From contig NZ_CP011509.1 in NCBI RefSeq assembly GCF_001027285.1, positions 4,162,501-4,226,500 of the forward strand: DNA of 64,000 nt, in the 5' to 3' direction. Numbering within the stretch: position 1 is the first letter of the stretch; each line of letters opens with the position of its first letter. Shown here piece after piece: positions 1 through 64,000 of the stretch. The notes beneath the pieces are model-generated. The model ran no database searches and was not told the origin of the DNA. It saw nothing but the letters and a program-made list of their open reading frames with translations. The position numbers and the translations under genes were made by a program. Origin of the DNA: Archangium gephyra. Lineage in GTDB: Bacteria; Myxococcota; Myxococcia; Myxococcales; Myxococcaceae.

Positions 1-174
1 CGCGGGGAGCGGCTCGGGAGGCTTCGTTTCCGAGGGAGCCGGCATCGTCGCCGCCGCGCTCTTCGTGGCAAGGGAGGTGGCCCGCGCCTGGGTGGGGGTC
101 TCATCACAGGCGGCGAGGCCCAGACAGACGGGCATCAGGAGGAGCCAGGGATTGGGTCGGATCACGAGGGGCAC
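1..174 (-). CDS. N-terminal part of a secreted lipoprotein, cut by the window edge
   Basis: An open frame runs leftwards off the window from a GTG at 174 (a second in-frame GTG lies at 165). The 58 visible residues begin with a short basic/proline stretch, a hydrophobic core (WLLLMPVCLGLAAC) and a lipobox-type LAAC, followed by a Thr/Ala/Pro-rich linker, which is what a lipoprotein signal peptide plus tether looks like. The rest of the protein is outside the window, so no function can be given. No strong ribosome binding site is visible before either GTG. It is divergent from the G8 gene that begins at 429. Confidence 0.6.
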   Translation of the reverse strand, partial: MPLVIRPNPWLLLMPVCLGLAACDETPTQARATSLATKSAAATMPAPSETKPPEPLPA

Positions 175-428
175 GCGGAGTGTGGGGGGAAGTGCCGCGG
201 CGACGGGGTCGCATCGGTTTCTCCCGTTTAACATGAATTCATGGTAAGTGCAATTTTGCCGGAAGTGTGGAATTTGTTGGCTTTTCTCATTTCCTGAGGC
301 GGGGCGGGAGCCGTGAGCTCCGAGGCCACGCAAAGACAGTCTTTTCTCCTCGGGATGGGGTTGTGGCCCGAGTCCGGACCGCGAAGCGCGATTGACGTCT
401 CACCCTCGCGGGCGTCATAAGCCCGCCC
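175..428. promoter_or_regulatory. Divergent intergenic region with an AT-richer patch
   Basis: This 254-bp gap separates the truncated lipoprotein (leftward) from the G8 protein (rightward). Roughly 225-295 is clearly AT-richer than the surroundings and is the likely site of promoters. I could not assign a specific -35/-10 pair or operator. Confidence 0.3.
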
Positions 429-3400
429 ATGAAGAAGTCCCCGCGTAGCTGGATGTTCCTGTTTTCCATGACCGCCGTGTCGCTCGCGGACGGCGCGTCC
501 GCCGCCAGCCTGAGCTCCGCGTCATCCACCGCCTTCACCGTTCCCAACGGGTCGTTCGAGACGCCCGCCCTCCCGGCGTCGCCCGGGTATCAGTACGCCC
601 CCGCGGGAAGTGGTTGGACGCTCGTCAACGGCGCGGGCCTCTCGCGGGACGCCACCGCGTTCACCTCGGCCAACCCGAGCGCTCCGCAAGGCGCCCAGGT
701 GCTCTTCCTCCAGGGCGGCGGCTCCGCTTCGCGCACCCTGAACTTCCCGGCGGGCTACTATCTCTTCAGCTTCTCCGCCGCGCAGCGCGGAAACCCCGTC
801 AACACCCAGCGCGTCGAGCTGCGGATCGACGGTGCTTCCATCCAGGGCTTCACGCCCTCGGGAACCGCGTACCAGCGCTTCAGCTCGGACGCGGTGCTGC
901 TGTCCTCCGGCGCTCACTCCATCGAGCTGCGTGGGCTCAACCCCCAGGGCGGCGACAACACCGCGTTCGTGGATGAGCTCCAGGCCACGCGCGTCCGGGA
1001 CATCGGCCTCAGCGGCTTCGAGTCCCCGGTCCTCCCCACCTCTCCCGGGTATGCCTACGCTCCGGCGGGTGGGCCGTGGAGCTTCAACGGGCTCAGTGGC
1101 CTCAGCCGCAACGCCAGCGGATTCACCGCCTCCAATCCCGCCGCGCCCGAGGGCAGCCAGGTGCTCTTCCTCCAGGGCGCCTCGTCCGCCTCCACCGCTG
1201 TCAGCATTCCGCGCGGTGGCTATTACCGGTTCCGCTTGAAGGCAGCCCTCCGCGCCAACAACCCGGTCCAGCCCCCGGCCAAGAACATCCGCCTCACCCT
1301 CGGCGGCACCCAGGTGGGCGAGTTCCGCCTCGCCAGCACGCAGTACGTCGAGCAGAGCTCGGCGGCGATCTACCTGGACGCGGGCGTCAACACGGTGAGT
1401 CTGGTGGGCGTGGACACGTCGGCCGGAGACCACACCGGGCTGGTGGATGACCTCCGGATGGAGATGCTCCACGACTGGCAGGATCCGTACGTCTGGGGCG
1501 GTGCGGTGCCCGGCGTCAACGACGACGCCACCGTGAGCGCCGGCAGCGCCGTCTGTCTTCAGGGGACCCTCACTCCCAAGAGCATCACCGTGAGCGGCGA
1601 GCTGCTCGGCGTCCAGAACCGGAACGTGGCCGTCGCCACGAAGTACGTGATGGTGATGGGCAGTGGCTCCCGGCTCGAGCTGGGACAGGAGCTCACGCCC
1701 TATCCGGGCTCGGCCACCTTCACCCTCAACGCCACGCCGGCCGATCCCGAGGTCATGGGCATGGGCAGCAAGTTCATCGGCGCCATGGGCTCCGGCACCA
1801 TCCACCTCCACGGCCTGGAGCGCGTGAGCTGGACGCAGCTCGGCGCGAACGTGAACGCCGGGAGCTCCACCGTGGTCCTCAAGGAGGCCGTGGACTGGCA
1901 GCCGGGCGACAAGATCGTGATCGTCTCCAGCCACCGCGACTGGAACGAGGCCGAGCAGCGCACCATCGCGTCCGTCTTCTCGGGGAACACGGCCCTCACT
2001 CTGGACAGCCCGCTCGCCTACTCACACACCGGCGTGGTGAAGAGCTACTCCCATGGCTCGCGTACCTGGACCGCGGACCTGCGCGCCCAGGTGGGTCTGC
2101 TCTCGCACAACATCCTGGTGCAGGGTGATGCCTCGTCCGCGTCCTCCGGCGGCTTCGGCGGACACGTGATGATCATGGACAACTCGGTGGCGTACGTCAG
2201 CGGCGTCGAGCTCTTCAACATGGGCCAGAAGGCGCGCCTCGGGCGCTATCCGTTCCACTGGCACATGCTGGGCAGCGGGGGCTCGGGCCAGTACTTCAAG
2301 AACTCCAGCGTCCACCACTCCTACAACCGGGCCATCACCATCCACGGCACCGAGAGCACGCTGGTCGAGAACAACTTCTTCCATGACCACATCGGCCATG
2401 GCGTGTTCCTGGAGGACGGCAGCGAGCGCTTCAACGTCATCAAGAAGAACGTGACCCTGCTGACCCGGCGCCCCGCGCCCGGCGAGGAGCTCACGCCGTC
2501 CGACAACCAGTTCGACCAGGTGCAGAACCGCAGCCCGGCCAGCTACTGGATCACCAACCCCCAGAACACCTTCGAGGACAACGTCGCGGCGGGCACCGAG
2601 GGGACCGGGTTCTGGTTCGCGCTCCCCTCACGCCCCATGGGCTTGTCCGCGAATGACCCGCGCTTCTCGTCGATGCGCCCCAACACGCTCCCGATGATCT
2701 CCTTCAAGGGCAACAGCGCCCACAGCACCATGAGCGGGTTCGACATCTTCGACGGGCTGGATGCCAACCACTCCATCCTCCCGAACGCGGGCTGGTCGGA
2801 CACCGCCACCCACCTCATCGAGAACGGCACGTGGTACGCGAACGACCTGGCCCTCTACACGGGCATCGGCGCTGGCGGTCCGTCCGACAACCTCCTCTTC
2901 CGCAACAACGTCCTGGTGGAGAACGTGGTCGGTACCATGCTGGCCAGCTACAGCATCGTCGACCAGAGCGTGTTCGTGGCCAACTCCGGCGAGAACCTCC
3001 TCGGCGGGACCCGCTACGCCTACCGCGTGTATGACGGCGCGGGCCAGGTCCGGGACTCGCACTTCATCGGGTGGGATGCCGCCAACGCCAACTTCCTGAT
3101 CAACACGGGCGCCGCCATCAAGCACCCCAACCACCTGTTCACCGGGAACACGATGTCTCCCGCGAGCCCGCCGCGCACCGTGCTGGAGGACTTCGACCTC
3201 CGTCCCGCTCCGGGCACCCACGCCAACCACCCGGGGCATCCGCGCTACTGGTCCATCGTGCTCCGTGACGTCACCGGCGGCATCAGTGGCAAGGCCAACA
3301 CGTCCATCGTGTCCAATCACCCGTTCATGCGGGTGGGCGACGAGTACCGCCCGCCCAACTGGGAGCGCACGTACCGGAGCGATCACCGCTTCGTCCTGTC

Positions 3401-4346
3401 CCGGCTCGCCTACAACGTGCCGTTCGAGCAGACGCCCAACATCACCTGCACGCGCGAGAAGGCGGGCCTTGCCCCCGTCAGCGTCTTCTACATCGAGGAC
3501 ACCGGCTACCACGAGTGGCACCAGCTCCCGTTCCTCGTCAACGAGGGCTTCGAATACACCTATGCCTACGAGTCCCTCCCCACCGTGAAGGCGGTGACGA
3601 TGAACATGGAGGACGCCACCGCGGGCGACAACTACATCGCCCACTTCAAGGACTTCGGGAAGTTGGGGGGCCTCTCGCTCTCCTCGAGCCAGAGCAGCTT
3701 CACCGCCCACTCCTCCCTCGCCAGCCTGCGTGGCTCCACCACCTCGGGCTACTACCTGCAGCCGGGCGGTGACCTCTCCCTCAAGGCGGTCGCCACCGGC
3801 AGGAACCAGTCCTTCACCCTCTCCTGGAGCACGGACTTCGTGGTGCCGCCGCTCGACACGGACGGAGACCAGCTGACGGACTCCGTCGAGATCAACTCGT
3901 CGCGGCAGCCCTTCGACGCCGCCGACCTCGGGGCGGAGTTCGTCACCCCGGGAGGCTTCGAGGGCTGGACGGCGTTCGGCAACATCACGGGCCAGGCGGT
4001 GTCCGGCGGCGTGCTGACGGGCATTTCCTCCAACAACGGTGACGCGCAGATCGTGAACAGCGCCTACCACTTCAACGCCAGCCGCGTGCCGGCGCTCCAG
4101 GTCCGCATGCGGGCCTCCCAGAACACCGGTGTGCAGATCTTCTTCGCCACCAGCTCCCAGCCCGGTTTCTCCGGCACGCGCGTGGCCAACGCGAGCTATA
4201 CCGGGAACGGCGCCTGGCAGACGCTCACCTTCGACATGGCGGGCCAGGCCGATTGGACCGGGACGATCACCGACCTCCGGCTCGATCCGGTGTCGGGGGT
4301 GGGCATCCCATTCGACATCGACTCGATTCGTGGACCGGGGATGTAG
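429..4346 (+). CDS. Secreted G8-domain / right-handed beta-helix protein (CEMIP-like architecture)
   Basis: The 1305-residue product starts with a signal peptide (about residues 1-26, ending ASA). Two tandem copies of a beta-sandwich module follow (about 37-187 and 190-345), each opening with a G-S/G-F-E motif and containing QVLFLQG; they look like carbohydrate-binding domains. A G8 domain spans about 349-535 (starts DWQDPYVWGG) and leads into a parallel beta-helix (about 545-1050) with the signature RYPFHWHM, close to the RYPIHFH of eukaryotic CEMIP/TMEM2/PKHD1L1 proteins. A calcium-loop-like DTDGDQLTD (about 1143) precedes a C-terminal beta-sandwich. In animals the architecture is linked to hyaluronan depolymerisation; hydrolase activity here is inference. 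No clear ribosome binding site precedes the ATG at 429. The two GH88 genes 6-12 kb downstream make a glycosaminoglycan or other polysaccharide target reasonable. Confidence 0.85.
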   Translation: MKKSPRSWMFLFSMTAVSLADGASAASLSSASSTAFTVPNGSFETPALPASPGYQYAPAGSGWTLVNGAGLSRDATAFTSANPSAPQGAQVLFLQGGGSASRTLNFPAGYYLFSFSAAQRGNPVNTQRVELRIDGASIQGFTPSGTAYQRFSSDAVLLSSGAHSIELRGLNPQGGDNTAFVDELQATRVRDIGLSGFESPVLPTSPGYAYAPAGGPWSFNGLSGLSRNASGFTASNPAAPEGSQVLFLQGASSASTAVSIPRGGYYRFRLKAALRANNPVQPPAKNIRLTLGGTQVGEFRLASTQYVEQSSAAIYLDAGVNTVSLVGVDTSAGDHTGLVDDLRMEMLHDWQDPYVWGGAVPGVNDDATVSAGSAVCLQGTLTPKSITVSGELLGVQNRNVAVATKYVMVMGSGSRLELGQELTPYPGSATFTLNATPADPEVMGMGSKFIGAMGSGTIHLHGLERVSWTQLGANVNAGSSTVVLKEAVDWQPGDKIVIVSSHRDWNEAEQRTIASVFSGNTALTLDSPLAYSHTGVVKSYSHGSRTWTADLRAQVGLLSHNILVQGDASSASSGGFGGHVMIMDNSVAYVSGVELFNMGQKARLGRYPFHWHMLGSGGSGQYFKNSSVHHSYNRAITIHGTESTLVENNFFHDHIGHGVFLEDGSERFNVIKKNVTLLTRRPAPGEELTPSDNQFDQVQNRSPASYWITNPQNTFEDNVAAGTEGTGFWFALPSRPMGLSANDPRFSSMRPNTLPMISFKGNSAHSTMSGFDIFDGLDANHSILPNAGWSDTATHLIENGTWYANDLALYTGIGAGGPSDNLLFRNNVLVENVVGTMLASYSIVDQSVFVANSGENLLGGTRYAYRVYDGAGQVRDSHFIGWDAANANFLINTGAAIKHPNHLFTGNTMSPASPPRTVLEDFDLRPAPGTHANHPGHPRYWSIVLRDVTGGISGKANTSIVSNHPFMRVGDEYRPPNWERTYRSDHRFVLSRLAYNVPFEQTPNITCTREKAGLAPVSVFYIEDTGYHEWHQLPFLVNEGFEYTYAYESLPTVKAVTMNMEDATAGDNYIAHFKDFGKLGGLSLSSSQSSFTAHSSLASLRGSTTSGYYLQPGGDLSLKAVATGRNQSFTLSWSTDFVVPPLDTDGDQLTDSVEINSSRQPFDAADLGAEFVTPGGFEGWTAFGNITGQAVSGGVLTGISSNNGDAQIVNSAYHFNASRVPALQVRMRASQNTGVQIFFATSSQPGFSGTRVANASYTGNGAWQTLTFDMAGQADWTGTITDLRLDPVSGVGIPFDIDSIRGPGM

Positions 4347-4501
4347 CGCCTCCCGCGGCTTCTCCGCCCGGGCGTGTGCGGAACAGTCCACGCTTGGGCG
4401 GTAGCAGGCCAGTCGTGCTCCCTTCGCGCCTCGACCAGTGCTAAGGATCGATCCTTCTGGCGATCCGGGCCCCCCATCCGGCGAGAGCGAAGGAGTCGAA
4501 C

Positions 4502-5143
4502 ATGCGGAGCGTGGCGGGTGTAGCGGTACTGGTGTGTGTGTTGGCGGCTGGTGGCGCCGGAGCCGAGGACTGGGAGCAGGTGGCGGATGGAGACATCGCC
4601 ATCAAGGCCCGGCCCTACACGGCCGTGACGGGAGGGCGGGAGGTGTGGGCCGAGGGAGTGCTGCCGGTGAGCCTCCAGGACGTGCAGACGGCCCTGATGG
4701 ACCACGACAACTTCCGTTACTTCATGCCGTACGTGACGGAGTCGCGGCTGCTGTCGCGGGGAGTGGACGGCACCCGCCTGACGTATACGCGGCTGGATTT
4801 CCCCCTCATCTCGGATCGCGATTACGTGCTGCGGGTGTTGGACGAGCCGGTGCTGGGCACGGACGGCACGCAGGTGGCGTTCCACCAGAAGTGGACGCCG
4901 GACAACAGCGCGCTGCCGGAGCGCGCGGGCGTGGTGCGGCTGCGTCACAACCAGGGCAGCTGGTACTTCACCCCCCGCGCGGAGGGTGGGGTGCGCTTCG
5001 TCTACCGCTTCATCGTGGAGCCGGGTGGCTCCATTCCAGGTTTCCTGGCCGGTGTGGGCCAGAAGGACGCCGTGATGGCCACGGTGCGCGGGGTGGAGAA
5101 GCGCGCGCTCAAGCTGGCCGCGGACCGGGCGCAGGCGAAGTAG
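4502..5143 (+). CDS. Secreted START-domain (SRPBCC fold) lipid-binding protein
   Basis: The 213-residue protein has a signal peptide (about 1-21, AGGAGA/ED) and one START-type domain (about 25-205), recognisable from EDWEQVADGDIAIKARPY, the DHDNFRYFMPYV segment and the S-D-R-DYVLRV strand. START domains form a hydrophobic cavity for lipids or hydrophobic ligands; the ligand is unknown. The protein is presumably periplasmic or exported. An AAGGAG site lies about 9 bp before the ATG. It is followed 38 bp later by the lipoprotein gene at 5182 on the same strand, so the two may be co-transcribed. Confidence 0.8.
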   Translation: MRSVAGVAVLVCVLAAGGAGAEDWEQVADGDIAIKARPYTAVTGGREVWAEGVLPVSLQDVQTALMDHDNFRYFMPYVTESRLLSRGVDGTRLTYTRLDFPLISDRDYVLRVLDEPVLGTDGTQVAFHQKWTPDNSALPERAGVVRLRHNQGSWYFTPRAEGGVRFVYRFIVEPGGSIPGFLAGVGQKDAVMATVRGVEKRALKLAADRAQAK

Positions 5144-5181
5144 GCCCGCGCCGCTCACCGTGACAACGAGAGGAGCGGGAC

Positions 5182-6246
5182 ATGCGGAGAGAAAAAAGGC
5201 CGGTGAGTGGGGGGATTCGAGCCCTCCTGCTCCCGCTGGTGTTGGCCGGGTGTGCGTCGAAGCCGGCCCAGCAGGTTCCGCTGGCGGACGTGCCCCCGCC
5301 TTTACAGGGGACAGCGCCGGAGCAGGCCGTCACCCTCCTGCCGCTCGGCGGTCCTCTTCAGAGTGAGAACGCCGAGCTCTCCGGCCTCGCCTGGTACGGG
5401 GAGCACCTCGTCATGCTGCCGCAGTATCCCAGCTGGCGGAGCGACAGCGACCCCTGCCTCTACACCGTCTCGAAGGCAGACGTCCTCGCGCGGCTCGACC
5501 ACACGGCCTCGGGGCCTCTCGAGCCCCGCTGCATTCCGTTCGACAGCGGTGGCCTCGAGAAGCACCTCCCTGGCTTCGAAGGCTATGAGGCCATCGGGTT
5601 CGTTGGGGACCAGGCGTATCTGACCGTGGAGACCCGCCAGGGCACGGGGAAGGGCTTCCTGGTGACCGGCCGCATCGCGCCGGATCTGAGCGTGCTGAAG
5701 CTCGAGGCTTCACCGCGGGCCTCGCTTCCGCTGCCCGCCCAGGTGTCGAACGCGGGCTTCGAGACCCTGGTGGTGGGCGGGGAGCGCCTGCTGGCCCTGT
5801 ACGAGGCCAACGGCGTCCGCGTGAACCCGGCCCCCGCCGCCGAGAGCTTCGATCGATCGCTCACCCCAACCGGGAAGCTCTCGCTCCCGGCGATCGAATA
5901 CCGCGTCACGGATGCCACCTCGCTGGACTCCGCGGGCCGGTTCTGGGTGATGAACTACAGCTTTCCAGGGACCTCTCGCGCCTACGATCCGGCGCCGGAT
6001 CCCCTCATGGCCCGGTACGGCACCGGGCCGACCCATGCCCGGAAGCCTCAGGTGGAACGGCTCATCGAGCTCCAGGTGCAGCCCACGGGCATCGTGCTCA
6101 CGGAGCGGCCCCCGCTCCAGTTGCAACTCTCCAATGAGGCGCCACGCAACTGGGAGGGGGTGGTGCGGTTGGAGGGGCGGGGCTTTCTGCTCGTGACCGA
6201 CAAGTTTCCCGGGACCCTGCTCGGCTTCGTCCCGAGCCCTCCCTGA
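5182..6246 (+). CDS. Lipoprotein with esterase-like (phytase-like) propeller domain
   Basis: A basic start and hydrophobic core end in the lipobox LAGC, with Cys24 as the lipidated residue. The mature part (about 55-350) carries motifs of the esterase-like/phytase-like beta-propeller families: LSGLAWYG near the start, FEGYEAIGF, VSNAGFETLVV, and a closing NWEGVVRLEGRGFLLVTD with a Lys-Phe-Pro-Gly loop. This suggests a periplasm- or outer-membrane-anchored propeller; substrate unknown. A GAGGAG site precedes the ATG. Weak inverted repeats but no convincing terminator follow it, in the 274-bp gap before the TIR gene. Confidence 0.6.
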   Translation: MRREKRPVSGGIRALLLPLVLAGCASKPAQQVPLADVPPPLQGTAPEQAVTLLPLGGPLQSENAELSGLAWYGEHLVMLPQYPSWRSDSDPCLYTVSKADVLARLDHTASGPLEPRCIPFDSGGLEKHLPGFEGYEAIGFVGDQAYLTVETRQGTGKGFLVTGRIAPDLSVLKLEASPRASLPLPAQVSNAGFETLVVGGERLLALYEANGVRVNPAPAAESFDRSLTPTGKLSLPAIEYRVTDATSLDSAGRFWVMNYSFPGTSRAYDPAPDPLMARYGTGPTHARKPQVERLIELQVQPTGIVLTERPPLQLQLSNEAPRNWEGVVRLEGRGFLLVTDKFPGTLLGFVPSPP

Positions 6247-6520
6247 GTGAGCTTGCTCCCGCGCCGCTCCAGGCAAAGGGAGCGGGCGAGCCGCGTGGAG
6301 CCGGGTGACAATGTCTGGAGGCCCACTCCATCTTGGATGTGAGGCCATTCCGTATGTCCAGAAACCGAGGAATCGCGAGCACCCTCGCACTCGGCCGGGC
6401 ATCCGCTGACAGCCCGCGTCGCTGAGGAGGCGACCCAATCCGGCTCAACCGCCAGAACACTTGCTCAGGGGGAGTGTCATGGGCTCTTTGGAATCCGAGG
6501 CATTGGGTACGAGGGGGACC

Positions 6521-9500
6521 ATGTTCGATGTATTCCTTTCTCATAACAGCCTGGACAAGCCTGCCGTCGAGCTTCTCGCCCAACGGTTGAAATCAGAGGG
6601 GAAGCTCAATCCCTTCCTGGATCAGTGGAGCCTCGTTCCAGGAAGCACCTGGCTGTCCGACCTGGAAGGGGCCCTGGCCGAGAGCCAATCGGTCGCCGTC
6701 TTCATCGGGCCCCATGGTCTCAGCCCCTGGCACGCCGAGGAGCTGCGGGTGGCCCTCACCACCGCCGTGCGCACCCGGGATGAATACCGTGTCATTCCCG
6801 TCCTGCTTCCTGGCGCCCGGTCCGAGGAGGTGAAGGGATTCCTGGCCCAGCGGACCTGGGTCGATTTCCGCAAGGGTTTGGATGATGTCGTGGCGCTCAA
6901 GCGCCTCGTGGCTGGCATCAAGGGGCAGGCCCCCGAGTCCGACACCTATCAACTCCCGGACGAGCCGGCGCCCTACCGGGGGCTGCTCCCCTTCGGCAAG
7001 GAGCAGTCGCGGTTCTTCTTCGGCCGCGAGGGAGAGATCCAGGAGGTGCTCGACAAGCTGGCCGGGTTCACCTCCGTGGCCGTGGTGGGGGCCTCGGGGG
7101 TGGGCAAGTCCTCGTTGGTGTTGGGCGGTGTCGTGCCGCGCTTGGAGAATCCCCACTCGGGGTTCGGTCCCAACCTCCGTGTCCGGGCGATGACGCCGGG
7201 GAACCGGCCCTTGAGGGCCCTGGCGGATCAGATCGCCACGCTGGTTCCACCCGAGTCCCGGCTGGCCACCGTCGAGGCGCTCGTTCCGCGTCTGGCTTCC
7301 AATCCCGAGGAGTTCCGGACGGCGGTGACCACGCTCACCGCCGATCGGCCAGGGCCCTTCGTGCTCGTGGTGGATCAGCTCGAGGAGCTCATCACCTACG
7401 GCAGCCCGGAGGGCCTGTCACCGGAGGCCCTGGCCTTCCTGCGCACCATGCGGGACGTGACCGAGCGGGGCCAGGGCTCCTTCTACATCCTGGCGACCCT
7501 GCGAGCGGACTTCTTCGCGCGCTTCCTGGAGGTGCCCACGCTTCGGGAGCTCCTCAGGGATCGTCAGGTGCTCCTGGGAGGCATGGGCGACGACGCCCTG
7601 CGGTACGCCATCGTCCGTCCGGCCCAGGAGGTCGGGGCCTTCCTGGAGCGGGGGTTGGTGAGCACCATCCTCAAGGACGTCTCGCGCGAGCCGGGGGCAC
7701 TGCCTCTGCTGGAGCATGCCCTCTATGAGCTGTGGCGGGCACGCAATGGGGCCTGGCTGACGCTCGCCGCGTACGAGGAGAGCGGGGGCGTGTCTGGAGC
7801 ACTGCGGCGGCGCGCGCAGTCCACCTATGAGGCGTTGAGCCCCGAGGAGCAGGAGATCGCCCGTCTCCTGTTCCTGCGGTTGACCGCCTTGGGAGAGGGC
7901 ACCCAGGACACGCGGCGGCGCATCGCGCGCAGCGAGCTCGTCTTCCCCGGGACGACTCCCGAGCAGGTGGAGCACGTGCTCCAGGTGCTCTCGGCGCCCG
8001 CGGCGCGGTTGCTCGTGACGGGCGAGGACTTCGTGGAGGTCGCTCACGAGGTGCTCATCCAGGAGTGGGGCACGCTGCGGGCCTGGGTGAATACGAACCG
8101 GCGGCAGCTCTACATCCAACGCCGGCTGACGGAGGCGGCCAACGGGTGGGTGGAGCACCAGAGGGATTCCAGCTACCTGTACACCGGTTCCCGGCTGATG
8201 GAGGCCGAGGAGTGCTTCACCCAGGAGCTCGGGGCACCGCGGCCCGGGCGGCTGAACCAGCGGGAGCTGGACTTCATGGCCGCGAGCCTGGCGCGCCGGG
8301 ACGAGCTGCGCCTCGAGGAGCAGCGGCGTCAACAGGAGGAGCTGGCGCACGCGCAGCAACTGGCGACGGCCGAGGCGGCACGAGCGCGCGCGGCCCGGCG
8401 GGCGGCGCGCCGTCTGCGGGTGCTGGCGGTGGTGCTCATCCTGGCCGCGGCGGGTGTCTTCGGGCTGTGGGTGGTGGCCAGCCGCGAACGGAAGGAGGCC
8501 TTCTCTCGCGAGCTGACGGCCCACGCGCTGCTGAACATCGAGAAGGATCCCCAGCTCAGCCTCCTCCTCACCCAGGAGGCGGGCCGCATCGCCGTGACGG
8601 ACCAGGTCTCCGAGGCGTTGTACGCCTGGCATCGCGCACCGGGCTGGATGATCCTTCGTGAGACAGGGAGCGCGGTGAACGAGGTGGGCTTCAGCCCGGA
8701 TGGCACGCGGGCCGTCACCGCCAACGAGGATGGGACGGCACTGCTGTGGGAGCTGCGCACCGGCAACTCCCGCGTCCTCGCCGGGAACGAGGGAGCCATC
8801 TGGTCCGCCCGGTTCAGCCCGGACGGCCACAGGGTGGTCACCGCCAGTGCGGAGGGGATGATCCGCCTCTGGGACGTGGCTTCCGGCAAGTCCATTGCCC
8901 TGCTGCCCGGAAACGGGGAGGCGATGCTGTCCGCCGAGTTCAGCCCGGATGGACTCCAGGTCGCCACCGCTGGCAACGAGGGAACGGTGCTCCTGTGGGA
9001 CGTGGCCTCCGGGCGGTCCCGGGTCCTCTCCAGGCACGAGGGCTCGGTGCTGGCCGTCCGATTCAGTCCGGATGGCAGACGGCTGGTCACCGCCGGCTTC
9101 CAGGGAACGGTGCACCTGTGGGACGTGTCCTCCGGACGGCTCCGGATCCTCTCCGGGCACGAGGGCGCGGTCAGGTCCGCCGAGTTCAGCAAGGATGGCA
9201 CGCGGCTGGTCACCGCCGGCCTCGATGGGACGGTGCGCCTGTGGAACACGGACACGGGTACGCAGGCCGCTCTGTTTTCAGGGCATGAAGGGGCGGTGTG
9301 GTCCGTCCGTTTCAGCCCGGAGAGCACGAGGCTCGTCAGCGCGAGCGAGGACGGGACGGCCCGTGTCTGGGATGTGACGGGTGGCAAACCTCCCCTCGTC
9401 CTCCTCGGACACGCGGGAGTGGTCTGGTCCGCCCGCTTCAGCCCGGATGGCAGCCGGGTGGTCACCGTCAGCGATGATGAGACGGTTCGCCTGTGGGACG

Positions 9501-10759
9501 TGAGCACTGGCGACCCCCTCTCCGTCCTCACCGGACACACGGCCCCCGTGCTGTCCGTCGAATACAGCCAGGACGGCACGCGGCTCCTCACAGCCAGCCT
9601 CGATGGGACGGCGCGCCTGTGGGACGTGGCCTTCAGCAAGCTCTCGACCATTCTCTCCGGACACGTGGCGCCGGTCCTGTCCGGCCAGTTCAGTCCGGAG
9701 GGCAAGCGTGTCGTCAGCGCGAGCCTCGATGGGACGGCGCGCCTGTGGGACGTGGCCACGGGCGAGTCCCGCGTCCTCTCCGGTCACGATGGGGATGTGC
9801 GCTCCGCCGAGTTCAGCCCGGACGGCCTCCAGGTCGTCACCGCCAGCTCCGATGAGACGGTGCGTCTGTGGAGCGCGACCACGGGCGAGTCCCGCGTCCT
9901 CGCTGGTCACGAAGGGGGCGTGCGCTCCGCCCGGTTCAGCCCGGACGGCACGCGGATCGTCTCCGCGAGCGATGATGGAACGGCCCGGCTGTGGGACGTG
10001 GCCACGGGCGAGTCCCGCGTCCTCTCCGGACACGAGGGGGCGGTCCTGTACGCCGAGTTCAGCCCGGACGGCACCCGGGTCGTCACCGCGGGCATGGATG
10101 AGACGGTGCGCCTGTGGGACGTGGCCTCCGGTCAATCCCTCTCCGTCCTGGATGAGCATGACAAGCGCGTCTGGTCCGCCCGGTTCAGCCCGGATGGCAA
10201 GAAGGTCATCACCGCCAGCAACGATGGGACGGCGCGGCTATGGGATGTGGTTTCCGGCGAGTCGCGCATCCTCGCCACGCATGACAAGCCGGTCCTGTCC
10301 GCCTGCTTCAGCCCGGACGGCAAGAAGGTCGTCACCGCCAGCGATGATGGGACGGCGCGGCTGTGGGACGTGGCCTCCGGCAAAGCCCTCCTCGTCAATT
10401 CCGGAGTCACGGGGCCCATGCGCGCCGCCGAGTTCAGTCCTCAGGGGCGGTGGATCGTCACCGCCAGCGACGATGGAAACGTGCGGCTGTGGGAGCTGAA
10501 CACCGACCATTCCCATGTCCTCTCCGGACACCAGGGACCGGTGCGGTTCGCTGGCTTCAGCCCGGATGGCCTGAGGGTCATCAGCGTCAGCGACGATGGG
10601 ATGGCTCGCCTCTGGCCGCACCTGCTCTGGGCACCCACCCGGAACGAGCTGAGCTCGCTGGTCGCGGGCCGGAGCCTGTCCACCCATGAGCGTCAGCGGT
10701 ATCTCCAAGGCAGGAAGGTCCTGCCGCGCCGGCCCTCGCGGCCCGTACCCGAGCGTTGA
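6521..10759 (+). CDS. TIR-nSTAND1-WD40 signalling/conflict NTPase
   Basis: Residue numbers use the ATG at 6521, preceded by GAGGGGG; an upstream in-frame ATG at 6479 would add 14 residues. A TIR domain (about 1-140) begins MFDVFLSHNS and contains SPWHAEEL, where the Glu is the expected NADase residue. The linker PYRGLLPFGKEQSRFFFGRE introduces an nSTAND1 NTPase with Walker A GASGVGKSS (about 189-197) and Walker B VLVVDQLEE (about 280). A basic/coiled stretch and one transmembrane helix (about 633-653) come next, then 16 WD repeats (about 713-1366), enough for two propellers. Several repeats are almost identical at DNA level. STAND proteins of this type act as ligand-triggered oligomeric switches; a TIR NADase effector would fit abortive defence, which is inference. 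The GH88 gene starts 15 bp downstream with its own Shine-Dalgarno sequence. Confidence 0.9.
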   Translation: MFDVFLSHNSLDKPAVELLAQRLKSEGKLNPFLDQWSLVPGSTWLSDLEGALAESQSVAVFIGPHGLSPWHAEELRVALTTAVRTRDEYRVIPVLLPGARSEEVKGFLAQRTWVDFRKGLDDVVALKRLVAGIKGQAPESDTYQLPDEPAPYRGLLPFGKEQSRFFFGREGEIQEVLDKLAGFTSVAVVGASGVGKSSLVLGGVVPRLENPHSGFGPNLRVRAMTPGNRPLRALADQIATLVPPESRLATVEALVPRLASNPEEFRTAVTTLTADRPGPFVLVVDQLEELITYGSPEGLSPEALAFLRTMRDVTERGQGSFYILATLRADFFARFLEVPTLRELLRDRQVLLGGMGDDALRYAIVRPAQEVGAFLERGLVSTILKDVSREPGALPLLEHALYELWRARNGAWLTLAAYEESGGVSGALRRRAQSTYEALSPEEQEIARLLFLRLTALGEGTQDTRRRIARSELVFPGTTPEQVEHVLQVLSAPAARLLVTGEDFVEVAHEVLIQEWGTLRAWVNTNRRQLYIQRRLTEAANGWVEHQRDSSYLYTGSRLMEAEECFTQELGAPRPGRLNQRELDFMAASLARRDELRLEEQRRQQEELAHAQQLATAEAARARAARRAARRLRVLAVVLILAAAGVFGLWVVASRERKEAFSRELTAHALLNIEKDPQLSLLLTQEAGRIAVTDQVSEALYAWHRAPGWMILRETGSAVNEVGFSPDGTRAVTANEDGTALLWELRTGNSRVLAGNEGAIWSARFSPDGHRVVTASAEGMIRLWDVASGKSIALLPGNGEAMLSAEFSPDGLQVATAGNEGTVLLWDVASGRSRVLSRHEGSVLAVRFSPDGRRLVTAGFQGTVHLWDVSSGRLRILSGHEGAVRSAEFSKDGTRLVTAGLDGTVRLWNTDTGTQAALFSGHEGAVWSVRFSPESTRLVSASEDGTARVWDVTGGKPPLVLLGHAGVVWSARFSPDGSRVVTVSDDETVRLWDVSTGDPLSVLTGHTAPVLSVEYSQDGTRLLTASLDGTARLWDVAFSKLSTILSGHVAPVLSGQFSPEGKRVVSASLDGTARLWDVATGESRVLSGHDGDVRSAEFSPDGLQVVTASSDETVRLWSATTGESRVLAGHEGGVRSARFSPDGTRIVSASDDGTARLWDVATGESRVLSGHEGAVLYAEFSPDGTRVVTAGMDETVRLWDVASGQSLSVLDEHDKRVWSARFSPDGKKVITASNDGTARLWDVVSGESRILATHDKPVLSACFSPDGKKVVTASDDGTARLWDVASGKALLVNSGVTGPMRAAEFSPQGRWIVTASDDGNVRLWELNTDHSHVLSGHQGPVRFAGFSPDGLRVISVSDDGMARLWPHLLWAPTRNELSSLVAGRSLSTHERQRYLQGRKVLPRRPSRPVPER
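8660..10620 (+). repeat. Sixteen tandem WD40-coding units, about 120-126 bp each
   Basis: Each unit encodes a pattern of the type [V]-W/R-S-A-x-F-S-P-D-G-x-x-V-V-T-A-S-x-D-G-T-A-R-L-W-D. Units near 9760, 9880 and 10000 share the same codons for TGESRVL, so duplication or gene conversion is recent. Copy number may vary between strains. Confidence 0.85.
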
Positions 10760-10774
10760 GGAGGGAGGTCATCC

Positions 10775-12895
10775 ATGTGGAAATCCCAGTGCGAGAGACG
10801 AAGGAGGGCCCTGGTGGTGAGCGCGCTGCTCCTCGCGCTCTTCACCCCGGTGTCCCCGGTGGCTGTCGCGGCCCTGGATCCCCTCGAGGCGTCCATTCCA
10901 GACACCCTCCGGTTCTCCGCGAGGCAGCTCGACACGACCGCCCATACGCTTCCAGCCACGGACTACCCCGCGGCCACCACCTCGGACGGAAGCTGGAACA
11001 CCAATGGCCCCCGGAACTGGGCGAGCGGGTTCCTCCCCGGCAGCTTCTGGCTCATGTACGAGCACACCGGGGAGCCCCAGTGGCGGCTCTGGGCCCAACG
11101 CTGGCAGGCCGGCCTGGAAAGCCAGAAGGACCGCACCGATGACCAGGACCTGGGCTTCCTCCTCTTCACCAGCTTTGGCAATGGCTATCGCCTGACGCGG
11201 GAGGAGTCCTACCGGCGCATCCTCCTCACCGCCGCCGACTCCTTCTCCCAGCGGTATGACGCCCGGATGGGGCTCATCCGCTCGCGGGGGGACCTCGACG
11301 ACACGGAGGAGTTCGAGGTCATCATCGATACCCTGATGAACGTGGAGCTGCTGTTCTGGGCCTCCAGGCATGGGGGCAATCACGAGTGGTACGAGATGGC
11401 CCACCAGCACGCGCTGAGCGTCCTGAAGAGCCACGTGCGCGCCGACGGAGGCACCTACCAGACCGTCAGCCTGGACCCGAAGACGGGCGCGGTGCTGGCG
11501 CGGAGCAAGGAGCAGGGCTGCTGGCTCGAGACGAGCTGGTCCCGTGGGCAGGGCTGGGCGGTCTACGGCTTCACCATGGCCTATCGGGAGACGAGGGATC
11601 CACGCCTGCTCGAGGCGGCCCGTCTGACCGCGGACTACGCCATCCGCCATCTCCCCGGTGATGGGGTGCCCTATTGGGACTTCCAGGCGCCAGGCATTCC
11701 CAGGGAGCCCCGCGACAGCTCGGCCGCGGCGATCCTCGCGTCCGCGCTGGTCGAGCTCAGCCAGCTGGAGCCGGATCCCCAGCGCGCGGCGAAGGACTGG
11801 CACGCCGCCAGGACCATCCTGCGCTCGCTCTCCTCGCCGGAGTACCTGGGCAGACGCAAGCCCACTCGCGCCATCCTGCTGCACGGCACCGCCTACAGGC
11901 CTCATCACAAAAGCGACACCGGGTTGATCCACGGCGACTACTACTTCCTCGAGGCGCTGCTGCGTTACTCCAAGGCGCAACCCCCCAGGGGCGCGGCGCT
12001 CGCGGAGGGGAGGCCGCACGCGGTCCGGGAGCGGACGCCCGTACCGGATGCGATCAACGTCCCGCTCGGCACGGACGTGACGGTCACCTTCAGCGAGGAG
12101 GTGGCGGACGTGGACGGAAACACGCTCTCGCTGTGGCGGGAACAGACGCGGATCGACGCCACGGTCAGCCATGACGCCACCCGCCGCATCGCGACGCTCG
12201 ACCCGAGGGAGGACCTGGCTCCGGGTGCCGTCTACACGGTGAGGCTCACGCGCGGCGGTCCCCATCCGCCCACGCCCCTGTCCTGGACGTTCACCACCGT
12301 CGCGGTGCCCCCTCCGTCGGCCCAGACGCGCATCCTCCATTTCGAGGACGGCGAGCTGAGCGCTCCGGCCAGCGGCGTGGACGCCATCCAGGGCCCGGTG
12401 AAGCGGGTGAAAGGGGAGGGGCTCGGGGGAGCCTATGCCATTCGCTTGTCGGACAGCGCCCCGTCCTCCCTGGAGCAACGCTTCCTCGGGACGGGCGAGG
12501 TCTCCGCCTCCTTCTCCCTCCGGGTGGATGCGCTCCCCTCCTCGAAGGTGGTCCTCGTGGCGTTCGCGCATGGCGACCAATTGCTGGCCAACCTCGTCCT
12601 GCTTCCGAGTGGTGAGTTGCAGTTGCGCAATGACACGCTCGACGTCGGCCCGAAATCCAACGAGGTGCGGCAGGGGGGCATCTACCGGCTCCACCTGCGG
12701 CAACGGCGGGAGAGTGGTTCCTACGCCTTGCTGGAGGCCTCGCTGTCGGGGAGGGTCGAGATGATGGAGTGCCCCTTCGCCTCCAGCCGGGTGCTGCTGA
12801 GCACCCCCATCGCGGACCGGCTGCTCCTGGGCGGAACGGACGCGCCCTTGAGCGCGGTGGTGGATGACCTCCGGCTCGAAACGGTGCCGCCGTGA
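10775..12895 (+). CDS. Secreted GH88 unsaturated glucuronyl hydrolase with Ig-like and C-terminal beta-sandwich domains
   Basis: The 706-residue protein has a signal peptide (about 1-33). The (alpha/alpha)6 GH88 domain covers about 35-400. Asp125 in DDQDLGF and Asp185 in IIDTLMN align with the two catalytic aspartates of unsaturated glucuronyl hydrolases. These enzymes remove the 4,5-unsaturated uronic acid that polysaccharide lyases leave on oligosaccharides, by vinyl-ether hydration. An SbsA-type bacterial Ig-like domain follows (about 415-509), then a probable beta-sandwich (about 515-706) similar to that of the second GH88 protein. GAGGAGGGAGG stands just before the ATG. The gene is convergent with the outer-membrane protein, with 4 bp between their stops. 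It is paralogous to the gene at 14346-16223. Confidence 0.88.
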   Translation: MWKSQCERRRRALVVSALLLALFTPVSPVAVAALDPLEASIPDTLRFSARQLDTTAHTLPATDYPAATTSDGSWNTNGPRNWASGFLPGSFWLMYEHTGEPQWRLWAQRWQAGLESQKDRTDDQDLGFLLFTSFGNGYRLTREESYRRILLTAADSFSQRYDARMGLIRSRGDLDDTEEFEVIIDTLMNVELLFWASRHGGNHEWYEMAHQHALSVLKSHVRADGGTYQTVSLDPKTGAVLARSKEQGCWLETSWSRGQGWAVYGFTMAYRETRDPRLLEAARLTADYAIRHLPGDGVPYWDFQAPGIPREPRDSSAAAILASALVELSQLEPDPQRAAKDWHAARTILRSLSSPEYLGRRKPTRAILLHGTAYRPHHKSDTGLIHGDYYFLEALLRYSKAQPPRGAALAEGRPHAVRERTPVPDAINVPLGTDVTVTFSEEVADVDGNTLSLWREQTRIDATVSHDATRRIATLDPREDLAPGAVYTVRLTRGGPHPPTPLSWTFTTVAVPPPSAQTRILHFEDGELSAPASGVDAIQGPVKRVKGEGLGGAYAIRLSDSAPSSLEQRFLGTGEVSASFSLRVDALPSSKVVLVAFAHGDQLLANLVLLPSGELQLRNDTLDVGPKSNEVRQGGIYRLHLRQRRESGSYALLEASLSGRVEMMECPFASSRVLLSTPIADRLLLGGTDAPLSAVVDDLRLETVPP

Positions 12896-12899
12896 GGGG

Positions 12900-14318
12900 T
12901 CACCACGAGTACTTGCTCTCGAACTGAAAGCGGACGCGCTCGCGGCGTGTCAGGTCGAGGTCGTCGGCGCCATGGTTCAGCGTGAGGAAGAAGGACAGTT
13001 GCCAGGCGTCGGTCACATCCCACTCCAGGTCGAAGATCGCCGCGCCGGAGAAGTCACTCAGGGAGAGGAAATAGCGGGGGCGGAGGGTGAACGCCTCCCC
13101 AGGGCCGAGGTCGCGGACCCGGGCCGCGAGGAACAGGTAGGAGCGCCCGGTGACCTCGAGGCCCGGATCCCGGTAGCGATCCAGCACGTCATCGTCCGAG
13201 CCGGATTCCTCCACGATGCGGATGGCCTGTTGGAGCTCCTCGGCGGTGTAGCCGGCCTGATTGAAGATGTATTCCAGGCGCAGATCCACGTCGTTCTTGT
13301 TGTAGCGCACCCCCGTCACGCCGAACGTGCGGAGCTGATTGGAGTCGATGCGGGTCTGCTCGAAGCCGAGCTCTCCGTCATCCTCCACCGGGTACCAGGC
13401 GATGGAGCCGCGCCTGTGGACCATGTCGAGGTAGAGCGAGAAATCGTCATTGAGGGAGAGGGAGCCATACTCGCCCACCCAGGGCCGCGCGGTGTCTCCA
13501 CGTCCCGCCACCACTCCCACGTAGGTGCCCTCGCCGTCGTCGTCGGAGGTGCCGTACTGGGCCTTGGCCAGGAAGCGGGTCTCGAACTCCTCGTCCGCGA
13601 TGAACTCGGAGATGTTCTCGTTCTCGCGCGTCTCCAACATGAAGTCCGCGGTGACGTTGCGCCAGGGAGAGAGGCCCACATAGGCCAGCCACCTGCCGCG
13701 GAAGAAAGTCGTCGGCGTTCGCGCGATGCGTGAGTCCCGGAGGAGTTGATTGCTCGGATTGAGGGACTCGCCCGGGCCCCACCAGAAGTGCCGCAGCCCA
13801 TAGGACACGGCGAGGAAGTCCGTGACGTGCCACTGGGCATAGGCCTCGATGAACTCGAACCGGGTGGTGGTCTCCTCGGTGAGCCAGACGCTGTTCACCT
13901 GGCTCTTGTCCACGCGGAGCGCGAGCCGGGGCCGGAGAAGGAATTCCCACTGGGAGCCGAACTCCCCTTCGATCCGGGCGCGCAGCGAGCTCAACGACGA
14001 ATGCTGGGCGAACTCGAAGTTCTCGTTGCCCGGGTTGGTGACGGTGTCCGCGAGCTGGAGCACGGTATGGGCGAGACGCCAGTCGACCGAACCCGTCCAG
14101 GACAGGAGCGCCTCGTGCTCCTCCTCCTCCTCCTCCTCCTCCTCTTCCGGAGACTCGGGTGGCTCGGCGAAGAGGGGCGGTTCCCCCGGGAGGCGCTCGT
14201 TCGCGGGTTGCTCCTCGGCCTCCTCCTGCGTGGAGCCCTCTTCCGGGTGCTCCTCCTGTTGCGGCGACGCGCTCAAGCCGCACGCGACCAGGGCGAGCGT
14301 GGTGAGTAATGCGGACAT
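12900..14318 (-). CDS. Outer-membrane beta-barrel protein with acidic N-terminal linker
   Basis: The N-terminus MSALLTTLALVACG is either a short signal peptide or a lipobox (LVAC). It is followed by a Glu/Pro-rich linker with an uninterrupted run of ten Glu (about residues 58-67). The remaining 400 residues alternate polar and aromatic/hydrophobic positions and end in Trp (KYSW), typical of transmembrane beta-strands, e.g. RFEFIEAYAQWHVTDF and YGLRHFWWGPGESLNP. It resembles alginate-export/DUF1302-type porins without matching one I can name. A GAGGGGGGAA site precedes the start. It lies 27 bp downstream of the second GH88 gene on the same strand, so an uptake or attachment role for uronate oligosaccharides is plausible. 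Confidence 0.65.
   Translation of the reverse strand: MSALLTTLALVACGLSASPQQEEHPEEGSTQEEAEEQPANERLPGEPPLFAEPPESPEEEEEEEEEEHEALLSWTGSVDWRLAHTVLQLADTVTNPGNENFEFAQHSSLSSLRARIEGEFGSQWEFLLRPRLALRVDKSQVNSVWLTEETTTRFEFIEAYAQWHVTDFLAVSYGLRHFWWGPGESLNPSNQLLRDSRIARTPTTFFRGRWLAYVGLSPWRNVTADFMLETRENENISEFIADEEFETRFLAKAQYGTSDDDGEGTYVGVVAGRGDTARPWVGEYGSLSLNDDFSLYLDMVHRRGSIAWYPVEDDGELGFEQTRIDSNQLRTFGVTGVRYNKNDVDLRLEYIFNQAGYTAEELQQAIRIVEESGSDDDVLDRYRDPGLEVTGRSYLFLAARVRDLGPGEAFTLRPRYFLSLSDFSGAAIFDLEWDVTDAWQLSFFLTLNHGADDLDLTRRERVRFQFESKYSW
14118..14147. repeat. Trinucleotide (CTC)9 microsatellite coding for poly-Glu
   Basis: Nine uninterrupted CTC triplets followed by TTC encode ten consecutive Glu on the minus strand in the beta-barrel protein. 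The array is in frame, so slippage would change linker length without breaking the reading frame. Confidence 0.85.
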
Positions 14319-14345
14319 GTATTCCCCCCTCGGCCCGGGGCACGG

Positions 14346-16223
14346 CTATGGCAGCGCCGTGTCGAGCCTGACGTCATCGATGACAAGGTCCAGGGGACCG
14401 GTGGTGGCGCCGAGCCGGAGCCGGTCCGCCCTGGGTGTGGAGAGCCGCACCCGGCTGGAGGCGAAGGGGCATTCGAATGCCTCATCGCCGCGGGCCAGGG
14501 AGGCCTCCAGGATGGCGAAGGAGCCGCTCTCCCGCTTCTGGCTCAGGGAGATCCGGTAGAGCTCCCCCTCCTCCATGGGGTTGGACCTCGGGCCGACCTC
14601 GAAGGGCCCGTTGCGGGCGAACAGGGTGCCGTTGCGGCGCAAGAAGAGGTTGCCCAGGGGAGTGCGGCCCTTCAGGAAGGAGACGAGGTCCGTGTTCTCG
14701 GAGGGGAGGGACTCCACGCGCAGGTAGAACGAGGTGGAGAAGTCCGTCGTGTCGGTGAAGTGCTCCTCCAGGAAGGCGGGGAAGGTGTCTGGGATTCGCA
14801 CGGACCCATTCCCCACGAGGGCTCCCTCGGACACCAACGTCACCGGGCCCACGATGCGGTCCACCCCCGTGGCCTCCGGAGTGAGGATGCCTTCCTCGAA
14901 CCTGAAGAGGCGCTCCCGGTTTCGAGGTGCCTCTCCGGTGGAGGGGGCCGCGCTGAGCAGCGCCTCGCGCTGCTGGGGCTCCCGCGAGGTGAGCCGCTCG
15001 GGGAGCTTCGAATAACGGAGCAGCGCCTCGAGGAAGAAGTAGTCCCCGTAGATGAGGCCGGTGTCGAACCGGTCATGCGGCCGGAAGGCCGTGCCGTGCA
15101 GGAGGATGGCGCTGGTGCGCCGGTTGCTGTCCAGGTACGCCGGCGAGGCGAGGGAGCGCAGGATGTCCCGGGCGGCCTCGCGGTAGCGCAGGGCGCGTTC
15201 GGGGCGGGTCTCCAACTGGCTGAGCTCGACCAGGGCCGAGGCCGTGGCCGCGGCGGCGGAGCTGTCGCGGGGCTCCTTGGGGATGTTCGGCGCCTGGAAG
15301 TCCCAATAGGGCACCTCGTCGCTCGGGAGGTGGCGGATGAAGTAGTCCGCGGTCAGGCGGGCCGCCCGGAGCATCCGCGGATCCTTCGTCTCCCGGTAGG
15401 CCACGGTGAAGCCGTAGACGGCCCAGGCCTGCCCACGGGACCAGGTCGTGTTCCAACGGCAACCCTGCTCCTTGCCCTGCTCCCTCAACATCCGGGTCCT
15501 CGGGTCGAAGTTGACGGTCTGGTAGGTGCTTCCGTCGGCGCGCACGTGGCTCTCCAGGACGCTCAGCGCGTGCTGGTGGGCCATGTCATACAGCTCGCGC
15601 CGGCCCCCGTTCCTGGCGGCCCAGAACAGCAGCTCGATGTTCATCATCGAGTCGATGATGACTTCGAACTCGTCCTCGTCATCGAGGTCTCCCCGTGAGC
15701 GGATGAGGCCCATCCGGGCGTCATACCGCTGGGAGAGGGAACTGGCCGCGGTGAGGAGGATGCGCCGGTAGGACTCCTGGCCGGTCAGCCGGTAGGCATT
15801 GCCAAAACTGGTGAAGAGGATGAAGCCCAGATCCTGGTCATCGGTGCGGTCCTTCTGGCTCTCCAGGCCGGCCTGCCAGCGCTCGGCCCGGGTCCGCCAG
15901 ATGGGGGCCCCGGTGTACTCGTACAAGGCCCAGAAGCTGCCGGGGAGGAAGCCGCTCGTGAAGCTGTCCGCGTCGGTGGTGTCCCAGGTCCCATCCGGCA
16001 GGGTCTCGGAGGGGTACTCCGTCTCGGGGAGGGTGCTCGCGGTGGCCTCGAGCTGCCGTGCGGCGAGTGGGAAGACGCGGGCGAGGGTGTCTTCGAGCGG
16101 CTCACCACGCGCGGCCGTCGCCAGTGGCCAGGAGAGGAGCGCCAGGGGGACGAGCATCAGGAGGCCCCGTGCCATTCCCAGGAGCACGGGTTTCTCTCCG
16201 GGCCAGGGTTTTCTCGATCGCAT
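14346..16223 (-). CDS. Second secreted GH88 unsaturated glucuronyl hydrolase
   Basis: The 625-residue paralogue of the gene at 10775 shares long identical stretches such as RAERWQAGLESQK-type segments and SRGDLDD. It has a signal peptide (hydrophobic core about 15-38), a GH88 domain (about 40-410) with Asp131 (DDQDLGF) and Asp191 (IIDSMMN) at the catalytic positions, and the same C-terminal beta-sandwich (about 440-625). It lacks the SbsA Ig-like insert of its paralogue. GGAGAA sits 5 bp before the ATG. It is first in an apparent two-gene unit with the beta-barrel gene. Two copies with different C-terminal layouts suggest different oligosaccharide preferences. Confidence 0.88.
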   Translation of the reverse strand: MRSRKPWPGEKPVLLGMARGLLMLVPLALLSWPLATAARGEPLEDTLARVFPLAARQLEATASTLPETEYPSETLPDGTWDTTDADSFTSGFLPGSFWALYEYTGAPIWRTRAERWQAGLESQKDRTDDQDLGFILFTSFGNAYRLTGQESYRRILLTAASSLSQRYDARMGLIRSRGDLDDEDEFEVIIDSMMNIELLFWAARNGGRRELYDMAHQHALSVLESHVRADGSTYQTVNFDPRTRMLREQGKEQGCRWNTTWSRGQAWAVYGFTVAYRETKDPRMLRAARLTADYFIRHLPSDEVPYWDFQAPNIPKEPRDSSAAAATASALVELSQLETRPERALRYREAARDILRSLASPAYLDSNRRTSAILLHGTAFRPHDRFDTGLIYGDYFFLEALLRYSKLPERLTSREPQQREALLSAAPSTGEAPRNRERLFRFEEGILTPEATGVDRIVGPVTLVSEGALVGNGSVRIPDTFPAFLEEHFTDTTDFSTSFYLRVESLPSENTDLVSFLKGRTPLGNLFLRRNGTLFARNGPFEVGPRSNPMEEGELYRISLSQKRESGSFAILEASLARGDEAFECPFASSRVRLSTPRADRLRLGATTGPLDLVIDDVRLDTALP

Positions 16224-16306
16224 GTCGTTCTCCGGGCTGAGGAGCCGCGAAGCTATTCATTCCGCCAAAGGCAGACACTGACCGGCTGGATGAGTGGCCT
16301 GTAGCC

Positions 16307-18151
16307 ATGGCCACACTCCCTCAGGCCGGAGAACGGGTGGTGGAGGTCCGCACCTGGCACCAGCTTCCTGGGATTGAGGCAAGGCGTTCCGTGCACCTGC
16401 ATCCATCCGATTCGAGACTTCCCACGGGTAGTATCCACTTCCCCAACGGGAACGAGGCGGCGTGGGCGAGGATCTCCGTCGAGACGGAGTCCCAGGACGT
16501 CCTCCGGGCCCTGGGACTCAAGCCCCCGCGCGCGCTCATCCTCCTGCTCGGAGGCACGGAGGGGCTGGAGCCCGGGCTCACGGCGCGCCTGCGGCAGCTC
16601 TTCGGCCGGGGCATTGCTTGCGCGGCCATGGACGCGGGGGCCGTCATCCTGGATGGAGGCACGCAGGCGGGCGTCGTGGACTTGATGGGGCAGGGCGTCG
16701 CGGACCGGGGCCATGGCGCCGCGCTCGTGGGCGTGGTGCCCGAGCGGCTCGTCACCTGGCCGGGTGGCCCTTCGCCCTCGGGCCCGCAGCCCCTGGTTCC
16801 CCTGGAGCCCCATCACTCCCACTTCGTCCTGGTGGAGAGTCAAGACTGGGGAGGGGAGACCCCCACCCTCTACAAGCTCGCCGAGACACTCGCCGCCGGG
16901 GCGCCCGTGGTGGCCGTGCTCGCCAACGGGGGGGAGCTCTCCAAGCAGGAGCTCCTCCGGGCCGTGCGACGGGGCTGGCCCGTGGTGGTGTTGAAGAACA
17001 GCGGCCGTCTGGCGGACGCGCTCTCGAGCCACGTCCGGCAATCCTCTGGCCCCCTCGAGGATCCCGCGCTCGCGGAGATCGTCGCGGATGGCGACCTCCA
17101 CTTCTTCCCGCTGGAGGGTTCCCCGCGGGAGCTCAAACGGCTGCTCACCCATCAGCTCCGCGAGGACTCCATCCTGAGGCTGGCCTGGCAGCGCTTCGCC
17201 CTCCACGACGACAATGCCAAGAGGCAGCAGCGGGTCTTCCGCCTCATCCAGCGCTGGACGGTCCTGTTCGGCTTCCTGGGCACGCTGGCCGTCCTGCTCA
17301 AGACCTCTCTCCACTCCACGGGGCGCTTCGCCAACGGGAGCCTTCCGGACGGCGTCTTCCGCGTCCTCATCGTGGCCCTGGCCGCGGCGGTCACCGGGCT
17401 CGTGGCGGCGGCGAGCTACTTCAAGTCCGGGACACGGTGGATCCTGCTGCGCGCGCACACCGAGGCCCTCAAACGGGAGATCTACCGCTACCGCTGCCGG
17501 TTGGGAAACACGGCCCACCCCCGGACAGGGCGGCTGTCCCATGAGCGCCGGCTGGCGAACAGGATGAGGGTCATCAGCCAGCAGCTCTTCCGGATGGAGC
17601 CTGGTGTCTCGGCGCTCGGCCGCTACCGGGGACGTCTGCCTCCGCCAGACGCGGTGGATCCTCGCGACGATGGCTTCAGCGCCCTGTCTCCCTTCCACTA
17701 CATCCGCTACCGCCTCGAGCATCAACTCGGCTACTACCGCGACCGGCTCAACACGCAGGCCCGGCGGGCCCGGAGACTCCAGTGGACCGTCATCGCGGTG
17801 AGTGCCCTGGGCACGGTCCTGGCGGCGGTGGGTCTGGAGCTGTGGGTGGCCCTGACCTCGGCCCTGGTCACGACCCTCATCGCCTGGATCAACTCCCAGA
17901 ACGCCGAGAACCTGCTCACCAAATACAACCAGGCCATCACGGATCTGGAAGACACCCGGGTCTGGTGGAGCGCCCTGTCCCTGGAGGAGCAGTCCAGCCG
18001 TCGTCACTTCGAGCTCCTCGTCAGCAGGACCGAGCTCGTCCTGCAGAGTGAGCTCACCGGCTGGGTCCAGGAGATGAAGGAGTTGATGGCCCGGCTCGAC
18101 GCACGGCACGAGAAGTCCGGCAGGAAGGCCGAGCCCCGGGTGCAGCACTGA
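16307..18151 (+). CDS. SLOG (LSDAT_prok/TRPM-SLOG-like) sensor fused to two SLATT (DUF4231-like) 2TM modules
   Basis: Residues about 40-255 form a Rossmann-like SLOG domain: FPNGNEAAW, then LILLLGGTEGLEPGL (about 75-90), DGGTQAGVVDLMGQG (about 115-130) and APVVAVLANGGE (about 200), as in the LSDAT domains related to the TRPM N-terminus. Two 2TM modules follow, with helix pairs at about 317-335/350-372 and about 490-512/514-530, the second resembling DUF4231/SLATT. Comparative genomics has linked such fusions to nucleotide-derived second messengers and membrane perforation; that role is inferred here. No good Shine-Dalgarno precedes the ATG at 16307 and conserved sequence begins near residue 40, so the true start may differ. 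The gene is isolated, with no synthase next to it. Confidence 0.8.
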   Translation: MATLPQAGERVVEVRTWHQLPGIEARRSVHLHPSDSRLPTGSIHFPNGNEAAWARISVETESQDVLRALGLKPPRALILLLGGTEGLEPGLTARLRQLFGRGIACAAMDAGAVILDGGTQAGVVDLMGQGVADRGHGAALVGVVPERLVTWPGGPSPSGPQPLVPLEPHHSHFVLVESQDWGGETPTLYKLAETLAAGAPVVAVLANGGELSKQELLRAVRRGWPVVVLKNSGRLADALSSHVRQSSGPLEDPALAEIVADGDLHFFPLEGSPRELKRLLTHQLREDSILRLAWQRFALHDDNAKRQQRVFRLIQRWTVLFGFLGTLAVLLKTSLHSTGRFANGSLPDGVFRVLIVALAAAVTGLVAAASYFKSGTRWILLRAHTEALKREIYRYRCRLGNTAHPRTGRLSHERRLANRMRVISQQLFRMEPGVSALGRYRGRLPPPDAVDPRDDGFSALSPFHYIRYRLEHQLGYYRDRLNTQARRARRLQWTVIAVSALGTVLAAVGLELWVALTSALVTTLIAWINSQNAENLLTKYNQAITDLEDTRVWWSALSLEEQSSRRHFELLVSRTELVLQSELTGWVQEMKELMARLDARHEKSGRKAEPRVQH

Positions 18152-18617
18152 CCCTCGGAGGCCGCGCCCCCTCCCCAGGTCCGAGCCCGTCGTTGAATCC
18201 ACGGAAGTTTGAAGTTCGCGCTGTGCTTTCCGGGACAGCTTCGCTTCGGACGGAGTGCCGCCGCCCTCCACCAGTGTTTACAGGCTGGCCGGGCAAGGGG
18301 TCTGCTCCAGGCACGAGCCAGCGCAGACTCCAAGAGCGGCCACGGACTCATCGCCGAAGGAGTGCTCCAGAGCTGGGCTGCCGTGGGCCTGGGAGAACTG
18401 CCGGTAGAAGGTCCCGCCGTACAGCCGCAGGGGATCGTCGAACAGTCCCATACCGGGCCATAGGCCGCGCGTGGGGGAAGCCTGTCAAGGCAATGCTTTT
18501 TCCCATGTGCGGCTGCCGCGCCCCTCGCGCGCTCGTTCGTTACTGTGGGAACGTGCTGGCATACTCCCAACGGGCCCCAACTGAGCCTGCCCCCCGCGCT
18601 TGATGAAGGATGTGACG
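18152..18617. other. Gene-poor stretch with a possible coding remnant
   Basis: This 466-bp gap between the SLOG-SLATT gene and the next lipoprotein holds only the short minus-strand frame annotated separately (18278-18451). The last 130 bp before 18618 probably contain the lipoprotein promoter. No RNA gene or repeat was seen. Confidence 0.35.
18278..18451 (-). pseudogene. Short possible gene remnant, 57 codons
   Basis: The frame ATG 18451 to TAA 18278 has strongly GC-rich third positions and a protein-like composition (begins MGLFDDPLRLYGGTFYRQF). There is no ribosome binding site and no room for a domain. It looks like a fragment of a degraded gene. I do not recognise the family. Confidence 0.25.
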
Positions 18618-19283
18618 ATGCGCTTGCGAACCTGGAGCGCGCTCCTGGTACTGCTCACCGCCTGCGCGAGCGCGCCCGCCCCGCAGTCGATGCCACGGCC
18701 CCACGCCTTCGCGTCGGCTCCTACTTCGGGCCCGCGCATCCGGCTCGTTTCCGCGCCGATGGAGCCGGCACCGGAACGGTCGTGGATTGGAAGGGCGGAC
18801 CTGGACAAGGCCCGGGCACTGCTGTCTCGGGTACGCAAAGACATCGAGCCGCGTCAGTGGGAACAGTTGGACCGCGAGCTCACCGCGGCGGAGCGGGCCT
18901 TCGAGCGCTTCTCAAGCGCCGCGAGGACGAGCGGGCAAGCCGCTGAGGTGGTGAGGGGAGCCGAGGGCCTCGCCCAGGCTGGACGCGCAAACGAGGCCCC
19001 TCTGGCGCTCTCCAGGGTGGGCCCGGTGCTCGTGGCCCTCGTCCTGCTCTGGCCCTCCAGCACCGCCGGGCCGGAGTCTGACCGCCGTCCGCCTTGGGTC
19101 GACGCTCAACGGGAACTCGAGGCACGGCTGCGGGACGTCTCGGAGTCCTCGCGGCAACTCATGGTGGCTCTCGAGGCCCAGCCTCGTGCGGCGAAAGCAC
19201 CGACCCGGGAGCCCTCGCCGCGGAAGCAGTTCGCGTCCGCTCTCGTGGAGGAAGACACTGTCGTTGTCATGGATTGGTGCTGA
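18618..19283 (+). CDS. Lipoprotein paired with Imm52 gene
   Basis: The ATG at 18618 is preferred because AAGGA lies 7 bp upstream and it gives a canonical lipoprotein signal (MRLRTWSALLVLLTAC); in-frame upstream starts exist at 18603 and 18600. The 221-residue product has an Ala-rich helical middle (about 55-110), a hydrophobic segment VGPVLVALVLLWPSS (about 135-150), and a charged helical end closing in VVVMDWC. I recognise no catalytic domain. TGA at 19281-19283 is one base before the ATG of the Imm52 gene, so the two are translationally coupled. In myxobacteria Imm52 genes commonly partner Tox-REase-5 toxins; this protein could be a toxin carrier that has lost its C-terminal domain, which is inference. 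Confidence 0.6.
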   Translation: MRLRTWSALLVLLTACASAPAPQSMPRPHAFASAPTSGPRIRLVSAPMEPAPERSWIGRADLDKARALLSRVRKDIEPRQWEQLDRELTAAERAFERFSSAARTSGQAAEVVRGAEGLAQAGRANEAPLALSRVGPVLVALVLLWPSSTAGPESDRRPPWVDAQRELEARLRDVSESSRQLMVALEAQPRAAKAPTREPSPRKQFASALVEEDTVVVMDWC

Positions 19284-19284
19284 A

Positions 19285-20043
19285 ATGTCAGCCGAGCAAA
19301 AATCCCTTAACGTGGTCGTCTACGCGCCTGCGCTCGTGGGCGACGAGAAGCGACCCCTTGCCATCGCCCAAGGAATGGAGCGCGCGCTTCGCGGCTTGCG
19401 GCTGGAGTGGACGACTTCTGAAAAGGACGGCCTTATTGCATTGCCCAACCGCGACGAGGGGATCGTGACGGACAAGGCAAACGGCGGCTTTTTCTTCCTT
19501 TGCAACGATGACGAAAATCACCCGGTAACACTCAGTGGGTGGGAGAACCCTGACGGGCTTGCCGCAGGGGGACCGCCGCACTTTCAAGTTTCCGTGAGCC
19601 TGCCGCTGGATGCAGTTGGCATTGCCGCGGCCGTAGATGTGCTGGAGGCCGTAGGGGACGGCGCTCGCGCCGTCTGGGGAAAAGCGTCGCTGGATGGCTA
19701 TGGCGGGGTCGTGGCGCAGCAGTTTCGCCGCCAGGGCGACAAGCCGCATGTGCCGCCCTACGGGTTGCCCTCTCTCAAGCGCCCCCGGGACAATCCTGCG
19801 CCTGAGATTCCCCATTACCTCGGGTGGCTGAACTACTGGTCTGCCGCTACCGCACGCGCCATCGGCTTCCCGGACCCGGTCCGCGACGCGGAGCTGCTTT
19901 CACGCGCACGGCTTACCGCGACGGGCGGGTGGGTTGTCTGGCTCACCGATATGCCGCTCGACCTGGACAACCCCGCCCACCTGGACACGCTCAAACGGGC
20001 CTACGCGCGCTTCCCGGAGATCGGCGGACGCTCCACCCCTTGA
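19285..20043 (+). CDS. Imm52-family immunity protein
   Basis: The 252-residue protein starts at the ATG one base after the lipoprotein stop; a 33-residue upstream extension in frame overlaps that gene and is rejected. It has features of the immunity-52 family: an N-terminal strand NVVVYAPALVGDEK, a GLRLEW segment, and the C-terminal GGWVVWLTDMPLDLDNPAHL. Imm52 proteins are cytoplasmic antidotes in polymorphic toxin systems, classically against Tox-REase-5. No intact toxin domain is visible beside it. The coding GC is lower than that of the neighbouring core genes, consistent with accessory DNA. Confidence 0.7.
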   Translation: MSAEQKSLNVVVYAPALVGDEKRPLAIAQGMERALRGLRLEWTTSEKDGLIALPNRDEGIVTDKANGGFFFLCNDDENHPVTLSGWENPDGLAAGGPPHFQVSVSLPLDAVGIAAAVDVLEAVGDGARAVWGKASLDGYGGVVAQQFRRQGDKPHVPPYGLPSLKRPRDNPAPEIPHYLGWLNYWSAATARAIGFPDPVRDAELLSRARLTATGGWVVWLTDMPLDLDNPAHLDTLKRAYARFPEIGGRSTP

Positions 20044-20136
20044 GGCCGGCACGGCTCGCAGTGGCCATGCTCACCGCCGGGGTGAAGCGCCTGAGACTCA
20101 AGCCCATCAACAACGCGTTTGCCGTGCTGCAGCAAG

Positions 20137-20279
20137 GTCCGGCGTACCATCTGGCAGGGGGTGACGGGGCTGCCGAAGGGGGACGGGAAAGAACGATGGG
20201 CCTGCCGGGCTCGGCAGTGGACGCGCTCAAGGGACACCGCCTGCGAGGCCCTTACGTATTCAGCCAGGAGCACGGCTAG
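20137..20279 (+). pseudogene. Frameshifted fragment of a tyrosine site-specific integrase
   Basis: In one frame 20137-20181 reads VRRTIWQGVTGLPKG; shifting frame, about 20188-20279 reads RERTMGLPGSAVDALK then HRLRGPYVFSQEHG and a stop. Joined, these match the part of tyrosine recombinases where a beta-hairpin (R-x-x-W-x-G-x-x-G-x-P-K-x-x-R-x-R) leads to A-L-x-x-H-R-H-L-R-G-x-x-V-F. Neither the N-terminal domain nor the catalytic R-H-R-Y C-terminus remains. It sits 50 bp from a tRNA-like T-arm sequence, the usual target of such enzymes. Confidence 0.6.
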
Positions 20280-20327
20280 CCGCTTACCGCTGGCAACCTC
20301 TTGAGATTGCCGGGCTTCCCAGGTTGT

Positions 20328-20350
20328 CCCCGACGGGATTCGAACCCGTG
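20328..20350 (-). repeat. att-like direct repeat, copy 1 (tRNA T-arm fragment)
   Basis: CCCCGACGGGATTCGA, read on the other strand, is a T-stem/loop with GGTTCGAATCCCGTCGGGG, like the 3' end of a tRNA. No anticodon arm or 5' acceptor strand is present at the right distance, so it is a fragment. The same 16 bases recur at 22733-22748, and the match continues for CCCGT after one differing base. Confidence 0.6.
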
Positions 20351-20476
20351 GAGGAGGGGTGCCCCAACCCCGCGACGGCACACGCCTTCCGAGGAATCGC
20401 GAGTGAATCCGGGCACTTCGAGTCCACGGGGGAGTCCCCGGCAGTCCCACCTGTCCCTCCGAGTCCCCTCCAATCC

Positions 20477-20495
20477 TGGAGACATTTTGGAGACA
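20477..20495. repeat. Double TGGAGACA motif, copy 1
   Basis: TGGAGACATTTTGGAGACA contains two TGGAGACA units separated by TTT. A near copy (16 of 19 identical) lies at 22643-22661, at the other side of the proposed att-flanked segment. Confidence 0.5.
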
Positions 20496-20640
20496 GAACC
20501 AGGGGCGCACGGTGCTGCACCGGCGCGGCGCACGCTCTTGCTCGCTCCGGCAGCGGCCCTCCTCGCCCCCTTTGCGCCAGCCCGCCCCCTCAACAAGACC
20601 CCCATTCCGCCTATGCGCATCCACCGGATCCGGAGCCGAC

Positions 20641-21474
20641 TCAGATTTCGCTCGCGATCAGGATCCGCGCGGATTCGGCGAACTCACGTGCGCCCGGGGT
20701 GAGATCCTCGTAGGGGGCGTCGAAAACCGCATCGAACGCGATGCCCCAGATGAGCGGATCACACCTATCGAATTCACCGGTCAGCTCGAGCCCCGTGATC
20801 GTGGAGAGAATGTCGAACAGGTTGATGGGTTCCGAGTACAGCTCGATGCCTCGTGCCACGCGAAGAATGTAGGGAACACGCGGGAAAGGGTTTGGCCCAT
20901 CTTTCGAATCCAAGAAGGTCGGACCCACCTCGGCGCCATCCTGAACGATGCACTCGAGCCACTCACACGCGGACTCGGCGGCCTCTCGCCAAGCGGAGGG
21001 CTCCGCCTCGGGCATGGAGTGCTCGAACAATTCATCGAGCCTCGAGAGGGCACTGTCATTCGCGGCGACAGCGCGTGGCTCCAATGAGCCGAGAACCTTG
21101 ACCGCCGTCGAGCTCCAGAGACGTTGCTCCCGCCGGATGCAGGACCGCAGACGGGCATCCGTCATGTCGCTTGCCCACCGCGCCACGAAGGTCGCCTCGG
21201 CGCGAGCGCGACCCCGCACGTCCTCGTCACACAGCGCATCGAGGAGGAAGTTCATCCAAGTGAAGAAGGTGCGCGGGTGCTCGAACGAGCCGCTCCGGCG
21301 CTTGCTCCTGCTGCGCAACATGTCCTCCCGTTCGTCAAACCGATAGCGCAGGGTGTCGCGCAGGTCTTCATCCACCTCGAAGGATTCGAACTGACCCATC
21401 ACGGGAATCAACAGGCCACGAAATGTCAGCGCCTGCCTCCGGGGCACCGGGCCACCACGCTTCTCTGTTCGCAT
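20641..21474 (-). CDS. Hypothetical protein, 277 residues, accessory
   Basis: The start at 21474 has a good GAGGAGGG site 3 bp upstream. The product is soluble and mostly helical, with many charged residues and no signal peptide. Segments such as WMNFLLDALCDEDVRGRARAEATFVARW and WREAAESACEWLECIVQDGAEVGPTF look like a globular domain, but I recognise no family. It is the only intact gene of its size between the two att-like repeats, so it may be cargo of the former element. Confidence 0.6.
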   Translation of the reverse strand: MRTEKRGGPVPRRQALTFRGLLIPVMGQFESFEVDEDLRDTLRYRFDEREDMLRSRSKRRSGSFEHPRTFFTWMNFLLDALCDEDVRGRARAEATFVARWASDMTDARLRSCIRREQRLWSSTAVKVLGSLEPRAVAANDSALSRLDELFEHSMPEAEPSAWREAAESACEWLECIVQDGAEVGPTFLDSKDGPNPFPRVPYILRVARGIELYSEPINLFDILSTITGLELTGEFDRCDPLIWGIAFDAVFDAPYEDLTPGAREFAESARILIASEI

Positions 21475-22188
21475 ATACCCTCCTCACCAGGGGCTGCCGT
21501 GCTGACGAGCAGCATGACAAGGTCGCCCCCGCATCGCTCGGGTGAATCACGGGAGCGAGGGCAAACGCTCACCGTTCAACGCACAGGCCTGGGCCGCTCA
21601 CGCGATGACACCACCTGCCAGGATGAGCCACAGCGGCCTCACGTGTCGTCGGCCCGTGGGGCCTCCCAAGGGCCAGGGTGGGGAGGATCCGGAATCGCCT
21701 CGGGAGAAAGGGAACCTGGGGCATCGCGCCAGCGGTTCAGTACCTGGTGCGCGGTCGGGCTCACGGGCGAGGCGGCCACAGCTGTGTCGAAGCTCGAGGC
21801 AACTCCGAAGGAGTGCTCGGGGGGATACGGACAGATAGCCAGAAGAATCTCACGCCCATGTCCAAAGCATACCACGCCCAGTTCCTGCACCGTCTTCATC
21901 ACCCGCGGCGGTCCGAGCACCTCCAGCAGCAGGTCCCGCGGATCCTCGCCCCGGCGTGGGCGATCTCGTCGATGAACGAGTTGACTGAGAACGCGTGGAA
22001 AATGTCGTGCACGGATCGCGTCAGACCCGCCCTGGCACAGGAACTCCAAGGTTCAGTCAGACACGATGGGAAAGCGCAATTGTCGCCAAGAGGAAAAGTA
22101 ACAGATGCTGATCACCTGGGAGGCTCCTGAACCTCCTTGCGAATTTCTTATAATGCACCCCCTCATCGACCCGAGGAGGAAAGTGCCA
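21475..22188. other. Gene-free stretch with a decayed gene
   Basis: Apart from the dehydrogenase-like remnant at 21640-22049, no frame here has a start site, coding bias and recognisable content together. The last 60 bp carry the Shine-Dalgarno sequence and probably the promoter of the small lipoprotein at 22189. Confidence 0.35.
21640..22049 (-). pseudogene. Probable remnant of a xanthine/aldehyde dehydrogenase molybdopterin subunit
   Basis: On the minus strand one frame near 21955-22000 reads HAFSVNSFIDEIAHAG, and after a frame change the sequence continues DPRDLLLEVLGPPRVM. Together this resembles the segment HAFAxxSFxDELAHAAGxDPxxFxLxLLGPPR of molybdopterin-binding subunits of the xanthine dehydrogenase/isoquinoline 1-oxidoreductase family. 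The following HSFGVASSFDTAVAASPVSP resembles the HRSFxxYVAxVVEVxV strand of the same proteins. Everything before and after is missing, so it cannot be functional. Confidence 0.4.
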
Positions 22189-22491
22189 ATGAAACTCACA
22201 TTTGCAGCGGTGGCCGCAGGATTCTGTATCTGGGTGGCGGGATGTGGCCCCGCGAGCGGGGATGCGAAGGAGCGCGGCACTGAGACAATCCGCCAGGAAC
22301 TCACGCCTTGCCTCTCCGCGTGCTGGGGGGGTTGCACCATCAAAAATTTGGAGTGCAGGGAAGGCTGCGAACAGCAGTGCAACGGCGACAATGGGTGTGA
22401 TGTGTGCACCAATGCGTGCTTCGGCGACCCCTACAACACCTTGTGCTACGACTGCCAAAACGACAACGCGTGCGTGTGGCCGACGCCTTGA
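22189..22491 (+). CDS. Small Cys-rich lipoprotein
   Basis: The ATG at 22189 has GAGGAGGA 8 bp upstream; an in-frame upstream extension from 22105 is rejected. The 100-residue product has a lipoprotein signal ending VAGC, a short linker, then about 60 residues with twelve cysteines in CxxxC and CxxC spacings (e.g. CLSACWGGC, CREGCEQQC, CDVCTNAC). The pattern implies a disulphide-knotted or metal-binding exported domain. Function unknown. It lies inside the att-flanked segment. Confidence 0.65.
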   Translation: MKLTFAAVAAGFCIWVAGCGPASGDAKERGTETIRQELTPCLSACWGGCTIKNLECREGCEQQCNGDNGCDVCTNACFGDPYNTLCYDCQNDNACVWPTP

Positions 22492-22642
22492 AAGGCGGGC
22501 TCCCACCCATGACGTTTGGCCTGTAGTACATCCAAGGGGATTTCTCGGTGTCCCGGGAGGGCACCCCGCTAGGTTATCCACGTGCGTCCGCGCACGAACA
22601 CCTTCAGCTGTGGAGAGGGGCGCGGCGTGGGTGTCTCCGATG

Positions 22643-22661
22643 TGGAGACATCCTGGAGACG
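22643..22661. repeat. Double TGGAGACA motif, copy 2
   Basis: TGGAGACATCCTGGAGACG, 16 of 19 identical to 20477-20495. Confidence 0.5.
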
Positions 22662-22679
22662 CGCCGGGGCCTGAAAACA

Positions 22680-22723
22680 CCAAGGCCGGGAACCACTGAG
22701 ATTTCAGCGGCTTCCGGCCTTGG
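22680..22723. terminator. Long imperfect inverted repeat
   Basis: CCAAGGCCGG at 22680 pairs with CCGGCCTTGG ending at 22723, and the inner bases continue to pair imperfectly (AACCACTGA with TTTCAGCGGCTT). The result is a long hairpin with a very short loop. It may terminate transcription or be part of a former element end. There is no T-tract. Confidence 0.45.
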
Positions 22724-22728
22724 CGTCA

Positions 22729-22763
22729 GTGACCCCGACGGGATTCGACCCCGTCGGCGTCAC
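22729..22763. repeat. att-like direct repeat, copy 2, extended into a 14-bp hairpin
   Basis: GTGACCCCGACGGG (22729-22742) pairs with CCCGTCGGCGTCAC (22750-22763) with one mismatch around a 7-base loop. The core CCCCGACGGGATTCGA (22733-22748) is the same as at 20328-20343. Unlike copy 1, both arms are extended, so it is not a plain tRNA 3' end. Confidence 0.6.
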
Positions 22764-22942
22764 CGTCCGGGCAGGCGGGCAGGCGTGAGGCCGGCTTGCT
22801 TGGGCCAGGCCGGTGGTCCGGCCGAAGAGGGGGGGGCGCGCAACCCTTGCGCCTGGACGCAGCCCTTGCACCCGGAACCCCTGTCGGAACGGGGGGTTCC
22901 GAGAGAAGGGCGCTGGCACGGAGCTTGGAGTGGGGGGGACCG

Positions 22943-24313
22943 ATGGTCTCGTCCCCGCACATCCCCACTCCCTCCGAAGAGTTGATGCGGCGCTATGACG
23001 TCGCCGGCCCCCGCTACACCAGCTACCCCACCGTGCCCGAGTGGAAGCAGGACTTCGGCACCGAGCGCTATGCCGAGCGGCTCGACGTGGCGGGCAGCGC
23101 GAGCGCCGAGGAGCCCCTCTCCCTCTACGTCCACCTGCCGTTCTGCCGCAGCCTCTGCTGGTACTGCGGGTGCAACGTGGTCATCTCCCAGGACCGGGGC
23201 GCGGCGGACGTCTACATCGACCATGTCCTCCTGGAGCTGGAGCAGGTGGTGGCCCGGTTGGGACGCCGCCGCAAGTTGTCCCAGGTGCACTGGGGTGGGG
23301 GGACTCCCACCTTCCTGAACGAGCGGCAGTTGGAGCGCCTGTGGAGCGGTATCACCCGGCACCTCTCCCTGGTGCCGGACGCGGAGGTGGCCGTCGAGGT
23401 GCACCCGGTCATCACCACACCGGGACAGCTCACCCTGCTGCGCGAGCTCGGCTTCAACCGCGTCTCCATGGGGCTGCAGGACTTCGATCCGAAGGTGCAG
23501 GAGGTCACCAACCGCCACCAGCCCTTCGCCCAGACCCGCTCCCTGCTGGACCACGCCCGGAACCTGGGCTTCTCCGGCGTGAACTTCGATCTCATCTACG
23601 GGCTGCCGTACCAGAACGCGGAGAGCTGGGCGCGCACGCTCGAGCAGATATTGGAGCTGCGGCCGGACCGGCTCGCCGTGTACTCCTTCGCGTTCATCCC
23701 GGACGTGCTCAAGCACCAGAAGCGCATGCCGGCCGAGGCCCTGCCGGACGCACGCACCAAGCAGGGATTGTTCCGCGCCGCCTGGGCCGCCTTCGTGGAC
23801 GCGGGCTACCTGCCCATCGGCATGGACCACTTCGCCGTCCCCGAGGACGAGCTGGCCCTTGCCCAGCAGCGGCGTGAGCTGGGGCGCAACTTCCAGGGCT
23901 ACACGGTGAAGGCGGCGCAGGACGTGGTGGCGCTCGGCTCCACTGGCATCAGTGACGTGGGCGGTGCCTACGCGCAGAACGTCCGCGCCCTGCCGTACTA
24001 CTACGAGCGCGTGCGCGAGGGCCGCTTCGCCACCGAGCGTGGCATCCAGCTCACCGAGGACGACCGGCGCCGCCGCGCCATCATCACCCAGCTCATGTGC
24101 AACTTCTGGGTGGACCTGGGTGAGCACGGCACGAGCGACTTCGCGCGGGAGCTGGAGCGGCTGCGGCCGCTGGAAGACGATGGGCTGGTCCGGCGGGAGG
24201 GGAGCCAGCTCGAGGTAACCCCCTTGGGGCGGCTGTTCGTGCGCAACGTGGCGATGGTGTTCGACGCCTACCTGCGCCAGGCCGAGCGGCCCCGTTTCTC
24301 CCGGACGGTCTGA
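22943..24313 (+). CDS. hemN: Oxygen-independent coproporphyrinogen III oxidase
   Basis: The ATG at 22943 (after a G-rich AGTGGGGGGGAC) gives 456 residues, the usual length of HemN; an upstream frame extension is rejected. The radical-SAM cluster motif is C68-x3-C72-x2-C75, with the HemN-specific extra Cys77 (FCRSLCWYCGC). Other family signatures are RYTSYPT near the N-terminus, HWGGGTPTFL, FNRVSMGLQDF, NFDLIYGLPYQ, GMDHFA and the C-terminal helical domain. The enzyme converts coproporphyrinogen III to protoporphyrinogen IX anaerobically in the cytoplasm using two SAM. It heads an operon with the hemerythrin (2 bp) and response-regulator genes, suggesting low-oxygen expression. Confidence 0.95.
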   Translation: MVSSPHIPTPSEELMRRYDVAGPRYTSYPTVPEWKQDFGTERYAERLDVAGSASAEEPLSLYVHLPFCRSLCWYCGCNVVISQDRGAADVYIDHVLLELEQVVARLGRRRKLSQVHWGGGTPTFLNERQLERLWSGITRHLSLVPDAEVAVEVHPVITTPGQLTLLRELGFNRVSMGLQDFDPKVQEVTNRHQPFAQTRSLLDHARNLGFSGVNFDLIYGLPYQNAESWARTLEQILELRPDRLAVYSFAFIPDVLKHQKRMPAEALPDARTKQGLFRAAWAAFVDAGYLPIGMDHFAVPEDELALAQQRRELGRNFQGYTVKAAQDVVALGSTGISDVGGAYAQNVRALPYYYERVREGRFATERGIQLTEDDRRRRAIITQLMCNFWVDLGEHGTSDFARELERLRPLEDDGLVRREGSQLEVTPLGRLFVRNVAMVFDAYLRQAERPRFSRTV

Positions 24314-24315
24314 GC

Positions 24316-24903
24316 ATGGATGCCATCGATATCCTCGTGAATGAGCACCGCCACATCGAGCGCGTCATGGACGTGCTCGAGCGGGCCGTGGAGTACGGAC
24401 GCGGAGGTGGAGATGTGTCGCCGGTGCTCTTCGAGCGCGCCGCGCACTTCCTCGTCACCTTCGTGGATGGCAGCCACGACGCGAAGGAGGGCGAGGTCTT
24501 CCAGGCCCTCACCTCGCGAGGGCTGCCACCCGGAGAGGGCGTGCTGGCGGCGCTCTCGGGACAACACGCGTTGGGGCGCGAGCTGGCGGCGGAGCTGCGC
24601 GCGGCGGTCCGCGCGGTGACGGAGGGCATCCTGGTGCCCGAGGAGCTGTATGCCATTGCCGAGCGCTACGTGCGCCTGCACCGGGGCCACACGGAGGCGG
24701 AGGAGGTGCGGTTTTTCCCCCTGGTGCGGCGGCTGCTCCCGGCGGACGTGATGGAGCGGGTGCGGGCGAAGTTCGCGCGCATCGAGGCCGCTCACGGGCC
24801 GCTGGCGGACGCGGCGGATGCGCTGGAGCTGGCCTTCCCCCTGCCGGTGCCCACCGGGCGCCGCCCGGGCCATGTCCGGCCCCCACCCTGGGTCGGGCGA
24901 TGA
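24316..24903 (+). CDS. Hemerythrin-domain protein
   Basis: The 195-residue cytoplasmic protein begins 2 bp after hemN and ends overlapping the next gene. A four-helix HHE domain shows the ligand pattern NEHRHIERVMD (His11/His13), GSHDAKEGEVF, QHALGRE and HRGHTEAEEVRFFP, i.e. the His/Glu set that binds a di-iron site. A Pro/Arg-rich tail follows. Such proteins sense or store oxygen or bind nitric oxide. Coupling to hemN fits a role in oxygen/NO-responsive haem metabolism. Confidence 0.88.
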   Translation: MDAIDILVNEHRHIERVMDVLERAVEYGRGGGDVSPVLFERAAHFLVTFVDGSHDAKEGEVFQALTSRGLPPGEGVLAALSGQHALGRELAAELRAAVRAVTEGILVPEELYAIAERYVRLHRGHTEAEEVRFFPLVRRLLPADVMERVRAKFARIEAAHGPLADAADALELAFPLPVPTGRRPGHVRPPPWVGR

Positions 24904-25280
24904 GCACCTCGAATGCCGTGAGGCGCATCCTGGTGGTGGACGGCGAGCCCGTGGCCATGGGCGCGCTGTGTGATCTCCTGTCCATGGACGGCTACGCCAC
25001 GGTGGGCCTGTGCGAGCCGGACGAGGCCCTCCAGCGCCTGCGCAGCGAGCTCTTCGACGCCGTCATCACGGATGTGGTGCTGCCCGGAGGGCATGGGTTG
25101 GACGTGGTGCGCACGGCCCGGGAGCTCCGGCCAGGCTCGCCAGTGCTGGTGGTGACGGGGCAGGTGAACTCGCTGGCGTCCGAGGCCGCCCGAGCCCTGG
25201 GCGTCCGGCGCGTGCTCGGCAAGCCCCTGCGCTACGAGACGCTCATCTCCGTGCTGCGCGACTCCATGCAGGGCCGCTGA
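24900..25280 (+). CDS. Single-domain response regulator
   Basis: The start overlaps the hemerythrin stop as ATGA. The 126 residues are a lone receiver domain with phosphoacceptor Asp58 (VITDVVLPGG), the conserved Thr in VVTGQ and Lys in LGKPL. The acidic pair near the N-terminus is incomplete (VVDGEP: Asp14 followed by Gly), so metal binding could be altered. No output domain exists, so it must act through a partner. No kinase is adjacent. Confidence 0.88.
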   Translation: MSTSNAVRRILVVDGEPVAMGALCDLLSMDGYATVGLCEPDEALQRLRSELFDAVITDVVLPGGHGLDVVRTARELRPGSPVLVVTGQVNSLASEAARALGVRRVLGKPLRYETLISVLRDSMQGR

Positions 25281-25308
25281 GCGCTCCTGGCGGCTGGAAG
25301 AGGCGGAC

Positions 25309-25336
25309 GCCTCCTCTCCCCATGGGGAGAGGAGGC
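25309..25336. terminator. Perfect palindromic hairpin between convergent genes
   Basis: GCCTCCTCTCCCC pairs exactly with GGGGAGAGGAGGC around a central AT (13-bp arms). It sits between the stops of the response regulator (25280) and the RCC1 gene (25350), so it can serve as a bidirectional terminator. No U-tract follows, as is usual in this GC-rich background. Confidence 0.7.
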
Positions 25337-25349
25337 CTTCCGGGTGGGC

Positions 25350-27608
25350 TCAGGGCCCGGCCGGGCAGTGCTTCACTTCCGAGGCGCGGTGGTCCCGGGA
25401 GGTCATGGCCGTGAAGCGGCAGGGCAGCCGTGCCTGGACCGCGGTGCGGTGGGCGCTCGACACCCCGTCGCCGATCTGGTCATACCGATTGCTTCCCCAG
25501 GCCCGCACCGTCCCGTCCTCGAGCAGGGCGAAGCCGGTCTGCTCGCCCGCGGAGAGGGCCTTCACCCCCGCGATCGCCGGAAGCTGGACGGGGGTGGAGT
25601 AGAACAGCTGGGCCGTGTTGGCGAGCATGCCCAGGGTGTTGAGGCCGAAGCCCCAGATGGAGCCGTCCCGGCGCAGCACCAGGGCGGTGCCGTAGGAGGT
25701 GCCCATGAGGCCCACCACGTCCGTAAGGCCCGGCACGGGAGCCGGGGTGTACCGGGAGGTGAGCGTGCCATCCCCGAGCTCCCCCGTCTTGTTGTAGCCC
25801 CAGGCCCAGACGGTGCCATCGCTCCGCAGTGCCAGGCTGAACTCCCGTCCCGAGGAGATCGCCACCACGTCCGTGAGGCCCGGCACGGGGGCCGGGGTGT
25901 GCCGGGACCGCACCGAGAGCTCGACTCCGAGCTGGCCAGACAGGTTGGCGCCCCAGGTCCAGACGGTGCCATCCTCGCGCAGCGCCAGGACATGGGCGTT
26001 GCCGGCCGAGAGGGCCACCACGCCCGTGAGCTCCGGGACCTGTCGCGGTGTGGTGTGGATGTCGAAGTCGCCAGGGAATCCGAGCTGCCCGCTGGAGTTG
26101 CGGCCCAGGCCCCAGACGGTGCCGTCCGCGCGCAGCGCCAGGGAGAAAGTGGGGCCGGCCGTGACGGCCACCATCCCCGAGAGACCCTCCACCTGGACCG
26201 GGCTGGCGGTGGGGAGCTGGGGTCCGAACTGGCCGTCATTGTTGTCACCCCAGCCCCAGACGGTGCCGTCCTCGGCCACCGCCAGGGAGTGGATGACACC
26301 GGTCGCGATGGCCACCGCCTTCGGGAGCTCCATCACCTGCGACGGAGTGGCCCGGAGCTCGGGCAGCCACGGGCTGAGCTGGGCGAACCGGTTGTCGCCC
26401 CAGCCCCAGACGGTGCCGTCCTCGCGCAGCGCCAGGGAGAAATAGGCGCCGGCCGACAGGCTCACGATCTTCGACAGGTCCCGCGTCCGCACCGGCGTGC
26501 TCCGGAGGTTCGAGCCGGTGCCGAGCGCGCCGGTGGTGTTCCAGCCCCAACCCCAGACGGTGCCGTCCTTGTCCAGCACCAGGGGCAGTGCGCCCGCCGC
26601 CAGGGCGATCACGTGCCTGGGCCCTTCCACCCGCTGAGGTATGTCATTGCCTTCCCAGGGGCTCTGCACGGAGGGGTCGAGGCCCCAGGTCCAGACGGAG
26701 CCGTCCGCGCGCCGCACCAGGGAGAAGTTCGAGCCGGCCGCGACATCCACCGCGTCCGTGAGCGCGGGCACCTGCCGCGGTGTGGGGTTGGAGGAGGTGG
26801 CGTTGGGGAAGCCGAGCTGGAGGTACTGGTTGTTGCCCCAGGCCCAGACGGAGCCATCCTCCCGCAGCGCCAGGACATGCCCGGAGCCGGCCGAGAGGGC
26901 CACCACGCCCGTGAGGCCCGGCACCCGCGCGGGGAGGGGATCGAAACGCGTGGACGTGGCCCGTCCGAGCTGGCCATTCGCGTTGTTGCCCCAGCTCCAG
27001 ACGGTGCCGTCCTCCCGCAGCGCCAGGGAGTTGTCGTTACCGGCCGAGAGGGCCACCACGTCCGTGAGGCCCGGTACCCGCACGGGCGTGGCGTCGAAAG
27101 ACGTGGGCGTGGTCCGTCCGAGCTGGCCCGTCGTGTTGGAGCCCCAGCTCCAGACGGTGCCATCCTCCCGCAGCATCAGGGAATGGTTGGAGCCGGCCTC
27201 GACGGCCACTCCGTCCGTGAGGCCCGGCACCTGCTGGGGAGTGGGCTCGGAGACGGAGGCGGGCTGCCCGAGCTGGCCCATCCGGTTGAGGCCCCAGGCC
27301 CAGACGGTGCCATCCTCGCGCAGTGCCACGGTGTGCGAGGCGCCAGCGTCGATGAACTTCACCCGATCGATGGTCTCGAGCGCGGCCGGCAGGGGACGGT
27401 CCCGCGTCGTTCCGTTCCCGAGCTGGCCACTCGCGTTGTAGCCCCAGCTCCAGACGGTGCCATCCGCATCCAGCGCCACGGTATGGCTTCCATTCGCGAG
27501 GACGCCTCGGAGAGGGCCGCGCGCCTGGGTTTGCGGTGGTGCTGCCCGCGCGCCGCTGGAGCCGGTCAACAAGACGGCCCAGAGCAATGCCATCCACAGG
27601 TTTCTCAT
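25350..27608 (-). CDS. Secreted RCC1-repeat protein (two 7-bladed propellers)
   Basis: The ATG at 27608 is chosen because it opens a clean signal peptide (MRNLWMALLWAVLLTG..ARAA) with AGGAGAA upstream; the open frame runs 86 codons further without such features. The 752-residue product has 14 copies of an RCC1 unit with the pattern L-x-x-D-G-T-V-W-x-W-G-x-N-x-x-G-Q-L-G spaced about 50 residues apart, enough for two seven-bladed propellers. Secreted RCC1 proteins are abundant in myxobacteria, often as adhesin-like or structural proteins; the partner is unknown. It is divergent from the SNF2 helicase. Confidence 0.85.
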   Translation of the reverse strand: MRNLWMALLWAVLLTGSSGARAAPPQTQARGPLRGVLANGSHTVALDADGTVWSWGYNASGQLGNGTTRDRPLPAALETIDRVKFIDAGASHTVALREDGTVWAWGLNRMGQLGQPASVSEPTPQQVPGLTDGVAVEAGSNHSLMLREDGTVWSWGSNTTGQLGRTTPTSFDATPVRVPGLTDVVALSAGNDNSLALREDGTVWSWGNNANGQLGRATSTRFDPLPARVPGLTGVVALSAGSGHVLALREDGSVWAWGNNQYLQLGFPNATSSNPTPRQVPALTDAVDVAAGSNFSLVRRADGSVWTWGLDPSVQSPWEGNDIPQRVEGPRHVIALAAGALPLVLDKDGTVWGWGWNTTGALGTGSNLRSTPVRTRDLSKIVSLSAGAYFSLALREDGTVWGWGDNRFAQLSPWLPELRATPSQVMELPKAVAIATGVIHSLAVAEDGTVWGWGDNNDGQFGPQLPTASPVQVEGLSGMVAVTAGPTFSLALRADGTVWGLGRNSSGQLGFPGDFDIHTTPRQVPELTGVVALSAGNAHVLALREDGTVWTWGANLSGQLGVELSVRSRHTPAPVPGLTDVVAISSGREFSLALRSDGTVWAWGYNKTGELGDGTLTSRYTPAPVPGLTDVVGLMGTSYGTALVLRRDGSIWGFGLNTLGMLANTAQLFYSTPVQLPAIAGVKALSAGEQTGFALLEDGTVRAWGSNRYDQIGDGVSSAHRTAVQARLPCRFTAMTSRDHRASEVKHCPAGP

Positions 27609-27864
27609 CGGGGAATTCTTCTCCTGAGAGGGTTGGGCCTCACGCGCGTCTGGTTTGACGCCGAAGGCCGACAGGCCCTGAGCACCTCGCGTGCCAGGGG
27701 CCGGGCTCTTCCAAACCCCTGGAATCAGCGGGCGCCTGTCTGCCTGCCCGGTGGGAGTGACGAATTTTGTCGGGGAGTGTGCCGAGATTCGTCGCTGGTG
27801 CCCCAGACAGGCCCTCGCGGGCGTTGCGCGGCGCCGCCTCGGAGCGTAGGGAGTCCCATCTCCC
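27609..27864. promoter_or_regulatory. Divergent promoter region between RCC1 and SNF2 genes
   Basis: This 256-bp intergenic region must carry promoters for both flanking genes. I could not assign specific boxes. Confidence 0.3.
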
Positions 27865-30813
27865 ATGTCCGCGACCGCTCAACTGCTCGAAGCCGTTCGA
27901 AAGGAAGCCCGCCCCGGCATCTGGACCACCGGGGTGAACCTCTCCCGCAATGGGGCCGTCTCGCTCCAGTCCCAGAAGCCCACCGAGCTGGAGCTGAGGG
28001 TCAAGTCGCCAGGCCGCCCGGTGGCCCTCACGGTCACCCTGTACCCGAATGACGCCGTCTGGGAGTGCGACTGCCCCGGCCGCGTGGACCCGTGCGAGCA
28101 CGTGGTGGCCGCCGCCATCTTCGTCCAGCAGGCGGAGAAGCAGGAGACCCCGCTGGAGACGGTCACCAAGAAGTGGAGCCGCGTCGTCTACCACTTCACG
28201 AAGGTCTCCGGCGGGCTGGAGCTCCACCGCACGCTCGCCCACCCCGATGGGAAGGAGGAGCCCCTCGAGGACAGTCTCGCCTCCTTGATGGCCAGGCCGG
28301 CCAAGGCCGCCACCCTCCAGGTGGAGCAGTCGGATCTCCTCGCGGATCGGCTCCTGGAGAAACGCATCCGGGGCGCGCTTCCCCCCGAGCGGCTGGACGC
28401 GCTGCTCCAGGTGCTCCAGTCCGCGCGCAACGTCCTGCTCGACGGGCGGCCCGTCGCCGTCTCGGAGGAGGTCGTCCTTCCGCGGGCGCTGGTGGAGGAC
28501 CGGGGCGGACAGCTGGTGGTGACGGTGGCGAAGGATCCCCGCGTCGTCGATGTCGTGAGCCCCGGGGTGGCGCTGCTCGGAGACGCCCTGGCGCGCCTGG
28601 GTGAGACGGCGATGACGGGGCCGTGGCTCCAGAACCTTCCCGTCGTCCGCACCTTCGCGCCCGAGCAGATGGGGGAGATCACCTCCAAGGTGCTCCCGGA
28701 GCTGGGCCGCCGCATGCCGGTCGAGGTCCGCAGCAAGCGCCTGCCGGCCATCGACCGTGACCTCAAGCCGCGCATCCTGCTGGAGCTCAATCAGCTCGAG
28801 TCCGGGCTGTCCGTACTGCCCACGCTCGTCTACGGGGCGCCGCCCTCGGTGCGGATCGACAACGGCAGGATGGTCTACCTGCGCGGGGCCGTGCCCCTGC
28901 GTGACGAGGCGGCCGAGCAGCGGCTCCTCCATTCGCTCCGGGACGAGCTGAACCTGGTGCCCGGGCGGCGGCTGACGGTGCAGGGCCAGGAGATGGTGCG
29001 CTTCGCGGACAAGATCCGCCGCTGGCGAGGCGATCTCTCCGGCGACGCGGCGGGCATCGTGAGCCCGAACGTCCAGCTCCGCCCGAAGCTCGAGGTGCAA
29101 TCCGGCGTCACCGGAGCCGGGATTCCCGACGTGCGCTTCACGCTCGAGTTCCAGGTGGAAGGGGACAAGGGCACGACGCACACCGTGGACGCGGCGGCGG
29201 TCATCCGCGCGTGGAACGAGGGACTGGGGCTCGTGCCCCTGGAGGGCGGTGGCTGGGCGCCGCTGCCCCGCGCCTGGTTGGACAAGAACGGGCAGCGTGT
29301 CGCGGACCTCCTGGCCGCGCGTCAGGCGGATGGCAAGGTCTCCAACCACGCCCTGCCGGAGCTGAGCGCGCTGTGCGAGACGCTCGAGCAGCCGCCTCCG
29401 CCGGGGCTCGACAGGCTGGCGCCACTGGTCGAGGGCTTCGAGAAGCTCCCCGTGCCCACGCTGCCGGAGGACCTCACCGCCACGCTGCGCCACTACCAGC
29501 AGCAGGGCGTGAGCTGGCTCGGCTTCCTCAAGGGGGCGGGGCTCGGGGGCATCCTCGCCGACGACATGGGTCTCGGAAAGACGCTCCAGACCCTCTGCGT
29601 GCTGGGGGCTCGCACGCTCGTCGTCTGCCCCACCAGCGTGCTCCCGAACTGGGCCGCGGAGCTCAAGCGCTTCCGCCCGTCGCTCAAGGTCTGCGTGTAC
29701 CACGGCCCCGGCCGCGCCCTGGACGAGGCCGCGGATGTCACCATCACCACCTACGCCATCCTCCGCCTGGACGCGGCGGTGCTCGGCGGGCGCACCTGGG
29801 ACACGGCCGTGTTGGACGAGGCCCAGGCCATCAAGAACCCGGAGAGCCAGGTGGCGCGCGCGGCCTTCGGGCTCCAGGCCCAGTTCCGGCTGGCGCTGAG
29901 CGGTACGCCGCTGGAGAACCGGCTGGAGGAGCTCTGGAGCCTGATGCACTTCACCAACCCGGGCCTGCTCGGGGGACGCCGGCAGTTCGAGGAGAAGGTG
30001 GCCCGGCCCATCTCGGATGGGAGCGCCGAGGCGGCGCAGTCGCTGCGCAAGCGCATCCGCCCCTTCGTCCTGCGCAGGCTCAAGCGGGACGTGGCGCCCG
30101 AGCTGCCGCCGCGCACCGAGTCCGTGATGCATGTGTCGTTGGATGAGAAGGAGCGCTCGGTCTACGACGCGGTGATGGCGGCGACACGCGCCGAGGTGGT
30201 CGCCCTGCTCAACGAGGGCGGCAGCGTGCTCAAGGCCCTGGAGGCCCTGCTCCGGCTGCGTCAGGCGGCCTGCCACCCGGCGCTCGTCCCGGGCCAGCAG
30301 GCCAGCTCGTCGTCGAAGGTGCAGACGCTCGTGGAGGCGCTCGGCACCGCGGTGTCGGATGGGCACAAGGCGCTGGTGTTCTCGCAGTGGACCTCGCTGC
30401 TCGACCTCATCGAGCCGCACCTCAAGTCCTCCGGCATCGCCTTTGATCGCCTGGACGGAACGACGACGAATCGTGGGGACATCACCGCCCGCTTCCAGAC
30501 GCCCGAGGGCGCGCCGGTGCTGCTCATGTCGCTCAAGGCCGGCGGTACGGGCCTGAACCTCACCGCGGCGGACCACGTGTTCCTGATGGACCCGTGGTGG
30601 AACCCGGCGGCCGAGGCGCAGGCGGCGGACCGTGCCCACCGCATCGGCCAGGAGCGTCCGGTGATGGTGTACCGGCTGGTGTCGCAGGGCACGGTGGAGG
30701 AGCGCATCCTGGGGCTCCAGGAGAAGAAGCGCGCCCTCTTCGAGGCGGCCCTGAGCGAGGCCGCGGGCGCTACGGCCATCACCCGCGAGGACCTGCTCGA
30801 GCTGTTCTCCTGA
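27865..30813 (+). CDS. SWIM-zinc-finger SNF2-family helicase-like ATPase
   Basis: The 982-residue protein opens with a SWIM zinc finger (about 68-80, [12 protein letters not shown], CxC...CxH). A long middle region precedes the SNF2 core: motif I DDMGLGKT (about 566-573), motif II DEAQ (about 651), [15 protein letters not shown], then helicase-C motifs [13 protein letters not shown] and [11 protein letters not shown]2 proteins translocate on double-stranded DNA; in bacteria they act on nucleoprotein complexes or RNA polymerase (as RapA does) and sometimes in defence. No adjacent methylase or nuclease points to a defence island here. A weak hairpin (30846-30867) follows the stop. Confidence 0.9.
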
Positions 30814-30845
30814 GCGGAGCGAGCCCGGTTGCCCGCTGCCTGAGC

Positions 30846-30867
30846 GGCCTCCATGGAGCCGGAGGCC
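30846..30867. terminator. Possible terminator hairpin after the SNF2 gene
   Basis: GGCCTCC and GGAGGCC form a 7-bp stem around an 8-base loop, 33 bp after the SNF2 stop. There is no T-tract. Confidence 0.35.
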
Positions 30868-30912
30868 CTCATCCGGGAATCAGGGACGCCAGACCTGGTG
30901 TAGAGAGGGGCC

Positions 30913-31365
30913 ATGGCCGACAAGCGCCGCTTCGACCTCTTCGCCCAGTTCCTCACCGAGCGCTTCCCCGCTCCGCGCATCTATGACATCGCGGGCGGGC
31001 AGGGCCGGTTGAACGAGGCCCTGTCCAGGCTGGGCCGCACGGTCACCACCTTCGACCTGCGCCACAAGCACCTGCCCGTCCGTTACGAGCAGCGCATGTT
31101 CACCCTGGAGGAGCCCTGCGAGTGCGATCTGCTCGTGGGCATGCACCCGGACGGGGCCACGCGGATCATCATCGAGTACGCGGCGAAGCACCGGCTGCCC
31201 TTCGCCGTGGTGCCGTGCTGCTCGGACAACAGCATGCCGTACAACCCGTGGCGGCGGTACCTGGCGGACCTGGCGCGCGAGCTCGGCTTCCCCCACGTGG
31301 AGGAGCAGGAGCTCCCCATGGAGGGCCGCTCCCGCGTCGTCCTCGGGGACTTCTCACCCCGGTAG
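30913..31365 (+). CDS. Small SAM-methyltransferase-like protein
   Basis: The 150-residue protein has an Asp-x-Ala-Gly-Gly-x-Gly loop (YDIAGGQGRLNEAL, about 24-37) as in class I methyltransferase motif I, an acidic strand (FDLRHK), then DLLVGMHPDGATRIIIEYA and FAVVPCCSDN. The last two resemble the METTL25/TRMT13-like group, in which a Cys-Cys precedes the active site. It is short for a methyltransferase and no substrate can be named. GAGAGGGG lies before the ATG. Its last 12 bp overlap the end of the convergent MpaB-family gene. Confidence 0.55.
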   Translation: MADKRRFDLFAQFLTERFPAPRIYDIAGGQGRLNEALSRLGRTVTTFDLRHKHLPVRYEQRMFTLEEPCECDLLVGMHPDGATRIIIEYAAKHRLPFAVVPCCSDNSMPYNPWRRYLADLARELGFPHVEEQELPMEGRSRVVLGDFSPR

Positions 31366-32517
31366 GTGCTCGGGCATGTCGTAGGTGGCGTCGGCCCCGG
31401 CCAGCCCCATCGAGACGGCCTTGCGCCAGTAGGTCATCCCGGCGTTGAGCGCCAGCATGTCCACGCCCGGCACCCGCCGCAGCAGCGAGCTGGTGTTCGA
31501 CACCACCACCCGCAGCAGCGGCACCACCAGTCCCCAGGCGTTGCGCGGGTAGCCGAGCGCGTCCGCGTACGTGTCTCCGATGAGGTGGCGCGAGATGGCG
31601 TAGCCGATCTCGACGGCCCGCTCCGCTCTGGAGAGCTCCTCCGGTGTGCGCGCCTGCAGACGGGGGCTCTGGAGGAGTGCGTCGGCCAGGGCCCTCGCGT
31701 CCTCGTCCGGGAGCTCCTGGGTGAGGGTGATCAGCTGCCAGATCGTCCGGGCCTCGGCCTCGGTGGCGGGGAGCAGCTCCTCGCGCACGCCGAGCACGTA
31801 GCCGGTGTAGCGCCACAGGTGCAGCAGCTCCTCCACTTCCTCTGGTGACAGCTGCACCCCGAGGCGCCGCAGCCCATCCACCACCTCGAGGCTGAAGAGC
31901 ATCACCGTGCCCGCCATGTCGAGCTGGTTGATGGGCGTGCCCCAGGCCCGCGCGTTCCACCGGGGCGAGCCCTCCAGCAGACGCCGCACCTGGGCATGCA
32001 TCAGCCGCACCCGCACCGCCGCCGCGAAGCCGGGCGCACCCGGACGCATTCCCCCCCGCAGGCATACCGCCTCCACGAAGTGGCTCGTCTCGGAGAGCCG
32101 GCGCGGAGCGGCCGTCTTGAGCCGGCCCGAGAAGGCGAGCGGCTTGTTGCCCGCGGGCGAGCAGTAGCCCATCACGAGCGAGCGGAACGCGAGCACGAAG
32201 CCGCCGAAGATGCCCGTGCGCAGGAAGGCCGCGCCGCCCCGGTCGCAGCGCTCGTCATCCACCCAGAAGGGGACATGGTGGATGTGCTCGGAGAGGCGGA
32301 GCAGCGGCTCCGGTGTGGAAGAGGGCAGGACCCCCGCCGTCAGCTGGCGGAGCACCTCCTCGCGGCGAGGAGGCGGGAGCGTGGAGAGGACCGCGGCGGC
32401 CTCGTCGGCCAGGGGATCTCCCTCGCCGAGCATGGCGCCGAGGCGCTCCACGCGGTTTCCGAATTGGCGGCGGGCCTGCTCCAGGTGGACGTAGCGTTCG
32501 GGAAACATCCGCTTCAC
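31354..32517 (-). CDS. MpaB-family (DUF2236) oxygenase
   Basis: The 387-residue protein belongs to the ER-bound oxygenase MpaB/rubber oxygenase catalytic family, shown by GIFGGFVLAFRSLVMGYCSP, an SETSHFVEAV segment and the helix AAVRVRLMHAQVRRLL with the conserved Arg and His. Related enzymes are haem b-dependent oxygenases cleaving isoprenoid or rubber double bonds. The start is GTG at 32517, one base after the stop of the giant membrane protein (TAAG-GTG), so translation is coupled; ATG 32508 is an alternative. Substrate unknown. Confidence 0.75.
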   Translation of the reverse strand: MKRMFPERYVHLEQARRQFGNRVERLGAMLGEGDPLADEAAAVLSTLPPPRREEVLRQLTAGVLPSSTPEPLLRLSEHIHHVPFWVDDERCDRGGAAFLRTGIFGGFVLAFRSLVMGYCSPAGNKPLAFSGRLKTAAPRRLSETSHFVEAVCLRGGMRPGAPGFAAAVRVRLMHAQVRRLLEGSPRWNARAWGTPINQLDMAGTVMLFSLEVVDGLRRLGVQLSPEEVEELLHLWRYTGYVLGVREELLPATEAEARTIWQLITLTQELPDEDARALADALLQSPRLQARTPEELSRAERAVEIGYAISRHLIGDTYADALGYPRNAWGLVVPLLRVVVSNTSSLLRRVPGVDMLALNAGMTYWRKAVSMGLAGADATYDMPEHLPG

Positions 32518-32518
32518 C

Positions 32519-35500
32519 TTAGTCCCAACCCCGGAGCGCGACGCGCATTCCCCGGAGCCAACGGTCCAGCTCCTGACGGCGCAGCGTGGCGAACACCCGG
32601 CCGCCCACGATGGAGAGGCCGGCGAGCGTCATCACCATGAAGCCGATGCGATGGTCCCTCAACCCGGCGTGCACGAGCGTGGCCGCCACGTCCAGGGTGA
32701 GGAACAGTGTCCCCAGGGCCAGGTAGGCGCGGATGTGCAGCACCATGCCGGCCGCCACGCCCAGCAGGCACGCCGCGCCGAACACGAAGGCATAGGTGCC
32801 GTCCGCCGCCTGGCCGATCTGCAGCGCCAGCTTCGCCGCCGCGGGCACGTACAGCAGCATGCCGCCCAGGATGCGCACCGCGTTCCTCGCCGCTCGCGGC
32901 AGGCTGCCCGTGAAGAGCTGGCCCAGCATCAACAGCAGCAGGCCGAGCGGCGCCAGGTAGATTTCAATGCCCTCCATGTCCAGGGAGAGCGCGGCGATGA
33001 GCAGCGCCGCGTTGCAGGCGGTGGCCGCGAGCGAGCCGAACAGCCGGCTGCGCTCCACCGCGCCCAGGGCCGCGTACAGCAGGCCCGAGCCACCGGCCAG
33101 CAGCGCGGCCTCCTGGGTGGCCTCGCTGGGGAGCACCAGCGCCATGCCCACGGGCAGCAAGGCCGCGAACCGGCGGGTCGCCTGCTCCACCGGTGCCACC
33201 CCCGCCCGCCGTGCCAGCACCGTCACGCCCACCAGCACGAAGCCGAGCGCCAGGGCGAAGAGGGCATCGTGCTCGGGGCGCAGGTCCCGGGCGTAGAGCG
33301 CCCTCACGAGCGCGTACACACCCACCACCGCCACCTGCACGAAGTACACGTGCCGGCCCGTCCGCTCGCGCCACGCGGCGTGCAGCGACACCCCCACCGC
33401 CAGCGCGATGGCCGAGCCCGCCAGCGGGAGTGTCCGCTCGTCCGGCGTGCTCCCCTGGGCCCCCACCAGCGCGAGCAGCCCACCCATGGCGATGAGCCAC
33501 AGATCTCGTCCCCAGGCGAGCCCCCGGGCCAGGTCCTCGCGGCCCTCCCGGAGCTGCCGGTTGGCCGCGTGCGCGAGTGCCGCCACCCCCGCCACGCAGA
33601 GCGCCAGGGCCGGAAGGTGCGGCGTGAGGAGGAGCGCCGTGTCCGTGACGAGCGCCACCGAGAGGCCCGTCAGCGCGGCGAGCCCCGCCAGCGTCGTGGC
33701 CCAGCCCGCTCCGAGTCGCGCCAGCGCGCCCTTCCACTGGGCCGCGCCGAGGTACAGCGTGGTGGCCAGGAGCGCCGTGGTGAGGGGGAGGGACACGGAC
33801 CGCATCCAGTCTCCCCCCAGGCCGTACGCATCCGAGAGCAGGAGCTGGGGGACGGCGAACTGTGGATCCGTCTTGCCCTCACTGGCCAGCGCGTACACCG
33901 TCGCGTTGAGCGCATAGAAGAGGGCACCCAGCTGGGCCCGCGCGCGCGCCTGGCTCTCGTCGCGCCCCAGCCTGCGGGCCAACCACGGGCTCAGCGCCAC
34001 CACGCCCAGCCCCACCAGGGCGAGCACGGGGCCCGGCCAGGCGCCCACGGTGGACTCGAGATGCGCCACGGCGTGGATGACCAGGAGCAGGCCCAGTCCT
34101 GGCACCAGCCGGCCCTGGGGCCGTGCCCGGCTCGCGAGCAGCAGCACGCCCGCGCCGAGGATGAGCGCGGCCGCCTCCAGTCCGGGCTGGAAGAACGCCG
34201 CCGCGAAGACGAGCCCCGCGGCGGTGCCCGACCAGCCATGCAGCGCCTGCACGAGCCTCGGGCCGAAGGTGTCGGCGCCGGACTCTCCGAACAGGAAGTG
34301 CTGCACGGGGCGGGACACTGCTCCCACCAGGCCGAGTGCCAGCCCCGCGCCGGCATACGCGAGCCCCGCGGCGGCGAGGCCCATGAAGGCCCGGTACCAC
34401 AGCAGCTCCACCGTCTCGCCGGAGGCCAGCCACGCCTCGGAGGCGAGCCAGTGCGTGCTCCGGGCGGCCTCCAGGTACTCGGCGCGGACCCACTGTGCAC
34501 CCGGAGGAAGCGTGGCCACCAGCTCATGTCCGAGCACGGCGCGATGGACAGCCCACAGCGCGGCTCCCGGCAGCGCCAGGAACAACCCCAGGCTGGCGAG
34601 CGCCGGCGCCCGGAAGGAGAAGGCGAGCAGCATCGCCAGGAGCGCGGCGCCCAGCGGCATGAGCGGAGGCGCCACCGTCAGCGCGCGGGAGAGCATGGGC
34701 CCTCCGGCGCTCCACGCGCCCACCGAGAGCACCACGGCCAGCGCGGCCACACCGGCATGCGGAACGAGGTGGTAGACGCGGCCGTGGCGCTCGTTCTCCA
34801 GGCGGCGCCCGAGCCATGGCCCGACACGCCGCGTGGCGAGTGCCAGCAGCCAGAGTCCCGTGCCAATGAGCGGGAGGCGGAAGGCGCTCACGTCGGGTGA
34901 CAGCGGACGTCCCGCGCGGTTGATGATCGCCGTGAAGGCGATGAAGAGGCCCGCCATGGCGAGCACCCCCACCGAGCCGCGCATGCGCCACGTGACGAAG
35001 CCTCGCGTGAGGAAGGCGAGCACCGCGCTGCCCGTGAGCAGGGCCCCCGCGAGCACCATCGTGGGGCGCTCGGATTCCACCGGGAATGGCACCCAGTTCG
35101 AGAGGAGGACCAGGGTGAGCACGACGCCCACGGCGGACACGGCGGCGAAGCCATCGGTGTAGAGGGGGCGGCCCGACTCGGGGAAGGGCAGCCGGATCCA
35201 CCCGAGCAGCCGTCTGCCTCGCGGGGCGGGCTCAGTCCGCTCGGGCTCACGGCCACGCAGCGAGGCGATGGCGGAGAAGCCGAGCGTCAGCCCCGCGAGC
35301 AGCAGGGCCCGGCCGGCGAAGTCCGTGGGGATCAGCCCCTGGACGAACAGCACGGCCGAAAGCGCGAGACCCCACGCGGCCAGCGCGCTGACGAGCCGGC
35401 TCCGCTCCCGTCTCACGCGCAGCAGGAGGAGCACCGAGGCGAGGACGAGCGGCATGCAGCCGAGGACGAGCGTCGGGAGGCTCGCGGTCACTCCGCCGGC

Positions 35501-37507
35501 ACCGGCCTGCACCCCGGGAAGGGCGAGCAGCACCCCCACGGAGGCCAGGGCGAGCGAGAGGTCATCCAGGGGCAGGAGCTCGTTGCTCTTCTCGTGGCGG
35601 CGCATCCACACGTCCTGGACGAGCCCCGCCACGCCATAGAGCGCCGCCGCTCCGGTGAGGACGGACAGTTGCGCCCAGTCCCTCGCCTCCACGCCGGTGG
35701 CATCGATGGCACTGAAGGCCCCGACGACGGCGGCGATGCCTCCCAGGTAGTGCAGGGGCCGCGCGCGGTACCCTCCCGTGAGGTGCGCGGCCACGGCCAC
35801 CAACACGCCCGCCGCCACCGCCGGCCACCCCGTGTCCGAGCCCCAACCCGTGACGCCGTACGAGGTCAGCGGCAGCGACGCCAGGGAGAGCACCACGCCC
35901 CAGCCGAGCAGCCAGAAGCCGAGGCTGTGCTGGGCGGTCCGCCGGCCCATGGGCAGCAGCCCCGCGCCCACGACGGCGAGGCCCACCATCCACCAGCGTG
36001 GCTCGAGCGGCATCATCAGGCGGGCCAGGAGGACACTCGCCAGGGCCAGCGCCAGCACGGCTGGATGGACGAGCGCGCGGCGCCGGGGCTCGAGCAGGAA
36101 GAAGGTCAGCGCCGCCCCCACCGGGGTGAGGGCCGAGGCGAGGTCCACCCAGGGCTCCACGCCGGGCTGCACGGAGAAGGCCCCGAGCGCCGCGGCGAGG
36201 GCTCCACTGGCCAGCACCGCGTGCGCGAGGGTCTCCACCACGGGCGCCGCCTGGGGATGGGCCTCGCGTGCGGAGGGCTGACTCGCCACGCCCGCGGCCA
36301 CCGCGGCGAGCGCCATCGCCCAGAGCGTCATGCCGGCGAAGAGTGGGCTCCCCGGGAAGAGGGCGTCGAAGCCGGAGGGGGCGCTCGCGATGGAGAAGAG
36401 GGCGAGGGAGGCCGCGCCATAGAGGCTCGTGGTCAGGATGGAGAGTCCGGCCCGGGCCGGCTCCTGGCGGGCCCGCCACGCCGAGGCCCCGAAGGCCGCC
36501 ACACCGGCGAAGGCGCAGAGGGTGCGCGTCCACGGAGCTTCATCCAGCCCCATCAAGGGCAGTCCGGCCAGCAGCGAGGGCAGCAGCGCCACCCCGAGCG
36601 ACAGCGGGGAGGCGCCGTACAGCAGGCGTCCCGTGGGCTTCAGGGTGAGCAGGGCGAGCGCGGCGACGCCGGCCGAGGCGGGCCAGCCCACCGCCGGGGC
36701 CAGTCCCACCAGGGAGGACAGCGCGACGAAGACGACGGGCAGCAGGGCGATGCCGATGCTCGCGAGCACCCGTCCGGCCGAGGTCGAGCGCCGGGCGAGG
36801 AGCACCCCGAGTCCGACGAAGGCCGAGTGGTAGGCGAAGAGCGCGCCCGTGACGAGCAGCTGCCGGGGCACGCCACCGAGCGCTCGCCAGGCCTCTCGCA
36901 CGCCCATGAGCGAGCCGCCGAGCACCAGCACCGCGCCGAGGAACCACCACACATACTCATGCAGCTTGGGCGCCGCGCCGTTCGTGGCGTCATCGAGCGC
37001 CACCATCGCATCCAGCCCGCCGCCGAGCGCGCCCGCGTCCCCCCGCTGGAAGAGCGCCTGTCCCGACTCCGACGCCAGGCCGATGCCCTCCTCCTCGTGG
37101 TGCGGACGGGGAGCGGACTCGCGCTCACGCTCCTCGCGGGCCGCGTTCTCCAGCGCCTGGAAGAACGCCTGGCCCCAGGTGGGGCGCCAGTCCTCGAGCT
37201 CCTCGAGCTTCCCGGCGAGCGCGTCCGCCTTCTGCTCCAGCGTGCTCGCGTCCTCGAGCAGCGGCACCGCGACGGCGGCGCTCACGGTGGTGGCATAGAG
37301 GGACTCGGTGAGCCGGGTCGCGGTGGACGGTTCGAGCAGCCGCGTGGCCTGCCAGTCGGCGATCCGCCGCTTCAGCTTCTCCCGGACGAGCCTGTCCACG
37401 TGCTCGCGTGTCGCGGCCTCGAGTTGGGCGCCGCAGTCCGGACAGGTGTCCTGGCTCTCCGCGTCGCGGAGCTCGGCACAGACCAGGCAGATCATCGGGG
37501 TCCCCAT
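32519..37507 (-). CDS. Giant polytopic membrane protein with N-terminal zinc ribbon
   Basis: The 1662-residue protein starts with a zinc ribbon (CLVC ... CPDC, about 7-25), a soluble helical part (about 30-180) with a DUF2157-like look, and then almost continuous hydrophobic helices from about residue 185 to the end, separated by short Arg-rich loops. I find no transporter or enzyme motif. Two starts are close (ATG 37507 and ATG 37495). It is tightly coupled to the downstream MpaB-family oxygenase. Composition is very biased to Leu/Ala/Gly/Val, typical of similar DUF2157/DUF2339-type proteins, which are uncharacterised. Confidence 0.7.
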   Translation of the reverse strand: MGTPMICLVCAELRDAESQDTCPDCGAQLEAATREHVDRLVREKLKRRIADWQATRLLEPSTATRLTESLYATTVSAAVAVPLLEDASTLEQKADALAGKLEELEDWRPTWGQAFFQALENAAREERERESAPRPHHEEEGIGLASESGQALFQRGDAGALGGGLDAMVALDDATNGAAPKLHEYVWWFLGAVLVLGGSLMGVREAWRALGGVPRQLLVTGALFAYHSAFVGLGVLLARRSTSAGRVLASIGIALLPVVFVALSSLVGLAPAVGWPASAGVAALALLTLKPTGRLLYGASPLSLGVALLPSLLAGLPLMGLDEAPWTRTLCAFAGVAAFGASAWRARQEPARAGLSILTTSLYGAASLALFSIASAPSGFDALFPGSPLFAGMTLWAMALAAVAAGVASQPSAREAHPQAAPVVETLAHAVLASGALAAALGAFSVQPGVEPWVDLASALTPVGAALTFFLLEPRRRALVHPAVLALALASVLLARLMMPLEPRWWMVGLAVVGAGLLPMGRRTAQHSLGFWLLGWGVVLSLASLPLTSYGVTGWGSDTGWPAVAAGVLVAVAAHLTGGYRARPLHYLGGIAAVVGAFSAIDATGVEARDWAQLSVLTGAAALYGVAGLVQDVWMRRHEKSNELLPLDDLSLALASVGVLLALPGVQAGAGGVTASLPTLVLGCMPLVLASVLLLLRVRRERSRLVSALAAWGLALSAVLFVQGLIPTDFAGRALLLAGLTLGFSAIASLRGREPERTEPAPRGRRLLGWIRLPFPESGRPLYTDGFAAVSAVGVVLTLVLLSNWVPFPVESERPTMVLAGALLTGSAVLAFLTRGFVTWRMRGSVGVLAMAGLFIAFTAIINRAGRPLSPDVSAFRLPLIGTGLWLLALATRRVGPWLGRRLENERHGRVYHLVPHAGVAALAVVLSVGAWSAGGPMLSRALTVAPPLMPLGAALLAMLLAFSFRAPALASLGLFLALPGAALWAVHRAVLGHELVATLPPGAQWVRAEYLEAARSTHWLASEAWLASGETVELLWYRAFMGLAAAGLAYAGAGLALGLVGAVSRPVQHFLFGESGADTFGPRLVQALHGWSGTAAGLVFAAAFFQPGLEAAALILGAGVLLLASRARPQGRLVPGLGLLLVIHAVAHLESTVGAWPGPVLALVGLGVVALSPWLARRLGRDESQARARAQLGALFYALNATVYALASEGKTDPQFAVPQLLLSDAYGLGGDWMRSVSLPLTTALLATTLYLGAAQWKGALARLGAGWATTLAGLAALTGLSVALVTDTALLLTPHLPALALCVAGVAALAHAANRQLREGREDLARGLAWGRDLWLIAMGGLLALVGAQGSTPDERTLPLAGSAIALAVGVSLHAAWRERTGRHVYFVQVAVVGVYALVRALYARDLRPEHDALFALALGFVLVGVTVLARRAGVAPVEQATRRFAALLPVGMALVLPSEATQEAALLAGGSGLLYAALGAVERSRLFGSLAATACNAALLIAALSLDMEGIEIYLAPLGLLLLMLGQLFTGSLPRAARNAVRILGGMLLYVPAAAKLALQIGQAADGTYAFVFGAACLLGVAAGMVLHIRAYLALGTLFLTLDVAATLVHAGLRDHRIGFMVMTLAGLSIVGGRVFATLRRQELDRWLRGMRVALRGWD

Positions 37508-37613
37508 CTTCCCTATCGCATGCGTCCGACGTGTCAGGGCGGGTAGGCCCGGGGTGACGCATGACAGGGGGTAAGACTAGGCTGTTTGGCCTCTTCCTCG
37601 AAAGGGCCTGGCC

Positions 37614-39452
37614 ATGAAGGCGTCCTACACGTTGAGCCGTCCGGTACTTCCCGTGGGTTCCTCCTCGAAGATCGACCTGCTGGTGTCGTTCAAGGCGGAG
37701 GCCCCGGCGGCGGCCGCGAAGCGCTCGCTCAACCTGGGCCTCGTCATCGACCGCTCGGGCTCCATGGCCGGAGAGCCGCTCAAGCACGCCCTCCAGGCCT
37801 CGCGGCAGCTGGTGGAGCGGATGGGACCCGAGGACTGGCTCTCCATCGTCACCTATGACGACGCGGTGGCCACCGTGCTCGCGCCCGTGCGTGTCACGGA
37901 CAAGGCGGCCATCGGCGCGGTGCTCTCCAAGGTCCGCGCGGGCGGCTGTACCAACCTCAGCGGTGGCTGGCTCAAGGGCGTGGAGCACGTGAACGCCAAC
38001 AAGGCCGGCGAGCGCATCAACCGCGTGCTGCTGCTGACGGACGGGCAGGCCAACGCGGGCATCACCAGCCCGGAGACGCTCATCTCCACGGCCCGGGAGA
38101 AGTCCGCCGCGGGCGTCATCACCACCACGCTGGGCTTCGGCTCCAACTTCAACGAGGACCTGCTCATCGGCATGGCCAACGCCGGCGAGGGGCACTTCTA
38201 TTACATCCAGTCGCCCACGGACGCCGAGGGCGTCTTCGGCATCGAGATGGAGGGGCTCGGCTCGCTCCTCGCGCAGAACCTGGAGGTGACGCTCAAGCCG
38301 GCGCCCACGGTGAAGGTGGCGAGCGTGCTCAACCGCTACCGCTTCGAGTCCCGGGGCCAGGAGGTGGCGGTGGGGCTGGGCGACGTGTACTCCACCGAGG
38401 AGCGGCAGCTGGCGGCGGAGCTGTCGGTGGACGCGGGCACGGCGGCCGGTCCGGTGACGCTGGCCACGCTGGTGTACCGGGCGCAGGTGGTGGTGGACGG
38501 GGCCATCCGGGAGCTCTCCGGCGAGGTGCCCATCGTCGTCAATCTGGCCTCGGCGTCGGAGTCCGCGGCGGTGTCGGCGGACAAGAACGTGCTGGCCCAG
38601 ACGAACCGTCTGCGCATCGCGCGCGTGAAGGACCAGGCCGTGGAGCTCGCCGACAAGGGGGACCTCACCACGGCCTCGCAGCGGCTGCGCCAGGTCATCG
38701 GCGAGCTGTCCGCGACGCTCGACAAGGCCTCCTATGACATCGCCGAGGAGGTGGAGCAGCTCGCGCACTACGCCCAGCGCCTGGAGTCGAGGAAGTACGA
38801 CTCCGTCATCCGCAAGGAGCTGAGGGATCAGTCCTACCAGGCGGGCACGCGCAACCGTGGGGACCTGGCGCTGCGAGGCACCGCGGGCGGCTCGGCGGAC
38901 AGCCTGGAGGCGGTGGCCAGCGCCGGCAGTGGCATCGTCCTCAAGTGCGAGCGCGAGGGCGGCAAGCTGCGCATCCACGCCGTGTCCGAGGGGTATGACG
39001 CGAGCTTCAACGTGCAGTTCCCCCGGAGCGTGCGCGAGGAGGGCGTCACGTACGTGGTGGACAAGCTGGAGCTGTCGGGGGACGGCACCTTCTACCGCGT
39101 CAATGGCCTCATCAAGCGGCTGGTGCTGCCGGGGCAGGAGCGCGCGGCGCGTCCGGCGGGAGCGTCCGTAGTGAAGAAGGGCAAGCCCACCGCCTCGAAG
39201 GTGACGGCGGGCTCGGCGGCGGATCTGCCCACCACGAATTCGGTGGGCACGGGCGTCATCGTCCAGTGCATCAAGGAGGGCAGCAAGCTGCGCGCCCGCG
39301 TGGTGTCGGACGGGTATGACCCGGACCTCAACATCCGCTTCCCGCGCGACATCCGCGAGGAGAACGTCCTGTACGTGGTGGAGGAGATCACCACCACCGC
39401 CAATGGCAGCTCCTACATCGCCTGCGGGGACATCCACCGGCTCGTCCAGTAG
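37614..39452 (+). CDS. VWA-domain protein with a duplicated C-terminal module
   Basis: A von Willebrand A domain covers about 38-215 with a complete MIDAS: Asp-x-Ser-x-Ser in DRSGSM (about 46-51), the Thr in GGCTNLSGG (about 112), and Asp in LLTDGQANAG (about 140). A beta-rich and helical middle part follows (about 220-430). The C-terminus holds two copies of a 65-residue module (about 437-505 and 543-612), each with G-x-x-x-x-C-x-x-E/K-G-x-K-L-R, S-x-G-Y-D, N-x-x-F-P-R-x-[VI]-R-E-E-x-V-x-Y-V-V. No signal peptide is present, so it is probably cytoplasmic. The duplicated module is not one I can name. Confidence 0.8.
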   Translation: MKASYTLSRPVLPVGSSSKIDLLVSFKAEAPAAAAKRSLNLGLVIDRSGSMAGEPLKHALQASRQLVERMGPEDWLSIVTYDDAVATVLAPVRVTDKAAIGAVLSKVRAGGCTNLSGGWLKGVEHVNANKAGERINRVLLLTDGQANAGITSPETLISTAREKSAAGVITTTLGFGSNFNEDLLIGMANAGEGHFYYIQSPTDAEGVFGIEMEGLGSLLAQNLEVTLKPAPTVKVASVLNRYRFESRGQEVAVGLGDVYSTEERQLAAELSVDAGTAAGPVTLATLVYRAQVVVDGAIRELSGEVPIVVNLASASESAAVSADKNVLAQTNRLRIARVKDQAVELADKGDLTTASQRLRQVIGELSATLDKASYDIAEEVEQLAHYAQRLESRKYDSVIRKELRDQSYQAGTRNRGDLALRGTAGGSADSLEAVASAGSGIVLKCEREGGKLRIHAVSEGYDASFNVQFPRSVREEGVTYVVDKLELSGDGTFYRVNGLIKRLVLPGQERAARPAGASVVKKGKPTASKVTAGSAADLPTTNSVGTGVIVQCIKEGSKLRARVVSDGYDPDLNIRFPRDIREENVLYVVEEITTTANGSSYIACGDIHRLVQ

Positions 39453-39492
39453 CGCGCCCCGAGCGCCCGCTCCCTATTCCTCGCGCCGAGGC

Positions 39493-40455
39493 TCAGCCAC
39501 AGCGGCCGCAGTCCAGCCGGCAGTTGTCGTAGGTGCGGCCCGTCCCACACGACTCGGTGAACTGGCAGACGCCGTCACCGCAGCGGTAGATGTCCTCGTC
39601 GCGCATCCGCGTGGTGAGCGGCTGGTAGGTGATGCCGTTGACCTGGCAGCTCACGTACCAGGTGTTGGTGGGATCCTTGGTGCACGAGCCCTGGCAGCTC
39701 CCGACGTAGACGAGCGGGGGACACGCCTCGCGCGCGGCCTCGGTGCTGGAGGAGAGGGCACAGGCACGCGCGGTGCTCTCCCGCTCGTTGAGCCTGCCCC
39801 GGTCGTTGCCCACGTAGAGGCCGTCACCCGTGAAGAGGTTGCCGAAGAAGCAGGCCTCCCGCTCCGGGAAGGAGTCCTGCTCCCACGAGAAGGTGGGGAT
39901 GGGCACGCCTCGCGCGTCCCTTCCCAGGATGGAGATGAGCACCCGCTGGCCATACTTGTTGCCGTGGGCCGCCAGGCACGCGGAGACGATCTGCTGCTCG
40001 GCCTCGGTGGCCGGCGAGCCACTGGCCCAGTCCGGGGCAAGCCCCAGCCAGCCCTGCCACGTGTAGTCCGTCCCGCCATGCGTGTACGTCCGGCTCTGCC
40101 CGGCGGGAACGGCGCACGCGACCACGTACTTCATCAGCATGTTGGCCATCGCCGGGTCCGAGTCGAACCACGCCGTGAAGGCCTCGTGGGGCAGGCCATT
40201 GAAGGCGAGCCCGTTGAAGGCCAGGCCATTGAAGGCGAGCCCGTTGAAGGCCAGGCCGTTGAAGGCAAGCCCATTGAGGGTGGCCAGCTCCTGGGCCGTG
40301 GTGCCGGGCTCCAGAGGACTGGACTCCTCCTGGCTCGGGCCGCAGCCCGCGCCCGTCCACAGCAGCAACACGGCCGTGGCGGACAGCGCCCTGGCCAGCC
40401 GGGATGACTGCTTTCCGCTCGTTCGTTGACTGCACTTCGATGGCGTCGCTTCCAT
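39493..40455 (-). CDS. Lipoprotein with NGLAF pentapeptide tandem repeats
   Basis: A GAGGGGGGAA site precedes the ATG. The signal peptide is long with its lipobox at GAGC (Cys38). Residues 61-88 are five perfect NGLAF units plus NGL. The rest (about 90-320) has 14 or more cysteines, an EAFTAWFDSDP segment and a closing CGDGVCQFTESCGTG-type Cys-rich motif often seen at the ends of myxobacterial exported proteins. It is presumably anchored on the cell surface. Function unknown. Confidence 0.75.
   Translation of the reverse strand: MEATPSKCSQRTSGKQSSRLARALSATAVLLLWTGAGCGPSQEESSPLEPGTTAQELATLNGLAFNGLAFNGLAFNGLAFNGLAFNGLPHEAFTAWFDSDPAMANMLMKYVVACAVPAGQSRTYTHGGTDYTWQGWLGLAPDWASGSPATEAEQQIVSACLAAHGNKYGQRVLISILGRDARGVPIPTFSWEQDSFPEREACFFGNLFTGDGLYVGNDRGRLNERESTARACALSSSTEAAREACPPLVYVGSCQGSCTKDPTNTWYVSCQVNGITYQPLTTRMRDEDIYRCGDGVCQFTESCGTGRTYDNCRLDCGRCG
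40192..40275. repeat. 15-bp tandem repeat encoding NGLAF
   Basis: Five 15-bp units plus a partial unit alternate between two codon versions (ATTGAAGGCGAGCCC-like and GTTGAAGGCCAGGCC-like on the plus strand). Array length is a multiple of three, so copy change keeps the frame. Confidence 0.85.
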
Positions 40456-40582
40456 GTGCTTCCCCCCTCAATCACGTGGTGGGCAGGTGGAGACCGCGGA
40501 CTGCCGTGCATGGGCTTGCCAGGCCCATGGGGTTGAACCGCCCCGCAGTCTGCCCAGGACGAAATTGCCGCTGGCGGTAAAA

Positions 40583-40594
40583 CCTGGATCCAGG
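40583..40594. promoter_or_regulatory. 12-bp palindrome in the divergent gap, possible operator
   Basis: CCTGGATCCAGG is a perfect palindrome located between the NGLAF lipoprotein start (40455) and the histidine-kinase start (40725), followed by CTGGTTTTTTT. It could be an operator or part of a terminator; nothing distinguishes these. Confidence 0.3.
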
Positions 40595-40724
40595 ATGACT
40601 GGTTTTTTTCGGACGGCTCGGGGGTCCGGGGAGATGGAACGTGAGGTGGCGGACAGACAGGCGGACCGCGTTGGCTGTCTGACATTCGAGCCCGAGGCCG
40701 GCTGCCCGGAGCCCCTCCGGAGAG

Positions 40725-42032
40725 GTGTCCCCGGGTCCCATGCCATTCCCGGCCCGCGGACGCAGGGTTGTCCTTGTGCCCCGCGGAAGACCCCAGAATG
40801 AGAGCGAGCGGCGGGAGCTGCTCTGGTCCGCGCTCGAGAAGCTGCTCGAGCTGCCAGCCGCCGAGCTTCAGTCCACGATGGCCAGCGTCAGTCAGCTCCT
40901 GGCGGAGCTATTCGAGGCCGACAAGGTGGACATCTTCTTCCTGGAGCCCTCGACCCAGACGCTGGTGGCCGCGGGCGTCAGCGACACCCCCATGGGGCGC
41001 AAGCAGAAGAGCCTCGGGCTGAACCGGCTGCAGCTCGCCAATCGCGGACGGATCGTCGAGGTGTTCGAGACGGGGCGCTCCTGGCACACGGGCCATCAGG
41101 ACGAGGATCCGGAGGAACTGCCCGGCATCAAGTTCGCGCTGGGCATCCGCTCCGCCATCGCGGTGGCGCTCGAGGTGGGAGGCGAGCGGCGTGGCGTGCT
41201 GGAGTGCTCCTCGGCCCAGGCGGAGTTCTTCTCCCTGGACGACCTGCGCTTCCTGGAGGTGACCACCCGGTGGGTGGGCGTGGTGGCACACCGGGCCGAG
41301 CTCGTGGAGGCCCTGACGAAGGCCGCCACCGAGCAGGGCCGCCGGGGCGTCGCGGACGAGCTCATCACCGTCCTGGCCCATGACATGGGCAACTACCTGG
41401 CCCCGATGCGCGCGCGCCTCGAGCTCATCCGCCGGCGGGCGGCCCGGGCCAAGGAGGCGGAGGATCTGCGCGACACCGAGGCGGCGCTCGCGAGCCTCGA
41501 GGGCCTCGCGCGGCTCACCGCGGATCTGCTCGACGTGAGCCGGCTGGACCAGGGGCTCTTCACCCTGCGCGTCCAGCCCCTGGATGTGATGCAGCTGGTG
41601 GAGGAGGTGTTGGCGGCCGCGAGGACTCCGACCCACACCTTCCAGACCCGGGGGCCGGAGGAGTTCGTCCTCATCGGGGACCCCGACCGGCTGCGCCAGG
41701 CGCTCTCCAACCTCGTCGCCAACGCGGTGAAGCACTCGCCCCCGGGAGGGGTGGTGACGGTGGAGGTGGAGCGGCAGAACCGCGAGGACGGGAGCTGGGC
41801 CGTCGTCTCCGTCAGCGACCAGGGACCCGGCGTGCCACCCTCCCTGTTGCCCCGGTTGTTCGACCGTTTCGCACGGGGCCCGGGCTCCTCGGGGCTGGGG
41901 CTCGGGCTGCACCTCGCCCGGCAGATCGCCCTCGCCCACGGCGGCACGCTCGAGGCCGAGTCGGCGCCGGGCAAGGGCGCCCGGTTCGTGCTCTCGGTGC
42001 CCGGCTACCGGGTGGGGCCCGTCTCGCGGTGA
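40725..42032 (+). CDS. GAF-domain sensor histidine kinase
   Basis: The GTG at 40725 follows GGAGAG; ATG 40740 is an alternative. A GAF domain spans about 35-190. The dimerisation/phosphotransfer helix has the H-box LAHDMGNYLAP (His219), a HisKA variant related to S-H-D-x-x-N-P kinases. The HATPase domain has the N-box LSNLVANAVKHS, G1 SDQGPGVP and G2 GLGLGLHLAR. No transmembrane segment, so it senses a cytoplasmic ligand. No response regulator is adjacent. A strong hairpin covers its stop codon. Confidence 0.9.
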   Translation: MSPGPMPFPARGRRVVLVPRGRPQNESERRELLWSALEKLLELPAAELQSTMASVSQLLAELFEADKVDIFFLEPSTQTLVAAGVSDTPMGRKQKSLGLNRLQLANRGRIVEVFETGRSWHTGHQDEDPEELPGIKFALGIRSAIAVALEVGGERRGVLECSSAQAEFFSLDDLRFLEVTTRWVGVVAHRAELVEALTKAATEQGRRGVADELITVLAHDMGNYLAPMRARLELIRRRAARAKEAEDLRDTEAALASLEGLARLTADLLDVSRLDQGLFTLRVQPLDVMQLVEEVLAAARTPTHTFQTRGPEEFVLIGDPDRLRQALSNLVANAVKHSPPGGVVTVEVERQNREDGSWAVVSVSDQGPGVPPSLLPRLFDRFARGPGSSGLGLGLHLARQIALAHGGTLEAESAPGKGARFVLSVPGYRVGPVSR

Positions 42033-42047
42033 GGGGGAGACGGGCCC
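42015..42047. terminator. Hairpin at the histidine-kinase stop codon
   Basis: GGGCCCGTCTC (42015-42025) pairs perfectly with GAGACGGGCCC (42037-42047), an 11-bp GC-rich stem overlapping the TGA at 42030-42032. The convergent gene ends at 42060, so it may work both ways. Confidence 0.65.
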
Positions 42048-42059
42048 GGGGGTGTCCGC

Positions 42060-42734
42060 TCAGCCGCGCGCGGCGCGAGCCAGCTGCACCTTGGTGGCCC
42101 GGGGGGCCTCGTCCTCGCCCTTCATCCAGCTCTTCATGGCGGGGACGACCTTCTTGCTCCAGTTGCGGCTGGCGCGCACCTCGAGGAAGGCCTGCACCAG
42201 CGTGTCCACCATCCCCGAGAGCTGCTCGGTGAGGTAGAGCCGCTCCAGCAGCCGGTCATCCTCCTCCTCGGCCATCAGCTCCGGCAGCTTGGCGGCGCGG
42301 ATGTCGAGGAACTCGGCGTCCAGCGTCACCTCGTACACCTTCTCGCCGTGGGTGAGGCGCCAGCGGGCCTGGTGCACGAGCAGGCCGCGGTCCATCGAGT
42401 GCTTCACCTGCTCCGAGTAGGGGGCGAGCGCGCCCCGGGCCATCAGCTCGGTGACGTCGCCGTTGACGCCGCGCAGGGTGCAGCGGCCGGTGTAGAGGAC
42501 GACGAGGCCCGTGCCCTCGAAGTCCACCAGCGCGTCTCCCGACTCCGAGCGCCACAGCAGCCACGTGAGGAACTCCCGGCCCAGGTAGGCCCGGCCGCGC
42601 AGCAGCTGCTCGCGCGCTTTGTCGCGTTCGATTTCCGCTTCGTCCCGCGTCTCCTCCTCGGTGGCTCCCCCGTCGACGCCGGTGTCACCGCGCATGAAGG
42701 CCGCTTCGATCCTCGCCTGCTCACGCTTCCCCAT
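42060..42734 (-). CDS. Hypothetical protein overlapping the RdgC-like gene
   Basis: The 224-residue soluble protein has a charged N-terminus (EEETRDEAEIERDKAREQ), then a region GREFLTWLLWRSESGDALVDFEGTGLVVLYTGRCTLRG and a helical C-terminus ending RATKVQLARAARG. The start codon lies inside the upstream RdgC-like gene (14-bp overlap), implying translational coupling and probably a joint function. I recognise no domain, but the LTWLL and EVTLDAEFLDI segments echo RdgC-like folds, so a partner in the same process is possible. Confidence 0.6.
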   Translation of the reverse strand: MGKREQARIEAAFMRGDTGVDGGATEEETRDEAEIERDKAREQLLRGRAYLGREFLTWLLWRSESGDALVDFEGTGLVVLYTGRCTLRGVNGDVTELMARGALAPYSEQVKHSMDRGLLVHQARWRLTHGEKVYEVTLDAEFLDIRAAKLPELMAEEEDDRLLERLYLTEQLSGMVDTLVQAFLEVRASRNWSKKVVPAMKSWMKGEDEAPRATKVQLARAARG

Positions 42735-43380
42735 GGGCCACCTCGCTGCTGGGAATCTCGCTGTTGGAAATCTCCATGCCGATGAGCTCCGGCGTGGGGA
42801 CGAGCTCCTCGTCCTTGATGCCGGCGCGGGCCGCCAGGGCGGCGGGCACCAGGGGCTGGAGCTTCACCTCGAAGGCCGTCTCGATGGCCAGGAGGATCTC
42901 ATCCACCTGCTTGCGCGAGGCGGCCCAGATCTGCACCTGCTGCGTCTGGAGGTTCCAGCTCACGTCGTGCACCTTGGTGGAGGGCACGGCGCGCTGGCGC
43001 AGCATGTGGCGGAGGGAAGCGCGGTTCTCCGCCTTCTCGCCCCGGGTGGGCTGCCGGCCGTTCTGCTTCTCGAAGGCGGTGGCCCACTTGTCCAGCTCGG
43101 CCTTGAGCACCGCGGCGGGCACCTTGACGGTGTCCACCCGGAAGCCGAACAGGGCGTAGTCGCCGTACAGGATGGCGCCGGTGGGGAACTCCGTGGAGTC
43201 GTGGTTCTCCAGCTCCACGAAGCCCGCGGCCCGCTCGTCCTCGGTCTTCTTGAGGTCGATGGGCTCGAAGGCCCCGGACTTCAAGCCCTTGGAGAGCCAG
43301 CGTTTCTTGTCGGAAGGTGCGTTTCCGGCCGGCTCGGACCGGAAGCGCGAGAAGGTCACTGCACCACTGAGGACTGGCAT
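42721..43380 (-). CDS. rdgC: RdgC-like recombination-associated protein
   Basis: The ATG at 43380 gives 219 residues starting MPVLSGAVTFSRFR, the form seen in myxobacterial RdgC-like proteins; a 13-residue extension to 43419 is possible. Typical segments are LSKGLKSGAFEPID, AILYGDYALFGFRVDTVKVPAAVLKAEL and the C-terminal QVQIWAASRKQVDEILLAIETAF. Proteobacterial RdgC is about 300 residues and forms a ring on double-stranded DNA that restrains RecA; this version is shorter, so equivalence is uncertain. Confidence 0.55.
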   Translation of the reverse strand: MPVLSGAVTFSRFRSEPAGNAPSDKKRWLSKGLKSGAFEPIDLKKTEDERAAGFVELENHDSTEFPTGAILYGDYALFGFRVDTVKVPAAVLKAELDKWATAFEKQNGRQPTRGEKAENRASLRHMLRQRAVPSTKVHDVSWNLQTQQVQIWAASRKQVDEILLAIETAFEVKLQPLVPAALAARAGIKDEELVPTPELIGMEISNSEIPSSEVAHGEA

Positions 43381-43415
43381 GAAGCCCGGCAACTTGGACA
43401 AGCCGGGCCCTGCCG

Positions 43416-44585
43416 TCAAGGCACTGCTGGTGCGGCCTGCATCCGGGCGGCGCGCTTCTTCTTCCAGGCCTTGTATTCGGGGGACTTGACGAAGCCCTGG
43501 TACTGCTCGACTTCCTCCAGGTTGCTCAGCTCCACGCGGGCGTCGCGCTCGATGGCGTCCAGGTAGCGGACGGTGTCCTTGAACTGCTTGTCCTGGAGCG
43601 ACAGGCCGATGAGCACCCAGTGGGCCAGGGCGAGGGTGGGCTCGCCGGCCACGGCCGCCTTGAAGTAGCCCACGGCCGCCTTGCGGTCCTCCTTGTCCAG
43701 CATCACGCTGCCGCGCAGGTACTGGAGGTAGGGATCCTTCACCCGCTGATCCAACCGGTCGATCATCTTCATCACCGTGGCGTAGTCCTTGCGCATCATG
43801 TGGCCGTCGATGGAGATGAGGTCCAGGCTGGGATCATTGGGGTAGGCCTGCTCGAAGTCCTGGATGGCCTTCTGGTAGGCGGCCTCGTCGAGCTGCGAGG
43901 CGGAGGTGAGGCGCAACAGGAGGAAGGGCTTGTTCTGGCGCAGGGAGGCGGGCAGCGCGTCGAACGTCTTCACCACCTCGGCGAACTTCTTCTCCTGCAC
44001 CAGCCGCTGCATGTCCTGCAGCTTGGAGGCGTTCTTGAGGAAGTCCTGCTCCTTGCCCATCAGCTTGTCCACGAGGTTGTAGCCGGCCTCCTTGGCGGCC
44101 TGGAGGTACATGCGGCGCATGGTCTCGCTGAAGGGCTCGCCGGTGATGTAGGGGTAGAAGTCGGCGATGACGACCTGGTCCTCGGCGTTCTTGGCCAGCT
44201 CCAGGTCCAGGTAGTTGACGCCGCCCTGGCTGGTCATGACGCGGTAGAGGGCATGCGGGGCGCCCCCCTCCATGCGCAGCCGCAGCAGGCGGAAGCTGGA
44301 GTCATCCTCCCGCGTGGCGACGAGCTGCTTGCCCAGCTGCATGCCCGAGCGGCGCACGCCCGAGGCGAAGCCGTCGTGGAAGGCCTTGGGGGCGGAGGTG
44401 CCGCGCGTGGCGCGCTCGAGGAGGCGATCCATGTCGACGCGCGTGTCCATGAGGGAGGCGTCGCCCGCGTGGATGCCTTGCTCCAGTTCCGTGGTGTAGG
44501 CCACGTACGCCGGGTCCATGGCGGGAGCTTTGATGGGCGCCGCCGTGGGCTGCGCCGCGAGGACGACGAGGAGGAGGGTGAGCAT
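43416..44585 (-). CDS. Secreted TPR-like protein
   Basis: The 389-residue protein has a short signal peptide (about 1-16), an N-terminal globular part (about 25-170) and a helical C-terminal half (about 180-375) with TPR-like units such as YLQYLRGSVMLDKEDRKAAVGYFKAAV and LALAHWVLIGLSLQDKQFKDTVRYLDAIE. It is probably periplasmic and may act as a protein-interaction scaffold. Family unknown. It ends 35 bp before the RdgC-like gene begins, on the same strand. Confidence 0.65.
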   Translation of the reverse strand: MLTLLLVVLAAQPTAAPIKAPAMDPAYVAYTTELEQGIHAGDASLMDTRVDMDRLLERATRGTSAPKAFHDGFASGVRRSGMQLGKQLVATREDDSSFRLLRLRMEGGAPHALYRVMTSQGGVNYLDLELAKNAEDQVVIADFYPYITGEPFSETMRRMYLQAAKEAGYNLVDKLMGKEQDFLKNASKLQDMQRLVQEKKFAEVVKTFDALPASLRQNKPFLLLRLTSASQLDEAAYQKAIQDFEQAYPNDPSLDLISIDGHMMRKDYATVMKMIDRLDQRVKDPYLQYLRGSVMLDKEDRKAAVGYFKAAVAGEPTLALAHWVLIGLSLQDKQFKDTVRYLDAIERDARVELSNLEEVEQYQGFVKSPEYKAWKKKRAARMQAAPAVP

Positions 44586-44644
44586 GGTGCGCGCACGCTA
44601 CACGTGGGGCGCGCCCGCTGTCCAAACGCGCGCACTGCTGGTAG

Positions 44645-45124
44645 ATGGCCCCCGCCATGAACGATTTCCTCCCGCAGATGACCTCCGACCTGGTGCTGGC
44701 GTTCCCGGGCTTCCGTCTCTATGCCCTGTGCGCCGTCATCCTGGTGATCAAGATGTTCGGCGTGGGCCTCTACACGGTCCGGACGCGCTCCCGGCTCAAG
44801 GTGGCGCTGAATCCCGAGGACGCGGCCCGGTTCAACGCCCAGCTCGCGGCCACCGAGCACCCCGACGTGGAGCGCGTGCTGCGTGCCCACCGCAACGACC
44901 TGGAGAACATCCCGGGCTTCCTCATCCTCGGGCTCATCGCCGTGCTGGCGGGTGCGCCGGTGCTCGGCCTGCAGATCTGCTTCATCGTCTATACCGCCGC
45001 CCGGGTGGTCTACAGCGTCGCCTACGTCAAGGCCATGCAGCCGTGGCGCTCGATGACCTTCGGCATCGCGACGCTCTGCATGTTCGCGCTGTGCGTGATG
45101 ATCCTCATCCGCATCCTGTCCTGA
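44645..45124 (+). CDS. MAPEG-family membrane protein
   Basis: The 159-residue protein (alternative start ATG 44657, residue 5) has four predicted transmembrane helices and the MAPEG signature VERVLRAHRNDLENIPGF. MAPEG proteins are membrane-bound glutathione-dependent enzymes (microsomal glutathione transferase, prostaglandin E synthase); the bacterial substrates are mostly unknown. The gene is followed 30 bp later by the Cys-cluster gene. Confidence 0.85.
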   Translation: MAPAMNDFLPQMTSDLVLAFPGFRLYALCAVILVIKMFGVGLYTVRTRSRLKVALNPEDAARFNAQLAATEHPDVERVLRAHRNDLENIPGFLILGLIAVLAGAPVLGLQICFIVYTAARVVYSVAYVKAMQPWRSMTFGIATLCMFALCVMILIRILS

Positions 45125-45154
45125 GCCCATCGCCCCCACGCAGGAGCCCCGCCC

Positions 45155-46246
45155 ATGCCCCAGATGCTCGACAGCCTGCCGGTCCTCTACCGCGACCTGC
45201 TGCCCGACTTCTTCCGCGCGCAGATTCCCAACGAGGAGAAGGCCACGTGCTCCTCGTGCGCCATGTGTCCCTCCTCCGCGCAGGGGGCCGTCGACTCCGT
45301 GGACGGGGTGAGCCGGTTGTTCCGGCCGGACACCAAGTGCTGCACGTACTACCCCAAGCTGCCCAACTACCTGGTGGGCGCGCTCCTGTCCGACACGCGC
45401 GACGAGCTGGGCGAGGGGCGGCGGCGCGTGGGGGAGAAGATCGCCAGCCACGTGGGAGTGACGCCGCAGTGGGTCCGCCCATCGGCGCGCTACAACCTGC
45501 TGTATCGCAACTCGCGCCAGTTCTTCGGCCGGGCGGCCTCCATGCGCTGCCCGTACTTCGAGGAGCAGCAGGGCGGGTGCACCATCTGGCCCTACCGCGA
45601 GGCCGTGTGCTCCACGTTCTTCTGCAAGTACGTGGCGGGCGCGGACGGGCGGAAGCTGTGGATGACGTTCAAGACGTACCTGGCGCTCGCGGAGATCCAG
45701 CTCTCGCGCTACGCCGTGCTCCAGCTGCTGCCCGAGTACATCCTCGCCGGGAAGGACAAGCCGGACCTGGCGGAGACGCCGACGCTCGAGGACCTCGACG
45801 ACAAGCCGCTGCCGGAGAAGGACTATGCCGGGCTGTGGCGCCAGTGGGCGGGCCGTGAGCAGGAGTTCTACCGGGCCTGCTTCGACACCATCCGCGCCCT
45901 GTCTCCGGAGCAGGTGGAGAAGATCATGGGCCTGGATGGGGTCATCGAGCTGAAGGTGCTGGAGAAGAGCCTGCGGGACGCGACCGCGCCCGTGCTGCCC
46001 AAGGTGCTCAAGCTCAACCCCGAGGCCACGGTGAAGTGGCTCGCGGATGGGAGCGTCGCGCTGGGGGCCTACAGCGAGTACGACGCCGTCGCGCTGCCCG
46101 GGCTGGCCTATGCGCTCCTGGTGGAGTTCACCGGCCGCGAGCCGGTCGAAGCCGTGCGCGAGCGCCTGCGCGAGGAGAAGCAGGCGGATCTGCACGAGGA
46201 CATCCTGTTGGAGCTCTACCGGCACCGGATCCTGACGGAGGCCTGA
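45155..46246 (+). CDS. Cys-cluster protein, YkgJ-like, function unknown
   Basis: AGGAG lies before the ATG. The 363-residue protein has a Cys-rich N-terminal half: CSSCAMCP (about 32-39), CCTYYPKLPNYLVG, then CPYF, GCTIWPYR and VCSTFFCKY (about 130-155). The spacing resembles YkgJ/Fe-S or zinc cluster proteins that carry C-x-x-C...R-P-x-x-C signatures. The C-terminal part is helical with no known domain. No signal peptide. It may bind iron or zinc; the role is unknown. Confidence 0.6.
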   Translation: MPQMLDSLPVLYRDLLPDFFRAQIPNEEKATCSSCAMCPSSAQGAVDSVDGVSRLFRPDTKCCTYYPKLPNYLVGALLSDTRDELGEGRRRVGEKIASHVGVTPQWVRPSARYNLLYRNSRQFFGRAASMRCPYFEEQQGGCTIWPYREAVCSTFFCKYVAGADGRKLWMTFKTYLALAEIQLSRYAVLQLLPEYILAGKDKPDLAETPTLEDLDDKPLPEKDYAGLWRQWAGREQEFYRACFDTIRALSPEQVEKIMGLDGVIELKVLEKSLRDATAPVLPKVLKLNPEATVKWLADGSVALGAYSEYDAVALPGLAYALLVEFTGREPVEAVRERLREEKQADLHEDILLELYRHRILTEA

Positions 46247-46266
46247 GCCCGCCGGGAGGAGAACGG

Positions 46267-46992
46267 ATGCGAGCAGGTGTCGAGACGGTGCGGTGGCTGT
46301 GCCTGATGCTGGTGCTGGCGTGTGCCGGGTGCGCGGAGTTGCGCGAGGCGTTGAACCCGTCTCCGGCGCCCCGGACGCAGCCCGCGCCGGTGCGGGCGCG
46401 GGTGCCTTCCGCCCGGTGTCCGGAGCGCATCGCCCTGGAGGAGCCGCTGGAGGCGGACCTCGTGCATTCACTCGGGGCGCGCTCCTTCGTCCCGGGTGTC
46501 TCCCTGTCACAGCTCGGCCTGCTGGGTGCTTCGGACGGGCCCGAGGTGCGCGGCTCCTTCCAGTCCCAGGTCACGCTCGCCGATGGGCCCGTGGAGCTGG
46601 TGGGGGTGACGCTCCAGAGCGGCGCGGGCCTGGTGCTGTTGCGGCCGGAGGCAGAGGGCTACTGCGTGGTGAACACCTGGTCCACGTGGCAGTCGTCGGA
46701 CACGCGGTACACGCTGGACTCCTCCTGGACGTCCCCCGATGGCCGTCTGGCCATCCTCCTGGTGAAGCTGGTGGTGGCGCCGGGTCAGGAGGTGGAGGAG
46801 ACGCGCTGGGTGGTGCTGGGCACGGATGGGGGGCGGGCATGGATCGCCCTCGGTACGCCGCCCCAGCACCAGCTCCTGGCGCCCTCGGTCCGCCTCGAGC
46901 CCAAGGGCAAGAAGCTCTACCTGGACGTGAAGCTGGAGCGCACCTCACGCTTCGCGCTGGGCAAGGACGGGCACTTCCTCACCGGGCAGTAG
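46267..46992 (+). CDS. Lipoprotein, hypothetical
   Basis: The ATG at 46267 is chosen for the GGAGGAG site 4 bp upstream and a lipobox ACAGC near residue 22; an in-frame upstream extension overlaps the previous gene. The 241-residue product is beta-rich after a Pro-rich linker (about 30-55) and has no domain I recognise. It lies 20 bp after the Cys-cluster gene, so they may form an operon. Confidence 0.7.
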   Translation: MRAGVETVRWLCLMLVLACAGCAELREALNPSPAPRTQPAPVRARVPSARCPERIALEEPLEADLVHSLGARSFVPGVSLSQLGLLGASDGPEVRGSFQSQVTLADGPVELVGVTLQSGAGLVLLRPEAEGYCVVNTWSTWQSSDTRYTLDSSWTSPDGRLAILLVKLVVAPGQEVEETRWVVLGTDGGRAWIALGTPPQHQLLAPSVRLEPKGKKLYLDVKLERTSRFALGKDGHFLTGQ

Positions 46993-47006
46993 CGCGGCGC
47001 CTCCGC

Positions 47007-47858
47007 TCAGGGAGCGACCTGCCTCAGCAACTCCAGGGGTCCCAGCTCCTGCAGCCGTTGGAGCTGCTCCTGGTTCTTGACGAGCAGCGAGCCGGCGAAA
47101 CCCATGGCGTTGACGTTGATGCCGTGGGACTCGGCCCGCGCGCGAGGCACCAGCAGCATCCAGTCCCGCGTGGTGAGCAGGTTGTACGGAGGCAGCGGGT
47201 GGCCAATGCCCAGCTCCTTCATCAGGGACTGGTAGGCCGCGAGCAGCCGCGCCCCGTCCCGGGCGGGGGAGGACTCCCACGGTCCGAGGCGCGTCACCGC
47301 GTGGGCGAAGCCCGGGGCTCCCGGCAACACCTTCTCCATGGGGACGCGCAGGGCATCCGGGCCGAGCGGGGGGATGAGCTGGAGGTGCTTGTGGGGCTGA
47401 CTGGCTCCGGCCACCTCGCCGGAGTTGTAGAAGCCCAGCCCGTCCAGCCCGTCCATGCAGAGCGCGAGCGCCTCGAAGTCCGCGGCCGTGAGCAGGGACT
47501 CCTGCTCCTCGAAGGCGCGCGTCACGATGAGCAGGTGGTGCTCGACGACGTTGAACTTGTTGAGCAGGCACAGGTGCGTGGGAGAGAGCCCGCCCACCAC
47601 AAGGTCCGGATCCGGGTTCTCGAAGGGATCGAAGGGCACCGCGCGGGGCTTCTCGCGCTTGGTCCGCTCGTCCTTGAGGTGCGCCCGGCCGAGCACCCGC
47701 ACCTGGAAGGCGATTCCCCGCTGCTCGAGGGTCTGGCACTCGGTGGCGATCGGCTGCAGGGCGCCCGTGGCCAGTGCGTGCCGGGTCGTGGAGACGATCC
47801 GCGGCCACAGGTCCTCGGGCCGCAGGTACGTCTCATGGGGGAGGGGAGGCGTGCTCAT
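47007..47858 (-). CDS. ATP adenylyltransferase / Ap4A phosphorylase-like (HIT superfamily)
   Basis: ATG 47858 gives 283 residues; a GTG at 47870 could add 4. The catalytic HIT-like motif is QPHKHLQLIPP (about 150-160), the H-x-H-x-Q of the Apa1/2 family where the second His is adenylylated. N-terminal features (RVLGRAHLKDE, PFDPFENPDPDLVV) and the C-terminal YNLLTTRDWMLLVPR also match. The enzyme would degrade dinucleoside tetraphosphates (Ap4A) by phosphorolysis. It stands alone and upstream of it lies a dispersed repeat. Confidence 0.82.
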   Translation of the reverse strand: MSTPPLPHETYLRPEDLWPRIVSTTRHALATGALQPIATECQTLEQRGIAFQVRVLGRAHLKDERTKREKPRAVPFDPFENPDPDLVVGGLSPTHLCLLNKFNVVEHHLLIVTRAFEEQESLLTAADFEALALCMDGLDGLGFYNSGEVAGASQPHKHLQLIPPLGPDALRVPMEKVLPGAPGFAHAVTRLGPWESSPARDGARLLAAYQSLMKELGIGHPLPPYNLLTTRDWMLLVPRARAESHGINVNAMGFAGSLLVKNQEQLQRLQELGPLELLRQVAP

Positions 47859-47910
47859 CACGGTGCACACTACGATGAAGCGCCGGTACGCGGCGGACCC
47901 CTGCGCACCA

Positions 47911-47935
47911 CTCGTCGTCGACTCCGAGTGGTGTG
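47911..47935. repeat. Dispersed intergenic repeat, copy 1, with hairpin
   Basis: GTCGACTCCGAGTGGTGTG (47917-47935) is repeated exactly at 52864-52882; extending to 25 bases gives one mismatch. CACCACTCG (47906-47914) pairs with CGAGTGGTG (47925-47933) in this copy only. It lies 53-77 bp upstream of the adenylyltransferase start and downstream of the ACBP stop. Confidence 0.65.
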
Positions 47936-47957
47936 GGTGGTTTGCATACCTCGAGGC

Positions 47958-48215
47958 TCAGCCGCGCAGCAGCCGCTCCACGAGCGCCACGTACTGCTGC
48001 ATGGCCGCTTCCCGGCCCACGCCCTTGCGGCCGGCCCAGGCGTCGTACTTGGCGCGCCCCTTGAGGTCCAACATCCCCGGGCGCTTGCCCTGCACGTCGC
48101 CCTCGGTGGCCTGCTTGAAGAGCGAATACAGCTCCAACAGCGTGTCGTTGGAGGGGCGCGTCTTGAGCGTCTTCACGCGCTCCTGCGCGGAACGGAAATC
48201 ATCCTCGAGTGCCAT
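47958..48215 (-). CDS. Acyl-CoA-binding protein
   Basis: ATG 48215 has GAGGAGAA upstream; the longer open frame to 48443 is rejected. The 85-residue protein is a full ACBP: four helices with Tyr30 and Lys34 in LYSLFKQATEGD, Lys/Tyr in GRAKYDAWAG, and a final QYVALVERLL helix. ACBPs bind medium- and long-chain acyl-CoA esters in the cytosol and are mainly eukaryotic, with scattered bacterial members. It follows the 327-residue gene by 14 bp, so the two form an operon. Confidence 0.93.
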   Translation of the reverse strand: MALEDDFRSAQERVKTLKTRPSNDTLLELYSLFKQATEGDVQGKRPGMLDLKGRAKYDAWAGRKGVGREAAMQQYVALVERLLRG

Positions 48216-48229
48216 GGCGGTGTTCTCCT

Positions 48230-49213
48230 CTACTTCATCAGTTCTGCGAGCCAGAGTGCGAAGGGCTCCGAGGCCACCACCGGCGCCAGCCGCCTGCGCA
48301 GGGACTCGCGGCCGAGATCCTGGAAGGTGTCCAGCAGGCCGAGGGGCTCGAGCAGCTCGCGCATCGGGCGCTTGCCGTCGCGCTCCATGAGGCGGGTGAT
48401 GAGGCCCTCGAATTCCTTGGAGGCGTCCCTCGAGGAGAGCCACTGGGTGAGGGCCTTGCGCACCACCGCCGCGCTGCCGGGGACGTCCGCGCGGGACAGT
48501 TCGCGTCCGAGCTTCGCCAGGGGCAGGCCCAGGACTCCGTCCAGGAGGGCCACGCGCATCTCCGCCTGCTCGGAGGCCCGGGTGGGGTCGGTGAGCGCAT
48601 CCGCGAGCTGCTGGAAGAGGCCGGAGAGCGCCGAGTCGGCGAAGTCACGGGCCCGCTTCTCCACCTGACGCTCGAGCTCATCGGAGAGCGCGCCGGCGAT
48701 GCCGCCCAGGGCTCCGCCCGAGCTCTTGGCCTGCTCGGCGGCGAACTTCGCGAGGCCGGAGAAGCCCTTGGCGAGGCGGTTCTCCGTCACGGGGGCGCTC
48801 ACCTTGCGGCTGAACTCGATGAGCACGTTGAGGAGCAGTGCGCGCGCCAGCGAGCGGACGGGCGGACGGTCCAGCACGGAGAGCACCAGCGCGCGGTCCG
48901 GCGAGTAGCGGCGGGCGGCGAGCTCCGACAGCATCTTGGGGAGCTCGGGGGGCACGGCGTCGCGCACGGTGCGCGGGTCCTGGGAGAGCTGGCGCTGGAG
49001 GTGGTCGATCGCGGAGGCGAGCTCGCGGTCCGCGGTGTCGGAGGCGAGCCAGCCCTCGAGGGCGGCCCGCAGCGCGCGCGCCACGAGGGCGGGGGGGACG
49101 AGGGTCTCGAGGGGCTGGGAGAGCTCGTGCTCCACGACGAGCGAGGCGAGGCGATCCAACGGACCGTCAGAAGAGGCGTCCTGGAGTCGGGCGAGGAGGT
49201 CCTGGGCATTCAT
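48230..49213 (-). CDS. Helical protein in operon with ACBP, function unknown
   Basis: The 327-residue protein is nearly all helix, Leu/Ala-rich, with no signal peptide. Segments such as LLLNVLIEFSRKVSAPVTENRLAKGFSGLAKFAAEQAKSS and VEKRARDFADSALSGLFQQLADAL could be amphipathic membrane-surface or lipid-interacting helices. I recognise no family. Its place 14 bp before the ACBP gene suggests a role in acyl-CoA handling. Confidence 0.6.
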   Translation of the reverse strand: MNAQDLLARLQDASSDGPLDRLASLVVEHELSQPLETLVPPALVARALRAALEGWLASDTADRELASAIDHLQRQLSQDPRTVRDAVPPELPKMLSELAARRYSPDRALVLSVLDRPPVRSLARALLLNVLIEFSRKVSAPVTENRLAKGFSGLAKFAAEQAKSSGGALGGIAGALSDELERQVEKRARDFADSALSGLFQQLADALTDPTRASEQAEMRVALLDGVLGLPLAKLGRELSRADVPGSAAVVRKALTQWLSSRDASKEFEGLITRLMERDGKRPMRELLEPLGLLDTFQDLGRESLRRRLAPVVASEPFALWLAELMK

Positions 49214-49483
49214 GGCGGTGGGCAGTATGGCGCGGCTCGTGGCGTTCGCCTCTCCGAAAGCATCCGGGATGTCGACAGGTGGGCCCCCTGGGCGTGCCCC
49301 TTCCCGGGATGAGGGCTACACCCCTGCGCCCGATGGCCTGTGATGGCCGGGCGACACCTTCTCCCCGGCTCCTTTCTGAAAAAGACAAACAGCCGGCAAA
49401 CCACTGGCCCCCCCTCTCACTTCCAAGCACGCTTCCTGGCGAGGTGCTCACGTGGAGTGAGTTCAACCGCAGGGGGGGACGCG

Positions 49484-49804
49484 ATGGTAACGACAGCAGT
49501 GGAACAAATCTTTGGCCAATTTCTACAAATCTTTCTCCTTCTTCTCTTCATGGGCGTGGGAAAGATTGTGAATCTAATCGTGGGGCGCCCGCTGATGAAT
49601 GGGGCCAGGTGGTACCTGTTCGCGGGTGCCATCTGTTTCCTGGTGATGATCATCCCAACCACGGTGGGGGGAAATATGGGTGCGCACGCGGTCAGGCAGG
49701 GAGAGATTATTGGGGAGTTCTTGATTCCGGTGGTGATCGCCATCCATTACTCACGGAAATTCTCCAACGCCAGGCAGACCCCTTCCCCCACCGCCACATC
49801 GTAG
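49484..49804 (+). CDS. Small membrane protein, 106 residues
   Basis: ATG 49484 has AGGGGGGGAC upstream; the frame extends earlier without features. Three hydrophobic segments (about 8-28, 40-60, 75-95) are visible with VGGNMGAHAVRQGEIIGEF between them. Its third-position GC is lower than that of neighbours, so it may be acquired. Function unknown. Confidence 0.55.
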   Translation: MVTTAVEQIFGQFLQIFLLLLFMGVGKIVNLIVGRPLMNGARWYLFAGAICFLVMIIPTTVGGNMGAHAVRQGEIIGEFLIPVVIAIHYSRKFSNARQTPSPTATS

Positions 49805-49983
49805 CGGAGCCCTCGCTCATCCTTCCCTCCGAAGCCGAGGCGGCCGACGCGGCGCTCTCGCCTCCCCTGGGGGCCCGTTTAGAAGGGTCCGTAGGCGTGA
49901 TTCAAGAGCCTGTATCGTGGTGTTCGTGATGGTGAGGGTTTCGCCAGGAGAGCGTGTTGCGCTGGGGCGACCGCCCAGCCCGG

Positions 49984-50925
49984 CTAAGGGAAGCTCACGC
50001 CGTCGAAGAACTCGCCCCCGCCACTCGCCTCCTGGTTCCACAGCTTCAGGGTGAAGGTGCCGCGCGCCGCCTCCTCCGTCGTCTCCACCTCCATCCCGAC
50101 GCGGCGCGACTCCCCGGGCGCGATAGGCCCCTGTGACCACACGCCGAGCGCCTTCCACTCCACACCCCTGGGCCCCACCAGCACCGCGCCGGCGGGCGTC
50201 CAGGGGGCGCTCCCGTTGTTTTTCAAATCCAGTTCCAAGGCCAGCCGCACGAGCATACGCCCGCCTTCCTCGCGCGGGGTGCCGGAGCGGTAGCTGCGTG
50301 CCCTGGTGCTGGTGAGCGTGTTGCCCGGACGCGAGGTGACGCTCCGGGTGATGTTCTTGTCGGCGATGCCGCCCTCACCCAGCAACTCCTGAGCGAGCAG
50401 GCTCAGGAGCCCCACCTGCCCGCTGCACCGCGCCTCCAGTCGCGCCTTGTCCTCCTGGCACTGTCGCGCTTCCGCCCGCGCCTGCTGCTCGCCCTCGCGG
50501 TAGGAGGTGAGCGTGCGTGGCTGGCGTGTCACCTCCACCTGCCGCGCGGCCTCGGAGGGGTGCACCACCAGGATGAAGCGGGCGCTTGCCGGAGCCGCGC
50601 CGTCCTGGAAGAAGACCGTCATGGGCACGCGCTCTCCCTGCGTGAGCGCCCGCGTGGGCACGAGAGCAAGCCCCGTCTCATCCTCTATCACCCGGAAATG
50701 CTCCCGCCAGGCCAGCTCCACGCGCCCCAGTTTCGCGTCGAAGAAGAAGCTGGTGGAGAGCCCCGGGTGGATGCACACCGCGCGCGCCTCGCCTGGCGTG
50801 TCTTCCGTCAGCTCCAGGTGGCCCGGACCTGCCTCACAGCCAGGTGGAGCCGACAGTGCGGAGGCGTCCAGGGGAGCAGCGAGCAACATGAGCCGCAACA
50901 GCGCGGCGGAGGACAGCACGAGCAT
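49984..50925 (-). CDS. DUF2381-family secreted protein
   Basis: The 313-residue protein has a signal peptide (about 1-23), then DUF2381 features: PTRALTQGERVPMTVFF, RFILVVHPSEAARQVEV, a coiled stretch REGEQQARAEARQCQEDKARLEARC, and the C-terminal beta domain with LALELDLKNNGSAPWTP and EVETTEEAARGTFTLKLWN. DUF2381 is found almost only in myxobacteria and commonly sits beside Ser/Thr kinases, as here (108 bp). It may be periplasmic. Function unknown. Confidence 0.85.
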   Translation of the reverse strand: MLVLSSAALLRLMLLAAPLDASALSAPPGCEAGPGHLELTEDTPGEARAVCIHPGLSTSFFFDAKLGRVELAWREHFRVIEDETGLALVPTRALTQGERVPMTVFFQDGAAPASARFILVVHPSEAARQVEVTRQPRTLTSYREGEQQARAEARQCQEDKARLEARCSGQVGLLSLLAQELLGEGGIADKNITRSVTSRPGNTLTSTRARSYRSGTPREEGGRMLVRLALELDLKNNGSAPWTPAGAVLVGPRGVEWKALGVWSQGPIAPGESRRVGMEVETTEEAARGTFTLKLWNQEASGGGEFFDGVSFP

Positions 50926-51032
50926 GGGGCAGGGGTCTCCCGAGGACGTGGACAGGACCGCAGGAGTGGGGCTCTACCATACCTCCTGCCCGGTCGTGTC
51001 CGGCCCACTGCCGTCCCGCTTCCTGGATGCCT

Positions 51033-52775
51033 CTACTCGAAGCGGTCCACCACCCGCACCACCGCGACGGGGTCCACCATCATCTTGCCCGGCGCGCTGC
51101 CGGGCTGGAGCTCGAGGCCGACCTTGTAGTCCGTGTCGAGCAACTCCAGGCACACCGGGTACGTCACCCCCAGAGGCGTGCGCGCCTCGGTGAGGCGGCC
51201 GTACACCCGCCCCTCCTTGACGTAGAGCCGCCCGGAGAGCCGGGTGTTGTCTGGCAGCGCGAAGCGTCCGCCATAGCCAAAGCGATTGGCTCCCGCATTC
51301 CAGTGGCCCACCACGTACATGGGAGTGTCTTCGTCCACGCGCACGGACCTGCCGCGCACGTCGCTCCACTGCACGATCTTCTTTTCTTTCAGGCGGAAGC
51401 CGAGCGTGCCCGTCATGGTCTCCACGGCCCCGGCGGGGCACGCCTGGGGAGGCGGGGCGGGGCGGTCAGGTGGCACCTGCTGAGGGGCGCCCAGGCAGGC
51501 CTGCAAGGCGGCACCGGTGAGGCCGAGACACGCCTTGCGCACGGCGGCGCCCCGGCGCTTGGGGGCCGTTTCGGGCTGGGGGCCGGGGGTTGTCTGCTGC
51601 GGCTGCTTCACGGGAGCACTGTCCTTTCGGGGCGCCAGTGGCGCGGTCACGGCCCACCCAGGTTCTGGCGCGTCTTCCCCAGGCGCCACTTCCTGGCCAG
51701 GGGTGAGCCACCAGGCCCCCAGCGTCACGGCCAACCCTACGCCCACCGCCGCCAGTACCCGGCCCACGCGCGCCCGTGGTTTCACGGCGGGCCGCCGCTC
51801 CGGGTGCAGCGGCGCCGTCCACACCACGTCCGTCCGGGCCCTCAACTCCTCCAGCGCCTCGTACAGCGCCACGGCGCCCGGGTAGCGCGCCTCGGGCGTC
51901 TTGGCCAGCAGCCGCAGGCACACCGCCTCCACGGCCCGGGGCACGCTCGGGTTGACGAGGTGTGGCGGCAGGGGAGTCTGGTGCAGCACCGCCTCCACGT
52001 CCTCGCCCCCGTGCTCGGCGGGCCGGAAGGGGAAGCGGCCCGTGAGCAGCCGGTAGAGGACGACTCCCATCGCGTACAGGTCGTCTCCTGGCCCCGCCCG
52101 GTAGTGCGCGCCCGGCTCACCCGCGTGTGCACGGCCATAGGCCCAGGCCTCCGGCGCGCGGTAGGGGGGCGTGCCCGGGGGAAACATCCCCTTCGTCAGC
52201 GTGGCGTCTCCCTCGTGGTAGCCCACGCCGAAGTCCACCAGCACTGCCTGACCGGTGCCCTGGCGCACCAGGATGTTGGCCTCCTTCACGTCGCGGTGCA
52301 CCACCCGCGCCTCGTGCATCACCGCCAGGCCGCGCGCCACCTCCAGCATCCGGTCCACCACCTCGCCCACGGTGCGCCCGGCGGCCAGCCCCCACTCGTC
52401 CAGGGTGGGGCCCTCAATCAGCTCCAGCTTCAGCCACAGGAAGCGCGGCTTGTCCTCGGGCCACTGGCCCGCGCCCACCTGGCGCCCGAGGTTGGGGTGG
52501 TGCAGGCGCGTGCCCAGCGACAGCTCGCGCCAGGCGCGCTCGGTCCGCTCCGGGCCCTCGTCCAGGGGGAGCAGCTTGAGGGCGGACAGGCGGCCCTCGG
52601 GGCTGCGCACCCGGTAGACGATGGCGAAGCCGCCGCTGCCCAGCACTCCCTCCACCACGTCCGCGCCAATGCGGGTGCCGGGCGGCAGCGGCGCCGTCTC
52701 GAACGGATACAGAGCACCCCCGCCGTGGAGGGGAACGGGGTGCTCGGGCCTTGGGGAATGCACGGGTGCGGACAC
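51033..52775 (-). CDS. Membrane Ser/Thr protein kinase with extracytoplasmic domain
   Basis: The 580-residue protein has a Pro-rich start and kinase domain (about 40-310): Gly loop GSGGFAIVY (about 46-54), Lys67 in SALKLL, HRDVKEAN (about 155), DFGVGYHE, PPYRAPEAWAYG and DDLYAMGVVLYRLLTG. A transmembrane helix (about 333-352) follows, then a Pro/Thr-rich linker and a C-terminal beta-rich domain (about 430-580). That domain should be periplasmic and may sense a ligand. The DUF2381 gene is downstream. The 5' flank carries copy 2 of the dispersed repeat. Confidence 0.93.
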   Translation of the reverse strand: MSAPVHSPRPEHPVPLHGGGALYPFETAPLPPGTRIGADVVEGVLGSGGFAIVYRVRSPEGRLSALKLLPLDEGPERTERAWRELSLGTRLHHPNLGRQVGAGQWPEDKPRFLWLKLELIEGPTLDEWGLAAGRTVGEVVDRMLEVARGLAVMHEARVVHRDVKEANILVRQGTGQAVLVDFGVGYHEGDATLTKGMFPPGTPPYRAPEAWAYGRAHAGEPGAHYRAGPGDDLYAMGVVLYRLLTGRFPFRPAEHGGEDVEAVLHQTPLPPHLVNPSVPRAVEAVCLRLLAKTPEARYPGAVALYEALEELRARTDVVWTAPLHPERRPAVKPRARVGRVLAAVGVGLAVTLGAWWLTPGQEVAPGEDAPEPGWAVTAPLAPRKDSAPVKQPQQTTPGPQPETAPKRRGAAVRKACLGLTGAALQACLGAPQQVPPDRPAPPPQACPAGAVETMTGTLGFRLKEKKIVQWSDVRGRSVRVDEDTPMYVVGHWNAGANRFGYGGRFALPDNTRLSGRLYVKEGRVYGRLTEARTPLGVTYPVCLELLDTDYKVGLELQPGSAPGKMMVDPVAVVRVVDRFE

Positions 52776-52857
52776 GCGGGGCCTACCTCGTAGAACCTCA
52801 ACCTAGCAGGTTGAGCGCCCCGGCCGGGGCCACGCAATGCGCCCGCTACCCCCTTCT

Positions 52858-52882
52858 CTCGTTGTCGACTCCGAGTGGTGTG
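52858..52882. repeat. Dispersed intergenic repeat, copy 2
   Basis: It matches 47911-47935 in 24 of 25 bases. It is 83-107 bp upstream of the kinase start and downstream of the permease stop, the same gene-boundary situation and orientation as copy 1, but without its perfect hairpin. Confidence 0.65.
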
Positions 52883-52948
52883 TTGCGAACCCCCACCTCG
52901 GTCGGAGTCGATCCAGGCTCCCGTGCGCCTTGAACGCGTCCGGGTGTG

Positions 52949-54445
52949 TCAGAGCGGCCCGCCGAGGTCGGGGGGCGGAGGCGCGGCGGGGGTGGTGTCC
53001 CCGTGGCCAACGCGCGAGTGCTTGCGGCCATAGACGAAGTAGATGACGAGCCCGAGCGCCATCCAGGCGCCGAGCCGCAACCACGTCGCCACGCCCAGGC
53101 CCAGCATGAGGGAGCCGCAGGTGAGGATGCCGAGCACGGGCACCACGGGGACGAAGGGGGTGCGGAAGGGCCGGGGCAACTCCGGCCGCCGGTAGCGCAA
53201 CACGAGGATGCCCGCGCAGACCACGACGAAGGCGAACAGGGTGCCGATGGACACGAGCTCCCCCAGCAGGCCGATGGGGAACAGCCCCGCCACCACCATG
53301 GCCACCACGCCGGTGATGAGCGTGGAGACATAGGGGGTGCGGAAGCGCGGATGCACCTGGCCGAAGAAGGGGGGCAGCAGGCCATCCCGCGCCATCGCGT
53401 AGAAGATGCGCGGCTGTCCCATCAGCAGGACGAGCACCACCGAGGCCAGGCCCGAGATGGCTCCCAGGCTGATGATGGGCCGCAACCAGGACAGCGCCGG
53501 CCCCGCCTGGGCGATGGCCACGTAGACGGGCTCGGGCACGTTGAGGGTGCTGTAGTGCGCCACGCCCGTCATCACCAGCGCCATGAGCATGTACAGCACG
53601 GTGCAGACGGCGAGCGAGCCGAGGATGCCCACCGGCAGGTCCTTCTGCGGGTTGCGCGTCTCCTGGGCCGCGGTGGAGACGGCATCGAAGCCGATGTAGG
53701 CGAAGAAGATGACGCCCGCTCCCGAGAGAATCCCGCTCCAGCCGAAGTGGCCGAAGGTGCCCGTGTTCTCCGGGATGAAGGGCGTCCAGTTCTCGGGCCG
53801 CACGTAGAACGCGCCGAAGCCGATGACGAGCAGGACGACGCCCACCTTCAGGAAGACGATGATGTTGTTGAGCCGGGCCGACTCGTGGATGCCGACGACG
53901 AGCAGCCCGGTGAGCACCGCCACCAGCAGCGCCGCCGGCAGGTTGACGAGCGCTCCGGTGGCGTGGGGGAGGTGCGAGCCCGGTGCCACGTCGAACGGGG
54001 CGCTCGTCAGGGCGGGTGGGAGTTGCAGGTGCAGGTAGTCGCGCAGGAAGGCGGTGAGATAGCCGGACCAGCCCACCGCCACCGTGGAGGAGGCGAAGAG
54101 GTACTCCAGCATGAGATCCCAGCCGATGATCCACGCCACGAGCTCGCCGAGGGTGGCATAGCCGTAGGTGTAGGCGCTGCCGGCCACGGGAATCATCGCG
54201 GCGAACTCGGCGTAGCACAGCCCGGCGAAGAGGCAGCCCACCCCCGCCAGGACGAAGGATAGGAGGATGGCGGGCCCCGCGTGCTGGGCCGCCGCCGTGC
54301 CCGTCACCACGAAGATGCCCGCGCCGATGATGGCGCCGATGCCCAGCAGGATGAGGTGCAGGCCCGTGAGCGTACGGTGCAGCTCGTGCGTCTGACCTTC
54401 CTCACCCTGCAATTGAGCGATGCTCTTCTTCGACCAGATACCCAT
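52949..54445 (-). CDS. APC-superfamily cationic amino-acid permease (YfnA-like)
   Basis: The 498-residue protein has 12 or more transmembrane helices and APC motifs: [14 protein letters not shown] (unwound TM1 site), [62 protein letters not shown]. This matches CAT/YfnA-type permeases that move basic or neutral amino acids across the inner membrane. A Pro-rich tail ends the protein. No Shine-Dalgarno visible. Monocistronic. Confidence 0.93.
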
Positions 54446-54611
54446 GGGCGGCAGTCAACGCCGCTCTGCCCGTCCAAGAAAGAACAAAACGGGCCGCCCG
54501 CTCCACCGAGTGTCAGCCCGACAGCGGATGTCCCCTTTGCGTTGGGAGAGCCCGTCAGCGCTCCAGTCAGAAAACCCCACCCAACTTTCGGCTCACTTGT
54601 GATGCGCGTCC

Positions 54612-54688
54612 GTGGGCCGTGGGCCGTGGGCCGTGGGCCGTGGGCCGTGGGCCGTGGGCCGTGGGCCGTGGGCCGTGGGCCGTGGGAC
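54612..54688. repeat. 7-bp minisatellite (GTGGGCC)10 plus one variant
   Basis: Ten perfect GTGGGCC units (54612-54681) are followed by GTGGGAC. The array lies 11 bp beyond the stop of the TPR gene (54700) and is non-coding. A 7-bp unit is prone to slippage and could serve as a strain marker. On the minus strand it would be transcribed at the 3' end of the TPR mRNA. Confidence 0.9.
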
Positions 54689-54699
54689 CGGTTGGGATT

Positions 54700-57021
54700 T
54701 CAATCTGACTGGCGAGCCAATGCATCCGCCTCATCCCGGGCGGCCTGGGCCCCAGACTCGTTGCCGAGAGCCTGACGTGCAGCGGCGGCCTGCATGAGGC
54801 AATAACGGAGATCCCAATTCGCCTGTGGGATATCGCCAAGTATCTCGCGCACCAAGCGGATGAGAGCCAGGGACTCCTCGTAGGCCTCGGCCGCCGCCGA
54901 CAGCTCCCCGCGCGCCATTCGGATGTTTCCCACGTTGTTGAGCGACACGGAGAGGTCGCGCAGCGCCTCCGGTGTCTGTCCCACCACCTCGCGCAACTGG
55001 CGCGAAAGAGCCAGGGACTCCTCGTAGGCCTCGGCCGCCGCCGACAGCTCCCCGCGAGCCCGGCGGATGTCTCCCACCTGCTCAAGCGAAATGGAGAGGT
55101 CGCGCAGCGCCTCCGGTGTCTGTCCCACCACCTCGCGCAACTGGCGCGAAAGAGCCAGAAACTCCTCGTAGGCCTCGGCCGCCGCCGACAGTTCCCCGCG
55201 AGCCCGGCGGATGTTTCCCACGTTGTTGAGCGACACGGAGAGGTCGTGCAGCGCCTCTGGCGTTTGTCCCACCACCTCGCGCAACTGGCGCCGCAGCGCC
55301 AGGGATTCCTCGTGGGCCTTGGCCGCCGCCGACAGCTCTCCGCGGGCCATTCGGATGTTTCCCACCTTGTCGAGCGACACGGAGAGGTCACGCAGTGCCT
55401 CCGGCGTCTGTCCCACCACCTCGCGCAACTGGCGCGAAAGAGCCAGGGACTCCTCGTAGGCTTCGGCCGCCGCCGACAGCTCTCCGCGAACCATTCGGAT
55501 GTTTCCCACGTTGTTGAGCGACACGGAGAGGTCGCGCAGCGCCTCCGGTGTCTGTCCCACCACTTCGCGCAACTGGCGCGAAAGAGCCAGGGACTCCTCG
55601 TAGGCCTCGGCCGCCGCCGACAGCTCCCCGCGAGCTCGGCGGATGTCTCCCACCTTGTCGAGCGACACGGAGAGGTCGCGCAGCGCCTCCGGCGTCTGTC
55701 CCACCACCTCGCGCAACTGGCGCCGCAGCGCCAGGGACTCCTCGTAGGCCTCGGCCGCCGCCGACAGTTCCCCGCGAGCCCGGCGGATGTTTCCCACGTT
55801 GTTGAGCGACACGGAGAGGTCGCGCAGCGCCTCCGGCGTCTGTCCCACTACCTCGCGCAACTGGCGCCGCAGCGCCAGGGACTCCTCGTAGGCCTCGGCC
55901 GCCGCCGACAGTTCCCCGCGAGCCCGGCGGATGTCTCCCACCTTGTCGAGCGACACGGAGAGGTCGCGCAGCGCTTCCGGTGTTTCCCCCTGATTCTGGC
56001 GGCGCTGGCGGGAGAGGGAGAGCGCCTCTTCATAAGCACGACTAGCATCCCTTAAATCCCGCCGCATGTAAGCCAACCGCCCCAGGTCATCGAACCAGAA
56101 GATACGTCGTCTATCCGTCTGCCCACGCGTGAGCTCAACGGCTTGCTCCAGGTGCTCCGCCGCAGCCGCGAAATCCCCCTCGGCCTCTTCCGCCATGGCC
56201 AGTGCATGAAGAACTCCCGCACTGCTCAGCGGGTCTTCCTGAACACGAGTGCGGATGCGCTCCCATGCCTGCCGCGCCGCTTCGAGGGCCTCGCTCACCC
56301 TGCCGGAGGCAAGCAGTCCTTCCATGGCTCGGGTCAACACGGAGGCCAGCGCCTGATAGCTTTTCAGGTTCCCAGACTGAATCCGCCGCAGCTCGGCGAG
56401 CGCGAAGTCCGCGTCGGGAATGGCCCCACCGACCTCGCTGCCCGAGGCGACTGCCTCCCGCCGCTCCACGCCCGGCCACTCCCGCGCCTCAGCGGGCTCC
56501 GCTGCGGGCAACAGCTCGATGTCCATGGCTCGAACCGACCAGAGATCCGAAGCCATCTGGCGGAAATAGGGCTTCAGCCGGGGAGGGGCCACCAGCACGA
56601 GCCCTCCTCGCAGGTGGCGGCGCAAGGCATCCCGGCGCTCGTTCATTAGGACGACCAGCTCCATCCACGCCCGATGCCAGGGTCCCTCGGGTTGTGCCCC
56701 CGAGTCGAGATGCAGCGCTTCGATCCAGTGGCACCCGACGTCCCTCGCTTCCGGGGTGAGCAATTCCCGGAGCACCGCTGGCAGTTCCTCCGGCCGCGAG
56801 GGCTCATACCGGTTCAGACGGCGCGTCTGTCCACGCAACAGGCGTTCCGTGCGCTGGCGGAGAATCCCTGTCGCGCGCGGCGAGGGGGCGAAGATGAAGC
56901 AGAGCCAGAAGTCCTCCGCCCACTCCACCTGGCGGCGCAGGCGCAGCCAATCCTGCTCACCCTCGGGGCCGAGCCCCACCTCATCAGGAGGGCGCACGTT
57001 GACTAGTCCTTCCCTGCCCAC
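54700..57021 (-). CDS. TPR-repeat protein of an ATPase/TPR pair
   Basis: The 773-residue protein has an N-terminal domain (about 1-190) with WLRLRRQVEWAEDFWLCFIF, WHRAWMELVVLMNERRDALRRHL and GLVLVAPPRLKPYFRQMASDLW, a form I have not seen outside this kind of gene pair. Helical repeats follow, and from about 345 to 728 eight 48-residue TPR units are nearly identical (GQTPEALRDLSVSLNNVGNI...). The start GTG 57021 overlaps the ATPase stop by 19 bp; GTG 56997 is an alternative with AGGGAAGGA upstream. Translational coupling with the ATPase implies one system. No catalytic site is visible in this protein. Confidence 0.8.
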   Translation of the reverse strand: MGREGLVNVRPPDEVGLGPEGEQDWLRLRRQVEWAEDFWLCFIFAPSPRATGILRQRTERLLRGQTRRLNRYEPSRPEELPAVLRELLTPEARDVGCHWIEALHLDSGAQPEGPWHRAWMELVVLMNERRDALRRHLRGGLVLVAPPRLKPYFRQMASDLWSVRAMDIELLPAAEPAEAREWPGVERREAVASGSEVGGAIPDADFALAELRRIQSGNLKSYQALASVLTRAMEGLLASGRVSEALEAARQAWERIRTRVQEDPLSSAGVLHALAMAEEAEGDFAAAAEHLEQAVELTRGQTDRRRIFWFDDLGRLAYMRRDLRDASRAYEEALSLSRQRRQNQGETPEALRDLSVSLDKVGDIRRARGELSAAAEAYEESLALRRQLREVVGQTPEALRDLSVSLNNVGNIRRARGELSAAAEAYEESLALRRQLREVVGQTPEALRDLSVSLDKVGDIRRARGELSAAAEAYEESLALSRQLREVVGQTPEALRDLSVSLNNVGNIRMVRGELSAAAEAYEESLALSRQLREVVGQTPEALRDLSVSLDKVGNIRMARGELSAAAKAHEESLALRRQLREVVGQTPEALHDLSVSLNNVGNIRRARGELSAAAEAYEEFLALSRQLREVVGQTPEALRDLSISLEQVGDIRRARGELSAAAEAYEESLALSRQLREVVGQTPEALRDLSVSLNNVGNIRMARGELSAAAEAYEESLALIRLVREILGDIPQANWDLRYCLMQAAAARQALGNESGAQAARDEADALARQSD
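54838..55989 (-). repeat. Eight tandem 144-bp TPR-coding repeats
   Basis: Unit length is exactly 144 bp (48 codons) and the eight units fill 1152 bp with no gap. Differences are mostly confined to a few positions: LDKVGD/LNNVGN, IRRA/IRMA/IRMV and LRRQ/LSRQ. A ninth, degenerate unit follows at the C-terminus. Mosaic patterns suggest gene conversion between units. Confidence 0.92.
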
Positions 57022-58391
57022 CGCGTCCTGGCCACCTCCGCCTGCTGCCGCACGACGTCACGCACCAGGGGATGGATGTCGTACCAGTCCGCGCCATTGC
57101 GATAGTTGAGCGCCAGATGGGCCTCGAAGTAGCCGGCCAGCTCGTGCAGCCGCTCATTGCTCTTCAGGGCCACATCATGGTTGTTGGCGATCATGTCGAG
57201 CCAGATGGCCGCCTCATCGGAGATGGGCAGGAACCCGTTGCGGTTTTGCTGGATGGCCGCGTCCACCACGGCTCTGCTGACGGGCAGCTTGTCCGCGCGG
57301 CGGATGATCTCCGCGAACAGTCGCAGATGATCACGCAGGTGGCCCCCGGAGAGCAGGCTCAGTTCGTCAACCACCGCCCGCGACTCTGGCCCCAGCAGCC
57401 GCTTCCAGTCACCGCGCTCCGAGATGAGCTTCTCCAGCAGGTCGAGCGCGGGCTGGAAAGGCGTCCGATTCTCGTCCTTGATCCGAACCTTCAGCGTCGG
57501 AATCATCTGGAGGCCGCCCGGCTCATAGAGGGACCCGAGATTGGGTTGCAGGATCTTGAGGTACGGGGGAACCGTGTAGACGACGTGCAGGTAGTCGAAG
57601 TGGAGCTTGTCGCTGTGCTGGACGAGGAGGTTGATGACCGAGTCCTGCACGGCCGCGGCATTGGTGAAGGTGCCACGGATGTGCTCCATGGAGTCCACCA
57701 GCAGCACCACCTCGGTGTCCTGCCCGTACCGGGCCTTGACCTTCTTGACGCACTCCTCGACGTAGGCGCTCACGTCTCGGGTCAGGGCGCCCAGGTGGCC
57801 CGCCATGCGCTTCTGGAGCTTCTCGCGGAAGGAAGGGTCGCTCTTGAGCGTAGCCTTGAGTCCCGCGGAAGCTCCGATGGAGGCGGACTTGTCCGGAGTG
57901 GAGGCACCGGCGGACAGTCCCGCCGATATCTCCGGAACCTCGATGTTGGTGCGTGTCAGGAAGTTGACGAGCCGCGGCCAATAGCCCTCATGAGCCGGAT
58001 CTCCCGTCAGGTGATCGGCTGCGAGCAGCGAATCCCCCAGTCCGCCCGCCAGCGCCATGAGGAAGTCGCTCACGTCGATGGGCTGCGAGGGGCTGAGGTA
58101 GTCCTCGATGTCGACCAGGGCCACCTTATAGCCGCGTCCGTCCAGCTTGCTCCGCAACCGGCGCAGCTCGGTGCTCTTCCCACTGCCGCGGAAGCCGGAG
58201 AGCAGCTGCACGCTCTGGCCCGTCGAGTACTCGATGGAGCGCATCAGCAGCTTGACGGGGTCGTGCTCCTCGAAGTTCGGATCCGAGTAGATTCTCACGT
58301 AGCGCTGGTCGTCGCGCCCATTGAATTCAATGGGCCGGTCGGCGACCGATCGGAAGAACCTGCGCAGGAAGTCCTGCTCGTCTGGCGTCAT
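57003..58391 (-). CDS. P-loop ATPase, STAND-like, partner of the TPR protein
   Basis: The 462-residue protein has Walker A GFRGSGKST (66-74) and Walker B VVLLVDSMEH (about 226-236). The IEDY and FLMAL segments after Walker A and a C-terminal helical part with LLSGGHLRDHLRLFAEII and DWYDIHPLVRDVV follow the layout of AAA/STAND ATPases, including a probable winged-helix end. No signal peptide or effector domain. It sits upstream of the TPR gene, which supplies the repeat sensor that single-chain STANDs carry in one polypeptide. The split arrangement is unusual; role inferred. Confidence 0.75.
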   Translation of the reverse strand: MTPDEQDFLRRFFRSVADRPIEFNGRDDQRYVRIYSDPNFEEHDPVKLLMRSIEYSTGQSVQLLSGFRGSGKSTELRRLRSKLDGRGYKVALVDIEDYLSPSQPIDVSDFLMALAGGLGDSLLAADHLTGDPAHEGYWPRLVNFLTRTNIEVPEISAGLSAGASTPDKSASIGASAGLKATLKSDPSFREKLQKRMAGHLGALTRDVSAYVEECVKKVKARYGQDTEVVLLVDSMEHIRGTFTNAAAVQDSVINLLVQHSDKLHFDYLHVVYTVPPYLKILQPNLGSLYEPGGLQMIPTLKVRIKDENRTPFQPALDLLEKLISERGDWKRLLGPESRAVVDELSLLSGGHLRDHLRLFAEIIRRADKLPVSRAVVDAAIQQNRNGFLPISDEAAIWLDMIANNHDVALKSNERLHELAGYFEAHLALNYRNGADWYDIHPLVRDVVRQQAEVARTRWAGKD

Positions 58392-58472
58392 GGCGCCTAT
58401 CTACCCCGGTCCGGGATTCCCCTCCACTCCGGGCTTGGCTTGCTGGATGGCAATGACGCCTTCCTGGCTCCA

Positions 58473-58544
58473 GGCTACGCTCGGACCACCTGGGCCGGAG
58501 GTGGCGCCTCGCTCGGGGTGGGCCGGGAGGCCTCGGCGAGTGCT
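58473..58544 (-). pseudogene. Duplicated 3' end of the gene at 59648 (72-bp repeat, copy A)
   Basis: The segment is about 89% identical to 59647-59718, which is the 3' end of the membrane gene. In the minus frame it still reads ALAEASRPTPSEAPPPAQV, so it is a relic of that C-terminus. No start or upstream coding part is present. Confidence 0.7.
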
Positions 58545-58631
58545 TGGACGTGAGGCCTATTTCCAGCGTATGAGGAGGCTCCCTGCGTTCGGTCTACTGG
58601 CCCTGGATTCGGGGGAACGCAGGACGAGTTC

Positions 58632-59609
58632 ATGGCGCGTGAGCCAGATATCGAGCAGCGGAAGGAGACACTGGTCACGGTGTTCCACAGTGGGGACGAG
58701 GCTCAAGTCCGTGCGCTGGTGGCCCAATGGGGTGTGGAGCCTCGAAAGCTCCGGGCTCTGCTGGAGGCCATGCTCGAGGACGCGGATGCACTCGTTCGCC
58801 AGACGGCTGCATTCGCCCTAGGCGAGCTGGGAGGAGCCTCCAACGCCAAGCGCCTCAAGAGGCAACTGGCCCTGGAAGAAGCGCGTGGGGATTACGATGG
58901 CGAGTCTGTCGCGACAGTCATCACCCAGGCGCTCGGGCGGTTGGAGGACGCAGGCGCTCGGGCGAGTCTGGTGCGCAGACTGCACCGGTTGGTGGCCGGT
59001 CCCAGACCCGAACACTCGGAGGTGAGCACGGTGGCGCGAGCGCTCTGGCGCAGACGGCACCCGGAACTCATTCCCATTGTCCATCAAGCCCTGCAACGGC
59101 TCGAGCCAGCCGCTTCACGTTCCTTGCATGGCCTGCTGGCGCTCCTGGAGAAGTCGCCAGAGGAACTTCGCGCCTGGGTCCTCGAGCCATCGGTGCCGTT
59201 GGAGCACAAGACGGCAGTCCTCACGCTTCTCGAGGAGGACATCCCGGACGGACTGCTCGCCGTCCTACCCGCGTTCATCTCCTCGGCTCACGCCCTCGTC
59301 GAAACAGCCGTTGGGCGGAAAGGTACTGCTTCCTATCATTGTGACCGTCTGTTCACCCTGGTGCTCCTTCACCGGGAGCGTCTGCTGTCCGCGCTCCCAA
59401 GCGAGTCTCGTTCCGAGCTGCGCGCTCTGGCTCGGCGGCTGGTCGCGGCCCTGTCGCCCAATTGCAGCCTAGGCGCCGCCGTTGTGCTCCAGCACGTGGG
59501 ACAGCGCGAGGACATTCCTCTTCTCGAGGCCAATCGACCGGCGGAGCCAATTCTCGCCAAGGTTTTCGATGAGGCCGCACAGGCGTTGCGCCAACTTCCT
59601 CCCGATTGA
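58632..59609 (+). CDS. HEAT-like helical-repeat protein
   Basis: The ATG follows CAGGACGA. The 325-residue protein has helical-hairpin repeats of the HEAT type (LLEAMLEDADALVRQTAAFALGELGGASNAKRLKRQL at about 42-78) and further Leu-rich helix pairs to the end. No signal peptide or catalytic residues. It lies between two copies of a 72-bp repeat and runs against the neighbouring minus-strand operon, so it appears inserted. Function unknown. Confidence 0.65.
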   Translation: MAREPDIEQRKETLVTVFHSGDEAQVRALVAQWGVEPRKLRALLEAMLEDADALVRQTAAFALGELGGASNAKRLKRQLALEEARGDYDGESVATVITQALGRLEDAGARASLVRRLHRLVAGPRPEHSEVSTVARALWRRRHPELIPIVHQALQRLEPAASRSLHGLLALLEKSPEELRAWVLEPSVPLEHKTAVLTLLEEDIPDGLLAVLPAFISSAHALVETAVGRKGTASYHCDRLFTLVLLHRERLLSALPSESRSELRALARRLVAALSPNCSLGAAVVLQHVGQREDIPLLEANRPAEPILAKVFDEAAQALRQLPPD

Positions 59610-59646
59610 ATTACCGCAAGCGTCGCAGGTGAGTGAGCTCCTCCTG

Positions 59647-59718
59647 GCTACGCCCGGGCCACCTGGGCCGGAGGCGGTGCCTCGCTCGGGGTGGGCTGGG
59701 AGGCCTCCGCGAGCGCCT
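59647..59718 (-). repeat. 72-bp direct repeat, copy B (genuine gene end)
   Basis: This is the 3' end and stop of the membrane gene at 59648 and matches 58473-58544. The two copies frame a 1.17-kb segment with the HEAT-like gene. Confidence 0.75.
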
Positions 59719-60286
59719 CGATGCGCAGCAGCAGCTCCTCGATGTGGCTCCGCTCGACGCGGGTGGCGGACGGGTTGCCCAGCCCGGAGAAGCGCAGCAG
59801 CGTGAGCTGAGCGGCCAGCTCCTCCACGAGCCCGATGCTGTGCTCCAGCTCGGCCGAGGCGTGCTCGTACAGCCGGTTGAGCCGCTCCTTCACGCTCGCG
59901 GGTGCACTGGCCAGCGCCGCCTCCATCTCCAGCAGCCGCTTCTCCTGGGTCCGCAGGCGCCCGACGAACCCGTCCAGCAACCGGTGCTCGCGCGCCTGAT
60001 CCGCCGCCCACGAGCTCTCCACCGCCGCCTGCCTCCAGCACTCCTCGAGCCGCCCCGTCACCTCGTCCAGCCGCCGGGCCCGCGCGCTCTGGTGGCCGCG
60101 CTCCACACGGAGGGCTGCGTCTCCCGGGCTGAGCAGCACGGGAAGCAGGAAGGGCCAGAGGGCCAGCGTCAGCATCGCCTGGCCGAGCCGCTCCACGAGG
60201 GGGCTGCCCCGTTTCTGGACGAAGGCACAGAGCGCCGCCACCCCGCCGAGTACCGCATAGGCCGTGAGAATCACGAGTGCCGTCAT
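59648..60286 (-). CDS. Membrane protein with long coiled coil
   Basis: The 212-residue protein starts after AGGAGAA. It has two hydrophobic segments (about 3-22 and 36-54) and then a long charged coiled coil (about 65-195) with a Pro/Ala-rich tail. Third gene of a 3-gene operon (spacing 13 bp). No family recognised; a scaffold or stress-sensing membrane protein is possible. Confidence 0.6.
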   Translation of the reverse strand: MTALVILTAYAVLGGVAALCAFVQKRGSPLVERLGQAMLTLALWPFLLPVLLSPGDAALRVERGHQSARARRLDEVTGRLEECWRQAAVESSWAADQAREHRLLDGFVGRLRTQEKRLLEMEAALASAPASVKERLNRLYEHASAELEHSIGLVEELAAQLTLLRFSGLGNPSATRVERSHIEELLLRIEALAEASQPTPSEAPPPAQVARA

Positions 60287-60299
60287 GGTCCGTTCTCCT

Positions 60300-61031
60300 T
60301 CAGCCCAGCGCGTTGAAGGCCCAGAAGCCCAGGCCCGAGGTGAACGCCACCATCATCCACGACACCCGCGCGAGGATGCCCACGCGGTACGCGTCCTCGG
60401 AGGACAGCACGGCGGTGGGCCTGCCCAGCGCGGCGCGGGTGACGGACTCGGCCAGCAGGCTCAGCAGCCGGTGGATGCGCGCACCGGCCGCCCATCCGGA
60501 CAGCAAAAACGCCGCGGTGAGGAGCAGCGGCCCCGCCCACTCGGCATCCAGCTGCCACAGCAGATAGAGCGGAGGCGCGAGCCCCGCGAGCAGCAGCGAG
60601 CCCGTGGCCGCCGAGGCCAGCAGCGCCGCCACCAGCCGGGCAATGGGCACGCGCGCCGCCACGAGGATGCTCGCCGCGTAGATGGGGCCCAGCGACGCCG
60701 CGAGGGCCAGCAGCACATTCATCGACGCCAGTGCCGCCGGCAGGGCCCACGCCTCTCCATGGCCGCGGGCGGCGCTCGCCGTGGCCGCGAAGGCGCTCGT
60801 GCACACGGCGATGACCGCCACCGAGCCGACCACGAGCCCCTGGAGACGCGTGGCATCGAGCAGCCGCTCCACGATGGCGGGCGGCTCGCGCAGGATCTCC
60901 ACGAGCAACTGCCGCTCGGGCTCTCCGGGGACGGTGGGCTCGGGGAGGGGAGCGCGCTCCTCCACGGACCAGGGCATGAACGGCGTGAGGGGCTCGGCGG
61001 TGAGCGTGACGCGCGGGGAAATGGCTTGCAT
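60300..61031 (-). CDS. Multi-pass membrane protein, unknown
   Basis: ATG 61031 is taken for the 243-residue product; the open frame runs far upstream into the next gene without features. About five or six hydrophobic helices follow an N-terminal soluble part with ERQLLVEILREPPAIVERLL. Second gene of the operon. Family unknown. Confidence 0.6.
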   Translation of the reverse strand: MQAISPRVTLTAEPLTPFMPWSVEERAPLPEPTVPGEPERQLLVEILREPPAIVERLLDATRLQGLVVGSVAVIAVCTSAFAATASAARGHGEAWALPAALASMNVLLALAASLGPIYAASILVAARVPIARLVAALLASAATGSLLLAGLAPPLYLLWQLDAEWAGPLLLTAAFLLSGWAAGARIHRLLSLLAESVTRAALGRPTAVLSSEDAYRVGILARVSWMMVAFTSGLGFWAFNALG

Positions 61032-61048
61032 GGAAGACCTCGTCGGAG

Positions 61049-61651
61049 TCAGAGCGAGAGGAAGGAGGAGTGGACGCGCAGCAGGAAGACGGCGCCCAGG
61101 AAGAAGGCGAAGGCACGAGACACCCACCAGGCCGCCAGCGAGGAGTCGAGCGAGGTGATGACGCGCACGGGCAGGGCCGCGAGGGTGGCGAGCGCGAGAC
61201 CGGGGACGAACACGGCGGGGAGGGCGAGGATGAGCGGCGCGTCCTGGGCGACGAGCACGAGGAAGGCCATGAGCGGCATGACACAGGTGGCCACGAGCCC
61301 GGCGGCGAGCAGGCCGATGGAGGTAGCGGCGAGCAGGACGCGCGTGGTGAGGCGCAGGCGCAGGTAGATGGCGAAGACGATGGTGCCGGGGATGACGACG
61401 AGCAGGGCCTCGAAGACGGCGCGGAGGGCATCGAGCTTCGGGATGAAGCGGAGACCGGTGGAGGAGACGAAGCCGGCAGCGGCGGAAGAAGCGGCCACGA
61501 GGAAGATGCCGAGCAGCGCGGGGGCGAGGGTGGCGGCGAGTGGGCGCCGGGCCATGTCGAGCGCTTCGCGAGCGGGCCGGTCCACCGCGCGCAAGAGAGA
61601 ATGAATCAGGTCCAGGCGGTCCACCGCCGCCGCGGGAGATGCAGAGCCCAT
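61049..61651 (-). CDS. Multi-pass membrane protein, Yip1-like layout
   Basis: GAGGAGG precedes the ATG at 61651. The 200-residue protein has an amphipathic start (about 1-40) and five hydrophobic helices, a layout like YIP1-family proteins but without a clear signature. First gene of the operon; the next begins 18 bp later. Function unknown. Confidence 0.6.
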   Translation of the reverse strand: MGSASPAAAVDRLDLIHSLLRAVDRPAREALDMARRPLAATLAPALLGIFLVAASSAAAGFVSSTGLRFIPKLDALRAVFEALLVVIPGTIVFAIYLRLRLTTRVLLAATSIGLLAAGLVATCVMPLMAFLVLVAQDAPLILALPAVFVPGLALATLAALPVRVITSLDSSLAAWWVSRAFAFFLGAVFLLRVHSSFLSL

Positions 61652-61756
61652 GAGGCCTCCTCAGGTGCGCGACATCGCGCGACCCGGGCTTGAGCAAGCC
61701 CCGTGCCTCAGCACCAGAACCCCCGTTGAACCAAGCCCCCCATGACCCCCAATATC

Positions 61757-61777
61757 CCCTCTCCCCTCGGGAGAGGG
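61757..61777. terminator. Hairpin downstream of the NtrC-type regulator
   Basis: CCCTCTCCC pairs with GGGAGAGGG around CTC, followed by ACGGGGTGAGGG. It lies between the regulator stop (61907) and the operon start (61651), both on the minus strand, so it probably ends the kinase-regulator transcript. The motif resembles an intergenic palindrome seen in many proteobacterial genomes. Confidence 0.55.
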
Positions 61778-61906
61778 ACGGGGTGAGGGTTCCCGTGCCC
61801 GTTCTCCCACCCGTGTCGAGCCCCGCCGTGTGACGCGGTGCACCTGGGAGGCCCAAGACAGAGGTATGTAAGGCGTTACACAGGTATCCCCGGAACGGCG
61901 AGCCAC

Positions 61907-63346
61907 TCAGCCGATGTGGAGTTCCTCGCGGATGCCGTGTTCATGGATTTTATTGAAGAGGGTCTTGTAGCTGACCCCGAGGAGGCGGGCGGCGGCGGTC
62001 TTCTGGCCCTTGGAGGCCTGGAGGGCGGCGATGACGGCGGCGCGCTCGGCGGTGGCGACGGCGTCACGCAGCGTCTGGACGGTGGGCCCCTCTCCCACCG
62101 CCGAAGCCGAAGCCACCGCCGGAGCCGAAGCCGCGACGGGAGCCGGAGCCGGAGCCTCGCGCGGGGGCTGGGGCGCGCGGAGGGACTCGGAGTCGAAGTG
62201 GCCGAGCACGACGGCGCGCTCGACGAAGTTCTCCAGTTCGCGCACGTTGCCGGGCCACGCATAAGCCAAGGCACGCCTTGCGGTCTCCGCATCGGGCCTG
62301 GGAGGCGTGAGCCCCTTCCGCGTCGCATGCTTCTCCAGGAAGTGCTCGATGAGGCCGGGGATGTCCCGGGAGCGCTCGCGCAGGGGAGGCAGGTGGATGG
62401 GGATGACGGCGAGCCGGTAGAGGAGGTCCGAGCGGAACAGCCCGCTGGAGGCCATGGCATCCAGGTCGCGGTGGGTGGCGGAGATGACGCGGAGGTCCAC
62501 CTTCACGGTCTCGCGCCCGCCGATGCGGGTGATCTCCCGTTCCTGCAGCACGCGGAGGAGCCGCGCCTGGGCCTCCAGGGTCATGTCTCCGATCTCATCG
62601 AGGAAGAGCGTGCCGCCCTCGGCCGTCTCGATGAGGCCCTTGCGGCGGGAGTGGGCACCGGTGAAGGCGCCGCGCTCGAAGCCGAACAGCTCGGACTCGA
62701 GGAGGGAGGGGGGCAGGGCGGCGCAGTTGACGGAGACGAAGGGCCCGTCGAGCCGGGGCGAGGCGGCGTGGATGGCGCGGGCGACGAGCTCCTTGCCGGT
62801 GCCGGACTCGCCGCGCACGAGCACGGTGGCATCCGAGGCGGCCACGCGGGGCAGGAGCGCGGCCACGTCCCGCAGCCCGCCCTCGGCGCCCACCAGCGCG
62901 CGGCCCGTCTCCGAGTCCGGGGCGAGCGTGGGCGCGGCGAGCTCCAGCTCCACCAGCCGGCGTCCCGTCTCCAGAGCGGCCTCCACGGCGGAGACGAGCC
63001 GCTCGTTGGGGAAGGGCTTGACGAGGAAGTCGGCCGCGCCCGCGCGCAGGGCCTGGACGGCCCGTTCCACGGTACCGAACGCGGTCATCACGATGACGGG
63101 CGTGCGCAGTCCCTGCTTGCGCAGCCGGTCGAGCAGCACCAGCCCATCGCCGTCGCCCAGCTTCACGTCGAGCAGCAGGAGGTCCGGCGCATGCCGCGAG
63201 AGGTACGCCTCCGCGGCCGTCACCGAGTCGAGCGGAACGACCCGCAGTCCTCGCGCGCCCAGCACGTCCTGGTAGAGCTCGCGCAGATTGTGCTCGTCCT
63301 CCACGAGGAGCACCTCGGGCCCCTCCACCGCGGCATCCACCGTCAT
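61907..63346 (-). CDS. NtrC-family sigma-54 response regulator
   Basis: The 479-residue protein has a receiver domain with phosphoacceptor Asp60 (LLLLDVKLGDGD) and Lys in VKPF, a sigma-54 AAA+ domain (about 150-380) with Walker A GESGTGKE, the sigma-54-contacting GAFTGA, Walker B GTLFLDEIGDM and arginine-finger region FRSDLLYRL, an Ala/Pro/Ser-rich linker (about 390-425) and a Fis-type helix-turn-helix at the C-terminus (TAAARLLGVSYKTLFNKIHEHG). It activates sigma-54 promoters when phosphorylated. The start overlaps the kinase stop (ATGA). Confidence 0.95.
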   Translation of the reverse strand: MTVDAAVEGPEVLLVEDEHNLRELYQDVLGARGLRVVPLDSVTAAEAYLSRHAPDLLLLDVKLGDGDGLVLLDRLRKQGLRTPVIVMTAFGTVERAVQALRAGAADFLVKPFPNERLVSAVEAALETGRRLVELELAAPTLAPDSETGRALVGAEGGLRDVAALLPRVAASDATVLVRGESGTGKELVARAIHAASPRLDGPFVSVNCAALPPSLLESELFGFERGAFTGAHSRRKGLIETAEGGTLFLDEIGDMTLEAQARLLRVLQEREITRIGGRETVKVDLRVISATHRDLDAMASSGLFRSDLLYRLAVIPIHLPPLRERSRDIPGLIEHFLEKHATRKGLTPPRPDAETARRALAYAWPGNVRELENFVERAVVLGHFDSESLRAPQPPREAPAPAPVAASAPAVASASAVGEGPTVQTLRDAVATAERAAVIAALQASKGQKTAAARLLGVSYKTLFNKIHEHGIREELHIG

Positions 63347-64000
63347 CGCACGTCCTCCCTCGCCGGGGCGGGGCTCGCTGGCGCCACGGGCAGCTCCACG
63401 CGGGCCACGGCGCCTGGCCTGTCCTGGCGCGGCAGGAGCCTGAGCCTCCCGCCCGCGGCTTCAATGGCCGAGCGCGAGATGGCGAGCCCGAGCCCCGTTC
63501 CATCCGCCTTCGTCGTGTAGAAGGGCCGGAAGAGCCGCTCGCGATCCACGGCCTCGAGCCCCTTGCCCTCGTCACGCACCTCGACGACGACGCGGCCCTC
63601 CTCGCACCGGGCCACGACCTCGATGCGCCCGTCCCGCGTCTCCTGCATGGCCTCGGCGGCGTTCTTCAACAGGTTCAGCAGCACCCCGCGCAGCGCGTCC
63701 TCGTCGCCCACGGCCCTCAAGTCCGGGTCCAACCGGGGCACGAGCGTGGGGAAGTCCGGCTCGCCCTCGGCCACCGCCACCGCCTCCAGGACAATCCGCG
63801 ACACGTCGAGCGGGCTCGCCCCCCTCTCCCCCCGCGGCGCCCGGCCGAGGCTCAACAACTCGGCGACGCGCGCGTCGATGCGATCGCTCTCCTCGCGGAT
63901 GATGCGGACCGCCTTCTCGAAACGGGCGCGGTGCTCGGCGGAGACATGCCCGGCCTGCCCCGAGAGCAGCTCGGCATAACCCCGCACGGCGGCCAGCGGA
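63343..64000 (-). CDS. Sensor histidine kinase, 3' part
   Basis: The gene enters from the right edge. The visible sequence starts at PLAAVRGYAELL, the end of a HisKA H-box (the His itself is outside), and continues through dimerisation helix 2 and a full HATPase domain: N-box NLLKNAAEAMQE, G1 VRDEGKG, F-box LFRPFYTTKADGTGLGLAISR. The stop overlaps the response regulator start, so the two form one two-component system. The sensor domain is not in the window. Confidence 0.9.
   Translation of the reverse strand, partial: PLAAVRGYAELLSGQAGHVSAEHRARFEKAVRIIREESDRIDARVAELLSLGRAPRGERGASPLDVSRIVLEAVAVAEGEPDFPTLVPRLDPDLRAVGDEDALRGVLLNLLKNAAEAMQETRDGRIEVVARCEEGRVVVEVRDEGKGLEAVDRERLFRPFYTTKADGTGLGLAISRSAIEAAGGRLRLLPRQDRPGAVARVELPVAPASPAPAREDVR

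Follow-up and report, generated by a model that had tools for sequence, protein, structure and literature searches.

Cis-mobilizable elements (CIMEs) are described as elements that have lost their integrase, have kept both att sites, and lie in tandem with an element whose distantly related integrase has a like specificity, with a chimeric internal att site (available part of PMC5704250). The tRNA-gene genomic islands (Islander) use a tRNA 3′ fragment as att core together with a tyrosine integrase, and tandems are known (available part of PMC4383910). In the myxophage Mx8, attP lies inside int (Tojo 1996 and Magrini 1999, as cited in the available parts of PMC4383910 and PMC4701971). The accessible portion of the literature on myxobacteria and islands held nothing on the present topic.

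Here, we describe a locus upstream of hemN in a 64-kb window, that is, the whole stretch of DNA that was analyzed (G000:C1:4162501-4226500, where G000 is this genome), which resembles each of these systems in part. As in a CIME (available part of PMC5704250), a 2.4-kb segment has lost its integrase, keeps both att ends, and has a tandem neighbor and a chimeric internal att site; unlike CIMEs, it showed no conjugation genes in the two interior frames scanned with Pfam, its site lies outside the target gene, and its host, as judged from gene content, would be myxobacterium-like. The segment shares with tRNA-gene islands a tRNA 3′ fragment as att core, a tyrosine integrase (decayed here), and a tandem arrangement, but has an intact tRNA gene at neither end, so that a search for a tRNA gene plus its fragment would not report it. 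As in Mx8, an integrase frame crosses the att core, and a tRNA-Asp element of Mx8 type is present in the same genome; however, the target here is of tRNA-Glu type, and no phage record matched the tRNA-Asp integrase at 60% identity.

Results

The first-pass annotation of this DNA had reported a 16-base match resembling a tRNA 3′ segment at two places, and both were recovered. Specifically, CCCCGACGGGATTCGA was located at 20328-20343 and 22733-22748, in each case followed, after one differing base (A vs C), by CCCGT. When up to two mismatches were allowed, these remained the only two matches in the window, compared with a mean of 0.09 in shuffled windows, none of which (0/100) gave two. The exact 16-mer occurred five times in the 12,489,432-bp genome (reversed control, 0), and one of these copies formed the 3′ end of an intact tRNA-Glu(TTC) gene (anticodon UUC; G000:C1:7999720-7999792) that adjoins tRNA-Lys, which is the intact tRNA the annotation had proposed to look for. 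The remaining two copies, at 5971403 and 6905129, had no nearby tRNA gene. Judged from sequence, the att core is the 3′ end of tRNA-Glu(UUC), comprising T-arm and acceptor strand, and both window copies are assigned as attachment sites of tyrosine-integrase elements. No tRNA gene was found in the window, and an Rfam search at E values up to 5 returned two chance-level matches only, with no tRNA at the repeat site. An intact tRNA at the insertion site was thus ruled out, and the reading of an insertion in a tRNA gene, ascribed to the annotation, does not hold, since the site lies outside tRNA genes and retains nothing of a tRNA body.

The TGGAGAC pair noted earlier near both copies is real, being present as TGGAGACATTTTGGAGAC (20477-20494) and TGGAGACATCCTGGAGAC (22643-22660). 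The 11-bp spacing seen in the arms is common at arm-type integrase sites. The arm pattern TGGAGACNNNNTGGAGAC had seven occurrences in the genome and none in reversed controls: the two window arms, four among tandem elements at tRNA-Asp(GTC), about 70-80 kb away (locus L105), and one elsewhere. In the L105 tandem, the far arm is followed by the element, and this in turn by the integrase, near arm, terminator, core, and tRNA-Asp; immediately to the left of the far arm stand another near arm and core. Across six genomes of the genus, the motif was found at 26 sites (0 in controls), 20 of which were in att-like contexts as judged by eye, and ARAGORN placed tRNA-Asp or tRNA-Glu in five of the 26 arm loci (L122, L156, L157, L163, and L169); in relatives, the arm repeats thus recur beside both tRNAs. 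Mx8 is likewise said to have its att site in tRNA-Asp.

The intact class I integrase next to tRNA-Asp in this genome (PF00589, 4.8e-29) itself encodes the arm (SGDLLETG), and its frame enters the core, while the window has decayed integrase pieces only (tblastn). The att core lies inside int at L105 and L171, and the window retains just the tail. Two classes were distinguished by their arm repeats, TGGAGACnnnnTGGAGAC in class I and GGGCACAnnnnGGGCACA in class II; class II far arms bear GGGCACAnnnnGGGCACA, and a version of this repeat with one changed base forms the end of the class II integrase gene at L124. These classes were assigned by eye, the automatic labels being partly wrong owing to a loose pattern, which placed window copy 2 and some tRNA-Glu rows in class II. 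All phage relatives of the integrases were below 60% identity.

Copy 1 (20328-20350, minus strand, with T-loop overlap TTCGAAT on that strand) is an att core of tRNA-Glu 3′-end sequence at an internal tandem junction. To its left, on the plus strand, lies an internal catalytic-domain part of a class II tyrosine integrase (20134-20300), frameshifted and with an in-frame stop, detected by tblastn in two frames (E 5e-11 and 3e-6). Its DNA is 89% identical to G004 L123:5408-5574, and 40 of its residues match the L124 integrase at 65% (E 5e-11); relative to L123, about 290 bp of the class II integrase (L123 positions 5116-5407) are missing from the window. Between fragment and core is a class II terminator-like segment (20296-20327, minus strand), part of a 58-bp match to L123 (20293-20349), and like segments adjoin class II integrases or remnants in L211, L213, and L215. 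A repeat of about 118 bp at L211 (7627-7744), in genome G001, has more than 20 near-identical copies in that genome. On its right-hand side, copy 1 is flanked by a class I far (P′) arm (20349-20513, plus strand) that includes TGGAGACATTTTGGAGAC and is 87% identical to L105:6025-6205, where it abuts a tRNA-Asp-type core. Because class II DNA lies to the left and a class I far arm to the right, copy 1 joins two different elements and is a hybrid junction of the two classes. The same junction of class I arm and class II terminator was seen in G004 (L210) and G050 (L189), and in truncated form in G002 (L166).

At the other end, the 3′-end remnant of a class I integrase gene (22633-22728, plus strand) comprises the arm TGGAGACATCCTGGAGAC and a tRNA-Glu-type terminator hairpin, and leads into copy 2, the core of which sits within an inverted repeat (22729-22763) that forms the right end of the foreign DNA. 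Leftward from copy 2, 122 bp are 85% identical to what follows tRNA-Glu in this genome, namely its terminator and 3′ flank. Near arm, terminator, and core together are identical in 108 of 126 columns to a junction in G005 that lies between an intact tRNA-Glu and a decayed integrase. At the same spot beside tRNA-Glu, G003 has an integrase frame that reads FGDILET at its end and continues through terminator and core into the tRNA gene, and in which we take the catalytic motifs to be recognizable. The window tail reads CGDILET (22641-22661) and its frame is open through the core; copy 2 is therefore the attachment core of a class I integrase gene, together with the 3′ end of that gene. About 40 codons of this 3′ end are all that is left inside the 2.4-kb segment, and no other integrase match within 20350-22640 was better than E 0.8 (tblastn). 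The annotation had seen an integrase tail 50 bp outside copy 1: a piece does lie about 50 bp to the left, but it is the internal catalytic-domain piece, and the C-terminal tail is at copy 2.

From left to right, the class II integrase fragment and terminator are followed by copy 1 and the class I far arm; cargo and debris then occupy 2 kb, and beyond them lie the final codons of a class I integrase with near arm and terminator, copy 2 in its inverted repeat, and hemN. Both att ends are retained, as core plus far arm (20328-20513) and near arm plus core (22643-22763), and site-specific integration is supported in that core, far arm, cargo, near arm, core is the order of an integrated element. 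We consider it probable that the locus is a tandem, in which a class II element on the left is joined to a class I element of 2.4 kb that lacks an integrase (20343-22748), the genes of both having since decayed. Class I and class II elements with the same core but different arm repeats would have inserted in tandem into a dyad upstream of hemN that mimics a tRNA, after which their integrase genes would have decayed; both integrase classes would recombine at the tRNA-Glu T-loop or the dyad, restoring the tRNA end and bringing a terminator. Repeats, arms, hybrid junction, integrase remnants, and synteny breaks are seen directly; we infer the order of events, the left limit, and the past mobility of 20343-22748 as an integrase-less element with both ends that became accreted to a decayed neighbor. 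The predicted 7-bp overlaps differ by one base (TTCGAAT in copy 1 vs GTCGAAT in copy 2), a mismatch that now probably blocks excision of the segment. A rearrangement after integration could have set copy 2 beside hemN.

The interior of the segment is of mixed content. It includes a copy of a dispersed repeat (20515-20618) that has eight other genomic places (75-91% identity over 33-106 bp), one of them near tRNA-Leu. An orphan open frame of 277 aa (20641-21474, minus strand), regarded as cargo of the element, had no Pfam or PADLOC match and no relative in a search of genome contigs, and a second frame encodes a small, cysteine-rich, lipoprotein-like product of 100 aa (22189-22491, plus strand). 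Pfam scans of the two frames found no transfer gene and no phage gene. In between is debris in the form of two gene fragments, one 88% identical to G000:C1:1871741-1871954 (21666-21879) and one of about 149 bp (21872-22019, minus strand; 93%), the source gene of which adjoins the genomic 16-mer at 6905129. The orphan gene and small lipoprotein earlier named as cargo are both inside the segment, as is debris.

It is this debris, from several loci, that lends some weight to the view that copies 1 and 2 are unrelated class II and class I scars, brought together by deletion or rearrangement, and that the 2.4 kb were never one element. Relics of either class often stand alone in the genus, and in L104 the class I relic directly follows a DUF5953 gene without the intervening 2.6 kb. 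We nevertheless regard this view as unlikely: the two sites are oriented alike and their arms point inward, far arm at the left site and near arm at the right, which is the layout that an integrated element needs; the hybrid junction is seen again in other genomes; and a search of 38 relatives recovered only short gene fragments of the interior between the arms.

Also weighed was the earlier reading, in which one element entered a tRNA gene and the broken integrase just beyond copy 1 is its own. The locus does contain the repeats, an integrase fragment, and arms, and a residue of site-specific integration, as had been proposed, is supported. However, the fragment is of class II and the arms within the segment are of class I, which already contradicts a single element; moreover, it is at copy 2 that the class I integrase has its tail, and the window has no tRNA gene. 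That reading is consequently very improbable, the integrase piece at copy 1 belonging to a second, different element to the left.

The relative G004 matches the window at 1141-6247 (91%) and 22770-25367 (92%), with 5,025 bp of other DNA between the two blocks. Synteny thus breaks at 6247 and resumes at 22764-22770, and 16.5 kb here stand against 5.0 kb of different DNA at the same place in G004; by this comparison, the whole foreign region may span 16.5 kb. The empty site in relatives, proposed earlier as a check, was not found in clean form, given that G004 carries this other DNA. A simple swap, in which the G004 DNA upstream of hemN had moved elsewhere in this genome, was rejected, since 81 bp of shared DNA within the query aligned at the locus itself and the rest gave short or weak matches only.

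The stretch 6248-20327, absent from G004, would represent the left element, the left end of which is not securely identified. A 15-bp match to the class I far (P′) arm at 6365 only hints at the left end of the foreign region, as one of 60 simulated 64-kb windows gave such a match; no left-hand att core was found in the window, including near 6365. Adjoining the class II integrase fragment on its left, a lipoprotein-like gene (18603-19283) and a DUF5953 gene (19285-20043), both on the plus strand, would be right-hand cargo of the class II element, and the same pair adjoins att or integrase relics in L104 and L125. The pair is multicopy, DUF5953-like sequence being present at no fewer than 13 other places in the genome, and L127 is another locus; DUF5953 was not mentioned in the literature searched. 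The region missing from G004 also encodes a 1426-aa protein (6479-10759) with an nSTAND1 NTPase and WD40 repeats, the N-terminus of which is possibly TIR-like, and a protein (16307-18151) with LSDAT_prok (SLOG) and SLATT_1 domains, a domain make-up that is linked to defence systems.

In the inverted repeat at copy 2 (22729-22763), the T-loop is enclosed in a GC stem to form a near-perfect hairpin, a dyad that imitates the acceptor stem and T-arm of a tRNA outside any tRNA gene. The form CCGACGGG-N7-CCCGTCGG occurred at 12 places in six genus genomes, two of them in this genome, and, with any 7-base loop allowed, 12 of 12 stems carried the T-loop or a one-base variant. Each of the six genomes had dyads at places unrelated to one another, most of them flanked on one side by integrase remnants, and among the fully paired sites in the loci examined, 15 of 17 had integrase-side remnants after the stem as judged by eye, those in L216 and L228 being without. 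With up to two mismatches, the T-loop dyad matched in 23 of 96 family genomes, a looser pattern that also picks up cores of far arms, copy 1 among them. At L228 7256 (6927255 in this genome), a dyad with a compensating change (GGCGGG..CCCGCC) and no adjoining integrase remnants is possibly an empty site or a scar, and at L216 6762 and 7717 (G089), two tRNA-Glu-like cores, separated by 950 bp, enclose a short open region in what may be a minimal element. That the window repeats are a dispersed hairpin or terminator repeat unrelated to integration is scarcely credible, for while copy 2 is a near-perfect hairpin and the dyad recurs in six genomes, copy 1 is not a full dyad, every stem has a T-loop or near-T-loop, and 15 of the 17 fully paired sites have integrase-side remnants on one side.

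The window dyad lies upstream of hemN with no known gene end alongside. Another dyad site follows a gene that we take to be carboxyl-transferase-like, for which 30 loci were retrieved (four from the genus, 24 from outside it, and two that ended inside the gene). The dyad was present 6-12 bp past the stop codon in all four genus members, in this genome with two changed bases, and at none of the 24 loci outside the genus; class II remnants follow it in three of the members, and in this genome a short remnant of class I-like type. This distribution, together with the T-loop-like character of all 12 stems, argues against a natural-terminator origin. The dyad thus appears to have arrived with the elements, or to have been made by them, at unrelated gene ends. 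As an empty-site marker, the neighbor downstream of the carboxyl-transferase-like site gave no meaningful match, the tblastx rows being composition noise, and the upstream-frame test of dyad sites is weak, as its output for copy 2 includes a frame that runs antisense to hemN.

Discussion

Accretion of decayed elements is already known; what is unusual here is that a site mimicking a tRNA has been used repeatedly where no tRNA gene lies. The hybrid junction of two integrase classes is direct sequence evidence of accretion. Integration relics of this kind would be missed by tRNA-anchored island finders, as their core is a tRNA fragment and the tRNA gene is absent.

The recurrent dyad poses a testable question, namely the origin of perfect attachment sites beside unrelated protein genes. 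The core site of a tyrosine recombinase usually takes the form of a perfect dyad around a 7-bp spacer, so the dyad may be an ideal attB. A bolder and rather doubtful proposal is that CCCCGACGGG-TTCGAAT-CCCGTCGGGG, a copy of the top half of tRNA-Glu, serves as a landing site and has been spread in the family by the elements themselves; it draws on the position of the dyad just after protein genes, its absence at the 24 loci outside the genus, and the remnants of both classes beside it. If this were true, the elements would make their own attachment sites outside tRNA genes, leaving a terminator-like hairpin at each gene end that they used.
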